The notes beneath the pieces were generated by a model. It was not told where the DNA came from. It was given only the letters and a program-made list of their open reading frames with translations, and did no database searches. A program made the position numbers and the translations under genes. 64,000 nucleotides of DNA from Chrysophaeum taylorii. Its lineage: Eukaryota > Sar > Pelagophyceae > Pelagomonadales > Pelagomonadaceae. The first letter of the stretch is position 1, and the number at the start of each line of letters is the position of its first letter. The stretch is from contig JAQMWT010000333.1 of NCBI GenBank assembly GCA_029834535.1, positions 25,830-89,829 on the forward strand, written 5' to 3'. Shown in pieces: positions 1 to 64,000 of the stretch.

Positions 1-190
1 CGGGGGACAAACAACCACATCCTTCATGCTCCCCACACACACCCCCCTCTTAGCAGTCGACATTTAGAGACGAACAACCACAAACCCACCCACATCCTTC
101 ATGCTCCCCCCACACACCCCCCTCTTAGCAGTCGACATTTAAAGACAAACAAACAAACAGACAAACAGACAAACATCTGTCGATTAGTAG
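1..190. repeat. 75-bp tandem duplication and AAACAGAC-type simple repeat at the window edge
   Basis: Two copies of a roughly 75-bp unit start at 16 and 91. Both run from CACATCCTTCATGCTCCCC through a C-rich stretch to TTAGCAGTCGACATTTA. They are followed at about 143-176 by a run of ACAAACAG-like units and the stretch ATCTGTCGATTAGTAGT (175-191). The same simple repeat and end motif recur at 46655-46705 beside Helitron-B. No coding content is seen. Confidence 0.7.
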
Positions 191-1161
191 TAAGGACGGT
201 AATTGAAGTATGTCGTTGACATGCATTGTGTGTTGGAATTTGTGGACCGTTGAGGCAAGGGGTTATATAGTGAGAAGTCAAGAGCGTGTGATGCGTATGG
301 TCGATTTCGGTGGCGGTGGAGTCGGCGCTTCCGGGTCGATGGTGATGTCTCGATCGGTGTCGAGACGTTGGTCGATGATTTTGTATTGGGATGCTACGAC
401 GCGCGAGTGGTGAGTTATGGGAGGCATCGTGTGTCGAGCCGCAGTAATATTGGGCGACATATGCGGTCGAAGGTGTTTGTTTGGTCTTGGTTAGGGCTCG
501 CCGAGGTTTTTCGCGTCATCGGTGGCTTGTCGTTGGTGGAGACTTCGTGGTTGCTCGGTCGTTGTCGTGCGTGATAAGGTCGAGCGCGTGATCGTCGAAG
601 TGCTCAAGGTGCGTGCTCGTGTGATGGGGGAGGAGTTACGTGTCGAGTGTTGTCCATTAGTCTTGTAATTGGTAATGCCGTTTTCGTTTTCGGCGCGTGC
701 CTGGTGGTATTTGGGGGAGGCATTGACCGAAAATTTTCAACACCGCGGGGTGGATGATTCGATGGTTGACGAGATCGATCTGTTCTTCTCGTTTCGGTTT
801 TCGGTGGTACGGATTGGCCGAAATATGCGCTGCTCGTGAAGGCGGGGCGAAATGGGAGGAATGCTCAAGTCGCTGGTCCTGTTCGGATATCACGTGGTGG
901 TGGCTAAGTGTGTCTTGGCAGAGTTGCGAGCTTTATATATTACAGACACGACTGGCGAAGGGGTGAGGAGTGGGCGAGCTGGTGGAGTGACGGTGGGGAG
1001 GTCCGGTTGTTGGTGGTCGGCGAGCATGTGCGTGATGATGTCGGAGGTGTCTTTGTGAACGAGAATAGGAATGCGACGGGGTTCTAGTTTCGAGGACAAG
1101 GAGTTTTTTGGGGACTTGGGTTTCGTGAAGGTGTTGTGAGAAGTGAGTGGAGAAGGCGACG
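191..1161 (-). other. Helitron-A 3' tail, no gene recognised
   Basis: This stretch lies downstream (on the minus strand) of the last helicase fragment of Helitron-A. It holds only short overlapping frames that look like chance, in a TCG/CGA-rich composition like that of the neighbouring Helitron coding sequence. I could not fix a Helitron 3' terminus (CTRR with a hairpin), so the true end may lie outside the window or be lost. Confidence 0.4.
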
Positions 1162-1917
1162 TCACGTTTGTTCGGTGTGTGTGTTGTCGTCGCGATCGTC
1201 GGGACAATGTGCGTCGGTGTCCATGTCGGCGGTGTTTGGTGAGTTTGTGTTGGTTGTGGGTGTGGCGTCTTTTCTGTTTGGGGTTTCGTGCGGGAGGAAG
1301 CGCGCGGTGCGTCTGCGTTTTTTGGTTTGTTTGGGATGGCGGTGTTGGTATGCGTTGGCGCCGCGAGGCGCGTCCCAGGCGCCCTTTTGGTCGTAGCCGG
1401 AATCCCACGCTGGCAAGAAGTCGTCGTGTTTGAGATTGGTGTCGACATCGACAGCGCGCGGGTCTTTTTGTAGCCATCGGAGGCCGTCGCGTTCGAGTGC
1501 TCGCGAAATGAGCACGTAGAAGCCTTTGAGGTTCCACCTGGAAACCTTGGGGTGTTGCGCGAGGTCGATGACGAATTTTTTGAGCGTGCGCCCTTGGACT
1601 TTAAAGTCGGTGATGGCAAACGCGAGCTGCGCTGGAAAGTCGACTACGGCTATTTTTTGCGGGAGGTTGTAATCGACGGCGACGGCGCTACGGAGGCGCT
1701 TCGCTTCGGTGTCGCTCGTTGAGATAGTCTTCTTCTCGAGCGGGATGAGTTGGGTGCCGTCGTCGATCTCGTCGTCGTTGGCGTCGGGGTTGCGATGTTG
1801 GAAGTCGACGAGTTCGTTTTCGAAGTCGTCGAGCGGTATGCCGTGCCACTTATAGGCGGGAGGTAGCGTCTCGTTTTGTTTCGCCTCGCGCTTTCGGTTT
1901 CCGACGCGGATGGTCAT
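1162..1917 (-). pseudogene. Helitron-A helicase, C-terminal motifs (PIF1/RecD-like)
   Basis: The 251-residue frame contains, at about residues 97-150, AFAITDFKVQGRTLKKFVI followed by FYVLISRALERDGLRWL. These match the last two helicase motifs of PIF1-type enzymes (the 'T-x-H-K-x-Q-G-x-T-L' box and the 'YVAxSR' box). In Helitrons this domain sits at the C terminus of the Rep/helicase protein and unwinds DNA during rolling-circle transposition. The final roughly 80 residues are low-complexity (Asn/Thr/Asp-rich). It continues the fragments at 2044-2385 and 2461-2883 in other frames, so frameshifts break the gene. Family assignment is fairly firm; activity is unlikely. Confidence 0.7.
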
Positions 1918-2043
1918 GGTGTTGGGAGGCGTCGGAAGGTGGACTTCTTGGTAGCCTCCGATCTCGCGTGCTCTGGCGAGCGGTGCGCACGTTTCGTCGA
2001 ATTCGTCGAGGAGGTCGTGGCAAAGGCCGGGAGTGCCGTTGGC

Positions 2044-2385
2044 TCAGTTGTGTTTCGAGTTTTCGTTTTGGAAGATGACGCACGGGGCTCCTTCGACCCA
2101 AGAGGCTCGCATGGTCTCTTTCTCGGCTTCGTAGAAGTCGTCGTAAGGGACGTGGGCGAGAGCGTCGGGGTTGGCGGGGTCGATGTTCCACGTGACGAAA
2201 GGGAGACCGAAGTATTGGGCGAAATTTTTCGCTTGGGCGTAATTGAGGGCGTCGAGTTCGACGTGAGACAAGACGCCGATGGGCGCGAAGCGCCACGGTG
2301 GATCTCGGACGTCGACGGCGCTGAGCGTTTTGATGCTGTCGACGAAGTCGCGCGTGACGGGGGTCGGATTGTTCGTTTGGCGCAT
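2044..2385 (-). pseudogene. Helitron-A helicase, central fragment
   Basis: This 113-residue frame lies between the Walker B fragment upstream and the C-terminal helicase motifs downstream, on the same strand. It contains ALNYAQAKNFAQYFGLPFVTW and ends near APCVIFQNENSKHN. The end is compatible with the 'G-x-P-V-M-L-x-x-N' segment that precedes the last motifs of PIF1-like helicases. On its own it would not be identifiable; the call rests on order and strand. Short breaks separate it from both neighbours. Confidence 0.5.
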
Positions 2386-2460
2386 TTGGAGCTGAGTTTC
2401 GACGAAGTCCGGGTCGTCGAACGATCTCGTGATCTTTTCTAATTTTGTTCGTCGCGCTTG

Positions 2461-2883
2461 TTATAGAACGCGGAGGCCGGCGGCCACGTAGGTGTCCGGG
2501 TTGATGGTCTGCATGCCAACGGCCTTTTTGAAAAGCGTCTTGTACCAGGGATCGCCTTCTTTCACGGGGTTCTTCTGCTGCACGTCGCCGGCGAGATCGA
2601 CGGGAACGTCGCCGAAGGGCACGTTGCTTTCTTCCACGAGCGCGCGGAAAGCGCAGTCGACTTTGCCCAACAGGCCAGCGCTTATGAATGGGACCTCGTC
2701 GATGACGAAGGCGACGACGTCCTCGAGCTCCACGCCGGTTTGAATTTCGAAGTTGCGTCGCTGGGTTCCCAAGCGCGACGATTCGAGGTGCGTCGGAATC
2801 TTGACGTTTCTGCCGGGATGAAGCATGGTGAGCAACGTTGCTTCTCGGAAGGCGGCGGAGGCGACGCCGACGAAGGATGTCAT
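2461..2883 (-). pseudogene. Helitron-A helicase, Walker B fragment
   Basis: The 140-residue frame begins TSFVGVASAAFREATLLTMLHP, like the PIF1 'T-G-x-A-A ... G-x-T-x-H' motif. At about residues 61-68 it has AFVIDEVPFISAGLL, the Walker B/DExx helicase motif. The preceding Walker A loop (GxxGTGKS), expected just upstream around 2900-2960, is not recognisable in any minus frame: the stretch reads AAGFG followed at once by HVLKILRKQ-like sequence in another frame. ATP-binding capacity therefore appears lost, by deletion or decay. Confidence 0.7.
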
Positions 2884-3395
2884 GATGATGTGGCCGAGGT
2901 TGTCTTCGCGCGCTTGCTTGCGGAGAATTTTGAGGACGTGGGGCCGAAGCCGGCGGCGGCTAAGGTGTCCTGGATGTTCTCGACGGTTTCGGCGCGATCG
3001 CGAGCTTCGACGCGGTACCGAATGACGCGATCGAGAGTCGCGCCGAATTTGCGTTGCAGAGGAGTAAGCGGTTGCGGACCCGGTTTAGGATTCGCCTGAA
3101 TCAACATTGCGCGTTGTCGTTCCCATTGGTCGTTCGTGAGGGGATCGAACGCTTCCGGAATCTCGATGTCGCCGGGTGGCGTCGAATGCGCGGTCGTTCC
3201 GACTATGTCGTTTTGATTTCGACGAGCGCGCGCAAAGTCGTCTTTGTGGGCGAGCGGAAGTCGTAGGTATTGTCTCGCTTGGTTTGTGTCGCGAAATTGT
3301 CGTCTAACGTGTGGCGAAATTGAGGCCGTGAGGGCGGCTCGAAATTCTCGAAAGTTTCGTGGTACGACGACGCAGAATTGGCCGTGCAACCTCAT
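2880..3395 (-). pseudogene. Helitron-A linker before the helicase domain
   Basis: A 171-residue frame directly downstream of the 893-residue Rep fragment (overlap about 4 bp) and overlapping the Walker B fragment by about 4 bp. It contains a Pro-rich stretch and LQRKFGATLDRVIRYRVEARD, plausible as the helical lead-in to a PIF1 helicase ('Q...ai..i'). I recognise no catalytic motif in it. Its role is inferred from position only. Confidence 0.5.
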
Positions 3396-6073
3396 GGCGA
3401 TAGTGGATGAAGGGCGCTCACGACGGAATCTTTTATTTCCTTCAGTCGCTTGATTTCGTCGCGTCGCGTTTGTAGTTGTCGTGCTTGGCTTTCATCTGGC
3501 GAAAAGGCAACGCGGGTCACGGCGAGCGTCTTCGTCGCGTCGTCTCTTTCGCGAATGGGAATGGCCTCAGTAGGCCGGCGAGTGTCGATCCAGAGGTCGC
3601 GGAATCGCGTTCGATAACGAATCATGCGTGCTGCGACCTCGTTGTTAAAAGTTGGCTCGAAGTTTTGGATCGCGGTGTGACGCCCGACCGCGACGGCTCG
3701 CTTCCGGCGATGTGCGGGATCTTGGTCATTTTTTGGGCCGCGCAGGCAAGCGTCTGTCTCGAGTGTAGCATAAAAGCGGGCGAACGTCGAACCTCTTGGT
3801 TCGAATGGCCGTGTGCCTTCGCGCAAAATCCAGGGCTCGAAGGCTGCGGCGTAAAGAACGAGGGTGCGTTCCGCTTGTTTCTTGGATTGTGTTTTGGTCG
3901 CTGGTCGCGTGCCGACGTAGGAGAGGGAGGCGGACTTTGCTCTTCGGACGAGGAGATGAGTTGCGCGCAAAGGGTGCGGTTCTCGAAGGACGAATCGATA
4001 GACGGGACGTCCAGGATTGTCGTCGGCTCCGTCGGCGTAGGCGGCGGCGGCTCGCGATGCGGCGATGGGGCCGACGATGCTGTAGTGGTAGAAATAATCT
4101 CGATATCTGTCGAGCCAATCACGGTCTGTATCGTTCGCGAGGCGTAGTTGAAAGAGGCGTGCAAATTCGGTTGCGTTCACATCGACGAGACGCTCGTCGC
4201 GCCAGGCGTAGGTCTCGGGTTGCGTGATGAGCACGGTGTTGCGTTCGCCGTTTTCGATCGTGACGAAGATTCGCGAGAACATATACTTTTCACGAAGGCT
4301 TTTGTCTGGAAATAGGCGGTCTGCGTTTTCTCGCAGCGTGGCATCTAACGCGACATCGTCAACTTCGACGTTGTCGTCGTCGTCGTGGATTTCGTCCGCT
4401 TCATGTTGATAATTATTTTCGTTGTCGTCATCGCTCTCGGTTTCACCGATTTGTTCTTGATAGCGTTTTTTCTGTTGCCACAAAAAAGTGACGTGGTCCG
4501 CGGTCGAAAAGGGGACGTCTTTGCGAGAAGAATACGACAAGTCGAGCCCGAGAACGATACCTGCAGCTTCGACGCTCTCGAGTTCGTCACACTGCGAGTT
4601 GACGATGCGCTGCGCGAGTTGTTTTGCAAACGTGCTTTTGACCGCGTCGTCGTCCGCGTGTGGGGATGTCTTGTATTCTTTCACAATGTCCCAAGCGTCG
4701 GCGAAGAGGGACGCTGCGTATGTGATTTGCAACACGTGTTTTGAGCCGTATTTCGACAGGTAGAGGGCGGCTTCCTTGGCGGTGGCGCCGATTCCCATCG
4801 ACTGGGCGTTGAGGTTGCTAGCTTGAGCGAGAACCGCTATTTCGTTGTAGTCCGGAATGAGCGCGTTGCGGCATTCGAAATCCTTCGATGTCCAGGCACC
4901 GAAGAGTTTCCGCAAGCTGGCGCGGACGTCGGGTCGTTCTAAGGACGCCTCGGACGCGATCTCGTCGAGGTGTTTCAAGATTTTTTCGTATCCTGGACGT
5001 CCCAAAGTGGCACCGATGGGCCGTTCCTTCTGGATAAATTGTGCGAGCAATGTTCGTCGGTCCCAATCTCCGTTGGTGCTCGGTTGGCCATTTGCATCGA
5101 AGTCGTCGAATCGGAAGCCGTTCTGAACGCGCACTCGGAGTTGCCAAAACTCTTCGATGCTGCGTTCTTCGTGGGTAGCCGATTCCGACAAAAGAGGGCG
5201 ATGCACGTCGAAGACGATGGGTCGTTCGTCCTGATTGTCGAAGTGAAGCCCGGATTCCGTACCGATCCGCGCGATGTCGGTAGTTGCCTCAACACCGACG
5301 AGGTGCCGTATCTCGTCTTCGTGGTGTCGGTCACGATGCTTCTCGTAGCAGAAGCAACGTATGTCGACGTGGTGCGCGTTATCGTTCATGGTCGCGTAAT
5401 TTTTGTCGCAATTTTTCGTGAGTTGGAAGATGAGCTTGGGCACGTTGTGGCTGCACGGATGGCCGAGTCGACAGCCCGCGTTATTAGTTTTTTCGCACGT
5501 GTTTTGATGTTGGCGCGTCATCGTGTGGTGTACGACTCGAAGAGCTCGATGTTCGAGTTCGGCGGATTGGGCGTTTCGTGCGATCATCAAATCGCCTCGT
5601 TCTTTGATTCGTGGTAGGCGAAACGCGCGCTCGGCGACGTCGACGGCGTGGTATGTGTAGGGCGAGTGCCCTCGAATTTGAGTGTTGCGAGCTTCGATCA
5701 TGGCGTCTCGGAGATCCGCACGATGCACAATGAAGGCCAACATGCGAGGAGGGAGACCTCCATATAAAATCGAGTGGCCGTGTTGGGCCATTCTTTTGGT
5801 GGATTCGACAACCATGCGCATCGCAATCGCGCGTCCGAAGAGACCTGCAGGTTGACGACGCAGTTCTTCGTCTTTGAGCGGACTTTCGTCTAAGCGCAGG
5901 AGATTTCGTCGTATGTTTCGGTTGTTGAAGTCGAAAACGAGCGCAGTGGCAACGGGGTTGTCGCTCGCCAGTTGGTTGAGCTTCGTATCGTCGAGCACGA
6001 TTCGAGCTTCGGTCGGGGTGGTCGTCGTTTGGCCGCGCGAGTTGGTCGAGTATCTTGCGCGTATTCGGATCAT
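3392..6073 (-). pseudogene. Helitron-A Rep (HUH endonuclease) and middle region
   Basis: An 893-residue frame, the longest piece of Helitron-A. The N-terminal part matches Helitron replication initiators: a DNPVATALVFDF segment; an HUH-type metal-binding motif AQHGHSILYGGLPP near residue 97; a Cys-rich CRLGHPCSHNVPK segment near 200; and a two-tyrosine motif YLSKYGSKH near 430 (Y-x-x-K-Y). In rolling-circle Helitron models the histidines bind metal and the tyrosines attack DNA strands. The rest, including an acidic Asp/Glu stretch near residue 555, joins Rep to the helicase. The frame is shifted relative to the upstream piece around 6000-6050. Family assignment rests on motif order. Confidence 0.75.
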
Positions 6074-7010
6074 CGAGACACGGAAAGTTTCCGTGTTTTG
6101 TGAAAGCGTACGCGAGACAAAGGACGCCGTCGTTATGGGCGTCGTCCATGGCGTGGGTGATGAAGACCGCTCCTGGTCCGTAGTTTCTCATGTCGTTCAT
6201 CACATTTCTCGTCTCGGCGTCGCGCTCGGCACTGCTCCACGGTACTTTCCCGGAAGGGAAGTGCATGAAGTTGTGAGCTTGCTTGAGGAGATGGTTGGCC
6301 TCTTTCGTCTTCGGTTTTTTTTTTGCAAATTCGAGTCTGCTCCTGAAATCGGGGTGTGTCACCAGCTCTTTGAATTTGTCGAACTCCGCAGAGTTGGCGT
6401 ACATGCTGCCAGCAACAGCCCGACTCGCTTCGTGACAGCGGATCGTGTTGGCACGCATAAACAATAGTGGCATCGAGTGCGCAAATCGACAATCGAAGAC
6501 GAGCGCGAGCTGACGGTACTTGTCAGGTGGTATGATCTTGTTGCGCGTGATATCGCGACGCGCAACAAATAGGTGGAAGACCGCGTCGTAGAGCGCTTGT
6601 GGAAATCCAGCATAATAATCAAGGGGGACGATGGCTCGGCGTAGCTCGTAGCGTCGTTCTTTGTCTTCGACGATTCCGGTCTCTTTTGACGAAGACTCGT
6701 CGACACGGTTCTGCATGATGTCCTTCGCCGTCGCCTCCATGCTTTCAAGGATGACCGTCGCGGTTTGCTCCGGTCGGGGTAAAATACCGACGTGACCAAC
6801 ATCCGTATGGGTTGAGTTGTCGTCCTCGTTCGCGACGTCGTCGTCGTTGTCCTTCAATTGGTCGGCGTCGCCTCGAGGTCGTTTTCTTTCGTCTAGTGCA
6901 CGATGATGGTCGCTTTGGGCAGTGGCTCGGACGTTTGCGACGTCAGATGGCATCGCAACTTCGTCAAGTTTCGTGTCTTGCACGCGACGCGCTTTTTGTT
7001 TGAGGACCTC
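5484..7010 (-). pseudogene. Helitron-A Rep N-terminal domain (Helitron_like_N type)
   Basis: Minus-strand frame that enters from the copia-1 LTR at 7010. From there to about 6010 it encodes an N-terminal Helitron domain. It includes VPLDYYAGFPQALYDAVFHL, a segment with several Arg/Phe residues, and NYGPGAVFITHAMDDAHNDG, which corresponds to the 'P-x-L-F-(I/F)-T-F-x-x-N-P' motif of Helitron replication initiators. Sequence after about 6010 in this frame is out of phase; the gene continues in the frame at 3392-6073. Its upstream half is 23 kb away at 29921-31655, and the two halves are joined in frame if copia-1 and one ACCTC are removed. Confidence 0.7.
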
Positions 7011-7419
7011 TGGAGAGATTTGACCCTCTCCGGGTACATGGTAGAGACTGCGTGCAGTCTTAGTTAGGCGTGTACAGACCATTCCGCTTGCCACATGCTA
7101 CTACACAAGGTAGGGATTTAAGCCCTAACTCCTCAAGGACATTAGGTCCCATAGAAGCGCTTACACTGACAACGAGGAACGAAGCCTCTGTTAATTAAAC
7201 AGAAAGCCCCGTACCTGACGGTACGCACCTGGAGGCCTACTCCATGCTGGAAAAGAGCTTCAGACTGGGTTCTTCATAGTCATGAAAATATAATTGCGGA
7301 GGGTAAGGAAAGAAGGACGGGAGGGACGAGGGAAAGCCGTATTACGGAGAGAAGACCCTCGTGTAGAGATAGGTGTGAAATGTTCCAGTGTCGCACACAT
7401 AATAGTGTAGCTCTCTGGA
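7011..7419 (-). repeat. Copia-1 3' LTR
   Basis: 409 bp, about 95% identical to 29501-29915. In sense orientation it begins TCCAGAGAG directly after a GAGGGGG tract and ends CTCTCCA, so the ends are not the usual TG...CA. A third, diverged and incomplete copy lies at 63713 to about 63955 in the opposite orientation. Confidence 0.9.
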
Positions 7420-7430
7420 CCCCCTCAACG
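7420..7430 (-). other. Copia-1 polypurine tract
   Basis: On the minus strand this reads CGTTGAGGGGG and abuts the 3' LTR, the expected place for the plus-strand primer of reverse transcription. The same GAGGGGG abuts the 3' LTRs of copia-2, copia-3 and the copia-1 relative at 63713. Confidence 0.8.
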
Positions 7431-7644
7431 TGTGAACATGGTTTGTGCATTTCGGACGTTCTTGAAGCGGAACTCGTGCAATATACATGAGAACAGTGAA
7501 CAGTGGAACAAACAACAACAGAACAGGACAAATTAATTATGATGTCGAGCGTGTTGTGATGTTGCGCAAAGAAGCTGTATCGGTATCCACAACACCAGAT
7601 GTGTGGTCCAATTCATCCTCTCTATTATCGTCCAGTTCCTTTAA

Positions 7645-8544
7645 CTATGGAGAAGACGAATTATGATCATCAGAGGATAGGTCGTTAGCAGTGTTGGTAT
7701 TGTGCGTGGTCATTGCATCACTCAAGGTGACCAAGGGTGACATGACAGACGAAAGGAAAGACATAGCAGCATCTGGTGTAAGAGCGTGTAGATCCAATGC
7801 AGGAATAACACGATCATGTGCATCAGACATAGCTGTGTGGAGGTGATGAGCTGCTGCGTCGATTTGAACTCGCTGTGCCTCATTATACGTATCTGGAGGG
7901 AGCTGTCCAATAGACGAGATAAGCGACCGAGAAATGATATGGACAAATACAGCAGAGGTCGGTATTATGGTGTTCTGATGCATTTGAAGACTTGACAAAA
8001 TGTTATCTAATAAAGAGACATGTTTAATGTTCTCGGTCACTTGAGTATTAAGGGCTTCGTTGTTTTCTTGCAACTGTGTGAGAGACGTTAGAGCAAGCGA
8101 TAGTTGATGTTCTCGTGCCATCAATTGCTGTTCGGTGTTAGCGAGACGTAGGGATAAGGACTGAGTCTCTTCTTTTAATTGGTGTAAGGATGCAGCCATA
8201 TTATCGTTAGCTTTATCTGGCGTGGGCTCAGCGGGTGGATTATCGATTGGCGCTGGTGACACATCTTCAGAAGGGGTATTATTAGAGAAAGTGTCAATGA
8301 TATGGGATGGGTAGCCAACCTGGATTAACACGTTTTTAAATGCTAGTTGTTGATTAGGTGGAAGTTGGTGAAGGTAGTGTAGCATTGGCGGTACCGTCTC
8401 GGAAGAAGTTGCGTCAAGTTGATGAGACACATCGTTAACAAAGCGTTCGATGAGCACGCTAAGTAACTCCTCAGGATTGGTAACTACGCAGGTTTTATCT
8501 TCCACATATTGTAACAAAGACCAAGCTGCCACAAGCAATCTCAA
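7645..8544 (-). pseudogene. Copia-1 third ORF, coiled-coil C-terminal part
   Basis: 299 residues downstream of RNase H. After an N-terminal helical stretch and an acidic Pro/Glu/Asp linker, residues about 125-180 form a likely coiled coil (SLHQLKEETQSLSLRLANTE and onward). Then comes a conserved block TENIKHVSLLDNILSSLQMH and HIISRSLISSIGQLPPDTY. The last two blocks recur in the fragment at 51530-52079. It overlaps the frame at 8495-9589 by 50 bp, and the two probably form one protein of about 650 residues broken by a frameshift near 8520-8560. No membrane segment or enzyme motif is seen. Position resembles that of the extra or env-like ORFs of some copia lineages; function unknown. Confidence 0.6.
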
Positions 8545-9589
8545 GATTTACACTCGAAATGAAGGGCAGCTGCAGTAAGAGCATGGTGTTAGCGTCAGGA
8601 TTGACGAGAATTTTATATGCATCAACGTTATGGGATGTTGCAGTCTGCATGATTGCCTCTTTGAGCAGCCTGTTAATAGCAATGGACTTTCCAAGGCGTA
8701 GGATTATAGCGCGTATGTGGGCAGCTGGATCATTATAACACGAAAGCTGGAAGGGCTGCTGATTATTGCGAATTAACGCTATCCCATGATTCGACAAGTT
8801 ACACATCACACAAATCAACAAAAAGAAAGGGCGCGGTACATCGAAGCAGTGCGATGCATGTTGCTCAGAAGCGAGATGATCCTCAATAATTTGGCGAATC
8901 CTGTCGGTTTCAAGCTCATATACAGTACAGATGATGAGCACAAAGGGTGTGCCTGGCATATCAGTTTTGTTGTAGCACTTTGTACACGCCACATGCACTT
9001 TGACAACCCCTTTAATGGGTGGAAAGCGGTGAAAGCGAATGCCTTCATTAGGAGATATAGAGGGGGCATTCCGAATGCGCTTTGCTTCGACGCACAGCAG
9101 TGAACTAAGATATTGGATATCGTCCACAAAGTCTGTCTGTTGTGCTTCGGTAGGCAGCTGCTGCACAGACTTAAGCCAACACTGAGGATTTTTATGTTGA
9201 GGGACGAGGAAGATTGGCGGGGATGCACCAAGGCCAGATGTGTTCCCTGACATCATCGCAAGTGCGTCAAATTTGCAATGTTTAAGCAGGAAATACTCCG
9301 ACTTTGATGGTTGCGATTTATACGGTTGTTGGACAGATGCCTCGGGTGCATTAGGCGCAACGGGCGTAGATTGATGTCCTTGAGCCACCGACAAATAGGT
9401 TTGATGCTTCCGACTAGGGGAACTAGTCGGTGCAGCACTTGGAGTTAGAGCATTAAAAGGTGGGGATAGTGACAGTGCACCACCACGACCACGGTTCAGG
9501 GTAGAATGGCGCCGGCTCGCAGCATCTTTGTTTTTAGTGGGATTCATCGTGAAAAGAATATCCACATCACATCTTTCATTGCATTTCAC
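8495..9589 (-). pseudogene. Copia-1 third ORF, N-terminal part
   Basis: A 364-residue frame that starts 75 bp after the pol stop at 9664. The N terminus is Ser/Pro/Arg-rich and low-complexity (about residues 15-100). A globular part follows with a CTKCYNKT cysteine pair and hydrophobic strands (FVLIICTVYELETDRIRQII). The segment QLSCYNDPAAHIRAIILRL has a clear counterpart in the frames after RNase H in copia-3, so the ORF is conserved between families and was probably functional. I recognise no domain of known function. Confidence 0.6.
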
Positions 9590-9663
9590 ATTTTAGCGAG
9601 CCAGTATTCCTTTGCATAGCAGGGTTAGTTTAGAGGCAGTTTGGACAGAATGAAGGGTAAGGA

Positions 9664-12600
9664 TTAACTATCTTGTTGAGCTATGGGTTGTTGTAAGCCG
9701 AGTAACGTGCGAAATCTGCTCAAGAGCGGAGCTCCAAAGGGTTTAGTAAATCCATCGGCGATATTATGGGTACCAGAAACATGATGTAGACGTATACGTT
9801 TTAACTGTACGTAGTCACGAATACGGAACCAGCGTGTGCTGATAGCTTTGGCCTTAGTCGCACTGTCGGGATTGTTGGAAAGATGAATAGCAGAGGCAGA
9901 ATCTCCCAGTATAGGACTGTTACGTATGAACGACATGTCCGATGGGAGGGGATTGTCGTGAGCATCATAATCTAGTAGCAAGTCTTTCCCTGAAGGTTGG
10001 CGGAGATAGAAGTGAGGATTTATAGCGAATGCCATTTCTGTTAACAATTTGCGTAACCAGACCACATCATCGGCACACATATTAAGGGCGATAAGTTCAC
10101 TCTCATGCGTAGAAGTAGCTGTAATAGGCTGCAACTTAGACTTCCAAGTAATGAGAGAACCAAACAAAAAGATAGCGTAACCGGTTGTAGATTTGCGGTC
10201 TTGTTCATAAGAGGGTGCATTATCGGCATCTACGAACGCGACCAGTGGATCAAAATTACCTGAATTAACTTGTTCTTTAGTGTAATCCAACATGGTGGCC
10301 ATGTCAGTACGATTACCGATAAGAAGTCGAAGATGGTCCATTAGAGCGGAAGAACCAGAGTAGTACCAGAGGCGAAGATTACGATTTTCGGGCTTGCGCA
10401 AGTAGCGGAGCGTTCCTGTTAGTACTTGAACATGTAGAAATGCTGGATTATGCATTCCTCGAGAGCAACGACTAAGACTTTGTGATAGATCGGGGCGACA
10501 GGCCAATTGGACAAACGTGAGCTTGCCGAGTAGAGTAGAGAAGGTATGGAGGATGAACTTGTCCATATCCGAAGATGGCTCTCCAGTTTTATACGTGGTT
10601 GATGGTGACATCGGTGTGGAAGTGGGACGTAACTGCATTAAAATGGGGTACTCTTCGAACAATGCATCAAGTTTAGCCTGACAGTCCAGTGATATAGAAC
10701 CATCAGTTGTACGCGTTATGCGCATGCCTAGGAGAGTATGGACTTCCTCGAAGGTGTCGACTGAGTATTCCTTTTTCAGGGCTTGCTGGAACTCACGACG
10801 TAGAGTTTCCGAAGTGCAAGTAATGACGACGTCGTCTACTGAGAGTGTGCAAATTAGAAATGTAGCGTCAGCTTGGACTTTAGCGTAAATGCATGTGTCT
10901 GTTCGAAATCGTGTATAGCCTAATGAATCAAAGAAGCCGTTTATGGTTTGATTCCAAAGGGCAGGGCTCTGACGTAATCCATAGAGAGATTTAAGTAGCT
11001 TTGGGAGACGACGGCCTTGGTATTTAGTATCTTCGGGATCGAGAAGGTAAATGCCTTGTGGCAGTTTGACATAGACATGAGAATCGATGGGAGCTTGAAC
11101 AAAAGCGTTAGGGACGTCGACATGGTAGACTGGAAGTCGCAGATGAGCTGCTAGCGCCAGAACACAACGGATGCCAGTAAGCTGTGCCATAGGGCTGAAT
11201 GTGTTGAAAAAATCGGTGCCCAGAGAGGCTAAGAATCCTCGTAGGACCAGGCGTGCTTTATGTTTAATGTACTGACCAGCAGCGTTGGTTTTTATACGTA
11301 GGACGAGGCGGGTGTCAATAGGCTTTGAGTTGACCATTGGCAGCGCTAGTTTAAAGCAGCCAAACTTAACAATATCAAAAATCTCCTTGGAGATGGCAGC
11401 AACATAAGCTTTGCGATCAGCGTCTGAGAGACCTTTGAGGCAGTTCAACTCATATTCATCAATTTTGATATCTTTGGCTTGAATCTTGTATTCGTCCGAA
11501 CCAACCGTGCTGGGGTCATGAGTCGTCGTCAGATGAGTAATTGCGTAAGAAGCGACATTATCGTGCAGATGAGCGTGATCGGGATCTTCGACGAGTTGAA
11601 CAACTAGTAGAGGAGCATCACCAAGGTGGGCCTCAATGTAATGCGATTGCACGGTGATATAGTCTTCGATGGCGGAGAGATGAGGCTCGGAGGCACCATA
11701 AGAAGCATCATTATGATCCAAAATGGAGTGGGGCGTGAACAAAGCATAAACATATTGAGCGGGAGGAACTTGAAAGGCGTGAGCATGTTCAGAAATTAAA
11801 TGAACGAGAGCTCGAGGAAGGTGAAAGTCTGCAAGGTTGACGTCGTCGCAGAAGTGAACATGAGGAGCATCAGGCGATGGGTGGCTATGGCTCCTATGAC
11901 ACATAACTGAAGAGGACTGTGAAATCGCTTGGTGCACATGGTGATGAAGGGATGGTGTAAATTCCCCCTCTGGAGGTATAGCCGTCCAGTGGATGCCATG
12001 AGCAAGATGAAGGGAGTGGAGGGTGGGGTCGCAGAAAGTTATGTACTGCTTGGAGAGGTCATACTTGAAGTCGGCAAGCGTACCACCGGCTTGTTTATAA
12101 GCGGCAACAGTAGGCGAGGCAATACGAGTAAGAACATCCTTGAGATTGGTTTTGCGACGAGGCTGAGGGTGATGAGGACCACGGGTGAGACGGAGGACAT
12201 CCTGGGAATAGAGAGACCGATAAGATGGGAGAAGTGGCAGAGTGTCAGAAGACACTTCAGATGTAGGTGTGGTGGCGGAAGTAGCGGGTGCAGAAGCAGC
12301 TGGAGCACATGCGGGAGCGGGAGAGGGAGCATGGAGATGAGTAGAAGGAGTCCCCCTCTCATGGTCAGTGTCTGTAGGCATAGCATTCCCCCTATGCGCC
12401 GCATCATTGGGGGTGCTGTGAACAGAGAAGGGAATGTCGGGTGAAGGTGCGGGAGGTGGATGCTGTTCATAATCGGGAGAAGATTTAGAAATAAGATGAG
12501 GAAAAGTCAGTTTAGAGGAAACACGGACTTGACCATTTTCGGGATTGAGGACAACATCGGCTAAATGATCAACGTGAGGTGTTATTAAAGGGTTTATAAC

Positions 12601-13227
12601 GTTAGCACCACATAAGTAGATATAGGGACGACATCGAGGTTCATATTTATGAAATTCGTTAGGTTCCAAACGCAGATAACAAACAGCACCAAAAGGTTTG
12701 AGGTAGTCCTGTTGGGGAACATTACATTGGTCTAACAAAACTTGTTGGGGGGTGAGGACTTTATTATAAATACGTTCGAGGGAAACGTTAGGGAGGAGAT
12801 TATACGATTGGATGGCATGTATAACAGCCCACGGGTAGTGTGGTGCCGGATCTGTTAGGGGGTGACCTTTATAGGATACATTAAGCATATGCCGGAGTCG
12901 TGTAGACGCGGCAGTGGCTATGTGACCAACAGCGGCTTCGACTTCATGATTAAAGACATGTAAGTAAGGGGGGAACGCGGACATATTAATACCATGTTCC
13001 ACACGAAAGGGGGTTGTAACATGCTGAGATAAATAGGGTTTAAAGGAATCACAATAGATTTGTTTTAGTTGTACATGAACATAAGTAGAGCAAAAATTGC
13101 GGACAAACTCAAGGGCGTTACAAAATTCGCTGGAGTTAGTGCTACGACAAAAGTACACTAACAGAAATTTAGAAATGAGACACTTGAAAACAATGATATG
13201 TCGAAAGGATCCCCATTCCGAGAGCAC
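9664..13227 (-). pseudogene. pol: Copia-1 Pol: integrase core, reverse transcriptase, RNase H
   Basis: 1187 residues. Residues 1-180 are the integrase core after its first Asp: CDSFKPYLSQH carries the second Asp and HEVEAAVGH the Glu. A long Pro/Ser/His linker follows. RT runs from about residue 610 with IDTRLVLRIKTNAAGQYIKHKARLVLRGF, VDVPNAFVQAPID, LKSLYGLRQSPALWN, and the catalytic box SVDDVVIT near residue 795, where Ser replaces the usual Tyr. RNase H (about 995-1140) has VDADNAPSYEQDRKSTTGYA and THESELIAL. The first integrase Asp (WACDGG, about 13237-13254) lies upstream in another frame, behind a stop codon, so the polyprotein is interrupted. Confidence 0.9.
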
Positions 13228-14179
13228 AGATACGTAACCACCGTCACATGCCCAGGCTTCACCAGGTTAAAAATTATTTTCGAACGATGGTTGCTTGGTA
13301 AGGTGATGTGGATGAGGAAAGCGTTTTTTTATGAATCGTACAATCCACACAGAACTTACGGTAGGGCACGTCAGATGGGTGGTGTCCAGGACTGGCAATA
13401 ACCTGAACAGCTTTTATAGCTTGAGAATCACTAGAATGGTGGATGTTGTGAAAATTGGTGGCTCGTTGTTGCGCATCTCGAAATGCAAGGGTGCCTCTGG
13501 CATAGACTTTCTTATCGAAGGGCGCATGCTTCTCATGGAGCTGTCTTGGCGTTATAAGAGGAATTTGTTTTTCTTTAGTAGGAGATGATGTATCTGCGGA
13601 TGAGGTGTTAGAGAGGAAGACATGAGCTACTGAATCGAGATGAAAAGATGGAAGTTCGTGGTTAGAGGCAGGATTATCACAACATGAAAGTTTTTTATTG
13701 GAGATGTAGAACATTGCAATGGAACTCTGGTGTAATAATAAGGATGTATCTGTTGGGAATATATTTGTGAAGAAAGTTGACCTATAGTTTTTGGTTAGAG
13801 AGGCATGATCAGGGTCAAACGATGGTGATAGCATTAATTTACGCAAGTCATAGACAAGCTGACACAAATGTTTGTAAATTATATGATATGTTCCAGCTGG
13901 AATAGCATTCGCGATTATATCACAACATAGGTCCGGGGACAAAGACAGAAGAAAATTGATTTGGTGCGCTGTAAAGTTATTGGCGCGTGCCAATTCGCGA
14001 GTTGAGTAGTGTCGGATGCGATCGAGTCGTGGATCGTACACGAGCATATTAGCAAATCCACGAATGGTAGGAGTAGGAGTGTATATAGAATGAACTTTGG
14101 CACCCATCTTCCTATCGCTTGATGTAATAAAGCCCAGATATCTGCTTTGGGACAGATGCATGTCACTTAAAGCAAACAT
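13228..14179 (-). pseudogene. pol: Copia-1 Pol: pre-integrase region and integrase zinc-binding domain
   Basis: The frame 13274-14179 encodes the region before the integrase core. It includes LSQSRYLGFITSSDRKMGAK, shared with copia-2 and copia-3, and a His-His-Cys-Cys zinc-binding arrangement ending YRKFCVDCTIHKK. A TAA and a frame change around 13262-13276 separate it from WACDGG and the rest of integrase. In Ty1/copia elements this domain binds cDNA ends. Relative to copia-2, two to three repeats of the upstream segment precede it (14172-15474). Confidence 0.75.
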
Positions 14180-15474
14180 TTTATCGATAAATTCGAGACG
14201 ATTTTCCTGAGGGTAGAAGACAAGAGAATCGTGAAATACAGGAGAAGTATAGGTGACCAGTGCTTGTACTACACGACGCGTGTCTTGATTTTCATTATTA
14301 TGATGGTATGCTTGGCATAGCCAAAGAAAAGCAGTAACAGGTTCGAGAGAAGCAGTCTTATCGATTCCGGCATCATGTGTTAGGAAGGTATAGGTTTCAC
14401 CAATAGCATTTATATGTGCCTGGTATTTAGAAAAGGAGTTAGAAACTGTTGTGTCTCCGCCTGTATGTCTTCCACCGGTGATGTAAATGATGGAGCCTAT
14501 GAGATGGTTGGTTAGATTCTATAGTTGTAATACGAAAGGACACAGGCGCGTCCATAATATTATAGAGGAGCACGAAAGCTTTGAGTTCGCTCATGCAAGC
14601 AAGTGGTTTTCTTGAATTAGTCAAGAATCCCAGGCGAGTTAGGACAAATACGATTTTCCTGAGGGTAGAAGACAAGAGAATCGTGAAATACAGGAGAAGT
14701 ATAGGTGACCAGTGCGACGCGTGTCTTGATGATGGTATGCTTGGCCAAGCAGTAACCGAGAGAAGCAGTCCGATATCCACTGTGGTACTGTTGTGTCTCG
14801 CCTGTATGGGTCCTATGAGCTGTAATACGCGGTAATGTGGTGGATTTGGCGAGGAGCACGAAAGCTTTGAGTTCGATAGGGGATCTCATGCAAGCAAGTG
14901 GTTTTCTTGAATTAGTCAAGAATCCCAGGCGAAAGTTAGAAAACATTTTATCGACAAATTCGAGACGATTTTCCTGAGGGTAGAAGACAAGAGAATCGTG
15001 AAATACAGGAGAAGTATAGGTGACCAGTGCTTGTACTACACGACGCGTGTCTTGATTTTCATTATTATGATGGTATGCTTGGCATAGCCAAAGAAAAGCA
15101 GTAACAGGTTCGAGAGAAGCAGTCTTATCGATTCCGGCATCATGTGTTAGGAAGGTATAGGTTTCACCAATAGCATTTATATGTGCCTGGTATTTAGAAA
15201 AGGAGTTAGAAACTGTTGTGTCTCCGCCTGTATGTCTTCCACCGGTGATGTAAATGATGGAGGAAGAAGAGGATTTATTTAAAAATATCCTATGAGATGG
15301 TTGGTTAGATTCTATAGTTGTAATACGAAAGGACACAGGTAATGTGATGGATTTGGGGAATAAGCGTCCCATAATATTATAGAGGAGCACGAAAGCTTTG
15401 AGTTCAATAGGGGATCTCATGCAAGCAAGTGGTTTTCTTGAATTAGTCAAGAATCCCAGGCGAAAGTTAGAAAT
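14172..15474 (-). repeat. Three tandem copies of a pol segment; the middle copy shrunken
   Basis: A segment beginning GATTTTCCTGAGGGTAGAAG and ending near CAAGAATCCCAGGCGA occurs at about 14172-14632, 14640-14935 and 14935-15474. The third copy is the fullest (about 540 bp). The first lacks a few short blocks. The middle copy is near-identical where present but has lost at least ten short blocks of 4 to about 60 bases. All lie in the methyltransferase-to-integrase interval, so the protein is partly triplicated and then frameshifted. Confidence 0.8.
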
Positions 15475-16344
15475 GCCCTCCATTTCATCTTGACTGGGAT
15501 GTTCGACTGTTTTATTAGAGTGCAGACGAAGGAACAGCATAGTTAAGGTTTCAAGCTCAGTCACAGTTAAGCGCACGGATCCTGTACGACTGAAAATATT
15601 GTAGGTTTTAGGTGTGGACACGAATGGTATGTCAGGAAAGACCTGCGTCCAAGGTTCGTCGACTATTAACTTGCGACTGATGGAATTAGCGTGGTCTGCA
15701 ATGTCCAGAAAGGAAGTGACTCGTTTATTAGGCCATGAAAGCAGATCAAGAGGGCCGGTGTTATATTTACGTGCAACGAGGATCCATCTTTCTCTGGCTT
15801 GATAATCTCCACATAGATAGCATGGAAATCGGTCACATATATCCACCGTATAGTGCATCGTTGAGAAGATGAGATTAGCAACTCGTATATGATCTTCATA
15901 CGATGCGGAGTGTGGTGGTGTCATTTCCATGAAAAGAACAAGCGGCTTTAAAAGCTCAAGTACACTTAGAGCACTTGGAAACAAGGAATCATCCATATCA
16001 CGCTCGAAGGTGGAAATGGATCTCCCATTGATTATGTTGCGATTTGTGCATGGTGATGTCAATTCCACTATATCGGTGTAATATCGTGCACGTTCAACGT
16101 CCGATGCTCGATGGAGATATGTCAGAAACTTAGGTAGGGATGGGAAAACTTCGATGGAATTACCAAAACGTCTTCGTAGCATGTGCGTGATATTGTCGTC
16201 GCTCTCAACAAGAACTTTAACGTTGATGTTGATTTGCAAGTCATTAGAAGCACAAGCCAAGAATGCAGGAGTGGACATCCCAGAGCAAAGTAGAGTTACA
16301 GTAGGTGTTCGTGGGCTAGGAGATGAAGTTACTGTATGAAGCAA
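14617..16344 (-). pseudogene. Copia-1 cytosine-5 DNA methyltransferase-like domain plus duplicated pol segment
   Basis: 575 residues. Residues about 14-325 follow the motif order of C5 DNA methyltransferases. Motif I is VTLLCSGMSTPAFL (16-29), with the acidic residue E47 after it. Motif IV is DIVELTSPCTNRN with the catalytic-position Cys99. Motif VI is LVLFMEMTPP, where Glu140 is kept but Asn-Val of ENV is replaced. Motif VIII is GDYQARERWILVA (Q182, R184, R186). A motif IX-like VRLTVTELETL follows. Motif X (GNxV) is not evident. Such enzymes transfer a methyl group from S-adenosylmethionine to cytosine C5. The domain lies between protease and integrase of the element. Residues after about 330 are the duplicated pre-integrase segment. 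Copia-3 has the same domain. Confidence 0.75.
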
Positions 16345-16362
16345 ACGTGTGGTAACCTTGCG

Positions 16363-18951
16363 TCATACGGGAGGTGGGAAATGCTTGCGTATGTAAGGCA
16401 GCTGCGAATGCATTGACTCCAGGATGGTTTTAAGCCATGGGACGTAAATTACTCGTTCCATGAGGGTGGAATATAGTTTGAGCATTTCGCGTTGTTCATT
16501 AAAAGCACATAGTCTGAACTGTAGTGAGCGAAGTTCCATTTTACGCGCTTTTGCTTGTTGTAGCGAATAACTTGGTAGAGTTGGCAAGAGGTTACTGAGT
16601 CTAAACAAAGTAATCTTGACATTATCACCAATTTTACTCTGGATAGATGATTGTCCTTTAAATTCAACTCCATAAAGATGTATACCTAGTTTATCTTCTC
16701 CCCATTGAGTCATGCTGATGATGTGCAGATCGGGATCGTTATGATCGTTTTGCTTGGGTAGAAAAAGCGCAACGTCTAGCTTTACATATCCCACATTTGG
16801 ATGCTTTGGGAGAGCGGGAATGACGGTCCTTATAATCATAGCATGTGTGATTCTCTGCGTATCCGTAGCAGTCTGGATAGCAGGTGATAAGGACTCGGGT
16901 AGCTTTGCGATGTGGATAGGATCAGCGTAACGTTGAAAGTCAATTACATGTCGAGAAGCACATGTGTCAGCATATCCTGGCGTAGTCATTGGCGGCAAAT
17001 TGTACTCGTTGTACAGTTTAAGCATTGTTGCATAACAGGCATGTGTTGAGCTTTGACCAAACACGTACTGTGTCATGAAACTTTGCGTTTGTTCGGAAGG
17101 CACAACGACGAGTGTAAAACCAGTGTTTAATTTTGGTAGCAACACAGGGGGATCTGTACCATCTTCATTATCTTCATTGGGTAGATTACTGGGGAGCTCA
17201 GAGTGCGAGGAAGTTTCCCGAGCTTGACGACGAACGATAGCATTCTGAGCTTTAGCATTTATGTGCTGCAATAGCGGCTGAGGGATGTTATCGATTTCAT
17301 CATCTTTAATGGACAGAAAAGTGTGGAACATTTTCTCTGTATCAGCAGTCCCCCTCTGCTCCGCATCACTGGGGGACGCTTCAGGAGCAGATGTTTCAGT
17401 TTGATACTTTTCTTCTGAAACAAGAGATTCCTTATCGGCTTCTAAGAGGTTCGATATGGTATTGGACATAGTATCAACTCGAGATAAGTAGAGATGAACT
17501 TGGGTGGCTTCATCAGGATCTAAGGACTGTGTCGAAGCTTGAGAAGCGGTTGTCCAGAGGGTACTCAGTAAGCTTTTCATTTCCTCCTGTACCATTTTAG
17601 AGTCGGTAGAGGGGTTGGGATTCGCTTCCTGTAATTTACCAAACAGGTGGCGAAGACGATCAACTTGATAAGTAGCCCGGTCCATAAGAGACATATTAGA
17701 GCGTGCATTACGGTTAGAGGAAGGTGAGTAGACAGGACGATCGAAGCTGGTACCTTTGACGTTATAATTTGAAGGTGGACGATAGTACGACGTGTCACGA
17801 GGTAAAATTGTCGATGCTTTGTCTTTTGCATTACGAAGCTTACGAGCGTTGAAGCCAGACTGTCCAGCTACAGTAGCTAACAACGAGTAAGCGTTGTTTA
17901 GAGAGTCGTGGGATTGATGAATAGTATCCATCAATAATACCTTAGGTGGCTTGGTAGCGGTAGTACCAGGGATGTAAGGGATCCAGGAAGCGGGTTTCTT
18001 AGGATCAACTAGTTTTAACAATTCAGGATCGTGAATCGAGTTGTTCCCAGAGCGTGTCTCGTAGAGTTTACACCATTCCAATAAAGATTGAGAATAGCGC
18101 TCGTGATCCGAGGGATTAGCATATAGACGGTAGATCTCCTCGTGAGCTTTAAGAGTGATTATGGAGTTATTAAATTGGATTGATGCTTCATCATTATTTA
18201 ATTGCTTTGCCTGAGATTGGAAAGCAAGGAGTTGTTCGACAAATACATGGGCATACCAATTAACATTTAAAGACATTCGATTAAACTGAGATTTAAGCTC
18301 AGTAACATCTGTACAAGACACTGTCTCATAGTAATGGTAAGCTAAAAGCATTACTGCACGTAGTTTATTAGGATGTGCAGTAAGTGCATATATATTCTTT
18401 AATTGAGGCCACATAGCGAGTGCTGGTTTGTCTTGTGATTCCAAGTTAAAAAATGTGTACAAGAAACCAGCATAAGTTTCGCAGTGTTTGATCCAGTCGG
18501 TATTAGAGAGACCTGTAAAGGATATGTTAGTTAGAGAAGAATCATACACAATTGATTTAGGGAATCGGGTATCTAATAGATCAAGGGCATGTTCAACATC
18601 CTCATTTAATTCGGGACGAACGACATTATAGGACTCTTGGTAATAAAGTTGTTCGAGATTGTTACGGACATCGACTGTCAGTTGATGTGATGAATTGACA
18701 TGCCAGGTTTTAAAATGATCTGGCAGGGCATCTTCATCAGGTAAGTTTAAATCGATTACTTGTTCAGCTTTCCATCGAGCGAAGATAATATCAACTTCTT
18801 GTTCAAGAAGTTGATTATACTCCGGAGCATTCCGGGTGTAAGCTTCATGTGAATCGAAGCAGAATAACGCGTCCACACATGGACTTGTCATATGCCTGCG
18901 AAGCATCTCAATTTGCAAGCTCACCTTGGTTGAGTTGTCTTGGAAACGCAA
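16363..18951 (-). CDS. gag: Copia-1 Gag-protease polyprotein
   Basis: One open frame of 862 residues, the best-preserved frame of this element. The first about 330 residues are a Gag capsid-like helical region, clearly related to copia-2 Gag (shared blocks such as TFFNLESQDKPALAMWPQ and NVNWYAHVFVEQLLAFQ). A Ser/Thr/Asn-rich and coiled-coil middle follows. The protease lies at about 640-770, with active-site box YADTCASRH near residue 660, where Cys stands in place of the usual Gly of D-S/T-G-A. No CCHC knuckle was found. The start at 18951 is the first Met of the frame; conserved sequence may begin slightly upstream. It ends 19 bp before the methyltransferase frame. Confidence 0.8.
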   Translation of the reverse strand: MRFQDNSTKVSLQIEMLRRHMTSPCVDALFCFDSHEAYTRNAPEYNQLLEQEVDIIFARWKAEQVIDLNLPDEDALPDHFKTWHVNSSHQLTVDVRNNLEQLYYQESYNVVRPELNEDVEHALDLLDTRFPKSIVYDSSLTNISFTGLSNTDWIKHCETYAGFLYTFFNLESQDKPALAMWPQLKNIYALTAHPNKLRAVMLLAYHYYETVSCTDVTELKSQFNRMSLNVNWYAHVFVEQLLAFQSQAKQLNNDEASIQFNNSIITLKAHEEIYRLYANPSDHERYSQSLLEWCKLYETRSGNNSIHDPELLKLVDPKKPASWIPYIPGTTATKPPKVLLMDTIHQSHDSLNNAYSLLATVAGQSGFNARKLRNAKDKASTILPRDTSYYRPPSNYNVKGTSFDRPVYSPSSNRNARSNMSLMDRATYQVDRLRHLFGKLQEANPNPSTDSKMVQEEMKSLLSTLWTTASQASTQSLDPDEATQVHLYLSRVDTMSNTISNLLEADKESLVSEEKYQTETSAPEASPSDAEQRGTADTEKMFHTFLSIKDDEIDNIPQPLLQHINAKAQNAIVRRQARETSSHSELPSNLPNEDNEDGTDPPVLLPKLNTGFTLVVVPSEQTQSFMTQYVFGQSSTHACYATMLKLYNEYNLPPMTTPGYADTCASRHVIDFQRYADPIHIAKLPESLSPAIQTATDTQRITHAMIIRTVIPALPKHPNVGYVKLDVALFLPKQNDHNDPDLHIISMTQWGEDKLGIHLYGVEFKGQSSIQSKIGDNVKITLFRLSNLLPTLPSYSLQQAKARKMELRSLQFRLCAFNEQREMLKLYSTLMERVIYVPWLKTILESMHSQLPYIRKHFPPPV

Positions 18952-19075
18952 TCCTGCGTTAGTTTTATCAATGAGGATTTGTTATTGTTTGTAGATATCC
19001 GTAGTGGATATTGGCTTTTGTTTTGACATAATTGTGACCTATTAAGAAATAGGTTATAGGACTGATAGACATATT
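18952..19075 (-). other. Copia-1 leader, 3' part
   Basis: AT-rich 124 bp between the gag start and the LINE insertion. It contains the 8-mer GGATATTG and a short inverted repeat around 19040-19055 (ATTAAGAAAT/AGGTTATAGG region), but no feature I can name. It is the continuation of the leader at 29142-29500. Confidence 0.4.
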
Positions 19076-19439
19076 CTAACTAACTAACTAACTTCAGACC
19101 TCTCCCGAGCACGGAAGCCAGGCCGGACCGACAGGAGCCAGTCCGGAATCACGGGCCTGTAGACGAGGGGCGCCGAAAGGTGGGTCGGCGGAGAGTGATC
19201 ATCAAGCTTGTCGCCATGCGACGAGGAGACCGCGATGTGACTGACAACCAACTCGTCGATAACCTTCCGTCTGCGCCCCCCGGCCATACCCCGTCCCACT
19301 GCGAACGTTCCGGCTGCCAACCGGCCCGCCCGAGAGGCGAATAGGTGCCAACCTACGCCGGGAGGGCGGATGCCCTCGCAAGGCTCAGGATTCATGAGGC
19401 ACCGTCCTCCATCGCAACCATGCGGTCGGCGATCAGGGT
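19076..19439 (-). mobile_element. Truncated LINE 3' end (copy 1)
   Basis: A GC-rich block with an abrupt CTAACTAACTAACTAAC tail on its left (19076-19092), which is a (GTTA)n 3' tail in minus-strand sense. It shares its two ends with the block at 45191-45570: GAGCCAGGCCGGACCG-like sequence near the tail and ATCGCAACCATGCGGT at the other end. The minus strand of copy 2 encodes a LINE-type C terminus; copy 1 is more decayed. It lies in the copia-1 leader. I could not confirm a target duplication. Confidence 0.5.
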
Positions 19440-19530
19440 AAGTGTACACATTCGACACATAAGAATGAAGGGTTTCTCGAGTGCGGGTTCTATGTCAGTA
19501 CGCTATTTTAAACGTGGGCTTATTTACAAG
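19440..19530 (-). other. Copia-1 leader segment between LINE and copia-2
   Basis: 91 bp of leader sequence with nothing recognisable, ending in ACAAG (19526-19530), the left target duplication of copia-2. Confidence 0.5.
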
Positions 19531-19844
19531 TGCAGAACATTAGCAAGCAGTGGTAAGTCACCTTGGAAACCATCCCGTCTCATCATGAACGTCTGGAAGT
19601 ATTTAATTCGGGGAATGAAAAGGTATGTTCCCTATATCCTCAGAACACGACAGGCGGCATCTAGAACTACACGAGAAAGGTAAAGTGTATAGTGCTACAT
19701 ACCTCGGGACGCGCTAGACCATGATGATGAGCGTAGGCACAAATCAGAGGACTATTTGATTGTGTAGAAAGGAAGAAGAAGGGTAAGGAAGAGATCACGT
19801 TCTCAACGGACGGATAAGGGTAAGAGGCAGCAGATTTCTCTGCA
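19531..19844 (-). repeat. Copia-2 3' LTR
   Basis: 314 bp, bounded by TGCAGAACAT and TCTCTGCA on the plus strand. It is nearly identical to 28824-29136 and closely related to the copia-3 LTRs. In sense orientation it follows the polypurine tract at 19845-19853. Confidence 0.95.
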
Positions 19845-19853
19845 CCCCCTCGA
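19845..19853 (-). other. Copia-2 polypurine tract
   Basis: Minus strand TCGAGGGGG directly upstream of the 3' LTR, matching the tract of copia-3 (52393-52401) and the core of the copia-1 tract. Confidence 0.8.
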
Positions 19854-20074
19854 GATGTCTTAAGCGCAAGGTGCGACTGTAGAGCATCTCTTGAGAAAGA
19901 TGATGATGAAGAAAAAAGAGGGAATACAGTCTTGATGGTCACAGAGGTCACATACGAAGCATCAAGAGTATAGAAGGGTCTTAGGACTTGGACTTGGTGG
20001 AGCTGAGAGTCGATTTGACCCTTTTGAACAGAACATTAAGAAACACAGATACAACAGACAGTGTGTTAGGATTA

Positions 20075-21540
20075 TCAATCATCGTCAGCTTCTGCTGTAA
20101 GGTGGTGAACACCAATAGCTGAATGATGTGGTGCCAAGAGAAGGGTGAGTGCAAGTAGAGCATTCAGTATGGATGGCGACAGAGAATCTAGTTGAAAGGT
20201 GTCCAGTTGGTTTTCCAAAAAAGGTTGGACTTGGCGAACGAAGATAGAAGAGTCTTCAGATTCACATGAGAGCGGACGGAATGCTCTGAAGCATGAGAGC
20301 AACTTGTCACGTAGATGAAGGAGGTGATCGTCCGGGGAGGAGTGGTTGGCAGCATGTTGGTCATGAGCGGTGAGTGTTAAGCGAGACAACAGCTCTGTGA
20401 TCTTGTACAGTGTATAAGTAACACGTGGGTGTTGGCTGTAGGAGGGAAGAGCCGGTTCTCCAGGGAGGTGATTGAAGCAATGGCAGCCTCGGTAATATAG
20501 ATTCGAAGAGTTTCCTGGAGTTGGTCGACTTGTTGGCACAAGACGTCGAAATCAGCAAGCGAAGCAGAAGACGTAGGTAACGATGGCGAAGATATCTCCA
20601 GAGTAGCGTCTAGCGTGGAGTGTGAGTAGTTTAACGACGTTTCGGTCAACGTTAAAAAAGGGGTGCAGGAAGCCTTAATGTTCTGCCTGAGCATAAGTGT
20701 GGCCGAACATTACATCCCGGAGTGATAGCGGTTCTGTATCATCAGAGGATGATGCGTAGTCGTCAAGATGTTGTACACGCGATCGAGCAACAGTAGTAAT
20801 CAAATGCTGAATGGATGGCTTGTATAGCCTGAGCTGTGCGACTCTGTGTTCGAACACGAGTCACAAGTAAACTGATCGGTGTTGTGATAATGGGGATGTG
20901 ACCATTCTTCTTATGGTCGTCCGTGTTGAGGTGACTCAGCACTTCAGTGGGGAGTTCACGAGGTGTTTGTGCCTTGGAACTGTACGTGGTCGAGACTAGG
21001 AAAGTCGGTTGTCCACGATCATTGAGGCACTGCGCAAAAAAAGGAAAGCGACAAAATGAAACGTTCGCGTTTGGGGCATCTGTAGCAGCCAATAGAAGCA
21101 ATAGCAGGAGCAGCTTCCCAAAGTATAGTAATGGGTAAGCGCATGGATATGAATGTGGTCAGGTCTACAAACAATGAAAAGTCAGTAGACTCATAGGTCA
21201 GTGTGAGTTCCACTCGCATAAAAGAAGAGAGAAATGGGGTGACAGGGACACGGAAGTTCTCAAGGAGAGAGATTCCTCGCTCGTAAGCAGCATAGTCAAT
21301 ACTGAGGCCGTCCTGGAACGTCGTCAGCGACTGAGGTGAGATATGCACGGCTAGTGTCGGTGCAAACGCAGCAGCCAGTGTGGTAGCAGTTGTAGCAGTC
21401 ATGGTTCGTTGCTTTTGCGACAACCTGGGGGAAGGTTCGGCCGTGGAGAGCGAGAAAGGACTGTCCTTCAACCGACTAGTGAGATGCCGCGGCCACGGGA
21501 GTGTCAAGAAAAGACATGAACAACACTCGCCCGCGTACAA
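20075..21540 (-). pseudogene. Copia-2 third ORF, fragmented
   Basis: Overlapping minus frames (20075-20539, 20377-20694, 20763-21101, 21019-21540) together match the frames at 52514-54077 in copia-3. They share a Thr/Ala-rich start, VAHISPQSL-like strands, the LTETSLNY block, a leucine-rich helical stretch (DFDVLCQQVDQLQETLRIYI) and a C-terminal HSAIGVHHLTAEADDD. Frameshifts separate the pieces. Relative to copia-3, blocks are missing around 20520 and in the N-terminal part. The likely product is a coiled-coil protein of unknown function encoded after RNase H. Confidence 0.55.
20629..20647 (+). repeat. 19-nt dispersed motif, copia-2 copy 1
   Basis: GTTTAACGACGTTTCGGTC. One of five copies in copia-2, each with a counterpart at the same relative place in copia-3 (53279-53297 for this one). 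Confidence 0.85.
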
Positions 21541-21574
21541 AAATTTGTGGCAAAAGAAGGTAAGGCCAGGGCTA

Positions 21575-21593
21575 GTTTAACGACGTTGCGGTC
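21575..21593 (+). repeat. 19-nt dispersed motif, copia-2 copy 2
   Basis: GTTTAACGACGTTGCGGTC, just after the RNase H stop. The copia-3 counterpart is 54038-54056. Confidence 0.85.
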
Positions 21594-21714
21594 ACTAGAG
21601 TTAGGCATCTTCAATCCTGTAAAGGCTTGTCGTCAGAAGCATGATGCATACCGAGTAGAGAACGAAAAGTGGAGAACTCAGCAGCAAGTGGCTTTGTAAA
21701 ACCATCCGCCACGT

Positions 21715-24228
21715 TCAGCTTGCCGGGAACATGATGGACTCGTATTTTCTGTAGCGAGATGTACTCACGGATTTAAACCATCTGGTCGACAGTGCCTTGG
21801 ATCGAGAGGACCCATCTGGGTTATTAGAGGTGTGAACAGCGGCAGCATTGTCAGACAAGAGAGGTAGGCTTCTGATGAAGCGCATATCTTCAGCAATTGG
21901 GTTGTCATTGTCATCGAAGTCAACAGGGTCAGCGGTGTTCTCACCATTAGCATTGTTGACGTAGAAGGTGGGGTTGACGACAAAGGAGAGTTCCAACAGC
22001 AGCTTGCGTAGCCAAACAGCTTCATCAGCACAAATACTGAGGGCAATCAACTCAGCTTCGTGAGTTGAGCAGGAGACGATCGGTTGAAGTTCGCTTTTCC
22101 AACCAATAAGGCAGTTGAAAAGATAGAAGACAAACCCGGTGGTAGATTTCCTATCTTCCTGTGCTAAGGAAGGGGCGTTGTCAGCGTCAACCATGGCAAC
22201 TAAGGGGTCAAACTGTCCAGTAGATACATCCTGCGGTTGGTAGTCGACCACAGTGGATAGATCAATTCGATTAGCGGAGACAGTGCGAAGGTGAGCTTCA
22301 ATGGCATTACCTTTAGGATGGAACCAGAGGCGAAGTGAGCGGTTTTCCGGCTTCTTGAGGTAGCGAAGCAAATGCTCTAGCATTTGGACGTGAACATACG
22401 TGGGTGCATGCATACCACGCGAACATCTGCCCAAGGCTTGCGAGAAGTCAGGTCTGCAGGCAACTTGCATGAACACCAGCTTGCCAAGGAGGGTGGCAAA
22501 GTGCGAATTGATGTACAACTCTGTTTCAGAGCTGGGAGTGCCATCTTTATACTTGAAGGACGATGACATAGGATATTTAAGCGGGGTCAGTTGCTGCAAG
22601 ACTGGGTGATCAGCGAAGAGTTCATCCAGCTTGGCTTGCACATCCAGAGAAATGGAACCGTCAGATGTGCGACACACACGCATGCCTAGGAGGGTATGGA
22701 CAGGTTCAAACTGCTCTACAGCATACCGTTTGTGGAGGGCATCCTGTAACTCAGTACGAAGAGGGTCGTCATTGGACACAATAACAATGTCGTCTACAGA
22801 CAGACTGCATACGACGAACTTAGCATGTGCGGATACTCGAGCATATAGGCAAGAGTCCGAATGCAGGCGTTTGTAGCCAAGGCTACGGAAGAAGCCGTCT
22901 ATCTCTTTGTTCCAAAGAGATGGTGATTGCCGAAGTCCATAAAGTGACTTCAGCAGTTTCGGTAGACGTCGGCCCTTGTACTTAGCGTCATCGGGGTCGA
23001 TAAGCTTGATGCCGTCTGGTAACTGAACATAGACGTTGGCATCAATGTCAGACTGAACGAAGGCGTTCGGGACGTCTGCATGGTAGACAGGCAATTGCTT
23101 GTATGCTGCAATAGCTAGTAGTACCCGGATTGCGGTCATTGTGGCCATGGGGCTGAAGGTGCCAAAGAAATCGGCGCCAAGAGATGCTAGGAAGCCACGT
23201 AGCACGAGGCGAGCCTTGTGCTTAACGTATTTGCCTGCAGAGTCTGTTTTAATCTTCAGCACCATCTTGCTGTCAATAGGACGAGAGACACCGTCGGGTA
23301 AGGAAAGTTTGAAGCAGCCAAAGCGGATAATGTCGTGGAGTTCCTTGGCGATGGCCTTGAGGTAGGCGTGCCTGTTTTCAGGCGACAAACCGTGGAGGCA
23401 CTTAAGTTTATATTCGTCAATGGAAACGTCCGCTTCTTGGACCTTATATTCGTCAGGACCAACAATGGCTGGTGAATTATAGTTTAGCGACGTTGCGGTC
23501 GAGGCAGTGTGCGCAACTTCGGGATAAGCGGAAACAGCGTCAGTAGGAGTAGGAGAAGCAGATTCCAGTTGAATATGGATAGTAGGGTCGGTGTGTAAGA
23601 CCTGGGTGATAAACTCTGTAGAGACCAGAAGGTATTCCTCCAAGTCAGCCAGAGATGCAGAAGTAGCGCCAAACTCGGAGGAGTTGTGATCAATAAAGCT
23701 GGTCGGCGCCAGGTACGTAAGTGCATATTGTAAGGAAGAAGTGCCAAAGGCAGCAGCGTGTTCAGTGAACGCAGATAAAAGGGGCTGAGGAATGGGACAC
23801 GTAGGTGAACCATCAGCAGTTAGAAAGGCTGCAGCTGGGATGCTGGATGCGCACTTGGCGTGGGCGAAGTAACCATCGACGTGCGGGTAGCGGGCAAGTA
23901 AGTCAGTGCGCAACGGGAGAAGAAGACGAGCTAACAACGCATGTCCCCCCTCTGAGCAGATAGCAGACCAGAGGATACCAGTGAGATGAAGGTCGGAGAG
24001 GGCGGGAGACTGGAACGTAAGAAAGTGGTGGCGAAGATCCCAGCGGAAATCGGCGAGTTTGCCACCAGCGGCTTTGTAAGCACCAATAGTAGACGCTTGT
24101 AACCGGGCTCGAATAGTTTTCATAGAAGTGGCCTTGCGGGTGTTAGGCTGTTTGGAACCTGGGACAATAATGAGGTCATCTTGTGCAAAAAGGTCTTTGT
24201 AAGAAGGAAGCAAGGGCGGCGGTGACAT
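21715..24228 (-). CDS. pol: Copia-2 Pol: linker, reverse transcriptase, RNase H
   Basis: An 837-residue open frame. The N-terminal part is the Pro/Ala-rich integrase-RT linker. RT begins near residue 290 with IDEYKLKCLHGLSPENRHAY, then VLKIKTDSAGKYVKHKARLV, HADVPNAFVQSDID, LLKSLYGLRQSPSLWN, and catalytic SVDDIVIV near 476 (Ser for Tyr, as in copia-1). RNase H starts about residue 675: MVDADNAPSLAQEDRKSTTG, WKSELQPIVSCSTHEAELIAL and LLSDNAAAVHTSNNPDGSSR. The last residues after about 825 are out of phase because of a 1-nt change near 21775, judged by comparison with copia-3, which keeps the normal end (REYISLQKIRVHHVPGK). The enzyme synthesises element cDNA and removes RNA. Confidence 0.9.
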   Translation of the reverse strand: MSPPPLLPSYKDLFAQDDLIIVPGSKQPNTRKATSMKTIRARLQASTIGAYKAAGGKLADFRWDLRHHFLTFQSPALSDLHLTGILWSAICSEGGHALLARLLLPLRTDLLARYPHVDGYFAHAKCASSIPAAAFLTADGSPTCPIPQPLLSAFTEHAAAFGTSSLQYALTYLAPTSFIDHNSSEFGATSASLADLEEYLLVSTEFITQVLHTDPTIHIQLESASPTPTDAVSAYPEVAHTASTATSLNYNSPAIVGPDEYKVQEADVSIDEYKLKCLHGLSPENRHAYLKAIAKELHDIIRFGCFKLSLPDGVSRPIDSKMVLKIKTDSAGKYVKHKARLVLRGFLASLGADFFGTFSPMATMTAIRVLLAIAAYKQLPVYHADVPNAFVQSDIDANVYVQLPDGIKLIDPDDAKYKGRRLPKLLKSLYGLRQSPSLWNKEIDGFFRSLGYKRLHSDSCLYARVSAHAKFVVCSLSVDDIVIVSNDDPLRTELQDALHKRYAVEQFEPVHTLLGMRVCRTSDGSISLDVQAKLDELFADHPVLQQLTPLKYPMSSSFKYKDGTPSSETELYINSHFATLLGKLVFMQVACRPDFSQALGRCSRGMHAPTYVHVQMLEHLLRYLKKPENRSLRLWFHPKGNAIEAHLRTVSANRIDLSTVVDYQPQDVSTGQFDPLVAMVDADNAPSLAQEDRKSTTGFVFYLFNCLIGWKSELQPIVSCSTHEAELIALSICADEAVWLRKLLLELSFVVNPTFYVNNANGENTADPVDFDDNDNPIAEDMRFIRSLPLLSDNAAAVHTSNNPDGSSRSKALSTRWFKSVSTSRYRKYESIMFPAS
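23482..23500 (+). repeat. 19-nt dispersed motif, copia-2 copy 3
   Basis: GTTTAGCGACGTTGCGGTC (one mismatch), inside the linker-RT frame, where it encodes TATSLNY. The counterpart is 55906-55924 in copia-3. Copia-1 has a shorter, unrelated stretch here. Confidence 0.85.
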
Positions 24229-24845
24229 AGAGCCAGAATCGTCGGCGATAGCGTAAGAAGAGGGAGAAGAGGCCGGAGTAGGGGACGAAGAAGGAGCTGA
24301 AGGAGGTGGGGAGTGCTGAGTTGGTTGTAGAGTAGCTGTTGCGGACTCAGAAAAGCATGATGAATGCGCTCGAGCGTGGCGTTCGGGAGAAGGTTATAGC
24401 TTTTAACGGTGTGTATCACCGCCCATGGGAACATGATAGCGGGTTCCACGATCTTGGCGCCACGATAGTGAGCATTAAGGAGAGATCGAAGGCGAGTTGA
24501 GGAGGCGGATGCGATGAAGCCGATGGCAGACTCAACTTCAAAGTTAAAGTGGTGCATGTACGGCGGGAAGGCAATGAGTTGAATGCCCTTATCGACGCGG
24601 TACGGGGAGGTAATGTGCTGGCTAAAGTAGGGCTTGAAGGCATCAGAGTAGAGGGTGCGCATGTGCACGTTGAGTTGTGTACGACAAAAGTCATACACAA
24701 AATCCAGAGCCTGAGTGAACTCCGTGGCGTTGGTGGTGCGTGTAAAGTACACCAATATAAATTTCGAGACAAGTTCTTTTTTGAACACAATAATATGTGT
24801 GAAGCCTCCCCATTCTGATGGAATTGTCTCATGCCGCCGTCGCAC
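24120..24845 (-). pseudogene. pol: Copia-2 Pol: integrase core
   Basis: 241 residues overlapping both the upstream 592-residue frame and the downstream RT frame. It contains the integrase strand IIVFKKELVSKFILVYFTR, the second catalytic Asp in LYSDAFKPYFSQH, the Glu in HHFNFEVESAIGFI, and the terminal helix LLPNATLERIHHAFLSPQQL. After residue about 180 the frame is out of phase. A deletion of about 0.4-0.5 kb relative to copia-3 removed the integrase C-terminal part around 24320, so the enzyme is not intact. Confidence 0.8.
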
Positions 24846-26194
24846 GCCCAGACTTCGCCGGCTTTGTGAGTTTGCTCAAAAGAAGGCTTGGTCGCATTGA
24901 AATGCTTGTGCGGGTGGCGCTTGTTGTGTGCGATGCAGTCGGTGCATAAGTCGCGATATGGTATGTCAGAAGCAGAGAATCCAGGGCGAGCAAGTACGTT
25001 GGGGGCCTTGGCAGCGACGTTGTCGGGGCAGTGGTGCACCCGGTTGAAGCGACTGGCACGTTCTTTGGCATTGAGATATTCGGTGGATCCGTGTGCGAGG
25101 GACTTACGAGGAATTGGATGAGCGGGAATATGTCGTTTGCGCCGAACATCGAACTTGAGTTCGGTGTCTAAGGCAGGGGAAGGCGGTGCGTCGTCATCCT
25201 GGTGCGCAGCAGGGTCACTTGGAGGTGCATCCTCATCATCACGAGTAACGAGAGTATCTTCGTAGGACGAAGATATATAGTTTAACGACATTTCGGTCAA
25301 GCAGTTGCTGGAAATAGACATCATAAAAGCTTGTGCCAAAGACAAGGTATCTGTGCTGCACGTGGTGGAAGCTTGATCAACGGTCATGAAATTGGATACA
25401 TAGGATTTCTTAGTCACGGCAGCAGTATGTTGGAAGGTAGGGTCCAACATAAGGGATTTAATATCGGCAACGAGGAGCGAGAGGTGCTTGTACAGAGTAC
25501 TGTACGTGCCGGCAGGCAAAGCATTGCTGAGCATGTCACAGCAAAGGTCATGGCGTAGAGACAGGAGGAAGGATTCCTGTTGTTTGGTGTGGTTGTTAGC
25601 ACGAATCAACTCCGGTCGAGTGGGGTAGCGTAATTTCCCGTTGCGGGGGTCGAGTAAGATTATATTGGCGTACCCTCGGACGGTGGGCAATGGAGCATGC
25701 ATGGAGTGGATTTTAGAGCCGAGTTTGCGGTCACTTCCACGAAGGTACCCTATATAGCGACTATGAGATAAGTGGTGGTCTTCCAGAGCAAAATGAGAGT
25801 CCTTGTAGTCGAAAGAGTTGGCGGTGGCCTTGTAGGTAAGGCAGCCAGGCATCACAAGAGAGCATCTGGACAAGAGCTTTTGTATGGCGGTGCCATAGGT
25901 GGCAGCGGAGCCAACTTGGGGAAGGGCTTGGACTATCCACAAATAACCCATAAACGGCTCCAAATATATGGACCTGTCGCGGTCGCGGGGAATGTCGGAA
26001 GCAGTGAACGTATACGTGCTTCCAAACGCGTCAATAGAAGCATGATATTTGGTGGTGGCGTTCTCTATGGTGAGGTTGCCGTCAGAGTGGTGACCACCAG
26101 TTAAGAAGTGGGAGTTGTATGATGTTGATGAGGTTGTGAGTAGTAACCTGTGTGACGGTTGGTTGGTTTCGAAAACGGTTAGATAATAGGACAC
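24846..26194 (-). pseudogene. pol: Copia-2 Pol: pre-integrase region and zinc-binding domain
   Basis: The N-terminal about 450 residues of a 592-residue frame (24416-26194). Block SHSRYIGYLRGSDRKLGSK matches copia-1. The zinc site runs HHCPDNVAAKAPNVLARPGF to YRDLCTDCIAHNKRHPHK. GEVWACDGG holds the first catalytic Asp of integrase, just before a frameshift at about 24830-24840. The start MSYYLTVFETNQPSHRLL is the residual end of the deleted methyltransferase-to-integrase interval, not a natural start. Its upstream neighbour gag overlaps it in another frame as a result of the deletion. Confidence 0.8.
25280..25298 (+). repeat. 19-nt dispersed motif, copia-2 copy 4
   Basis: GTTTAACGACATTTCGGTC, encoding LTEMSLNY on the minus strand in the pre-integrase region. 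The counterpart is 58064-58082 in copia-3. The block is absent from the equivalent place of copia-1. Confidence 0.85.
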
Positions 26195-28392
26195 AGGAGT
26201 GGGTGAGTTAGTGTGAAGAAGTTCTCCAGCAATAACAGGTTCGTTGGAATGATGATCGGTTGAACCGGTGGTGATGGTTCGTAAGCCTCAACAGCCATGC
26301 CGTGCTTTTCATCAAATGACGATAGCGAAGTATGATCGGCATCCCTTTTGGTTTCGGCTTGTGATGGTAGGTTGAGGGCAGATTGGGCCTGTGAAGATAG
26401 CGAGGACAATAACGCTGGTGGTAAAGCCGAGATGGCGGAAGCGGTAAAAAGGTTAGGCACGGTATTGGAAGGATTACCCTGTGTGTTTGTAGTAGAGGAA
26501 GTTGTTGCCTTTGGGGTGGGAGCAGTAACAACAGTATGGTGTTGTGGCTCCACGTAGTTTAACGACTTTTCGGTCGAGGATAGATGAACGTCTACATCAC
26601 AAATGATGTCTTCTGCAAACATGAGCTGTTCGTTTAGACGAAGTAAACTACTGTTGTCCTCAGTAGATGTCGTTGACAGAATGTCAGCTGATTGTAATAG
26701 AGTCTCAAATAACTTGTTGATATTCTGTTGTAGCTGAGCCGTGGTATCATTATCTGTCACATGCTTCGTAAGTTCACTACACTGTTCTCGCAGGGTGTTT
26801 AAGGTGTGATTTGTTCGATCTAATAATTTCATGTTAGACCGAGAGGACCTGTCAAAAGTGCGGGGGTAAATTGGACGGTCATGGGACTGTCCAGCAGTTT
26901 TCTTGGTGATGTAAGAATCACCAGAACGATAATACGATAAATCGATGCGAGAGAAAGGCTGGCGAGCATCATTAGAGTTAGAGTCATTAGAGTTACGCAA
27001 GCGTCTAGCATTAAACGTGGAAGATGTACCAGGTTGAGACGAAGTGATGAAGGCGAGTGTGTTAGCAGTTTGAGTCGGACTTTTGTCTGCTGAATCCCGA
27101 GAGTTTGTAAGTAGTAACTTTGGCTTTGGTTGAGATGATAAACCTTCGACATAGGGTTGCCAAGAAACAGGGCGTTCTAAGCGTCTTTTGTTCGACCCAT
27201 TTGATACTACACTACATAAGTCTAATGCGCATTCTAAAATGTAGCTAGGGTTGATAGGGTGACACAATCGTTCAGCTTCTGGCACAGGCCGAGATGAAGT
27301 TCGGGTTTCATACATATAACACCAATCTACCCAACCACGATCGTAACGATTGTTGCTGGTATTATCGGCATAATGCCGATGTATCTCTTCATATATTTTT
27401 ATACAAAGAGTGCCAAAGTCGAATTGAAGGTCAGTCTCTTCCTGGTTAAGTTGGTAAGAGATTTGCCTAAATGCTAGGACAGCTTCGATAAATACATGGA
27501 CATACCAGTTAGGATTATAAACAACAGAGTTAAATTGCTGTTTCAAATAGGACACATCAGTAGTCGTAACAGACTCGTAGTGACTAAAGGCGATGAGCAT
27601 AATGGCTCGAGCCTTGTTGGGTAAATAACTTTTGTTATATACCTCATTGATGGCGGGCCAGGCCGCAAGTGCTGGTTTTCCAACACTTTCGAGATTGAAG
27701 TAAGTATGGAAGAATGTAGCATACGTGTTCTGATGAGTGTGCCAGTCAGCAGCAGTTAACGAAAACATAGTAACAGGGGCACGAACACGGGTGTCGAAAG
27801 CTAATGCCTTCGGGTGCGCGCGATTTAAGATTCGTTCCTCTTCTAAGAAACGGGCATTGATTTCAGGACGTAAAGCCTCGACTTCATAGTCGTAACAGAC
27901 AGTAGCTAGCTGAGCTACTCCTGCATCAGGTAAGTGGGGGAAAGCTTCGTTGGTGAAATGCCATTCCTGATACTCAGGGGGCAGTTCATCAACAGCTAAA
28001 CGGAGATCAGCAGCGCTATCGGTCTTCCATTCCAGGAAAACGCGATCGAGAATTTGATTCCGGAGGATCTCGTAGTCCTTGCATGACCGAGTATATGCTT
28101 CGTACGAGTCGTACTCGAGGAAGGCATCGGCATGACTGGACCGTAACAATTGCTTAATGTGCTTGATTTGCAAGGATACCTTGCGAGTCTGAAGCTGAAA
28201 TCGATTTCCATCGTTAAGAAACTCAACTACAGGAGCTTCTAGCTTCAATACATCCGCACCTGTGATCGCCTTGGGTGCGGCTCGTGCTGCGTGTTCTGCC
28301 GTAGCAGTTGACGGGGAACCTGTGGGTTCAGTCACGCAGTTGACACTGTCTAGACATTCTAAGGGGGTCTGTCTATCGGTGTCTATGTACAC
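26179..28392 (-). CDS. gag: Copia-2 Gag, truncated before the protease
   Basis: A 737-residue open frame. Residues about 45-385 form the Gag core, homologous to copia-1 (RKVSLQIKHIKQLLRSSHAD, TYFNLESVGKPALAAWP, YNPNWYVHVFIEAVLAFRQ). Next come a basic Ser/Arg/Tyr-rich segment and a leucine-rich segment (LDRTNHTLNTLREQCSELTK) likely to form a coiled coil. A Pro/Thr-rich tail ends LLLENFFTLTHPLL. In copia-3 the protease follows LLENFFT directly; here a deletion fuses the tail to a point about 1.7 kb downstream and the frame stops within about ten codons. Gag would package RNA into virus-like particles. Confidence 0.85.
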   Translation of the reverse strand: MYIDTDRQTPLECLDSVNCVTEPTGSPSTATAEHAARAAPKAITGADVLKLEAPVVEFLNDGNRFQLQTRKVSLQIKHIKQLLRSSHADAFLEYDSYEAYTRSCKDYEILRNQILDRVFLEWKTDSAADLRLAVDELPPEYQEWHFTNEAFPHLPDAGVAQLATVCYDYEVEALRPEINARFLEEERILNRAHPKALAFDTRVRAPVTMFSLTAADWHTHQNTYATFFHTYFNLESVGKPALAAWPAINEVYNKSYLPNKARAIMLIAFSHYESVTTTDVSYLKQQFNSVVYNPNWYVHVFIEAVLAFRQISYQLNQEETDLQFDFGTLCIKIYEEIHRHYADNTSNNRYDRGWVDWCYMYETRTSSRPVPEAERLCHPINPSYILECALDLCSVVSNGSNKRRLERPVSWQPYVEGLSSQPKPKLLLTNSRDSADKSPTQTANTLAFITSSQPGTSSTFNARRLRNSNDSNSNDARQPFSRIDLSYYRSGDSYITKKTAGQSHDRPIYPRTFDRSSRSNMKLLDRTNHTLNTLREQCSELTKHVTDNDTTAQLQQNINKLFETLLQSADILSTTSTEDNSSLLRLNEQLMFAEDIICDVDVHLSSTEKSLNYVEPQHHTVVTAPTPKATTSSTTNTQGNPSNTVPNLFTASAISALPPALLSSLSSQAQSALNLPSQAETKRDADHTSLSSFDEKHGMAVEAYEPSPPVQPIIIPTNLLLLENFFTLTHPLLCPII
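26557..26575 (+). repeat. 19-nt dispersed motif, copia-2 copy 5
   Basis: GTTTAACGACTTTTCGGTC, encoding STEKSLNY in Gag. The counterpart is 61072-61090 in copia-3. Confidence 0.85.
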
Positions 28393-28809
28393 TCATCGTT
28401 TTCGATGGAAAGATGTCTATTTGACGACTGTGCAAGCTGTGAGTCCAGAGTAGTGTCGCTAAGCGTAGTCACTCAGGCAGCTGGTTAGTTTTGGTGCTCT
28501 CAAGGAGCTTGTTAAGTGCATTGCCATGGAATGTACGAGTGGACGTACCCAAAATATTCCATAACATGTGTGCAAGAGTACAGGTTAGCCAATTACACAC
28601 ACATCAACATTGACATGACAATACGATACTATGAACAGGTGCACACAAGGTTACACGATCACGTGTGCAAAAAAGTATTATATACAGCCCAATAGTAATG
28701 GCGTTGTATTTACAAGTGTGTTTACGTGTCGAGGCTGAGACGGCGCGGTAACGGCCCAATACCCATAGGTTACGTGCGCGTTTTAACACATGGTTTCTCA
28801 GGGACCCGC
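28393..28809 (-). other. Copia-2 leader between primer-binding site and gag
   Basis: About 417 bp, closely matching 62755-63289 of copia-3 (for example GGTTACACGATCACGTGTGCAAAA near 28651). It contains the palindrome CACGTG. No ORF is shared; it is the untranslated leader, expected to hold packaging signals. Confidence 0.6.
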
Positions 28810-28823
28810 CTGGGCCCATAACC
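28810..28823 (-). other. Copia-2 primer-binding site (half-tRNA initiator Met type)
   Basis: The plus strand reads CTGGGCCCATAACC immediately outside the 5' LTR. This equals the anticodon arm of initiator tRNA-Met (anticodon CAT in the loop), so the genomic RNA carries its complement. It is the arrangement known from Drosophila copia, which is primed by a cleaved initiator tRNA half. Confidence 0.85.
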
Positions 28824-29136
28824 TGCAGAGCATTAGCAAGCAGTGGTAAGTCACCTGGGAAACCATCCCGTCTCATCATGAACGTCTGGAAGTATTTAAT
28901 TCGGGGAATGAACAGGTATGTTCCCTATATCCTAGAACACGACAGGCGGCATCTAGAACTACACGAGAAAGGTAAAGTGTATAGTGCTACATACCTCGGG
29001 ACGCGCTAGACCATGATGATGAGCGTAGGCACAAATCAGAGGACTATTTGATTGTGTAGAAAGGAAGAAGAAGGGTAAGGAAGAGATCACGCTCTCAACG
29101 GACGGATAAGGGTAAGAGGCAGCAGGTTTCTCTGCA
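28824..29136 (-). repeat. Copia-2 5' LTR
   Basis: 313 bp, TGCAGAG to TCTCTGCA on the plus strand. It is followed by ACAAG (29137-29141), the right target duplication. Confidence 0.95.
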
Positions 29137-29141
29137 ACAAG

Positions 29142-29486
29142 ACCAAACAAATCAGCATGCTATTTAAACAAGATGACTTGAGACTGAAGAATGGATCAAT
29201 TCTCGAGCAGTCAGTCTTTTGTTGGGGAATGGAAGGCAAAACCCGTACAAGTTTCCGCGGCTTGTATAGGGAAAATTTTTAATTTTATTAGCTATGCGAG
29301 TGCATATGACCAGTGACCGACCCAACTCGGTCACAAACCAATTTAACTGGTGGGCATATACCGTCACATAACAAATATGTACAGTAGACCACCGCCAAAC
29401 ACATTGTCGCATTGTACTCGTGATCAGGCGCAAATTGATCACTCCATTTATACGTACGACACAGTTGGGCTGACACACCTACGCAT
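29142..29486 (-). other. Copia-1 leader, 5' part
   Basis: About 345 bp between copia-2 and the copia-1 primer-binding site; it is the upstream leader of copia-1. It contains an AT-rich tract (GGGAAAATTTTTAATTTTATT near 29270-29290). No conserved frame. Confidence 0.6.
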
Positions 29487-29500
29487 CTGGGCCCATAACC
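29487..29500 (-). other. Copia-1 primer-binding site (half-tRNA initiator Met type)
   Basis: CTGGGCCCATAACC on the plus strand directly beside the 5' LTR, identical to the site of copia-2 and copia-3 although the LTRs are unrelated. Confidence 0.85.
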
Positions 29501-29915
29501 TGGAGAGATTTGACCCTCTCCGGGTACATGGTAGAGGCTGCGTGCAGTCTTAGGCGTGTACAGACCACTCCGCTTGCCACATGCTACTACACAAGGTAGG
29601 GATTTGAGCCCTAACTCCGTAAGGACATTATTATTTATTGGTCCCATAGAAGCGTTTACACTGACAACGAGGAACGAAGGCTCTGTTAATAAAACAGAAA
29701 GCCCCGTACCTGACGGTACGCACCTGGAGGCCTACTCCATGTTGGAAAAGAGCTTCAGACTGGGTTCTTCATAGTCATGAAAATATAATTGCGGAAGGGT
29801 AAGGAAAGAAGGACAGGAGGAACGAGGGAAAGCCGCATTACGGAGAGAAAACCCTCGTGTAGAGATAGGTGTGAAATGTTCCAGTGTCGCACACATAATA
29901 GTGTAGCTCTCTGGA
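29501..29915 (-). repeat. Copia-1 5' LTR
   Basis: 415 bp starting TGGAGAGATTTGACC on the plus strand and ending CTCTCTGGA. It differs from the 3' LTR by substitutions and small indels (for example an extra TTATTTAT-like insertion near 29630). ACCTC at 29916-29920 is the target duplication. Confidence 0.9.
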
Positions 29916-29920
29916 ACCTC

Positions 29921-31655
29921 GACGGCGTAAGAATCGGCGTCGCTGCGCGTCTGACCTTGGCGAATTCGCAAGAAGTCGCCAAAGTTCTCTTGGAAGGAGT
30001 CATAGTCGCCAGGTTCGAGGATATTTTCGTTGCGCACGTCGAGATCCGGCACGTGAAATTGCACTTGCATCAAGTTGAAGACAACGTGCGGTCGGATGCG
30101 CGTGTCGAAGATGTGAAGAGCTTTACGCTCGAGTTGGCCGTGTGTGCCTTCTGGACCAACAATGAATATGAGGACGTCGTTGAGCGCGACATCAATGTCC
30201 TTACGGTCAATGCGACGACCAAACTGTTCGTCGGCTTCGTCCAGGACGACGTGTTGCGGGAAAGTGATGGTTTGACCGCGCAGACGAGAACGACGCCCGG
30301 TTGCAATGACTTTGAGTACGCGCAAGTAGGCACGCGCTCGAGCTAGGAGCAGAACTTCGACGTCGGATGGGTGCGACATGTCGAGATCGCTTCCATCATC
30401 AAGGTTGATTCTGAGACGACCGAAATCTGCACCAGGTGCGATCGTGTTTTTGGGCGCAACTTGCCTTCGTGGAGAGTCGGAAGTTAAAGCTTGATGGCAC
30501 TTGGAGCAAACGTCGACGGTACTATTTTCATGGACCGCTTCTGGGATGAGGTGGAATCGGCCTTCGCCATTTGGGGCCTCATACGAGTCGCGGAAGGCGG
30601 CGGCATTGGCGTGCACGATCTCGTCCTGGCGATGTCCATTAACGATCTTCTCTCTCACGAGTTCGAAAGTGCGGCGTTTGCGGCTTTCGAGGAGGTCCTC
30701 GTCTTCTTTCGAGTATTCGAGCCAAGTTTCCTTGGCATCGCGAACAACGTCGATCGTCGCGTATGTTTCGAGGGGATCGCGAACGAAACAAGATCCGCAG
30801 ACGCGATGATTTTCGGCGAATTGCTCGCGCGCGGTCTTGAAGTCGCCGTAACACGCGAGTTTGACATCGTCGTCGACGTGACCAAAGTGGTGAAGGTCAC
30901 GCCCGCAATCTTGAACACACTCGTCGACCAATTGCTGGCAAATGTCAGCGCGTTCGCCACGTTCGACGGGACGATTGTCGTCGGCAGCCCGAATGTCGCG
31001 CGCCGCTTTCTGGTCGTTGGCCTTCTCGAGCTCGGCCTCGAGGTACGGGAGTCGCACGACTTCTCGAAGAGCGGCACTCGCATCGCAGTCGCAAAGATGC
31101 TCGAGGCCCGCGGGGTCATCTCGAAGTTCCTCGTGTCGCTCCGCCCGTTGCACGTCACGACGGTCTCGCGCTCGTTCGAGCTCTTTTTCCTTGTCTTCAG
31201 CGAGCGCCGCAGCGCCACGCAGTCGTCCTCGGTCGCGTTCCCTATCTTTGTCGTCAGCGAGCGCCGCAGCGCGACGCTGTCATCCTCGGTCGCGTTCCGT
31301 ATCTTTGTCGTCAGCGAGCGCCGCAGCGCGACGCAGTCGTCCTCGGTCGCGTTCCCTATCTTTGTCGTCAGCGAGCGCCGCAGCGCGACGCTGTCGTCCT
31401 CGGTCGCGTTCTTTTTCTTTGTGTTGCGGGAGCGCGGCAAGACGACGCTGTCGCGATCGTTGACGTTCTTTTTCCTTGTCTTGCGCCATCGCGGCGACAC
31501 TACGCTCGCGTTTTTGCTTCGCGTCGACGTCGCGGTGATTCTCCCCAGAAACACGCCGTTGCTCATCCGCGAGTTCCTGAGGTGTCGCCATCATTTCTTC
31601 GGCGGTTTCCATGGGTTATACTTCCTGAGGCGTCACGACGAGTTCTTCGCGGCGT
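29921..31655 (-). pseudogene. Helitron-A N-terminal part (DUF6570-like domain and charged repeats)
   Basis: Minus-strand coding sequence of Helitron-A upstream of the copia-1 insertion. The N-terminal 31612-31190 region encodes Arg/Lys/Glu-rich, probably coiled-coil repeats of 19 residues. Further on are Cys pairs CGSC and CSKCHQAL, and a block EVLLLARARAYLRVLKVIAT with LRGQTITFPQHVVLDEADEQ. This resembles the 'C-x-x-C ... LIA..r.y..i.k...kLrG..i.fP' domain (DUF6570) that precedes the Rep domain in many Helitron proteins. One TGA at 31280-31282 interrupts the repeats; otherwise the frame is open into the LTR. The product would be the N terminus of the transposase. Confidence 0.7.
31194..31425. 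repeat. 57-bp coding repeats in Helitron-A
   Basis: Four units with exact 57-bp spacing (AGCGCCGCAGCG at 31203, 31260, 31317 and 31374). The period is 19 codons, so the reading frame is kept on the minus strand, where units read like KDRERDRGRLRRAAALADD. Decayed further units follow to about 31500, and related units occur at 32019-32190. Confidence 0.85.
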
Positions 31656-31955
31656 TCCATCGATTCTTGCAATATTTGGACCGTTGAACGGTTCCAAGCT
31701 TCATTGAACATTTAATTTTCCAACCCTTGCTAAAACACATTGAACTCTTCAGCCTTTCCTCAAATATGAGTATTTTATTATTTTTATAGAAACGCATGGA
31801 CATACATAGACGAACGGAGGAATACTAGAGTGCCTGGGGGGGGGGGGGGGTCGGCATCATTTCTTCGGCGCTTTCCATCGGTTGTACTTTGTGAGGCGTC
31901 ACGACGAGTTCTTCGCGGCATTCCATAGTATCTTGCAGTTTTTGAATTTTTCAAC
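31590..31955. repeat. 96-bp direct repeat and G15 tract upstream of Helitron-A
   Basis: A block from CATTTCTTCGGCG to about TTTGGA/TTTTTGAA occurs at about 31590-31685 and 31857-31952, with some 85% identity. Between the copies is an AT-rich spacer and a run of 15 G (31836-31850). Minus-strand reading of each copy starts MERREEL-like sequence, so this is probably a duplicated N terminus of Helitron-A. Confidence 0.7.
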
Positions 31956-32018
31956 CTTTGCTCAAACGTGGGACGTTCCATTTCAGACTCCGACAATAGT
32001 AGACGGACGGTGGAACGT

Positions 32019-32193
32019 TCCATTTCAAGAGTGTTACGGCCGCGCGGCAGCTTTCAATAGTGTTGTGGCCGCGCGGTAGCACGACGCTGTCGCGCGCGCT
32101 CGCGGTCCTTTTCCTACCGTTGCGGCTGCCCGGTAGCACGACGCTCTCGCGCTCGGTCGCGCTGCTCTTCCTCGCGTTGCGGCCGCGCGGTAC
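32019..32193. repeat. Additional 57-bp units at the edge of the iteron transposon
   Basis: GTAGCACGACGCT occurs at 32076 and 32133, and the next unit would begin at 32190, exactly where GTAC meets the transposon end. The spacing is 57 bp, as in the Helitron-A coding repeats, so Helitron-A sequence extends right up to the transposon. Nearby, GGAACGTTCCATTTCA is duplicated (about 31971-31987 and 32012-32027). Confidence 0.7.
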
Positions 32194-32900
32194 AGTAGGC
32201 CGTTTGGCGAATAGTAATTCTGGGGCCGCAGTACCCTACGTGTACGTTGGCTTTGTATATAGTCGGTTTGCAGGAGTCGATACCCTTACGTGCGCGTTCG
32301 TTGGCGAAGCATATAGTTGTTTTGCGGGCGTCAGTACTTCAGGTGCGTGTCCGTTGGCGAAGTATATAGTCGGCTTGCGGGAGTCAGTACTTTAGGTGCG
32401 TGTCCGTTGGCTAAGTATATAGTCGTTTTGCGGGAGTCGATACCCTTACGTGCGTGTTCCTTGGCGAAGTATATAGTCGTTTTGCGGGAGTCGATACCCT
32501 TACGTGCGTGTCCGTTGGCGAAGTATATAGTCGGTTTGCGGGAGTCAGTACTTTAGGTGCGTGTCCGTTGGCTAAGTATATAGTCGTTTTGCGGGAGTCG
32601 ATACCCTTACGTGCGTGTTCCTTGACGAAGTATATAGTTGTTTTGTGGGAGTCAGTACTTTAGGTGCGTGTCCGTTGACGAAGTATATAGTTGTTTTGTA
32701 GGAGTCAGTACTTTAGGTGCGTGTTCGTCAGAGTCAGTACTTTAGGTGCGTGTCCGTTGGCTAAGTATATAGGCAATTTGCGTAAGTCGATACCCTTACG
32801 TGCGTGTTCGTTTGCGAAGTATATAGTTGTTTTGTGGGAGTTACGTATTAGTTTATCGGGGAGTGGTGCTGTAATAGTTACTTTTTCGAAAGTCGTGTAA
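32194..32900 (+). repeat. Left iteron array (11 units)
   Basis: Eleven copies of a 53-54-bp unit centred on AAGTATATAG. Two alternating versions exist: one continues into GAGTCGATACCCTTACGTGCG, the other into GAGTCAGTACTTTAGGTGCG. Open frames across it merely reflect the repeats. The array is inverted relative to 46738-47440. Confidence 0.9.
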
Positions 32901-32920
32901 TAGTTGATCGGGAGTCAAAT

Positions 32921-33016
32921 TGTGACAACTGGAATGGGGCGTTACTCTAGCGATAAGGGAATGACGTAGGGATACTAGATACGTGGTGCAGGGGTAAGTG
33001 TCATAGCTTCCTCACA
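32921..33016 (-). repeat. Copia-4 3' LTR
   Basis: 96 bp, TGTGACAACTGGAATGGGGC to AGCTTCCTCACA. Very short for a copia LTR. Differs from 38225-38320 at about one position. Confidence 0.85.
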
Positions 33017-33551
33017 CAGGTGCTGGAAAAGAAAGAAAAGGAAAAAGGGGTAAGTGAGGTCCTCACACAGGTGCTGGAAAAGAAAAAGGAAGAAGGAAAA
33101 AGGGGTAAGTGAGACGCTCACATAGGAGAAGCTTTGAGGAAGACGTCAATAGAGGCATTGTGGCAGAAAGAAACAGGAGAGATCAGGGCGAAGTCACGAG
33201 GTGAGGTAACGAGCACGAAGCCGGAGGAAGGAAGGAGCTACCATGTGACAACTGGAATGGGGCGTTACTCTAGCGATAAGGGAATGACGTGGGGATACTA
33301 GATACGTGGTGCAGGGGTAAGTGTCATAGCTTCCTCACACAGGTGCTGGAAAAGAAAGAAAAGGAAAAAAGGGGTAAGTGAGGTCCTCACACAGGTGCTG
33401 GAAAAGAAAAAGGAAGAAGGAAAAAGGGGTAAGTGAGACGCTCACATAGGAGAAGCTTTGAGGAAGGCATTGTGGCAGAAAGAAACAGGAGAGATCAGGG
33501 CGAAGTCACGAGGTGAGGTAACGAGCACGAAGCCGGAGGAAGGAAGGAGCT
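33017..33551 (-). repeat. Tandem duplication of copia-4 3' end with a third LTR
   Basis: The LTR plus the next roughly 227 bp (33017-33243) is repeated as 33244-33339 (third LTR) plus 33340-33551. The copies are nearly identical except for a 15-20-bp block (GACGTCAATAGA) present only in the first. Purine-rich GGAAAAGAAAGAAAAGG runs lie on the plus strand. Such LTR-tail-LTR tandems can arise by unequal recombination or template switching. Confidence 0.8.
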
Positions 33552-35035
33552 TCCGTACGGCGGGTGAAAATATCGCTAAGGTTGTCAAGACGAGTAATGT
33601 GTTGGAGATTAATGATGTGGTTGCGATGATATTCGGCGGTGCTGTAAAAGCGAAGGTCAATATGGCGGGTGCGCCGTGTGAGACATTGGAGACGGACTTG
33701 GGTGACGGTGGTGCTATTATCGACATACATTGGTACCGTGTGACGAGGGAGATCAAAGTCATCAAAAAGTTTGAGAAGCCAAGAGAGCTCAGCAGTAGCG
33801 GCGTAAAGAGCGAGCAATTCAGCTTCAAAAGAAGAGCGAGCAAGTAAGTGCTGCGAGCGGGAGCAGTAGGCGATCATAGAGCCAGCAAGGAGAAAACAAA
33901 AAAACAGTTGTGGAGTGGCGGTCATCAGGGTCGTCGGCCCAGCTGGAGTCGGAATAACCACAGAGACGAAGGGTAGAATCGCGACCAAGAACAAGGGCAA
34001 GATCGTGAGAACCATTAGGTAACGAAGAGTGTGGGATAAAGCGTGCCAGTGGGGTTTACCAGGATTGTGTGAAAAACGCGCACACTGATTGACGGACCAA
34101 GTGATATCAGGGCGAGGCATAACAGAAGGAAACAAGACACAACGGAGAATACGACGAAAAGGGATGCGTGCCATGAAGACGTGAGCAGGGGAGCCAGGTG
34201 CAGGAGAAGCAGCCGCAGAAAGAGGAAGAACCATTGGGAGCGGGAGTAAATTCTGGTTTACTGTTGATGAAGCGATGTTCGGTGAGGATTTCACGGATAA
34301 CATGGGATTGGTAGATAGCGAGCTTACGACGTGCGGGAGCACGCGTAAGGCGGAGACCAACGGAGGTGGGAAGGCTATGAAAAACGCAAAAAAGGAAGCT
34401 TGGTAATGGCCAATGCAAGAACGGGGGTGCGCCACAAGAAGATCATCAACGACGAGAACATGGCGCGGAACGACAGTAGACTTAAGCATGAGTGTGTACC
34501 TGTAAGTGTCACCAGATCCGCGGACGAAGCCACAATCATTGAGAAGGAAGCGTTCCAAATAAAGCCACCAATTGCGACAAGCTTGTTTGCAACCATACCA
34601 AGAGCGACGGAGTTTGTAAACGATTTTGGAACCATCGGTGGGTTGGCGAGGAGCATAGCCTTCGGGTGGCCAGACATAGATGTCTTCGTCAATGGGAGCT
34701 TGGATAAAAGCGGAGCTGACATCCAACTTGCGCAAATCCCAGTCATGAACAGCGACAAAGGTTAGAAAGAAACGGATCGTGACGATGTTAGCAACCGGCG
34801 AGCAGGTGACGTGATAATCAATGCCGGGAACCTGGGTGTAACCGCGGACAACGAGGCGAGCCTTGTACGATTTGAAGCGGCCAGAGTCATACTTCTTGCG
34901 GAGGATCCATTTGAGGGTACAAATGTTGCCAGAAAAGTCGAAGGAAGGCGAACAACATCCCAGCAACCAAGCTGACCAAGGGAGCGATACTCTTTGGCGA
35001 TGGCTTGCAACCAGCCAGGACGCTCAGGATTGGTC
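33506..35035 (-). pseudogene. pol: Copia-4 reverse transcriptase and RNase H
   Basis: The N-terminal RT piece WLQAIAKEYRSLGQLGCWDVV lies in a second frame (34762-35035). The main 486-residue frame (33506-34966) continues with LKWILRKKYDSGRFKSYKAR, VRGYTQVPGIDYHVTCSPVA, KLDVSSAFIQAPIDEDIY, YGCKQACRNWW, catalytic LVVDDLLV near residue 170, and RNase H segments AYCSRSQHLLARSSFEAELL and VDNSTTVTQ. These are canonical Ty1/copia motifs, clearly from a lineage different from copia-1/2/3. Out-of-phase stretches in the middle (about residues 180-290) mark frameshifts. Confidence 0.85.
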
Positions 35036-37340
35036 TGAGCTAAAGCTCAACGTAAATGGGTGGAGTAACGGTAGTTTCGTCAATGTATGAATACTGAGAG
35101 GTTTCTTCGGAAGCAGAGTAATAAACATGTGCATGGGGATCAACAAGGGTGTTAGCTAAACAAAGGGGAAGGAAGACATAATGAACTAACAAACGAAAGC
35201 TAACATAAGAGACATACAAAGAGTTACAGGAGGAAACAGAAGCGACAGAGGAAACAGAATCGACATTGTGACAGGATGAAACAGAATCGACATTGCGTTG
35301 TTGACAAACGCCAGTATGAAAGTTTGTTAGTTGTTGTAATGCTTTGGTCGACTTTGCGTGGTCGGCTCCGTTTGGCTCGACTTTGTTTTGCACTTTCCTC
35401 AGGAGGTTTTAGGCTCTTTGGTTTTGTCGGCTCTGGTTTGCTCGACTTTGTTTTGCACTTTCTGTTGTTTTCTCTCTTTGGTGCGTCGGAGTTCATGAGC
35501 TCGTAGAATGGTCGGTTCACGTGATGGGGTGATCAGTCCCAGTGAAACCGGCGCGTTCTCATCAAACACAGGGGGCAAGGGGGCAACATCGGAAGAACAG
35601 CGGAAGAACAGGTGACAATCGGGCAACAGCAGGAACAGGTGACAATGGGGCAACAGTAGACGAGAGCTGGGAAGCGTGATTCGAGTCAGAACAACGTTGA
35701 AGTTCCTTCGGTGGTTGACATTGCAGGAAATCTGATAATCGAAACTGTCAGCAAAATCGAGGTCTGAAGAACAATAGCGACAAAAGTGCCTGGAATGACG
35801 TGCGTTAGACGATTGTTGTCACTGAGGATCGCAGCGGGGCAAAGATAGCGGAAACACAGGCTGGTACATATGATGGCGGTGTACCAGACGTCTGATGAGA
35901 ACGTTGCCTTTGGGCAGATATGTTGTATGGTGACCAGGTTATGACGATGGTCGGAGTCGACAGAAGCAAAAACAGGCGTAAACAGGGTTGATGCGAACGT
36001 TGGGTGTTTGGTTGTTGTGGCGCGAGCAAGTTGCCATGGGCACGACCGCGTCACGGGTAGACCAGGCTGCTGTATGCCAGCCTGCTGTGGCAGATAAGAA
36101 AGTGGCCCGTTTTCGCATTCGCAAGAACGAAGTTGCCATATGGGCCAACGTTGGAGGAGCAAGCGGCGAGCTTCGTTCGTCATACTCGAATAGACTGCGG
36201 TAGAAGTTGGCGACAGTGGCAAAACAGTTGTGGCACGTAAGAACGTTGCAGATAGCTTGCAGATAGCGTCGCAGTGGCGCGTAAGAACATTGCAGATAGC
36301 GTCGCGGGTGCTGAGCACGGAATTCACGTCGATAGCAAAACCGAATTTTAAAGGTCAGAAAAGGGGCGAAAGAGCGATAGTGCGTGAAGGAGAACCACAA
36401 CATTGTGTTGATACCGTAGACGAAGAAGCCGAATAACACAGCAAAGAAGCGGCGGTCCAGGATCCCGAAGATGAGCGATCCAACCACATAGGAAGCACGA
36501 AAACTGCGCACGCGAAAAAGTGACAGGCACAGCTTAGTTGTGGCAGGTGAAATACGCGATGGAACGTGATTCGCTGGTTTTACCAAAACCGACAAGCACA
36601 ACGAGGAGTGGATCAACGAATAGGTGAAAATGCACAACGGGGAGTGGATCAACGAATAGCAGAAAATGTAGAACGGGGAGTGGATCAACGAATAGCTGAA
36701 AATGCACAACGAGGAGTGAAGCAACGACAAGGGGGAAATACAGAACGAGGAGAGGAGCAACGACGAGGTGAAAATACAGAACGAGGAGAGGAGCAACGAC
36801 GAGGTGAAAATACAGAACGAGGAGGGGAGCAACGACGAGGTGAAAATACAGAACGAGGGGTTGAGCAACGAATAGCGGAAAATACAGAACGAGGCGCCTG
36901 TGCAATGGGAGCTAAAAACAAAAACGAGGGGCTTCCGTGGGATGGGGTTGTTGATGTGCTTGCATCAGACATTCGGCGGTACACACGCTGACTTGGAATT
37001 ATCTTGATTGGCAGAAAGGTGCAAAGATGATAAGATAGAGTATCGGGAAGTGTATGTGAGACGGTGGGTGTGGCCGTTTAAGGCGGTGAAGGGGGGTGTA
37101 ATAGGTGGTGGTATTAAGAAAAGCGGCGGAGTGGAACTAGAATCAGTCAAGGTTGGAAGCGGCGGAGTGGAACTAGAATCAGTCAAGGTGGGAGTAGGCA
37201 TAGGAGCAGAAAAGGTAGTGTTAGTGGTGGTGGGTTTGGGTTGGTGTTGTTGGGTGTTTTTGGAGTCATTGGAAGTGCTGCGCTGTTGAGAAGAACGGCG
37301 ATGGTGGGTAGCGCGTTGTCGTGGAATAGCTAGGAACGTT
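35036..37340 (-). other. Copia-4 interior without recognisable protease or integrase
   Basis: Minus-strand frames of 60-310 residues occur here (for example 35686-36327 and 35939-36868), but none shows an integrase zinc site, a D-D-E core or a D-S-G-A box. Parts are low-complexity. The region holds the 36-bp minisatellite (36594-36890) and a duplicated roughly 36-bp block at 37118-37190. Integrase and protease may be deleted, replaced, or too decayed to see. Confidence 0.5.
36594..36890. repeat. 36-bp minisatellite
   Basis: About eight units of the form GAGCAACGACGAGGTGAAAA plus TACAGAACGAGGAGAG. The 36-bp period keeps all frames open; the plus strand would encode 12-residue repeats (ENTERGEEQRRG). 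A real protein is not supported. Confidence 0.85.
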
Positions 37341-38224
37341 GAAACGTGCGGCAGTCCCTCTTAAAGTGATCCTTGCAGCCGCCAAAATGACATTGGGTAG
37401 TGCGTCGGAATCGAGTAGAGCCAGGTTGTTGGGAAAGGGGAGCGTCTAGGGTAGGTCAGTTGGAAGAGTCTGAAGTCGTGGCTGACGACGCGGCGGATAG
37501 CGCGGCGGAAGTGGTTGTGCATGCCATCGAAATTGATTGTTGTTGAAGTTCTCAAGGGTACAACCACATTCATCGGTACGAAACGCGAGACGATAAAACA
37601 AAGCCAGTAAGGCTTGAAGCACGATGCACGTAGTCAAATGCGAGGACACACTCGAGGGTGCGTCGGATCAGGTACAATGCCGAGCAACTTGAACTCCGGT
37701 GATAGGTAAAATGCCGAGCAACTTGAACGCCGGTGATAGGTACAATGCCGAGCAACTTGTATACTCCGATGATGAACTTGTTGAGGAAGTTCGCTACGCG
37801 ATCCCCACGGCCCATGTAGACATCGGTAATGCGCTTGGAAAGTCGCGTGAAGTTCATGTCGCGGTTGTCATGTTGTTCGCGTGAAGTTCATGTCACGGTT
37901 TTCGTGGATATCAACGTTGTTGCTTGACGCGAAAGTCTTCTTCAGAGCAGCGAGATGCTGAGATGCTAGTCCAAGGATCGTTGGTCGAGATAATGTGATC
38001 GCCGGTAGAGATGATCATGTTCGCGAGACGACGTGGCCAGTGGTGGAAAAGATGTCGCGCACCACTGAAGGCATCAAGTTTGTGCGAAAGCTTGCTAGCT
38101 TGAATTTCGATCGAGGACATGATAGACGACAACGAACCGAACACGTAGCAATGAACTGAAGCCGAGGAGGAGTCGCCGCGAAGGCAAGCACAGGTTCGAT
38201 CGAAACGAACGAACACTGCTGCCA
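37341..38224 (-). pseudogene. gag: Copia-4 Gag remnants
   Basis: Fragmented minus frames. MSSIEIQASKLSHKLDAFSG with HHWPRRLANMIIS (37911-38225 frame) looks like a copia Gag N terminus, and MNFTRLSKRITDVYMGRGDR (37570-37857) like its continuation. QCHFGGCKDHFKRDC near 37350-37390 resembles a CCHC zinc knuckle with the second Cys displaced (C-x4-C-x2-H-x4-C). A 40-bp block containing AATGCCGAGCAACTTG is repeated three times at 37670-37765. In sense orientation TGGCAGCAG follows the 5' LTR and may be the primer-binding site. Confidence 0.5.
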
Positions 38225-38320
38225 TGTGACAACTTGAATGGGGCGTTACTCTAGCGATAAGGGAATGACGTAGGGATACTAGATACGTGGTGCAGGGGTA
38301 AGTGTCATAGCTTCCTCACA
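38225..38320 (-). repeat. Copia-4 5' LTR
   Basis: 96 bp, TGTGACAACTTGAATGGGGC to CTTCCTCACA, followed by the CAAAT target duplication that is also the first five bases of the resumed transposon end. Confidence 0.85.
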
Positions 38321-38463
38321 CAAATAGTTTTGAGAATCGGAGAGAACAAATCGGATACTGTCCGTTAAGCTGACGCAGCCGTCCGTTAACGGATCAACTA
38401 GGTTTAAGCGTCGGTGTACAGGCCACTCGACACTACGTCCGTTTTCTTTACGTCAACTTGCAT
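38321..38463. repeat. Left transposon inverted repeat, unique inner part
   Basis: CAAATAGTTTTGAGAATCGG through ACGTCAACTTGCA. It matches the complement of 45145-45680 once the LINE there is removed, with about 90% identity. It contains the internal palindrome-like CCGTTAACGG. Confidence 0.9.
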
Positions 38464-39335
38464 CGAACGGCCCGAAAACCACGATGACGTGTGAGGAAGA
38501 CTGCAGAGCGCACGGGGGCCAGCTGGCAGGGCGGTGATGAGGCCCGGCAACATGGCGCTGATGGTGATGCTGAGATTGTTACGTCTTGGCGCGTGCGGCG
38601 CGACACAGTCCATGTTCTTGTTTTTCGGCACCAGTTGGTTTTAGCACTTGGTCACGGTGGAAAACGTTGGGAAGATGTTCTGCAAGCGTAAGGCAGACGT
38701 CGAGACGGGCGCCGGAAGCGTGAGGTAGATGTCGAGACGGGCGACCCGGAGCCATACGCTCTGGAGGCGAATTTGGTGGCTTCGCCGGTTGCGAGGCAGC
38801 GGGTGAGACGAAGTCTACGGCCAGAAGGCTTAAAACCTTTCTCGAAAGAAGCCCGCGTGGCCCTACGAAACAGCACACCCCACGGCGCCCCCTCATCACT
38901 GAGCTCCAACCGAGCGCGTCCACGACCAAGATGAAAATGCCAATTGCGCCGACTGGGACTCCAACATCCCCAACGCCAACATCCCCGACTCCACCTCCGA
39001 TAACTCCGACTTCGCGATCTGACCCGAATGCGGAGGGCCCTGTTGCTCTTCGGCACATTGCCGCGAACGTGCTGCCTTCGGCCGACCACCCCGCGACACC
39101 CCGCGCTGTTTCCCGTTGCGGTAAACTTTTGTGCCGTAAAGTAAGTTAGCTCGAGGTTATTCACGCCGGTGACTGTGCATGCTTCCGAATGTTCGAACCG
39201 CGATGATCATCACCCGTTCAAGATTCTTTACCCTGCCGCGAGGGCAAGGGCGGCGGCTGCTAATGAAACATATGGGTCTCCGTTGGTGGGCTTGGGGCTG
39301 TAGCTTTTATTTGATTCGAAGCTCAATTCATAAAG
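38464..39335. other. Transposon interior, left part, no gene recognised
   Basis: GC-rich sequence with several overlapping 60-170-residue frames on both strands, none convincing. A short repetitive stretch (ACATCCCCGACTCC-like) lies at about 38955-39005. CAGACGTCGAGACGGGCG-like sequence is duplicated at about 38693-38745. Confidence 0.4.
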
Positions 39336-39744
39336 TCAGGAGACCGGATGGGGCAGTGAGCCCTCGCGTGTTGTTTTCACCTGGATGGCTTGCTCCGTTG
39401 GTCCGCTAGCCGCGGGGAGCACGGTGGTTTGAGCGTCGTGTCGCGCCGAACAATGGGACGTAAGGCTCCGTGGTGGCAGCAGGCGGTCTGATGCGCCTGG
39501 ACTTTCCGGTTGGCTGGCCGCCATGCGAAGCACATCTATAAAGGGACACGGTGGTGGACAGGAGGTACGGATTGGGGCGGGTTTGGGGAATGATGATATC
39601 CATCGCGATGGTGGTCCCTCGAAGTCAATGGTTTTGCGGTGGGTGGGTCCACAACAAACTCGGGTATATTCCAGCTGCACGGCACCGCATTCGAGTCAGA
39701 CGAAAAAGCCCTCGTCATCGCGGGCGACGTTGGGGATGCAGGTG

Positions 39745-40482
39745 TCACAGTCGACGCAGCTGGGTCTTCATAGGGGTCTTGGGCTCGTCGGCATTGCTGT
39801 TCGACGGGAGCCTTGGAGCGAGCGTCGGCAGCGCGGGGGTGGGTGGACATTGCGTGTTGGTGATAACTCGGAGGGCGCTGTCGCATTCTGCGAGAAGGGG
39901 CTTTTGGCCATCGACCTCCCTGTTGTTCTTAGCCTTGGGACATGCGCCGGTGCGGGAGACGATGATGCCCTTGAGGTACGTGACGGGAAGCTCGGAAGGT
40001 GTGCCTGCTGCAGCAAGATTGGTTTCCAACTCCTCGACCGTCCGGCGCCAGTTACTCAGAACGCGACTTTGCACGCCTCCTCCTGGGTGGGCTTGTCGTT
40101 TTTCTACCGCCCCTCGGCCTCGAATTGATTGACGTACTCGTGGGTGCCCACGACGGATTGCACGTTCCGGTATCGCGACGGGCACCTTGTTGGCACGTTC
40201 AACAACTCCAGCGACCGCCTCTTTGGCTCCTTCTTTTCCGTTGGCGCCGCCGCAGACGCCGCCGCAGACGTCGCCGCCTTCTGCTGCAACTCCGCGCGCC
40301 GCGCCGTCACCAACAACTTTTTCGTCGTTTCCGCCGCCTGTTCCGCCGAAACCAAAGAAGCCTCTGACAGTCGAAGGTGCTACGAGTCGCCTGCTTCCTC
40401 CTCCGCCTTCCGCTTGCGAATCATTGCGTCCACCTCTTCTGCATTTTCGCGCATCGTGAGATGCCCGTTTTCTTGTGGCATT
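39745..40482 (-). pseudogene. Unidentified coiled-coil protein gene in the transposon
   Basis: On the minus strand a frame starts MRENAEEVDAMIRKRKAEEE near 40455, meets a TAG, and continues SAEQAAETTKKLLVTARRAE and PKRRSLELLNVPTRCPSRYR to about 40104. A second frame carries LSNWRRTVEELETNLAAAGT and onward to 39745. Charged helical composition suggests a coiled coil. The pieces are in different frames, so introns or frameshifts are needed to join them. It diverges from the plus-strand gene at about 40560 with some 80-100 bp between. Function unknown. Confidence 0.35.
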
Positions 40483-40560
40483 GGCACACTCTAGTGGTAA
40501 TGATATTGATGAAATCGCCAAACTTCAACAAGCCACAGGAGGTGCCACGTAGGCCCGACG

Positions 40561-42673
40561 TGATGGACGACGCGGCGCATTTGGCGCAAGTAGCGCGCCG
40601 CTTCGGGTTAAGCTTAGAAGCTTTTCTCGGCGCGATCGAAAGTGCGCGTCGCAGCAGTCAAGCGCCTGATGATGTCCGTGACGCCGCCGAGAGAGAGTCT
40701 GAAGGGAACGCTCTCAGAAGGAGACGAAGATTCGATTCGCGCAGCGACACGCCTGATGCCCTCCGCGAAGACGATTTCCGGAGAGAGTCGGCCGATTTTC
40801 AGAGGGAGTCGGCCGTTCCTCGTCGTGGTGACGCGAGTCGCGAAACCAGTCGGGTCGCGGGTCGGTATTGGAATCTTGGACCCGACAACTTACGAGGTCG
40901 GGAGGGAGTGGCCAACGGGGGGGCGAGCACTTTTCCTCGCGGCCGAGGCGGTCCGAGACGTCGAGGCACACGTCGGTACCAAGACCGGGAACCCAGCTGG
41001 CACGACTCAAGCAGCATCGCGTTGAACGCGGTTTTGTGCGTCCGTCCGCTCCTAGAAGACGCCGGGTGGTCTGTACGGGACCTTTACCGACAAGCTCGAG
41101 GACAAACGGGGAGGCCGAGTGCTACTATCCTGCATGGCGATCTTCCTATTATGGAACAGACGCTCACCCGAACCGAATTTTCGCTCGTTTTAGGTCGTGA
41201 GGGGAATCCTATTACAGTCAACGAAGCTGTGTTCAACATTCTGGAATTCTTTGGCGTACAGAGCGCCCCCGACGACTTGTTCACCCTTCGAGGACTTGAT
41301 GCGGATGGGAGGTTCGCGAACGGAATCATGCACCGCCGCCACACAAACCCGCTCGTCAACCTGTTTGTCGAGATTCGCTCTCGTCCCGGCGAACTTGTCC
41401 GCGACAGCCACGCACATCTACTTCCTGAGGTGCGCGTCGATTCTTTCCAAGGGCGCCTAAAGGTTGCGTTGAGCTCAAAATCTTCAAATTCGGACCCGTC
41501 CTATGTTGCCGACTCACGTCATTGCCCAGGGTTGAATGCGAGCCTCGTGTCCCAGTTGGGGCATCGAACGACCAACCCACGCCCGAAAATCGTATTGATA
41601 CTCTATCCGGAAATTATGCCGGCCGTCATGAGGGCCATCATGCGCCCGAGAGATATGGACGAGGAGGCCGACGACGACGACGACGACGACGAGAGCCGCC
41701 AGCCCATTTATCGCCGAGCACGTCAGGTTCGTGAACCTGGCTTGCACGACCTCGGGCAGTATGGGGCCAGCATGCCAACCGACCCTTTCAAGGGCCGGTC
41801 GCTGCTGAGGCCAAAAGCGAGCACCCCCCACCAACCGCGCATGGCACCACGGATGGGCGCGAAGCTTGCCCGATCGAGGTCGACGAGTCTGACCTCGGCT
41901 CCGCTGTCGTCGACGACGTCGACGAGGATGACAGGGATAGCGCGGCGCAGGAGAAGGAGGTCCAACAAAATGTGTCTCCACCAAGGGCGTCCCTTACAAA
42001 GCGCGATGCTCCGATCCAATCCCCTAGTCGCAGCGACACTGGCATCACCGACCCCTCGCTCGAGGTACGCCACAGTACACTCCCTTTGCCGCCATTGACC
42101 TTCCCTACGCAGCTGCCTGCGCACCAACCTCAACGACCGCGCATCGACGAGGTCAACGAAACGTCCGGCCTGGAGAAAACAGTCTTCGACATCGTGCAGC
42201 AGTCTGGAAATGGCGTCTACAAGTTGCGCGATCCCACCTCGATCCTCCGCCGCAGCATCGTCTTCGATGGCAAGCTTGTCACGGTCATAGATTTTTTCGA
42301 GATCAACGACGGGTTGCGGGCATTGCTTCCAGAGGACCGGCTCGCCGAGGCCCTCGGAGTCCTCGAGGGCATGACGACCCTCAGCATCCGCGTCATCACT
42401 CCAAATGGAGGGAACTTCCAGTCCCCCGCGCTGGGAGTCTTCTGCCACAATGGCGAGATGCACACCACAGCGGATCCGCCAAACCTGCTGTTCGAGTTGG
42501 AGCTCCGCCTCGAGCCCCTCGTGTCGTGCACGGTCCGGACGACGCTGGCGGTGAATGCTCCCAGGGGGCTCCCGCGTTGTTTGCCGATTGCGGCGAACTT
42601 TGATACGAGTGTGCAGGTCCGTGCAACTTCCGTATGGGTGATTTCGAGTCAAGTTTATGAGCCTACAGGTTGA
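40561..42673 (+). pseudogene. Unidentified transposon gene A
   Basis: The plus-strand frame to 42098 holds MDDAAHLAQVARRFGLSLEA, an Arg/Glu/Ser-rich segment, LNAVLCVRPLLEDAGWSVRD, and an alpha/beta-looking block FNILEFFGVQSAPDDLFTLR. After an acidic Asp run (41672-41694) the likely coding frame changes to the one ending at 42673, with an acidic stretch (VDESDLGSAVVDDVDEDDRD), FDGKLVTVIDFFEINDGLRA and GVLEGMTTLSIRVITPNGGN. The switch around 41700-41800 implies an intron or a frameshift. I recognise no transposase, helicase or nuclease motif. A structural or DNA-binding role in the element is only a guess. Start chosen at the Met that opens the conserved-looking helix. Confidence 0.4.
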
Positions 42674-43313
42674 CTGTGCCCCGTCCACCACAGTCGCCTT
42701 GTCTCGCCGCGCCATTGCCGACATCTTCAACCAGAAGTTCTACGACGTCTACGCGCCAACTCTCCGTCAAAGCAACGAAGATTGGCTCGTCGCGAAGCTC
42801 ACCTACGAGGTCAAGAACCCCGAGGGCATCGCGTACCAAGCGTTTCTAATTTCCGGGGGGTACGTGCAGAACGGCGAGGTCATCGTATACATCACCTTCC
42901 TCACGCTGCTCTGCCTCTTCTTCACCGGCCAGATCGGAATCAACAGCCCTCAAACTTCCGCGATTAATGCAGGTAAAGGCCCAGGCAAGATGGCGACGCT
43001 CGTCTCAATTGCGCACCTCGCGCTTGAGCAGAGTGAGAGCTTGGTGTGTACCGCGCGTCTATCAAGGTGCCACTTGACGCTACCCGGCGTGCTGAACAGG
43101 TGCTCCAGCCTTCGTCCGATCATGGTGGTCTCCGCCTTGTGCAGGACTTCAGGGAGCCTGCAGAAGAAGGCAAGACCCAGCGTCCGAGTTTCTGCCTTGG
43201 TTCCTCTCACATGTTCGTTATCTGCTTTTAGCATGTGTCTGTGTGCTAGAATCCGCTCGCATTCTCACACGAAATCTCGACCTCAGGCCTCCTCGCTCGC
43301 GACCGTGAAATAG
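42657..43313 (+). CDS. Unidentified transposon gene B (or continuation of gene A)
   Basis: A 218-residue frame overlapping the end of gene A by 17 bp. The first about 90 residues look real (SRRAIADIFNQKFYDVYAPT, EDWLVAKLTYEVKNPEGIAY) and end in a hydrophobic segment VIVYITFLTLLCLFFTGQIG (about 74-93) that could span a membrane. After residue about 105 the composition changes and another frame (43046-43231, VPLDATRRAEQVLQPSSDHG) may be the coding one. GTAAAG at 42972 and GTAAGT at 43324 could be splice donors. No family recognised. Confidence 0.35.
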   Translation: MSLQVDCAPSTTVALSRRAIADIFNQKFYDVYAPTLRQSNEDWLVAKLTYEVKNPEGIAYQAFLISGGYVQNGEVIVYITFLTLLCLFFTGQIGINSPQTSAINAGKGPGKMATLVSIAHLALEQSESLVCTARLSRCHLTLPGVLNRCSSLRPIMVVSALCRTSGSLQKKARPSVRVSALVPLTCSLSAFSMCLCARIRSHSHTKSRPQASSLATVK

Positions 43314-43333
43314 GCGAACTGGACGGTAAGTGC

Positions 43334-44341
43334 GTGGCGGCTCTGCTCCTTTTGGAAGCCGTCGCTTCTGCCTGCGTGGAAGGCGCCGGTGCCAATGAAG
43401 GGGCTGAACCCGAATCGGCTGGCACGGGGACTTTGTTCTCCAAAAGCTTCGCGGATGGCTTGATGTTCGGCGGTTCGGACAGCTCGGCTCATGCCCCAAA
43501 AGGCATCATGCTTCGTGCAGCCACCGATTTCCTGTCCAAGGATCGAGAGTTGTCGCTCCCAGGGCGACACAGCGCCATCGTCGAGGCCCTGGAGAAGGTC
43601 CAAAACCTAGGTGGCCTGAACTACGACTTAAGAGCAGCCGCCGTCGTTTTTTCGGTGCTCGCGACGACGCTCTTTAGCGACAAGTACCGGAGGGAGCTGC
43701 TCCTCGCTATTTGCAAAGGTGCCCCGGCATTAAAGCCTCTGAACATCGTCGCCGAGTGCAATTTCTCCGCGTGCCCACAGTCATGGCACCGCGACATCTT
43801 CCACGCCGGTTCCTTCCGGAGGTTCATTCACGAAATGCTACGCTTGCTCGACAACTACCGCGATCACCCCGAAATTTTCGCTCCCCATCCGGACGATGGG
43901 CACGAAGCCCTAGAGGCATGTCCGCCGGTCCTTCAGCCTCTCCGGGCGCTGATATTATACACGACCGGGACGCTCTCGCCACCCGACAAGCATAAGCCGT
44001 CGGTTCTAAACTGGCGCCTCGTTGATGGTCACGGCAAGCCTTGGAAGGAGCAGCACAAGCCGATCTGGGCCGCAACGCGCAGTTTCGAGATCTTTATCTC
44101 CACGGGGTTCAAGGACCATGCCGAGGTGGCGAAGTTCCTCTTCGACATGACAGCGAAGCGAATGCTCGAGGGCGCGGTGTGCAGGTGCCGACGCGCAATC
44201 GCCCGCGAGACGCACGATCATCGCAAGAGAACGCCGCAAGGGGCCGGGCGTACGGATGCAGGCGTTGGCCTGGAGACTGGGACGACAAATCCCCTGATGG
44301 TGAGGTACTCTATGGGGTGCCGCTTGTTGCTGACGAAGTAG
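43334..44341 (+). CDS. Unidentified transposon gene C
   Basis: A 335-residue frame. The central part (about residues 55-270) looks like a genuine folded protein: GIMLRAATDFLSKDRELSLP, LNYDLRAAAVVFSVLATTLF, ECNFSACPQSWHRDIFHAGS, IHEMLRLLDNYRDHPEIFAP and VAKFLFDMTAKRMLEGAV. A Cys-rich CRCRRAIARE follows near the end. Composition is GC-rich like genes A and B. I do not recognise the family; a transposase of unfamiliar type cannot be excluded. It sits within 10 bp of a GTAAGT donor-like site at 43324, so it may be a downstream exon. The C-terminal about 50 residues may be out of phase. Confidence 0.45.
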   Translation: MAALLLLEAVASACVEGAGANEGAEPESAGTGTLFSKSFADGLMFGGSDSSAHAPKGIMLRAATDFLSKDRELSLPGRHSAIVEALEKVQNLGGLNYDLRAAAVVFSVLATTLFSDKYRRELLLAICKGAPALKPLNIVAECNFSACPQSWHRDIFHAGSFRRFIHEMLRLLDNYRDHPEIFAPHPDDGHEALEACPPVLQPLRALILYTTGTLSPPDKHKPSVLNWRLVDGHGKPWKEQHKPIWAATRSFEIFISTGFKDHAEVAKFLFDMTAKRMLEGAVCRCRRAIARETHDHRKRTPQGAGRTDAGVGLETGTTNPLMVRYSMGCRLLLTK

Positions 44342-45144
44342 GGAGCAGGGCGGCAGTGGCTGCGTGTCAGTGTCGGTGCGGGCGTTGAATTGTTCAGGCT
44401 GCCTTTGACGTGGCATGAAATTGTAAACCATAGGCAACCAGCCGCACCGTCACGGTGGTTTCAACGAAACAAATGCGCTGGGCTTTATGGTTGGTCGGGG
44501 GAACACTTTGGGCTCGTCGCGGAACACACGGTGTTGGTCTGATCGGCCCGTCGTCTCAATCTGCAAACCGCCGGTTGTCTTCGTAGGCGGATTTACAGAA
44601 GTTTGTGCGCCCCCGAACGTCAGCGAGGGATGTTGACGTGCGAGATGTTGAGCGCGCGCCCACATTCGTGCCACTTGCATGGCGCGTCACCCGACCGGAG
44701 TCATCAAATATAGAACCCAACACAAGCCACCACATTGCCGTGGTTTCGAACACATCGGTGCGGTCGTCGTCGCGCGCCTCGTGCGAACGTCTTCGAAGGT
44801 CATCTAACCAGCTGCTTACAAAATCGCGTGGCGTCGCCGTGAAACTTCACCGAGTTGCCAACCGTGTCGCTGGCTCGTTTCGTGACGCGGACTTGGATCA
44901 CCGATCGGCGCCGTCGCGATGCAGCCTGACACAGATGGTCGTCATCACCGCAGCAGCTTCGCCATTCTGGCCGTCAGTGTCCACACCCGTCGCCATGCAC
45001 GTGCTCGTCGAGGACCCATTCGTCGGGGCCACGAACGACTGGCGCTTCCAGTCCTCTAGCCAGACGCCGCGGGCCACGATTGGAGCTTCCAGTCCTCCGG
45101 TCGCCCACAATCATGAGCCTCACAAACCGAGACCGTTGCGAGCC
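44342..45144. other. Transposon interior, right part, no gene recognised
   Basis: Frames of up to 184 residues exist (44605-45159 plus), but they lack convincing structure. CTTCCAGTCCTC-like sequence is duplicated at 45048-45096. Nothing else identified. Confidence 0.4.
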
Positions 45145-45701
45145 TGCAAGTTGACGTAAAGAAAAACTGACGTGGTGTTGAGTGGCCTGTCCTAACTAAA
45201 CTGGAGCCAGGCCGGACCGGCACGAGCCGGTCCGGAATCATGGAGAAACTTCACGCAGTTGGGGCAGAGGCGAGGGACGAGGACGGACTTGTTGATGGTG
45301 GACCGCCACTGCGCGCGGTCTTGTGCGAGGTCGTGCAAAAGCGTCGCAGGCCGCGGACGTGTTGGTCCACGAACAATCGACCTGTCCGTCGCGTTCTGCC
45401 CAACCGAGCGAACCCCATCCCAGCGCGGACTTTCCGGGTGCTAACCGGCCAGCCCGGGAGGCGAGCAGACGCCGTCTCACTCCGGGACGGCAGGGGCCGC
45501 CGCAGGGAGCAAGCGTGTTAGGCGCCGTCCTCAATCGCAACCATGCGGTTAGCGATCGGAGGGTTAGGGTAGTGGCCTGTACACCGACGCCGCTTAAACC
45601 TAGTTGATCCGTTAACGGACGGCTGCGTCAGCTTAACGGACAGCATCCAATTTGTTCTCTCCGATTCTCAAAACTATTTGACTCCCGATCAACTATTACA
45701 A
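45145..45701. repeat. Right transposon inverted repeat, unique inner part (split by LINE)
   Basis: TGCAAGTTGACGTAAAG to AACTATTTGACTCCCGATC and ACTATTAC. It is the complement of 38321-38463 preceded by 32898-32920. The LINE at 45191-45570 interrupts it. Confidence 0.9.
45191..45570 (-). mobile_element. 5'-truncated LINE (copy 2) with 10-bp target duplication
   Basis: 380 bp flanked by AGTGGCCTGT (45181-45190 and 45571-45580). The minus strand encodes a LINE-type ORF2 C terminus: LLHDLAQDRAQWRSTINKS, then LCPNCVKFLHDSGPARAGPA and a stop near TTTAGTTAG, the 3' tail. Only the last about 100 codons remain, as expected for target-primed reverse transcription that stopped early. It resembles 19076-19439, and both copies begin and end at nearly the same points. 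Confidence 0.75.
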
Positions 45702-46020
45702 GTGCAGGCCAGTAAGTTTACCTAGTCTCAATCTCTAACCCCAGCAAGTTCGGCGTAAACCCACTCGTGCTCACACCCACTCACCCCACTCTCCTTTGAG
45801 CTCGTCGCTCTCACCCCCGCCAATCCAAACTGCTTTGATCCGCACGCGCCGCCAACCCTTGAGTTTACTCTAAACACCCCAGTAAGTTCACCTGGTCCCA
45901 GTTAGTTCACCTGGTCCCAGTTAGTTCACCTGGGCACTCAGCTCACCTAGTCCCAATCTCTAACCCCAGTAAGTTCACCTGGTCCCAGTAAGTTCACCTA
46001 CAGTGCGCGTGTAGACGCCG
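45702..46020. repeat. CCAGTAAGTTCACCTGGTC minisatellite
   Basis: Irregular 17-18-bp units (CCCAGTTAGTTCACCTGGT) cluster at 45890-45998, with diverged ones at 45709-45745. CTCAATCTCTAACCCCAG is repeated at 45728 and 45955. It lies at the 3' side, in sense orientation, of the Helitron-B helicase fragment; minisatellites near 3' ends are common in Helitrons. Confidence 0.65.
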
Positions 46021-46029
46021 TGAGGGGGC

Positions 46030-46620
46030 TTATCGGTATTGCGCAGCACGTGTGGGGTAGGGTGGAGTCGTCGACCCAGAAGAGCAAATCCTCGGGGTTG
46101 CCGATCGACAGAGAGCCACGTAGAGCTGGACGTGACAGAAGACGGGCTTGGGCAAGAGGACGCCGACCTCGCGGGGCGTCTGGCCCTGGCTCTTGTTGAT
46201 CGTTTGGCGTAGGCGGGCCTTACGGGATGCGGGTTGGAGGAGCCTCGGTGACAACGACACGATCGATCATGTATCCGGTGCCGTTGCAGTGGCCGTGCGA
46301 CGGGTCGAGGTTGCGAAGACTTTAACCTCGCGATCAAAGTCAGCATGCCGTTGGTTGTCAGGGAGTTGAAAACTCGACTATAAAGAGCGAGGCGTCGTCT
46401 TCCGACCCAGCCTAGTCAGCCGAAAAGAACTCCGACGCCTCGTCTCCGGGAAAAAAAGGCCGCGGTCATGCGCGCGTTGTCAGCATCGACAACATTGTTT
46501 CGACGGGGCGTGAGAATGGCGCGCTGAAAGAGCCGCCGCGGCTCGTGGAAATAGTCTGCGAGGTCGCCGTAGACGGCTTGGAGGATCACTGTCTGGCTCT
46601 CGCGCCTACCTGATCCTTAC
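46030..46620 (-). pseudogene. Helitron-B helicase C-terminal fragment
   Basis: Minus-strand frames encode RNLDPSHGHCNGTGYMIDRV (about 46256-46315), TINKSQGQTPREVGVLLPKP (about 46145-46205) and QLYVALCRS (about 46100-46126). These are the hallmark 'LLRNLD...G.CNGTR', 'INKSQGQT' and 'QLYVAxSR' motifs of canonical Helitron (PIF1-type) helicases. Upstream pieces (AILTPRRNNVVDADN) match the preceding conserved segment. Frames shift at least twice and the rest of the protein is absent. The motifs are more canonical than those of Helitron-A, so this is a different Helitron lineage. It is inserted in the right transposon end between ACTATTAC and ACGACTTTCG. Confidence 0.8.
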
Positions 46621-46709
46621 TCTCGCGCCTACATGATCCTTACCCTGAATCGAGGGACAAACAGACAAACAAACAGACAGACAAACATCTGTCGATTAGT
46701 AGTTAAGAC
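46598..46709. repeat. Duplicated 24-mer and AAACAGAC repeat at the Helitron-B edge
   Basis: CTCTCGCGCCTAC[C/A]TGATCCTTAC occurs twice (46598-46641). Then ACAAACAGACAAAC units and ATCTGTCGATTAGTAGT (46688-46704), the same end motif as at 175-191. This probably marks the 5' side of Helitron-B. Confidence 0.65.
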
Positions 46710-47482
46710 ACGACTTTCGAAAAAGTAACTATTACAGCACCACTCCCCGATAAACTATTACGTAACTCCCACAAAACGACTATATACTTCGCCGACGAAC
46801 ACGCACGTAAGGGTATCGACTCCCACAAAACTACTATATACTTCGCCAACGGACACGCACCTAAAACCCACAAAACAACTATATACTTCGCCGACGAACA
46901 CGCACGTAAAGGTATCGACTCCCACAAAACGACTATATACTTAGCCAACGGACACGCACCTAAAGTACTGACTCCCACAAAACAACTATATACTTCGCCA
47001 AGAAACACGCACGTAAGGGTATCGACTCCCACGAAACGACTATATACTTAGCCAACGAACGCGCACGTAAGGGTATCGACTCCCGCAAAACAACTATATA
47101 CTTCGCCAACGGACACGCACCTAAAGTACTGACTCCCGCAAACTGACTATATACTTCGCCAACGGACACGCACCTAAAGTACTGACTCCCACAAAACAAC
47201 TATATACTTCGCCAAAGAACACGCACGTGAGGGTATCGACTCCCACAAAACGACTATATACTTAGCCAACGGACACGCACCTAAAGTACTGACTCCCGCA
47301 AACTGACTATATACTTCGCCAACGGACACGCACCTAAAGTACTGACTCCCACAAAACAACTATATACTTCGCCAACGAACGCGCACGTAAGGGTATCGAC
47401 TCCCGCAAACCGACTATATACAAAGCCAACGGACACGTAGGGTACTGCGGCCCCAGAATTACTATTCGCCAAACGGCCTACA
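46710..47482 (-). repeat. Right iteron array (13 units)
   Basis: The inverted counterpart of 32194-32900: 13 copies of a 53-54-bp unit with CTATATACTT at its centre, in two alternating versions. Its outermost segment (47440-47482) is the mirror of 32194-32240. Unit number differs from the left end (13 versus 11). Confidence 0.9.
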
Positions 47483-47483
47483 G

Positions 47484-49180
47484 TACCGGAGTGGCGGAAG
47501 TAGCCTAAGCGCTGATAACCTTTGGCGAGTTGAGTATACTCATGGTGAGTTCGGGGGTTGGGAGGTACGTTCTCGACAATGGCATAGGTCGGGAGCGTGC
47601 AACGAACGAAGCGGATTTGTTCTTTGACGAAAAGGTCGGCGGTGACCGGAGTGTGGCATAACCGTCGTATTCTTTCATTACACTCAGATGTTGGCAGGGC
47701 AATGTAAAAACTGCCAGGTCGAATAATCGAATGTAGGGAGTCTTATTTTGCCGATTTGGAGTGCGGCATTGAGTTTTCTGAGGTCCGCATAGTGCTTGGC
47801 ATGCGGAAAGAGGTGTTGCGCACGGGTGCGCAGGATATCGTTGATTTCGCAGGTGACTACGACAGTTAGGCGTTTGTCGAATCGTTTGCGAAAAGTGTCG
47901 AAACCTTCCTGGTGGAGTCCACCTGCAATAATGGCGGTTTTGAGCAGAGGGGGTGGCGATTGCGCAGAGAGGTCTGCTGAGCCATTGAAGGTGTAGTGGA
48001 CGACAGGAGATTGGATGTTGAGCAGTTCGGTAAGATACATGGAATGATTTTGTAACTTCGCGAAGTCGAGCGTGTGCGATTTTGAGCGTGTCTTTGCGAC
48101 ATGCTGTGTGATGTGTGCAATCTCATCTTTGAGTGACATTCGTTTTCTTGTGTGAAAGCTGACCACAGTGGCGAAAGTTTGCTTTGGGTGGGATGGCAGG
48201 GACAACAGGCCGTTTGGCTTGCGAGTGGCAAGTAAGACGGCGGTCTTTCCTATAAGTGTTGCATAATTGTGGGGGTCTGATGTTGAGGAAATTAGAAGCT
48301 CATAAAGGTAGGGCTCGTGGGGCAGTGGCGGGTCTGTTGCTTGTACATGCAGAGCTTTGAGCTGAGATGTGGCGATAACTTGAAGACCTTGCCTGAATTG
48401 TGGGAATACCATAAATACGAGATACAAAGCGCAACCGGTTTTGTCTTTTGTATCCTTTGAAGAGAGACCTGCAGCCTGCAGATACAACGGTTTAACACCG
48501 ATGAAGTGACTGGTAAGAGTGCCTCTTCCAATATGAATGGTGTGTTCGGGAATTCGGCGGATGGTCTCGGGAACAAAATTTTGAATTGTGCGCGTAAAGC
48601 AAAAAGATGCGCCACTGTCTATCAATGAGGTTTCAGTGCCGGGGCCATTGCATCCGTGCAGTGAGCTAGTCTTCTTTGAGGTCTTGTCTGGGGTGTAAGC
48701 TGCACAAAGAAAATCTGCGACTAGTGTGGAAATAGTTGATGAGGTTGGGAATTCGTCATCTGGAGGTTTGGTGCCTGATGAAGTAAGGTGTGGTTGGCGG
48801 CACAGGCGTCGTCGGCAACCATCAGCGGAAAAGCCGACTCTTGTGGAGAGCACGCATGTAGTCACTGTGACGTTTGGCGTAGTCTTCGGCGGAGTCTTCT
48901 TCATCATTGGTTTCGGGCCATTGCATCCGTGCAGTGAGCTAGTCTTCTTTGAGGTCTTGTCTGGGGTGTAAGCTGCACAAAGAAAATCTGCGACTAGTGT
49001 GGAAATAGTTGATGAGGTTGGGAATTCGTCATCTGGAGGTTTGGTGCCTGATGAAGTAAGGTGTGGTTGGCGGCACAGGCGTCGTCGGCAACCATCAGCG
49101 AAAAAGCCGACTCTTGTGGAGAGCACGCATGTAGTCACTGTGACGTTTGGCGTAGTCTTCGGCGGAGTCTTCTTCATCAT
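47484..49180 (-). pseudogene. LTR-5 protease and cytosine-5 DNA methyltransferase (truncated)
   Basis: The main frame 47684-49180 (498 residues) starts with a 91-residue block present twice. The retropepsin box is SLIDSGASFCF (Asp188). A protease and spacer region of about 220 residues follows, then methyltransferase motif I (TAIIAGGLHQEGF, 415-427) with the acidic residue in TCEINDILR (Glu445). The frame then shifts: FDLAVFTLPCQHLS (motif IV, Cys codon 47694-47696) is in the second frame, and ADLFVKEQIRF with TYAIVENVPPNP (motif VI, 47566-47574) is in the third. The transposon end at 47482 cuts the enzyme before motif VIII. Motifs I, IV and VI are those of canonical C5 methyltransferases. 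Confidence 0.8.
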
Positions 49181-49189
49181 TGGTTTCGG
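48645..49189 (-). repeat. 273-bp in-frame tandem duplication in LTR-5
   Basis: The block from CCATTGCATCCG to CATTGGTTTCGGG is repeated with an offset of 273 bp (48645 and 48918), exactly 91 codons. One mismatch was seen (CGGAAAAGCC versus CGAAAAAGCC). It covers the gag/pol boundary. Confidence 0.9.
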
Positions 49190-50507
49190 GAATGGCGTCG
49201 TCGTAGAGGTCTAGCTGACCGTTGTCGTCATAGAAACCGAGATGCCCTTTGTCGTCTTGTTCATCGGTTTCGGCTTCGCCTTCATCAGATTGATCGTCTT
49301 GGGGATCGGACGTTAACATCGGGAGGAATTCGGCGGCGTCATTTTCGGCTTCGGAAAGAAGTATCGCGTCGGAAATGGTGGTGATGAGGTTGATTAGCTT
49401 ATTCATATGCTCGGAGCTGGACGTATTTTGGCGACCGGCTTGGCTAAGCTTCCGTATGGTTTGGAGCTTGCGACGGACTTCACGAAGGGGGACCTTGAAG
49501 CGTTGGTCTGGAATAGATGGCTTGGGGGGATGAGGTTGTGTGGGGAAGGTGACCTTGCGAAGATGTGGGTGCTCTCGTTTGTCAGGGGTGACAGGAGGAG
49601 CGCGGGGACGGTGCTTGTTCTTCGGTGGAGTGACAGGGGTGGCCTTGGGCTTAGGACTGTCATTGACGTCGTAGTAAGACGGGGAGCGAGGATTGGGAGG
49701 CTTTTTGCCTGGAGGGGGCTTTTTGACGTGCCGCGAAATTTGCTTCTTGCGGTAGGCGTGTAGTTGGTGAATGAGGTCATTGTCTTCCTCTTGATCAAGA
49801 TTGGCCTCCGTGAGAAAAACGGCGACGGGGTCGGTGTCTTCAATGGGGTCTGGTGGGGTGTCGTCTTCAGAGGGAGAGGTGTCATCATCGTCTTCGGTGA
49901 GGTGGAGACCATGACGGCGGGAGCGAAAGCGGGGGCTGTCTTTGTCTTTTGTGGGCAGACGACCAAAGTCCGTAACGAAGCGCAAAGGCTTGAAGTTAAG
50001 AGTGGGGTGAGGCTTGAGGTGAGCCCAAAAGTTGCGCTCAAACGTTGAGATGACGGTGATGCGAGCGATGAGCTTAGGAAGGTGGTGGATGGCGTCCTTG
50101 TCTTCGTCGAGTAACAGCGCATCGTTGGGAGTGTGCAGACAGTTAGCAAGACGTGCAAAGCCCTTTATGTGTGTTGGGGCGCGGGAGTCAAGCAAACTTG
50201 GGGGGTACTTGAAGCGGAGAATTTGGTGAATTTCTTCGAGGATCTTGTTGTCAGGAAGTTGGAGAGAAGTGTCCGTGGTGATCTGGCGGAGTTGCTGCTG
50301 GACATGACGCATGTAGTCGATGTAGTGAGCTGGCTCATGTATTTCAGGGTTGAACGGCGTGTCCAGAAAGGCATTGTAAACATAATGCGCATGGTGGATG
50401 TGGTTCTGGCCCGTATGATTGTCGAGTGCGAGGCGAACTTGAAGCACAAATTCGAGTCCTATCGGGTAGGAGGATCCGAGTGCATCGATTTCGTCGTATG
50501 CTGGGTG
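49095..50507 (-). pseudogene. gag: LTR-5 Gag, C-terminal part
   Basis: A 450-residue frame (49095-50447) with helical capsid-like sequence (RLALDNHTGQNHIHHAHYVY, HVQQQLRQITTDTSLQLPDN, LARITVISTFERNFWAHLKP), an acidic Asp/Glu stretch, a Pro/Lys-rich basic segment (RHVKKPPPGKKPPNPRSPSY) likely to bind nucleic acid, a leucine-rich helix (MNKLINLITTISDAILLSEA) and an acidic tail. It overlaps the protease frame by 86 bp in another phase, which would suit a frameshift-type gag/pol junction. A stop at 50508 separates it from the N-terminal part. No CCHC knuckle seen. Confidence 0.65.
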
Positions 50508-51269
50508 CTAGACGGAGTCGCTACCGGCATGTAGGAAACGACGAAAGAGGGGGTGTACGGTCTCGCGGAGATATACGATGAAGTCGGCTTCTTTTCCTTG
50601 GAGATGTGGTTGAGTAATTGGATATAACCTGCCTTTTGTCATAGCGGTTGGGTCCTTGTATTGATCTTTGAGTTCTTGGAGTTTTGGCTCGTATACGTTG
50701 TCCAGGAAGTGCTTGCCGAACTTGCGGTAGACGCCCTTGTAGTAGACGTAACGGGCTTGGAAATCTTGCGTGTTCCCGGCGGTAGAGTGGTTGTCGGGGT
50801 CCTTGTCGTATTCGTCGATACAGTGGCTTAGGAGAGCGTCAGCGAGATCGTTAGATCCGCGCAGGACGGATTCCCATGTGTAGAAGCCCTGTAGGAAGTA
50901 CTGAGTTATACCTGTTTCAGGCATCAGATGTTCGACGAACAATTGCATGACACGAAATGAAAGCATCTGGGGTGTGACTTGAGCGTTGTCCATCGACTTG
51001 AGGACGGCGCTAGGGGGGTCACTAACGGTGTTGAGCTTAGACTTGGGATCTTGTTGAGCCGGAGTGGGAGGCGTAGCCGCAGCAGCGACGGCAGGTGGTG
51101 GTGCTTGCGTTGCTTGCATTTGGGTGGACAAAGCGCTTATTTAAGCCATCAAGCGAGTTTCTTGGTCTTGCATCTCTTGTTTATGCCAAGCTTCGTACGC
51201 TTGAGCTTGCTGTTTGAAACGAACTTCTTGTTCTTTCAACGCCTTCTGGAGTTCTTGATTGGTTGGCAT
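50508..51269 (-). pseudogene. gag: LTR-5 Gag, N-terminal part
   Basis: Starts MPTNQELQKALKEQEVRFKQ at 51269, a likely coiled coil of about 40 residues. A TAA at 51141-51143 interrupts it, and it resumes as STQMQATQAPPPAVAAAATP (Ala/Pro-rich). A capsid-like region follows (SFRVMQLFVEHLMPETGITQ, ARYVYYKGVYRKFGKHFLDN, DFIVYLRETVHPLFRRFLHA). It ends at a stop at 50508 and continues in the frame 49095-50507. The two stops suggest decay, though readthrough of either cannot be excluded. Confidence 0.65.
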
Positions 51270-51339
51270 TTTGCTTGGGTTCAGGAACGTCAGCGAGCTT
51301 GACTTGTCTGGAAATCCTGGGGCTCTGCTGATACCGCGA

Positions 51340-51510
51340 CTGGTGCCCAATACCTAGAGAACAGTAATCACAACTGTGTTACCCTTCAGCAGAGCGTGAG
51401 AACAGTGGTAGTCTGTCCTCGAATCTGTCTCTTAATCGAGGACAGCCGGTGTGAATAACACAGCGTTTTCTTAAATCAAAGGTGGCAAAGTTAAGTGAAC
51501 TAACCCTAGA
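51340..51510 (-). repeat. LTR-5 putative primer site and 5' LTR remnant
   Basis: The plus strand CTGGTGCCCAATACC (51340-51354) sits where copia-1/2/3 have CTGGGCCCATAACC, and can fold as a 5-bp stem with a 7-nt loop. It is followed by TAGAGAACAG, comparable to the LTR edge of the others. The presumed LTR runs from 51355 but has no second copy here, so its length is unknown. It contains the inverted pair TCCTCGA/TCGAGGA (51416-51443). CTAACCCTAG occurs twice at 51500 and 51522. Confidence 0.45.
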
Positions 51511-51529
51511 ATGGGGGTACTAACCCTAG

Positions 51530-52079
51530 TTCAGATTTTCTATCTCTATTATCCCTCTGCCATAATATACGCATTCTCAGACACTAAATTGTCGGAGGTT
51601 AGAAAACCAGCACAAGTCGAACCTACGCCAGACGAACCTAATGACAATATAATTGAATCTTTGCGTCAGTTAAGAGATGAAGTACAATCACTATCTTTGC
51701 ATATCGCCAAGAGTGATCAGCAATCTATAGAACGAGATCAACAACTTTCTGATGGCTTGAAAACCACAACTCAACTCAAAAATGCTAATGACACTCTTAA
51801 CGCGCAAGTGACCGAGAACATCAAGCATGTAGCGCTCTTGGACAATATACTATCCAGCTATCAAATGCACCAGGATACTACATTGTCTACCCTTGCTGTC
51901 TTAGCTCATATAATTTCTAGGTCACTTATCTCGTCTATTGGACAGTTTCCTCCAAATACTTTTGAGGAGGCACAGCAAAACATAATCGACGATACAGCTG
52001 CTAACTTATATACCGCTATGTCTGATGCACAGGATCATGTTATTTCTGATGTTATTCCTGCAACAGATTTGCATACTTT
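51530..52079 (+). pseudogene. Copia-1b remnant: coiled-coil third ORF fragment
   Basis: Plus-strand frame whose residues match the copia-1 third ORF at 7790-8330 (YPSAIIYAFSD, EPTPDEPNDNIIESLRQLRD, TENIKHVALLDNILSSYQMH, HIISRSLISSIGQFPPNTF). Homology starts at about 51530 and ends at 52079, where the copia-3 LTR begins; residues after that in the same frame are LTR sequence. It is the 3' part of a second, diverged copia-1-type element in opposite orientation. Its 3' LTR resumes at 63713. Confidence 0.8.
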
Positions 52080-52392
52080 TGCAGAGCATTTAGCATGCAG
52101 TGGTAAGTCACCTGGGAAACCATTCCGTCTCATCATGAACGTCTGGAAGTATTTAATTCGGGGAATGAAGGGTATGTTCCCTATATCCTCAGAACACGAC
52201 AGGCGGCATCTAGAACCACACGAGAAAGTTAAATGTATAGTGCTACATACCTCGGGACGCGCTAGACCATGATGATGAGCTTGAGCACAAATCAGAGGAC
52301 TAATTGACTGTGTAGAAAGGAAGAAGAAGGGTAAGGACGAGATCACGTTCTCAACGGACGGATAAGGGTAAGAGGCAGCAGATTTCTCTGCA
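52080..52392 (-). repeat. Copia-3 3' LTR
   Basis: 313 bp, TGCAGAGCATTTAGC to TCTCTGCA. The polypurine tract follows at 52393-52401. Confidence 0.95.
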
Positions 52393-53278
52393 CCCCCTCG
52401 AGATGTCTTAAGCGCAAGGTGCGACTATAGAACATCTCTCGAGAAAGATGATGATGAAGGAAAGAAAGAAGGAGAATACAGTCTTGATGGTCGCAGAGGT
52501 CTCATACGAAGCATCAAGAGTATAGAATCTTAGGGCTTGGACTTGGTGGAGCTGAGAGTCGACTTGACCTTTTGAACAGACCATTACGAAACACAGGTAC
52601 AACAGACAGTGTGTTAGGATTATCTGAGGTGAAGTGGTAGATGTCGTTAGTTGTTACCGGTTCGAGAGTGTTGGAATCATCGTCAGCTTCTGCTGTAAGG
52701 TGGTGAACACCAATAGCTGAATGATGATGTGCCAAGTGAAATGGAAATGTGAGTGCAAGTAGAGCTTTCAGTATGGATGGCGAAAGAGAATCTAGTTGTA
52801 AGGTGTCCATTTGGTTTTCCAAGAAGTTGGACTTGGCGAACGTGAAGATAGAAGAGTCGTCCGATTCACATGCGAAGGGGATGCCTTGAATACACGAGAG
52901 CAGCTTGTCACGCAGATGATGGAGGTGATCGTCCGGGGAGGAGTGGTTGGCGGCATATTGGTCATGAATCGTAAGAGTTAAGCGAGAAAGCAGCTCTGTG
53001 ATCTTGTACAGTGTTATGAGTAACACGTGTGCATTGGCTGTAGGAGGAAAGAGCCGGTTCTCCAGGGAGGTGATTGAAGCAATGGCAGCCTGCAGATCTG
53101 TGCGCAGAGATAGATTCTCAGCGCTGAGGGTGTTGGCCTTGCGGATATGTAGGCGAAGAGTTTCTCGGTGTTGCTCGACTTGTTGATGAAAGGCATCGAA
53201 ATCACCAAGCGAAGCAGAAGACGTAGGTAACGATGGCGAAGATATCTCCAGAGTAGAGTCTGGCGTGGAGTGTAAGTA

Positions 53279-53297
53279 GTTTAACGACGTTTCGGTC
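53279..53297 (+). repeat. 19-nt dispersed motif, copia-3 copy 1
   Basis: GTTTAACGACGTTTCGGTC, in the third ORF (encodes TETSLNY). Confidence 0.85.
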
Positions 53298-54037
53298 AAC
53301 GTCAAAAAAAAAAAGGAGCGCAGAAAGTCTTGATGTTCTGCCTGAGTATAAGTGGGGCCGAACATTACATCCTGGAGTGATGGTGGTTTTAGTATCATCC
53401 GAAGATGATACGTAGTCGTCGAGATGTTGTACCCACGATTGAGCAACAGTAGTAACCACATGCTGAATTTGGATGGCTTGCACATAGCCTGAGCTTTGCG
53501 ACTCGATCCAGTGCGAATGGTAATTGTATGTATGGTAGAATCTGTTGTGGCCAGGGCGGATACGGATAAGATCAAATTAACAAGCGACGGGTGTTGAGCT
53601 CGCATGTTAGTCAGAAGAGTATATAACTCCCTTGGCAAATGACAGATGCGTATGAGGGTAGCGCGTATATGACCAGCTGAGCGCGCATCACAAGAAAATT
53701 GGAGGGAAGTATCATTGCGAGCATATACAGTGGGTTGTCCTCACTTGTACACAGCATAGTCCATGCTGAGGCCGTCCTGGAACGTCAGCGACTGAGGTGA
53801 GATATGCACGGCTGGTGTCGGTGCAACCGCAGCAGCCTGTGTGGTAGCAGTAGTAGCAGTCATGGTTTGTCGCTTTTGCGACAACCTGGGAGAAGGTTCG
53901 GCCGTGGAGAGCGAGCGTGGGACTGTCCTTCGAACGACTGGGGAGATGCCGCGGCCACGGGAGTGCCAAGAAAAAGACATGAGCGACACTCACACGCGTA
54001 CAAAAATTTGTGGCAAAATAAGGCAAGGCCAGGGCTA

Positions 54038-54056
54038 GTTTAACGACGTTGCGGTC
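54038..54056 (+). repeat. 19-nt dispersed motif, copia-3 copy 2
   Basis: GTTTAACGACGTTGCGGTC, between RNase H and the third ORF. Here the overlapping frame reads DRNVVKL rather than SLNY. Confidence 0.85.
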
Positions 54057-54073
54057 ACTAGGGTTAGGCATCT

Positions 54074-56553
54074 TCAATCCTGTAAAGGCTTGTCGTCAGA
54101 AGCATGATGCATGCCGAGTAGAGAACGAAAAGTGGAGAACTCAGCAGCAAGTGGCTTTGTAAAACCATCAGCCACGTTTAGCTTGCCGGGAACATGATGG
54201 ACTCGAATTTTCTGTAGCGAGATGTACTCACGGATCTTAAACCATCTGGTCGACAGTGCCTTGGATCGAGAAGATCCATCTGGGTTATTAGAGGTGTGAA
54301 CGGCGGCGGCATTGTCAGATAAGAGAGGTAGGCTTCTGATGAAGAGCATATCTTCCGCAATTGGGTTGTCATTGTCATCGAAATCAACAGGATCCGCGGT
54401 GTCCTCACCATTAACATTGTTGACGTAGAAGGTGGGGTTGACGACAAAGGAGAGTTCCAACAGCAGCTTGCGTAGCCAAACAGCTTCATCAGCACAAATA
54501 CTGAGGGCAATCAACTCAGCTTCGTGAGTTGAGCAGGAGACAATCGGTTGAAGCTTGCTTTTCCAACCTATAAGGCAGTTGAAAAGATATAAGACAAACC
54601 CGGTGGTAGATTTTCCTATCTTCCTGTGCTAAGGAAGGGACGTTGTCAGCGTCAACCATGGCAACTAGGGAATCAAACTGTCCAGTGGATACATCCTGCA
54701 GTTGGTAGTCGACCACAGTGGAGAGATCAATTCGATTAGCGGAGACAGTGCGAAGGTGAGCTTCAATAGCATTACCTTTAGGATGGGACCAGAGGCGAAG
54801 TGAGCGGTTTTCCAGCTTCTTTAGGTAGCGGAGCAGGTGCTCTAGCATTTGGACGTGAACATACGTGGGTGCATGCATACCACGCGAACATCTGCCCAAG
54901 GCTTGCGAGAAGTGGGGTCTGCAGGCCACTTGCATGAACACCAGCTTGCCAAGGAGGGTGGCAAAGTGCGAATTGATGTACAACTCTGTTTCAGAGCTGG
55001 GAGTGCCATCTTTATACTTGAAGGACGAGGACATAGGATATTTCAGCGGGGTCAGTTGCTGCAAGACAGGATGATCAGCGAAGAGTTCATCAAGCTTGGC
55101 TTGCACATCCAGAGAAATGGATCCATCAGATGTGCGACACACACGCATGCCGTTTGTGGAGGGCATTCTGTAACTCAGTACGAAGAGTGTCATCATTGGA
55201 CACAATAACAATGTCGTCTACAGACAGACTGCATACGACGAACTTAGCATGCGCGGATACTCGAGCATATAGGCAAGAGTCCGAATGCAGGCGCCTGTAG
55301 CCAAGGCGACGGAAGAAGTCGTCTATCTCTTTGTTCCAAAGAGATGGTGATTGCCGAAGTCCATAAAGTGACTTCAGCAGTTTCGGTAGGCGTCGGCCCT
55401 TGTACTTAGCGTCATCGGGGTCGATAAGCTTGATGCCGTCTGGTAACTGAACATAGACGTTGGCATCAATATCAGACTGAACGAAGGCGTTCGGGACGTC
55501 TGCGTGGTAGACAGCCAATTGCTTGTATGCTGCAATAGCCAGTAGTACCCGGATTGCGGTCATTGTGGCCATGTGGCTGAAGGCGCCAAAGAAATCGGCG
55601 CCAAGGGATGCTAGGAAGCCACGTAGCACGAGGCGAGCCTTGTGCTTAACGTATTTGCCTGCAGAGTCTGTTTTAATCTTCAGCACCATCCTGCTGTCAA
55701 TAGGGCGAGAGACACCGTCGGGTAAGGAAAGTTAGAAGCAGCCAAAGCGGATAATGTCTTGGAGTTCCTTGGCGATGGCCTTGAGGTAGGCGTGTCTGTC
55801 TTCAGGCGACATACCGTGGAGGCACTTGAGTTTGTATTCATCGATGGAAACGTCCGCTTCTTGGACCTTATATTCGTCAGGACCAACAGTGGCTGGTGAA
55901 CTATAGTTTAACGACGTTGCGGTCGAGGCGGTGTGCGCGACTTCAGGATAAGCGGAAACAGCGTCAGTAGGAGGAGTAGAAGAAGCAGATTCCAGTTGAA
56001 TGTGGATAGTAGGGTCGGCATGTAAGACCTGGGTGATATACTCTGTAGAGACCAGAAGATATTCCTCTAAGTCAGACAGAGATGCAGAATTAGCGCCAAA
56101 CTCGGAGGAGTTGTGATCGATAAAGCTGGTCGGTGCCAGATACGCAAGTGCATACTGTAATGAAGAGATACCAAAGGCAGCAGCGTGCTCAGTGAACGCA
56201 GTTAAAGGAGGTTGAGGAATGGGGCGCGTTGGTGAACCATCAGCAGTTAGAAAGGTTGCGGCCGGGATGCTGGATGCGCACTTAGCGTGGGTGAAGTAAC
56301 CATCAACGTGAGGGTAACGGGCAAGTAAGTCAGTGCGCAACGGGAGAAGAAGACGAGCTAACAACGCATGTTCCCCCTCTGAGCAGATAGCAGACCAGAG
56401 GATACCACCATTGATATGAAGGGCTGAGAGGGCGGGAGACTGGAACGTAAGAAAGTGGTGGCGAAGATCCCAGCGGAAATCGGCGAGTTTGCTACCAGCG
56501 GCCTCGTAAGCACCAATAGTAGACGCTTGCAGCCGGGCTTGGATATTTTTCAT
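54074..56553 (-). pseudogene. pol: Copia-3 Pol: linker, reverse transcriptase, RNase H
   Basis: Four frames in order (55732-56553, 55126-55689, 54516-55211, 54074-54514) reproduce copia-2 Pol: linker ending IDEYKLKCLHGMSPEDRHAY, RT with VLKIKTDSAGKYVKHKARLV, HADVPNAFVQSDID and SVDDIVIVSND, and RNase H with MVDADNVPSLAQEDRK and a normal C terminus REYISLQKIRVHHVPGKLNV. Breaks include a 1-nt change near 55734, a deletion of about 44 bp at 55149 that removes the segment after the catalytic box, and a 1-nt insertion near 54612 in RNase H. The enzyme is inactive. Confidence 0.85.
55906..55924 (+). repeat. 19-nt dispersed motif, copia-3 copy 3
   Basis: GTTTAACGACGTTGCGGTC, in the linker-RT frame (encodes TATSLNY). 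Confidence 0.85.
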
Positions 56554-56572
56554 GGAGGTTGCCTTGCGGTTG

Positions 56573-57733
56573 TTAGGTTGTTTGGACCTGGGACAAGAAT
56601 GAGGTCATCTTGTGCAAAAAGGTCTTTGTAAGAAGGAAGCAAGGTGGCATAGAGCCAGAATCGTCGACGGGAGCGTCGGAAGAGGGAGGAGAAGCAGGAG
56701 CAGGGGACGAAGAAGGAGCTGAGGGAGGTGGAGAGTGCCCCCTCTGAGGATGAGGTCTCCGTGTCCCCCTCAGTATGAGATGGTCTTGGATAGCAGCGTG
56801 GGGTGTGAGCGAGAAAGGCGCAGGAGCGTGAGGCGGAGGAGCAAGTTCAGGATCAGGAGTAGGGTGCTGGGGCATGTAGAGGAATTGCAGCTTGGACGAA
56901 AAACGGACTTGTCCGTTTTCAGGGTTGAGGACGACGTCGGCAATATGGTCAACACGTGGGGAAACGAGCGGGTTTTGCGCGTTGGCGCAACATAGATATA
57001 AGTATTTGCGGCGGCACGGTTCCCACTTGTGGTGGTCGTGGGGTTCCAATAGAAGGTAGCATTCAGCGCCGAAGATCTTGAGCATGTCATGCTGGGGGGT
57101 GCTCAGTTGATTGTAGAGCAGCTGTTGCGGACTCAGGATAGCATGGTGAATGCGCTCGAGCGTGGCGTTCGGGAGAAGGTTGTAGCTTTGGATGGTGTGT
57201 ATTACCGCCCAGGGAAACATGATGGCTGGTTCCACGATCTTGGAGCCACGATAATGAGCATTAAGGAGAGAACGAAGGCGAGTTGAGGAGGCGGGGGCGA
57301 TGAATCCGATGGCTGACTCAACTTCAAAGTTAAAGTGGTGCATGTACGGCGAGAAGGCGATGAGCAGAATGCCTTTATCGACGCGGTACGGGGCGGTAAT
57401 ATGCTGGCTAAAATAGGGCTTGAAGGCATCAGAGAAGAGGGTGCGCATGTGCACGTTGAGTTGTGTACGACGAAAGTCATACACAAAGTCCAGAGCTTGA
57501 GTGAACTCCGTGGCGTTGGTGGTGCGTGTAAAGTACACCAAGAGCAACTTCGAGATAAGTTCTTTGAACACAATAATATGTGTGAAGCCTCCCCATTCTG
57601 ATGGAATTGTCACATAGCCGCCGTCGCACGCCCAGACTTCGCCGGCTTTGTGAGTTTGCTCAAAAGAGGGCTTGGTCGGATTGAAGTGCTTGTGCGGGTG
57701 GCGCTTGTTATGTGCGATGCAGTCGGTGCACAA
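56573..57733 (-). pseudogene. pol: Copia-3 Pol: integrase
   Basis: 386 residues: MCTDCIAHNKRHPHKHFNPT (last two zinc-binding Cys), GEVWACDGG (first Asp), LFSDAFKPYFSQH (second Asp), HHFNFEVESAIGF (Glu), then the C-terminal region with LLLEPHDHHKWEPCRRKYLY and PENGQVRFSSKLQFLY that copia-2 has lost, and a Pro/Ser-rich tail. All three catalytic acidic residues are present in one frame, so this is the best-kept integrase of the window. The upstream His pair is in a separate frame at 57800-57850. Confidence 0.85.
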
Positions 57734-58829
57734 GTCGCGATACGGTAGGTCTGAGGCAGAGAAGCCAGGGCGAGCCAGTACGTTGGGGGCCTTGGCTGCA
57801 ACGTAGTCGGATCAGTGGTGCACCCGGTGGAAGCGATTGGCACGTTCTTTGGCTTTGAGGTATTCAGCAGATCCGTGTGCGAAGGATTTGCGAGGAATGG
57901 GATGAGCGGGGATATGACGTTTGCGCCGAACATCGAACTTGAGTTCGGTGTCCAAGGCAGGAGGAGGTGGTGCGTCGTCATCCTGGTGCGCAGCAGGGTC
58001 ACTTGGAGGTGCATCCTCATCATCACGAGTAACGAGAGTATCTTCTTAGGACGAAGATATATAGTTTAACGACATTTCGGTCAAGCAGTTGCTGGAGATA
58101 GACGTCATAAAGGCTTGTGCCAAAGACAAGGTATCTGTGCTGCACGTGGTGGAGGCCGGATCAAAGGTCATGAAGTTGGATACATAGGATTTCTTCGTCA
58201 CGGCAGCAGTATGTTGGAAGGTAGGGTCCAACATAAGAGATTTAATATCGGCAACGAGGAGCGAAAGGTGCTTGTACAGTGTGCTGTACGTACCGGCAGG
58301 CAGAGCATTGCTGAGCATGTCGCAGTAAAGGTCGTGGCGAAGAGACAAGAGGAAAGATTCCTGTTGTTTGGTGTGGTTGTTAGCACGAATCAACTCCGGT
58401 CAAGTAGGATAGCGTAGTTTCCCGTTGCGAGGGTCGAGTAAGATAATGTTTGCATACCCTCGGACGGTGGGCAATGGAGCAAGCATGGAGTGGATTTTAG
58501 AGCCGAGTTTGCGGCCACTTCCACGAATATGCCCTATATAGCGACTATGAGATAAGTGGTGATCTTCCAGAGCAAAATGAGAATCTTTGTAGTCGAAAGA
58601 ATTGTCGGTGGCCTTGTAGGTAAGGCAGCCAGGCATCACAAGAGAGCATCTGGACAAGAGCCTTTTTATGGCGGCGCCATAGGTGGCAGCGGAGACAACT
58701 TGAGGAAGGGCTTGGATTATCCACAAGTAACCCATAAACGGCTCCAAATATATATAGATCTGTCTCTGTCGCGGGGGACGTTGGAGGCAGTAAACGTATA
58801 CGTGCTTCCAAACGCGTCAATGGAAGCAT
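57734..58829 (-). pseudogene. pol: Copia-3 Pol: pre-integrase region
   Basis: Frames 58400-58747, 58046-58393 and 57610-58026 match 24846-26100 of copia-2: MEPFMGYLWIIQALPQVVSA, SHSRYIGHIRGSGRKLGSKI, ANNHTKQQESFLLSLRHDLY. Stops at 58399-58401 and 58044-58046 interrupt it. It separates the methyltransferase from the integrase zinc domain. Confidence 0.75.
58064..58082 (+). repeat. 19-nt dispersed motif, copia-3 copy 4
   Basis: GTTTAACGACATTTCGGTC, encoding LTEMSLNY in the pre-integrase region. Confidence 0.85.
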
Positions 58830-60004
58830 GATATTTGGTGGCGGCGTTTTCTGTGGTGAGGTTGCCGTCAGAATGGTGGCCGCCGGTTAGGAAGTAGGTA
58901 TTGTGTGATGTTGATGAGGTTGTAAGTAATAACCTATGTGACGGTTGGTCAGTTTCGAAAACGGTTATGTAATAGGACACAGGCGTGGGAGAGTTAGTGT
59001 GCAATCTGGCAAACACGTTATAGACGATTGTAAAAGCCTTGACATGCAGTGGATTAGTTGCATGAGGCAGTGGATCCATGGAGGAGCGGTTGAAACACAG
59101 CTGATGATAAGTACACTCGGATTGAACAGAGTGCGTACGTTGCTCGTGAGCCTGTTGTGAGTGAAGGCGCAAAAATAACATATTGAGTGTTTCAAGGTCA
59201 GTCATAGTAAGCTGAACAGAACCTGTGCGAGAGTAAGGTGCAAAAGTTTTAGGAACGGGGACATATGGAGGATCGGGGAACACCCGGATCCAATCTTTAG
59301 AGATATCTTTGGATAGCCAAAGTCGTTTAGGAATGGCTTGTATGTCATCCACGATCTTAAAGAAGGGGCGTGGGTGGTGGATAGGCCATGACAGTATGTT
59401 GATTGGTCCAGTAGAATACCTGCGTGCGATGCAGATCCATCTTTCCCTAGATTGGTAGTCGCCACAGAGGTAGGTCGGGAACCTGTCAACAACATCGACA
59501 CAGTAATCGAGTGTAGCATGGATGAGATTGGCGACAGTTATGTGGTCTTGATGATAGTACTTGTGGGGTGGTGTCATCTCAGCCAGTAGTACCAAGGGTT
59601 GGAGAAGTTTGATGACAGACAGCATGCTGTCGAACAGAGAGTCGTCGAGCAGGCTGTGTAAGTCTTTGGTCTTATGCTGCTTTAGTAGATTCCGGTTGGT
59701 GCAGGGAGTGATTGATCTCAATAATATCGCAATAAAATTTGCGCCTTTCCTCTAGTGAGATTAGGTGAAGATGGTTTATAAAGGCGGGTAAAGATTCAAA
59801 TAATAATACTGTAGGAAAACGGTGGCGTAACATGCGCACAGGCGTATCATCAGACTCAACAACAACTCTTACATTGATATTTAAGCCTAGGTCATTAGTG
59901 GCTTGAGACAGGAACGCTGGGGTTGACAAACCAGAACAGAGTAACATGACAGAGGGTTTGCGAAGATTGGGCTCTTGTGAGAGAAACACTGGGCGAGAAA
60001 GCAT
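58830..60004 (-). pseudogene. Copia-3 cytosine-5 DNA methyltransferase-like domain
   Basis: The first frame (59672-60004) has motif I VMLLCSGLSTPAFL with acidic Glu50 in VVVESDD, and runs to YCDIIEI. A 1-2-nt shift near 59712 moves coding to 58717-59721, which starts ITPCTNRN (motif IV, Cys codon 59701-59703). It continues with LVLLAEMTPPH (motif VI, Glu kept), LCGDYQSRERWICIA (motif VIII, Q-x-R-x-R) and SVQLTMTDLETLNML (motif IX-like). ATNPLHVKAFTIVYNVF stands where motif X (GNxVPP) is expected. It is about 60% similar to the copia-1 domain, with the same substitutions in motif VI, so both descend from one capture. One frameshift apart, the domain is complete. Confidence 0.75.
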
Positions 60005-60807
60005 TCATGTTAATGGCGGAGTGTTTTGCTGGACGAACTTGTTCTGTTTCCGAAGATTAAGAACCAAAGGGCGAATCCACGGGCGATCTGGTAAAACTCT
60101 CTTGAGGAGATAGTTGTAATATGCCAGTAGATCCCTGTTTTCGTGGTATCGCTTGAGCGGAAATGCGAGGGAGCGTAGTTCGAGTTGCTTGTCGCGAGCG
60201 ATGTTGTAGGTGAGACAGGGGAGAGCAGGCAAATTAGCTGCTAAGTAATGTATGGGAATACGCACATCTTTGTCTATGCGGCTCGTGACAGCGCTGGGCT
60301 TTGGCTCAGATCGATCATTGAACACAGTGGTCAGGTTCGTCTGGTTCCACTCGAGCATGCTCAAGATAGCGAGATGTCGGTTGTGCACTGGCTGAAGACA
60401 TAAAGCGAAATCAATCTTCACGTAACCGATTTGTGGATGATCTGGTAGGGAACAACTATATTACATGTTAGCATCATATGTGTGGCACGTTGTTGTCCAG
60501 TGGCAGTTTGCATGATAATCGACGCGTATTTGGAATCCAGTGGAATAATATGATTTGGTATTGCAAAATCGTATGTGGACATTAATGATATCGTAGCACA
60601 AGAGTCAAAATATAAAAAGGGACAATGTTGGGGGACACTGTTTACCTTCATATATTTCGCTAGGAGTGCATTTTCCGAATGCGGGCAAGTAGTGGAGAGG
60701 CTGGCAGTGAAGAAGTTCTCCAGAAATAACAGGTGAGTTGGAATAATAATCGGTTGAACTGGTGGTGATGGTTCGTCAGCCTCATCAGCCATATGCCGAG
60801 CTTCTCA
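60005..60807 (-). pseudogene. Copia-3 protease region
   Basis: Frame 60418-60792 contains LLFLENFFTASLST, then the retropepsin box FLYFDSCATISLMSTYDF (D-S-C-A, with Cys in place of Gly as in copia-1) and AIIMQTATGQQRATH. Frame 60005-60421 continues with VKIDFALCLQPVHNRHLAIL and LPCLTYNIARDKQLELRSLA, matching the C-terminal 150 residues of the copia-1 Gag-protease frame. The protease would cleave the polyprotein. This whole interval is absent from copia-2. Confidence 0.75.
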
Positions 60808-62754
60808 TCAAATGATGATAGCGAGGTCTGATCGACATCCCTTGTGGTTTCGGCTTGATTCTGGTGGTTGGTTGATGGCTGATTGGACCTGTGAAGATAG
60901 CGAGGACAGTAACGCTGGTGATAACGCCGAGATGGCGGAAGCAGTAAAGAAGTTAGGCACAATATCGGAGGGATTACCCAGTGTGTTGAGGGCATTCTTG
61001 GTATCTGTAGTAGGAGGAGTGGCCTTTGGGGTGGGAACAGTAGCAACAGTATGATGTTGTGGCTCCACGTAGTTTAACGACTTTTCGGTCGAGGATAGAT
61101 GAACGTCTACATCATAAATGATGTCCTCTCCGAACACGAGTTGTTCGTTTAGGCGAAGTAAGTCACTATTGTCCTCAGTAGATGTCGTTGACAGAATATC
61201 GGCGGATTGCAACAGAGTCTCAAATAACTTGGTGATGTTCTGTTGTAGCTGAGCCGTGATATCATTATCTGTCACATGCTTCGTAAGTCCACTACACTGC
61301 TCTTGCAGTGTATTTAAGGTGTGCTTCGTTCGATCTAATAATTTCAATATTAGATCGAGAGGACCTGTCGAAAGTGCGGGGGTAAATTGGACGGTCATGG
61401 GACTGTCCATCAGTTTTCTTGGTGACATAAGAATCACCAGAACGACAATACGATAGGTCGCTGCGAGAGAAAGGCTGGCGAGCATCATTAAAGTTACGCA
61501 AGCGTCTAGCGTTAAACGTGGAAGATGTTCCAGGTTGAGACGAAGTAATGGACGCGAGTGTGTTTGCAGTTTGAGTCGGACTTTTGTCTGATAAATCCAG
61601 CGTGTTTGTCAGTAGTAATTTTGGCTTTGGTTGTGGTGTCAATCCTTCGACGTAGGATTGCCAAGAAACGGGGCGTTCTAAGCGTAATTTATTTGATACT
61701 ACATTATATAAGTCTAATGCGTATTCTAAGATATAGCTAGGGTTGGTAGGGTGACACAATCGTTCAGCGTCTGGCACAGGCCGAGATGAAGATCGAGTTT
61801 CATACATATAACACCATCTACCCAACCACGATCGTAACGATTGTTGCTGGTATTATCGGCATAATGCCGATGTATCTCTTCATAAATTTTTCTACAAAGA
61901 GTACCAAAGTCGAATTGAAGGTCAGTCTTTTCCTGGTTAAGTTGGTAAGAGATTGCCTAAATGCTAGGTCAGCTTCAATAAAGACATGGACATACCAGTT
62001 AGGATTATAATCAACAGAGCTAAACTGCTGTTTCAGGTAGGACACATCAGTAGTCGTAACAGACTCGTAGTGACTAAAGGCAATGAGCATAATGGCTCGA
62101 GCCTTGTTGGGTAAATAACTTTTGTTATATACCTCATTGATGGCGGGCCAGGCCGCAAGTGCTGGTTTTTAAACACTTTCAAGATTGAAATAAGTATGCA
62201 AGAATGTAGCATACGTGTTTCTGATAAGTGTGCCAGTCAGCAGCAGTTAACGAAAACATAGTAACAGGGGCACGAACACGGGTGTCAAAGCTAATGCTTT
62301 CGGGTGCGCGCGATTTAAATTCGTTCCTCTTCTAAGAAACGCGGGTTGATTTCAGGCGTAATGCCTTGACTTCATGTCGTAACAGACTTGCTAGCTGAGC
62401 TACTTCTGCATCGGTAAGTTGGGGAAAGCTCATTGGTGAAGTGCCATTCCGGATACTCAGGGGCCAATTCATCATCAGCTAAACGGAGATCAGCAGCCCT
62501 ATCGGTCTCCCATTCCATGAAAACGCGATCGAGAATTTGATTCCGAGATATCTCGTAGTCCTTGCATGACCGAGTGCATGCTTCGTACGAGTCATACTCG
62601 AAGAAGGCATCGGCATGACTGGACCGTAAAAATTGTTTGGTCTGTTTAATTTGCAAGGATACCTTGCGGGTCTGAAGCTGAAATCGATTTCCTTCGTTGA
62701 GAAACTCAACTACAGGAGTTTCGAGCTTCAATATATCCGCACCTGTGATCGTCT
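60808..62754 (-). pseudogene. gag: Copia-3 Gag
   Basis: Four frames in order (62372-62731, 61818-62090, 61292-61825, 60808-61488) reproduce copia-2 Gag: RKVSLQIKQTKQFLRSSHAD, YNPNWYVHVFIEADLAFRQS, YMYETRSSSRPVPDAERLCH and LDRTKHTLNTLQEQCSGLTK. Single-base deletions cluster in 62170-62440, where the copia-2 frame is intact, giving several shifts within 270 bp. Gag is not translatable as one protein. Confidence 0.8.
61072..61090 (+). repeat. 19-nt dispersed motif, copia-3 copy 5
   Basis: GTTTAACGACTTTTCGGTC, encoding STEKSLNY in Gag. Confidence 0.85.
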
Positions 62755-63289
62755 TGGGTGCGGCTCGTGCTGCGTGTTCTGCCTAGCAGTTGACGGGGAA
62801 CCTGTGGGTTCAGTCACGCAGTTGACACTGTCTAGACATTCTAAGGGGGTCTGTCTATCGGTGTCTATGTACACTCATCGTTTTCGATGGGAAAATGTCT
62901 ATTTGACAACTGTGCAAGCTGTGAGTCCAGAGTAGTGTCGCTAAGCGTAGTCACTCATGGCAGCTGGTTATTTTGGTGCTCTCGAGGAGCTGGTAGGTGC
63001 ATTGCCATGGAATGTACGACTGGAAGTACCCAACATATTCCATAACATGTGTGCAAGAGTACAGGTTAGCAAACTTACACACACATCAACATTGACATGA
63101 CAATACGATGCTATGAACAGGTGCACACAAGGTTACACGATCACGTGTGCAAAATATGCTATATACAGCCCAATGGTAATGGCGTTGTATTGACAAGCGT
63201 GTTTGCGTGGCGAGGCTGTACGGGCGCGGAAACAGTCCAAACCCCATAGGTTACGTGCACGCTTGACACATGGTTTCTCAGGGACCCGC
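62755..63289 (-). other. Copia-3 leader
   Basis: Untranslated leader matching 28260-28809 of copia-2 with scattered substitutions and small indels. No shared ORF; packaging signals are expected here. Confidence 0.6.
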
Positions 63290-63303
63290 CTGGGCCCATA
63301 ACC
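63290..63303 (-). other. Copia-3 primer-binding site (half-tRNA initiator Met type)
   Basis: CTGGGCCCATAACC on the plus strand directly beside the 5' LTR, identical to copia-1 and copia-2. Confidence 0.85.
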
Positions 63304-63618
63304 TGCAGAGCATTTAGCATGCAGTGGTAAGTCACCTGGGAAACCATCCCGTCTCATCATGAACGTCTGGAAGTATTTTATTCGGGGAATGAAAGGCTAT
63401 GTTCCCTATATCCTCAGAACACGACAGGCGGCATCTAGAACCACACGAGAAAGGTTAAGTGTATAGAGCTACAAACCTCGGGACGCGCTAGACCATGATG
63501 ATGAGCTTGAGCACAAATCAGAGGACTAATTGACTGTGTAGAAAGGAGGAAGAAGGGTAAGGAAGAGATCACACTCTCAACGGACGGATAAGGGTCAGAG
63601 GCAGCAGATTTCTCTGCA
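63304..63618 (-). repeat. Copia-3 5' LTR
   Basis: 315 bp, TGCAGAGCATTTAGC to TCTCTGCA. Followed by GTTTA, which does not match the ACTTT left of 52080. Confidence 0.95.
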
Positions 63619-64000
63619 GTTTAATTTATTCGCTGTTCTCATGTATCATACACAAGCTCCGCACTCAAGAGCGTCTGAAATGCATAACGCATTATTTCAC
63701 ACGTTGAGGGGGTCCAGAGCGCTACACTATAATGTGTACGACACTGGCACTCCTCACTCCTTTCACACCTTTCTCTACTAGGGTTTCTCTCCGCAATACG
63801 GCTCTCCCTCTTTCCTTCCTTACCCTTCCGCCGTTATGATTTTCAGATTATGAAGTATTAGATCTGCAGTTCACTCCCAACAAGGAGTAGGAGTAGACCT
63901 CCGGGTGCGTACCGTCAGGTATGGGGTTTTCTGTTTAATTAATGGAGGCGTAGGTTGGCACAATTCGCCGTCCCGGGGCGGCCGGTTGGGCAACGCGGTG
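63619..64000 (+). repeat. Copia-1b polypurine tract and partial 3' LTR
   Basis: 63619-63701 matches the complement of 7431-7535 of copia-1 (CTGTTCTCATGTAT, GTCTGAAATGCA). The tract CGTTGAGGGGG is at 63702-63712. From 63713 TCCAGAGCGCTACACTA begins an LTR about 80% like copia-1, traceable to about 63955 (GTACCGTCAGGTA, TTCTGTTTAATTAA). After that the sequence (GGCACAATTCGCCGTCCCGG) is unrelated, so the LTR is truncated or interrupted. Confidence 0.75.

Follow-up and report, generated by a model that had tools for sequence, protein, structure and literature searches.

A C5-methyltransferase-like domain under selection in the pol region of Ty1/copia retrotransposons of Chrysophaeum taylorii

The window analysed here is a 64,000-nucleotide stretch of the genome of Chrysophaeum taylorii (contig JAQMWT010000333.1), and its minus strand carries three large copia elements, denoted copia-1, copia-2 and copia-3. 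In copia-1 the gag-protease frame (P0002; 16363..18981) includes a protease-like motif, DTCASRH, read by eye at 16948-16968, and gave no protease match in a Pfam scan. This frame ends at a conserved TGA followed by C (16363..16365), directly before the frame that encodes the methyltransferase (MTase) and pol. The C5-MTase domain occupies 13870..16362 and is followed by integrase, reverse transcriptase (RT) and RNase H (9664..13384), the last open frame being 13266-9664. A zinc-finger-like motif of the integrase was placed by eye at 13384-13340, with the integrase core from 13266; the Pfam match of the integrase is weak (rve, E 0.023), and the RT downstream of it matches RVT_2 (E 4.8e-42 at P0004 residues 645-873). 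No LTR pair was found for copia-1 within the window. The MTase of this copy is broken by stops and by a tandem duplication in the MTase spacer (14171..15262; 14171-14495 against 14938-15262, 99.4%), and the frames between gag-protease and integrase run from 16362 to 14617 and then from 14518 to 13274.

The third element, copia-3, is present in full (52080..63618), with LTRs at 52080-52392 and 63304-63618 that are 95.9% identical. Its conserved TGA (60005..60007), here followed by ATG, precedes an MTase-pol frame in which the C5-MTase domain (58290..60004) has motifs I, IV, VI, VIII, IX and X and is frameshifted in the window copy. Between these two elements lies copia-2 (19531..29136; LTRs 19531-19844 and 28824-29136, 98.1% identical), in which a deletion has taken the protease and MTase motifs I-VIII. 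The later part of the domain is kept, with motif IX at 25630-25589 and motif X at 25531-25508, both placed by pairing with P0015, a relative described below. We considered whether elements lacking the MTase in this way form a spreading non-autonomous family, and this was not seen: 527 candidates gave 40 scored matches, 39 of which are confined to one side of the deletion junction.

The MTase sits between protease and integrase in the polyprotein, and its motifs follow the canonical order, with the Pro-Cys of motif IV, the Glu of motif VI, the Q-x-R-x-R of motif VIII and motif X all present. In copia-1 these are motif I (16302-16261; TVTLLCSGMSTPAF), motif IV with its Cys (16056-16042; SPCTN), motif VI (15933-15913; FMEMTPP), motif VIII (15810-15784; GDYQARERW), motif IX (14011-13973; HYSTRELARANNF) and motif X (13915-13892; IANAIPAG), the last two again placed through P0015. 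The corresponding positions in copia-3 are 59950-59912 (I), 59709-59695 (IV), 59586-59566 (VI), 59463-59437 (VIII), 58399-58373 (IX) and 58315-58292 (X). Counted on an unbroken genomic copy (L005), the MTase is about 595 aa long, about 335 residues separate motifs VIII and IX, and a linker of about 130 aa leads on to the zinc finger of the integrase. The interval between motifs VIII and IX is where C5-MTases carry their target-recognition region.

The first-pass annotation had recognised motifs I, IV (with its Cys), VI and VIII in copia-1 and copia-3, and all four are borne out on the minus strand, with a residue count that agrees exactly on the Cys codons (16050-16048 and 59703-59701). It had ended the copia-1 domain at 15370, which proves too short, as the MTase continues to about 13870. 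A block within 15370-16344 that it had likened to motif IX is not motif IX, because the true motifs IX and X sit downstream at 14011-13892, and motif X, which it had called unclear, could be located there.

These elements are numerous in the genome (70.8 Mb and 697 contigs searched). The copia-1 query scored at least 75 places (78 rows; 1,289 first-look candidates) and the copia-3 query at least 117 (120 rows; 1,148 first-look candidates). Catalytic residues were counted at 48 places, a set without the window copy of copia-1 and three duplicate loci. Cys105 and Glu146 are each kept in 47 of the 48 copies and Q-x-R-x-R (Gln188, Arg190, Arg192) in every one, and the Asn and Pro of motif X are kept in all 37 copies that are readable there (11 of the 48 are not).

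Selection on the domain was estimated from copies whose frame, from the junction onward, is 400 aa or longer. Pooled over pairs, which are not independent, dN/dS of the core (motifs I-VIII) is 0.071 among 23 copia-1-type copies (253 pairs) and 0.096 among 11 copia-3-type copies (55 pairs), and the finding of copies by likeness to the MTase region, with only open ones kept, favours low dN there. A diverged copy, L065, compared with the other 22 gives a core value of 0.031. In the wrong frames of the same alignments dN/dS is 1.18 and 2.57 (copia-1) and 1.76 and 2.18 (copia-3), and this contrast is robust. The comparison across genome copies that the first-pass annotation had proposed thus reveals purifying selection: with the core at 0.07-0.10 and the wrong frames above 1, the MTase is selected and not decaying. 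Selection is weaker on the spacer or target-recognition region (0.125 in copia-1 and 0.341 in copia-3) than on the core, and motifs IX-X give 0.25 (copia-1, 154 pairs) and 0.45 (copia-3, 6 pairs). Within the same five copies the core has a dN/dS of 0.098 and the integrase 0.177, a comparison that is only indicative, given non-independent pairs and a set of copies retrieved through the MTase region.

In all 46 copies read at the junction the MTase frame is immediately preceded, at one and the same position, by a stop triplet (TGA in 45 of them); L074 and L076 are outside this count, and in L073 the junction spot is lost. Among copia-1-type copies the stop is present in 31 of 31 (30 TGA, with TAA in L027), and the next base is always C. 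UGA-C is a leaky stop context. All 15 copia-3-type copies read have TGA, followed by C in five (TGA-CTG or TGA-CTA) and by A in ten (nine ATG and one ATA). The frame upstream of the stop is shifted in L006. Not every member of the lineage has the TGA: L082, an element from another collection that is considered below, has no stop at its gag-protease/MTase junction. As a selected domain lies behind a conserved stop, readthrough appears to be the best account, and from these sequence patterns the ratio of gag-protease to MTase-pol is probably set by readthrough of the TGA. RNA structure after the TGA does not go beyond that of shuffled sequences (three 120-nt sequences; z-scores 0.39, 0.22 and -0.50), and synonymous divergence around the TGA has no dip at the stop itself. 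A stretch of low synonymous divergence was observed at codons 21-57, but it rests on one lineage comparison and is given no weight here.

The same junctions could instead be read as separating two proteins, gag-protease and MTase-pol, made by termination-reinitiation or from separate mRNAs, in an element that works without a fusion and without readthrough. Reinitiation would also work at the nine copia-3-type junctions with TGA-ATG, and the ATGA overlaps at both window junctions (copia-1 and copia-3) and the lack of RNA structure downstream of the TGA are in keeping with it, but the five TGA-CTG or TGA-CTA junctions and the single TGA-ATA are not. Nor do the copia-1-type copies offer a suitable start, as none of the six that were aligned has an in-frame Met before motif I. 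In the downstream frame of copia-1 the first in-frame Met is residue 29, past the motif I Gly, so that a protein newly started there would lack the cofactor motif. We therefore regard two separate proteins as a credible but unlikely alternative to readthrough.

The identity of the domain was established through its relatives. Searched directly, the window domains and two genomic copies (P0001, P0003, P0005, L005 and L071) have no match to the Pfam C5-MTase profile PF00145 at E up to 1. When 5.8 billion proteins were searched by profile, with 7,993 candidates scored, the first round recovered two marine transcript proteins, P0009 and P0010. P0009 is 41% identical to L005 and falls just under the PF00145 cut-off (E 4.4e-4); P0010 is 31% identical to L005 (pairwise E 3e-25) and matches PF00145 at E 1.2e-10. 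The second round gave 11 proteins, nine of them new (P0011-P0019), and eight of these nine reach the PF00145 gathering score, with P0016 below it at 20.3 bits. Among them P0015 (617 aa) matches PF00145 in two stretches (E 1.3e-16) and aligns with L005 over 572 columns, from motif I through motif X (E 1e-36).

Over 13 aligned sequences, 11 of which are transcript or metagenome proteins, 22 columns are invariant, and with most relatives over the PF00145 cut-off this places the likeness of the motifs above chance. The Cys and the Glu are invariant in all 13 rows, and PCQ is found in nine of the 11 relatives. Since P0010 and P0015 match PF00145 and also align to a genomic copy, the window domains are C5-MTase homologues, and on these alignments we hold their identity as C5-MTases within a copia polyprotein to be close to certain. 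The first-pass annotation had proposed such a domain inside the Ty1/copia polyprotein, common to copia-1 and copia-3, and had suggested a PF00145 match as its test; the proposal stands by way of the PF00145-matching relatives, and the direct match was not obtained. Among solved structures (PDB), sequence and profile searches with families A and P and with L082 found no C5-MTase, and family B, described below, reached C5-MTases only at E 0.066 and 0.21. A viral origin of the MTase was also considered and is unsupported, the viral contigs scanned holding no relative.

Two departures from the usual motifs deserve attention. Family A has lost the second Gly of motif I (LCSGMS, against CHGLG in P0015), and motif VI has EMT in place of ENV. 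EMTPP is found in all 11 relatives (P0009-P0019; once as EITPP, in P0011) and in L082, and because it is common to them EMT is best seen as an old feature of the clade and not as decay. The change from ENV to EMT reported in the first-pass annotation is thus real, and its value as a sign of decay is lost.

A search of the genome with PF00145 scored at least 123 matches (474 candidates; 124 rows) and uncovered further MTase-bearing elements. The 18 loci L033-L050 all belong to a second copia family, B; every one of them has PCQ and 17 have VENV, residues that are favoured by picking copies through their PF00145 match. Two family B copies score 32.4 and 35.5 bits against PF00145. RVT_2 was found in L077, the one locus tested, and the same RT sequence was read in L078. 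The A lineage matches family B over 498 columns by profile comparison (E 3.3e-19), and the family A alignment alone, which is poorer, gives E 0.0022 and a probability of 12.9. Searching proteins with family B, with 7,997 candidates scored, gave no match at E 0.001. A different C5-MTase is carried by five gypsy-type elements, at loci L066-L070 (PF00145 25.8 bits in L068 and 40 bits in L070). RVT_1 adjoins one of them (L079, beside L069); that integrase follows RT, as in gypsy, and that the other loci are kin to this one were judged by eye. As the gypsy-type MTase has no significant alignment to A (E 0.079) or B (E 0.78) in profile comparison, it is likely to represent a separate capture.

L082, a copia element, lies on an ocean contig, NHBR02000125.1, which is in a prokaryote collection under the title Muricauda sp. 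TMED12 and is probably a eukaryotic contaminant. The frame, of 2,557 aa, is open at both ends; it scores 22.5 bits for PF00145 (cut-off 22), 25.2 bits for rve (below cut-off) and 157.7 bits for RVT_2, and against L005 the MTase gives E 5e-25. Like the window families, L082 has the MTase in the same place, the same EMTPP and motifs IX-X; unlike them, it is a single uninterrupted frame with no TGA and has about 110 residues between motifs VIII and IX. Over 151-165 columns of RT, identity is 51-54% between A and L082, 39-45% between A and B and 47% between B and L082, and each of the three is 32-35% identical to a third copia RT (window 33.5 kb). In a longer cut of RT (243-255 columns) the order differs, with B and L082 highest at 45% and A and L082 at 41-42%. 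These data, which are pairwise identities and not a tree, fit joint descent of MTase and RT.

In the host itself at least two chromosomal C5-MTases were seen (L031 and L032/L083). L031 is 360 aa long and has a CFT..GTGS stretch, typical of Dnmt2. L032/L083 is one long frame with both PF00145 (65.4 bits) and SNF2 (52.4 bits), the layout given for DNMT5 in the available text of a recent paper (PMC12344493), and appears to be DNMT5-like. Two further candidates, C260 and C57, were set aside because their MTase proved to be that of the gypsy-type locus L070. No host DNMT1 or DNMT3 was seen among the matches listed, a weak negative given that introns could hide genes. In profile comparisons family A is nearest to family B, with E 0.036 to the Dnmt2-like and E 0.0097 to the DNMT5-like host protein.

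The three window elements have CpG observed/expected ratios of 0.91-0.93; a family B stretch has 1.0, a gypsy-type one 1.08, and the measured host-like stretches have 1.16-1.6. Singleton C>T changes occur at 0.098 per site in CpG and 0.079 elsewhere, and G>A changes at 0.115 and 0.079, at most a slight CpG excess. There is no clear CpG-deamination footprint in the singleton changes of element copies, and heavy CG methylation of the copies is therefore not seen.

Together, this leads us to favour, on balance, Ty1/copia elements with a complete, selected C5-MTase in pol that would be made at pol level, borne in the particle and used to methylate the element's own cDNA. Occasional ribosomal readthrough of the TGA would yield a gag-protease-MTase-integrase-RT fusion, and through this fusion the MTase would be carried in the particle. 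Within the particle or the preintegration complex, before or during integration, it may methylate cytosines, most likely those of the element's own double-stranded cDNA. New copies could thereby be marked as 'self', or their chromatin tuned, in a host with DNMT5-type maintenance methylation. Catalytic activity on DNA is fairly likely; cDNA as the main substrate is a more tentative proposal, a little short of even odds. As a precedent, the DNMTs of SymbioDIRS elements methylate CG de novo in yeast and their authors propose cDNA methylation, according to the available portions of that study (PMC5890265).

A less likely possibility is that the fold has been kept and catalysis lost, the domain now working within pol by binding nucleic acid or a cofactor, for example in aid of integrase or RT. 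The first-pass annotation had named loss of activity with a retained fold as its alternative, and the near-invariance of Cys, Glu and Q-x-R-x-R over the 48 copies, with the low core dN/dS, makes it unlikely. The Cys and Glu of the 13 rows and the PCQ of the relatives also speak against it. The missing direct PF00145 match, the absence of an MTase among the PDB matches, the lost Gly of motif I and the lack of a clear CpG footprint could each be read in its favour, as could EMT, were EMT not an old feature of the clade.

It is improbable, though conceivable, that an active enzyme has RNA and not DNA as its substrate (genomic RNA or primer tRNA), for example favouring packaging or priming. DNMT2 and DNMT6 are described as C5-MTases associated with RNA in the accessible part of one paper (PMC12344493), and in that of another the DNMT of SymbioLINE gave no DNA methylation in yeast, in a test called inconclusive there, and RNA was proposed as a substrate (PMC5890265). 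The lack of a clear DNA footprint in this genome would agree with an RNA substrate, but the match to the host Dnmt2-like protein is weak beside the E of 3.3e-19 to family B. The long spacer at the position of the DNA target-recognition region fits DNA equally well and does not separate the two substrates. Chance resemblance, in which a lineage-specific extension of pol has MTase-like motifs by coincidence, agrees with the negative single-sequence searches but is extremely improbable and counts as already refuted by the significant matches that lead, step by step, to PF00145, with every motif in its proper order, unless these matches are artefacts.

Capture of DNMTs by retrotransposons is known in two lineages, from elements of the LINE, DIRS and gypsy types, and in the same source, as far as its available text goes, the copia elements of Symbiodinium, the most abundant class there, have no DNMT domain (PMC5890265). 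One sentence in a 2025 paper places DNMT3 members in LTR Copia and DIRS elements, citing a 2018 paper that, in its available parts, describes gypsy; our comparison with these 'LTR Copia' elements is by mention alone (PMC12344493). The closest parallel is KnitGypsy-Dnmt3 of Klebsormidium nitens, in the available account an LTR element with a C5-MTase inside pol, key residues kept and purifying selection (Ka/Ks < 0.2), but with gypsy domain composition and a Dnmt3-class enzyme (PMC5890265). The window elements differ from it in their Ty1/copia backbone, the order protease-MTase-integrase, the long spacer before motif IX and EMT in motif VI, and the gypsy-type loci L066-L070 look closer to it in backbone. 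SymbioDIRS-Dnmt3 and SymbioLINE-Dnmt of Symbiodinium share many genomic copies and a retroelement DNMT under selection, and differ, on the text available, in being a DIRS element with tyrosine recombinase or a LINE where the window elements are copia (PMC5890265). No match to the tyrosine recombinase profile PF00589 was found in the genome at E <= 0.001. Since the dinoflagellate and charophyte captures are LINE, DIRS and gypsy, set against copia here with no PF00589, a shared capture event, which the first-pass annotation had left open, appears disfavoured on present sequences. The literature searched contained no description of a copia-MTase lineage; this lineage appears to be new, within a kind of event, the capture of DNMTs by retrotransposons, that is already known.

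Hosts classically use cytosine methylation against retrotransposons, and the sequences suggest that these elements turn to their own use the kind of mark with which hosts often silence them. Copia is thereby another class of retrotransposon with a captured MTase, here in high copy number and under strong selection. It has relatives in marine transcripts and metagenomes, and gypsy-type MTase elements are present in the same genome. This repeated occurrence points to a repeated, useful function in the life cycle of LTR elements. More speculatively, and with little likelihood in our view, the copia and gypsy elements may themselves supply most of the new cytosine methylation, which the host DNMT5-like enzyme, the only chromosomal DNA-type MTase found, would maintain; if true, the methylome would be seeded by elements and maintained by the host. 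With its small genome (about 71 Mb), C. taylorii offers a system for asking what a retrotransposon gains from methylating DNA.

The window element copia-2 has lost its protease and methyltransferase (MTase) motifs I-VIII through a deletion whose junction lies at window positions 26213-26215. The LTRs of this element are 98.1% identical, yet no other scored copy showed the deletion (40 matches scored of 527 candidates). A remnant of a third copia lineage is found at 33509-35023 (minus strand; RVT_2, E 2e-30), close to a region (31.1-32.8 kb) where short units of 53-57 nt are repeated in tandem, and tandem arrays in which the spacing alternates between 53 and 54 nt occur in two places (32183-32847 and 46759-47498). 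A 931-aa frame on the minus strand (3395-6187), lying within a GC-richer stretch, weakly matches Helitron_like_N (E 1e-4, below the cut-off).

The bacterial MAG Muricauda sp. TMED12 is probably contaminated, since a contig filed under it (NHBR02000125.1, locus L082) is a copia retrotransposon.

Within the Chrysophaeum taylorii genome, a second MTase-bearing copia family, B (loci L033-L050, L077 and L078), has canonical motifs (PCQ and ENV), and no outside relatives were found by protein search (E 0.001, 7,997 candidates scored) or viral-contig scan. Gypsy-type elements of this genome (L066-L070, L079, L080, L084 and L085) also carry a C5-MTase, which at these loci is positioned upstream of the RT and is shorter than, and different from, that of copia. 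Searching the genome with PF00145 gave several dozen more matches, at profile positions 2-77, which look like the same families; the reading covered the loci named here.
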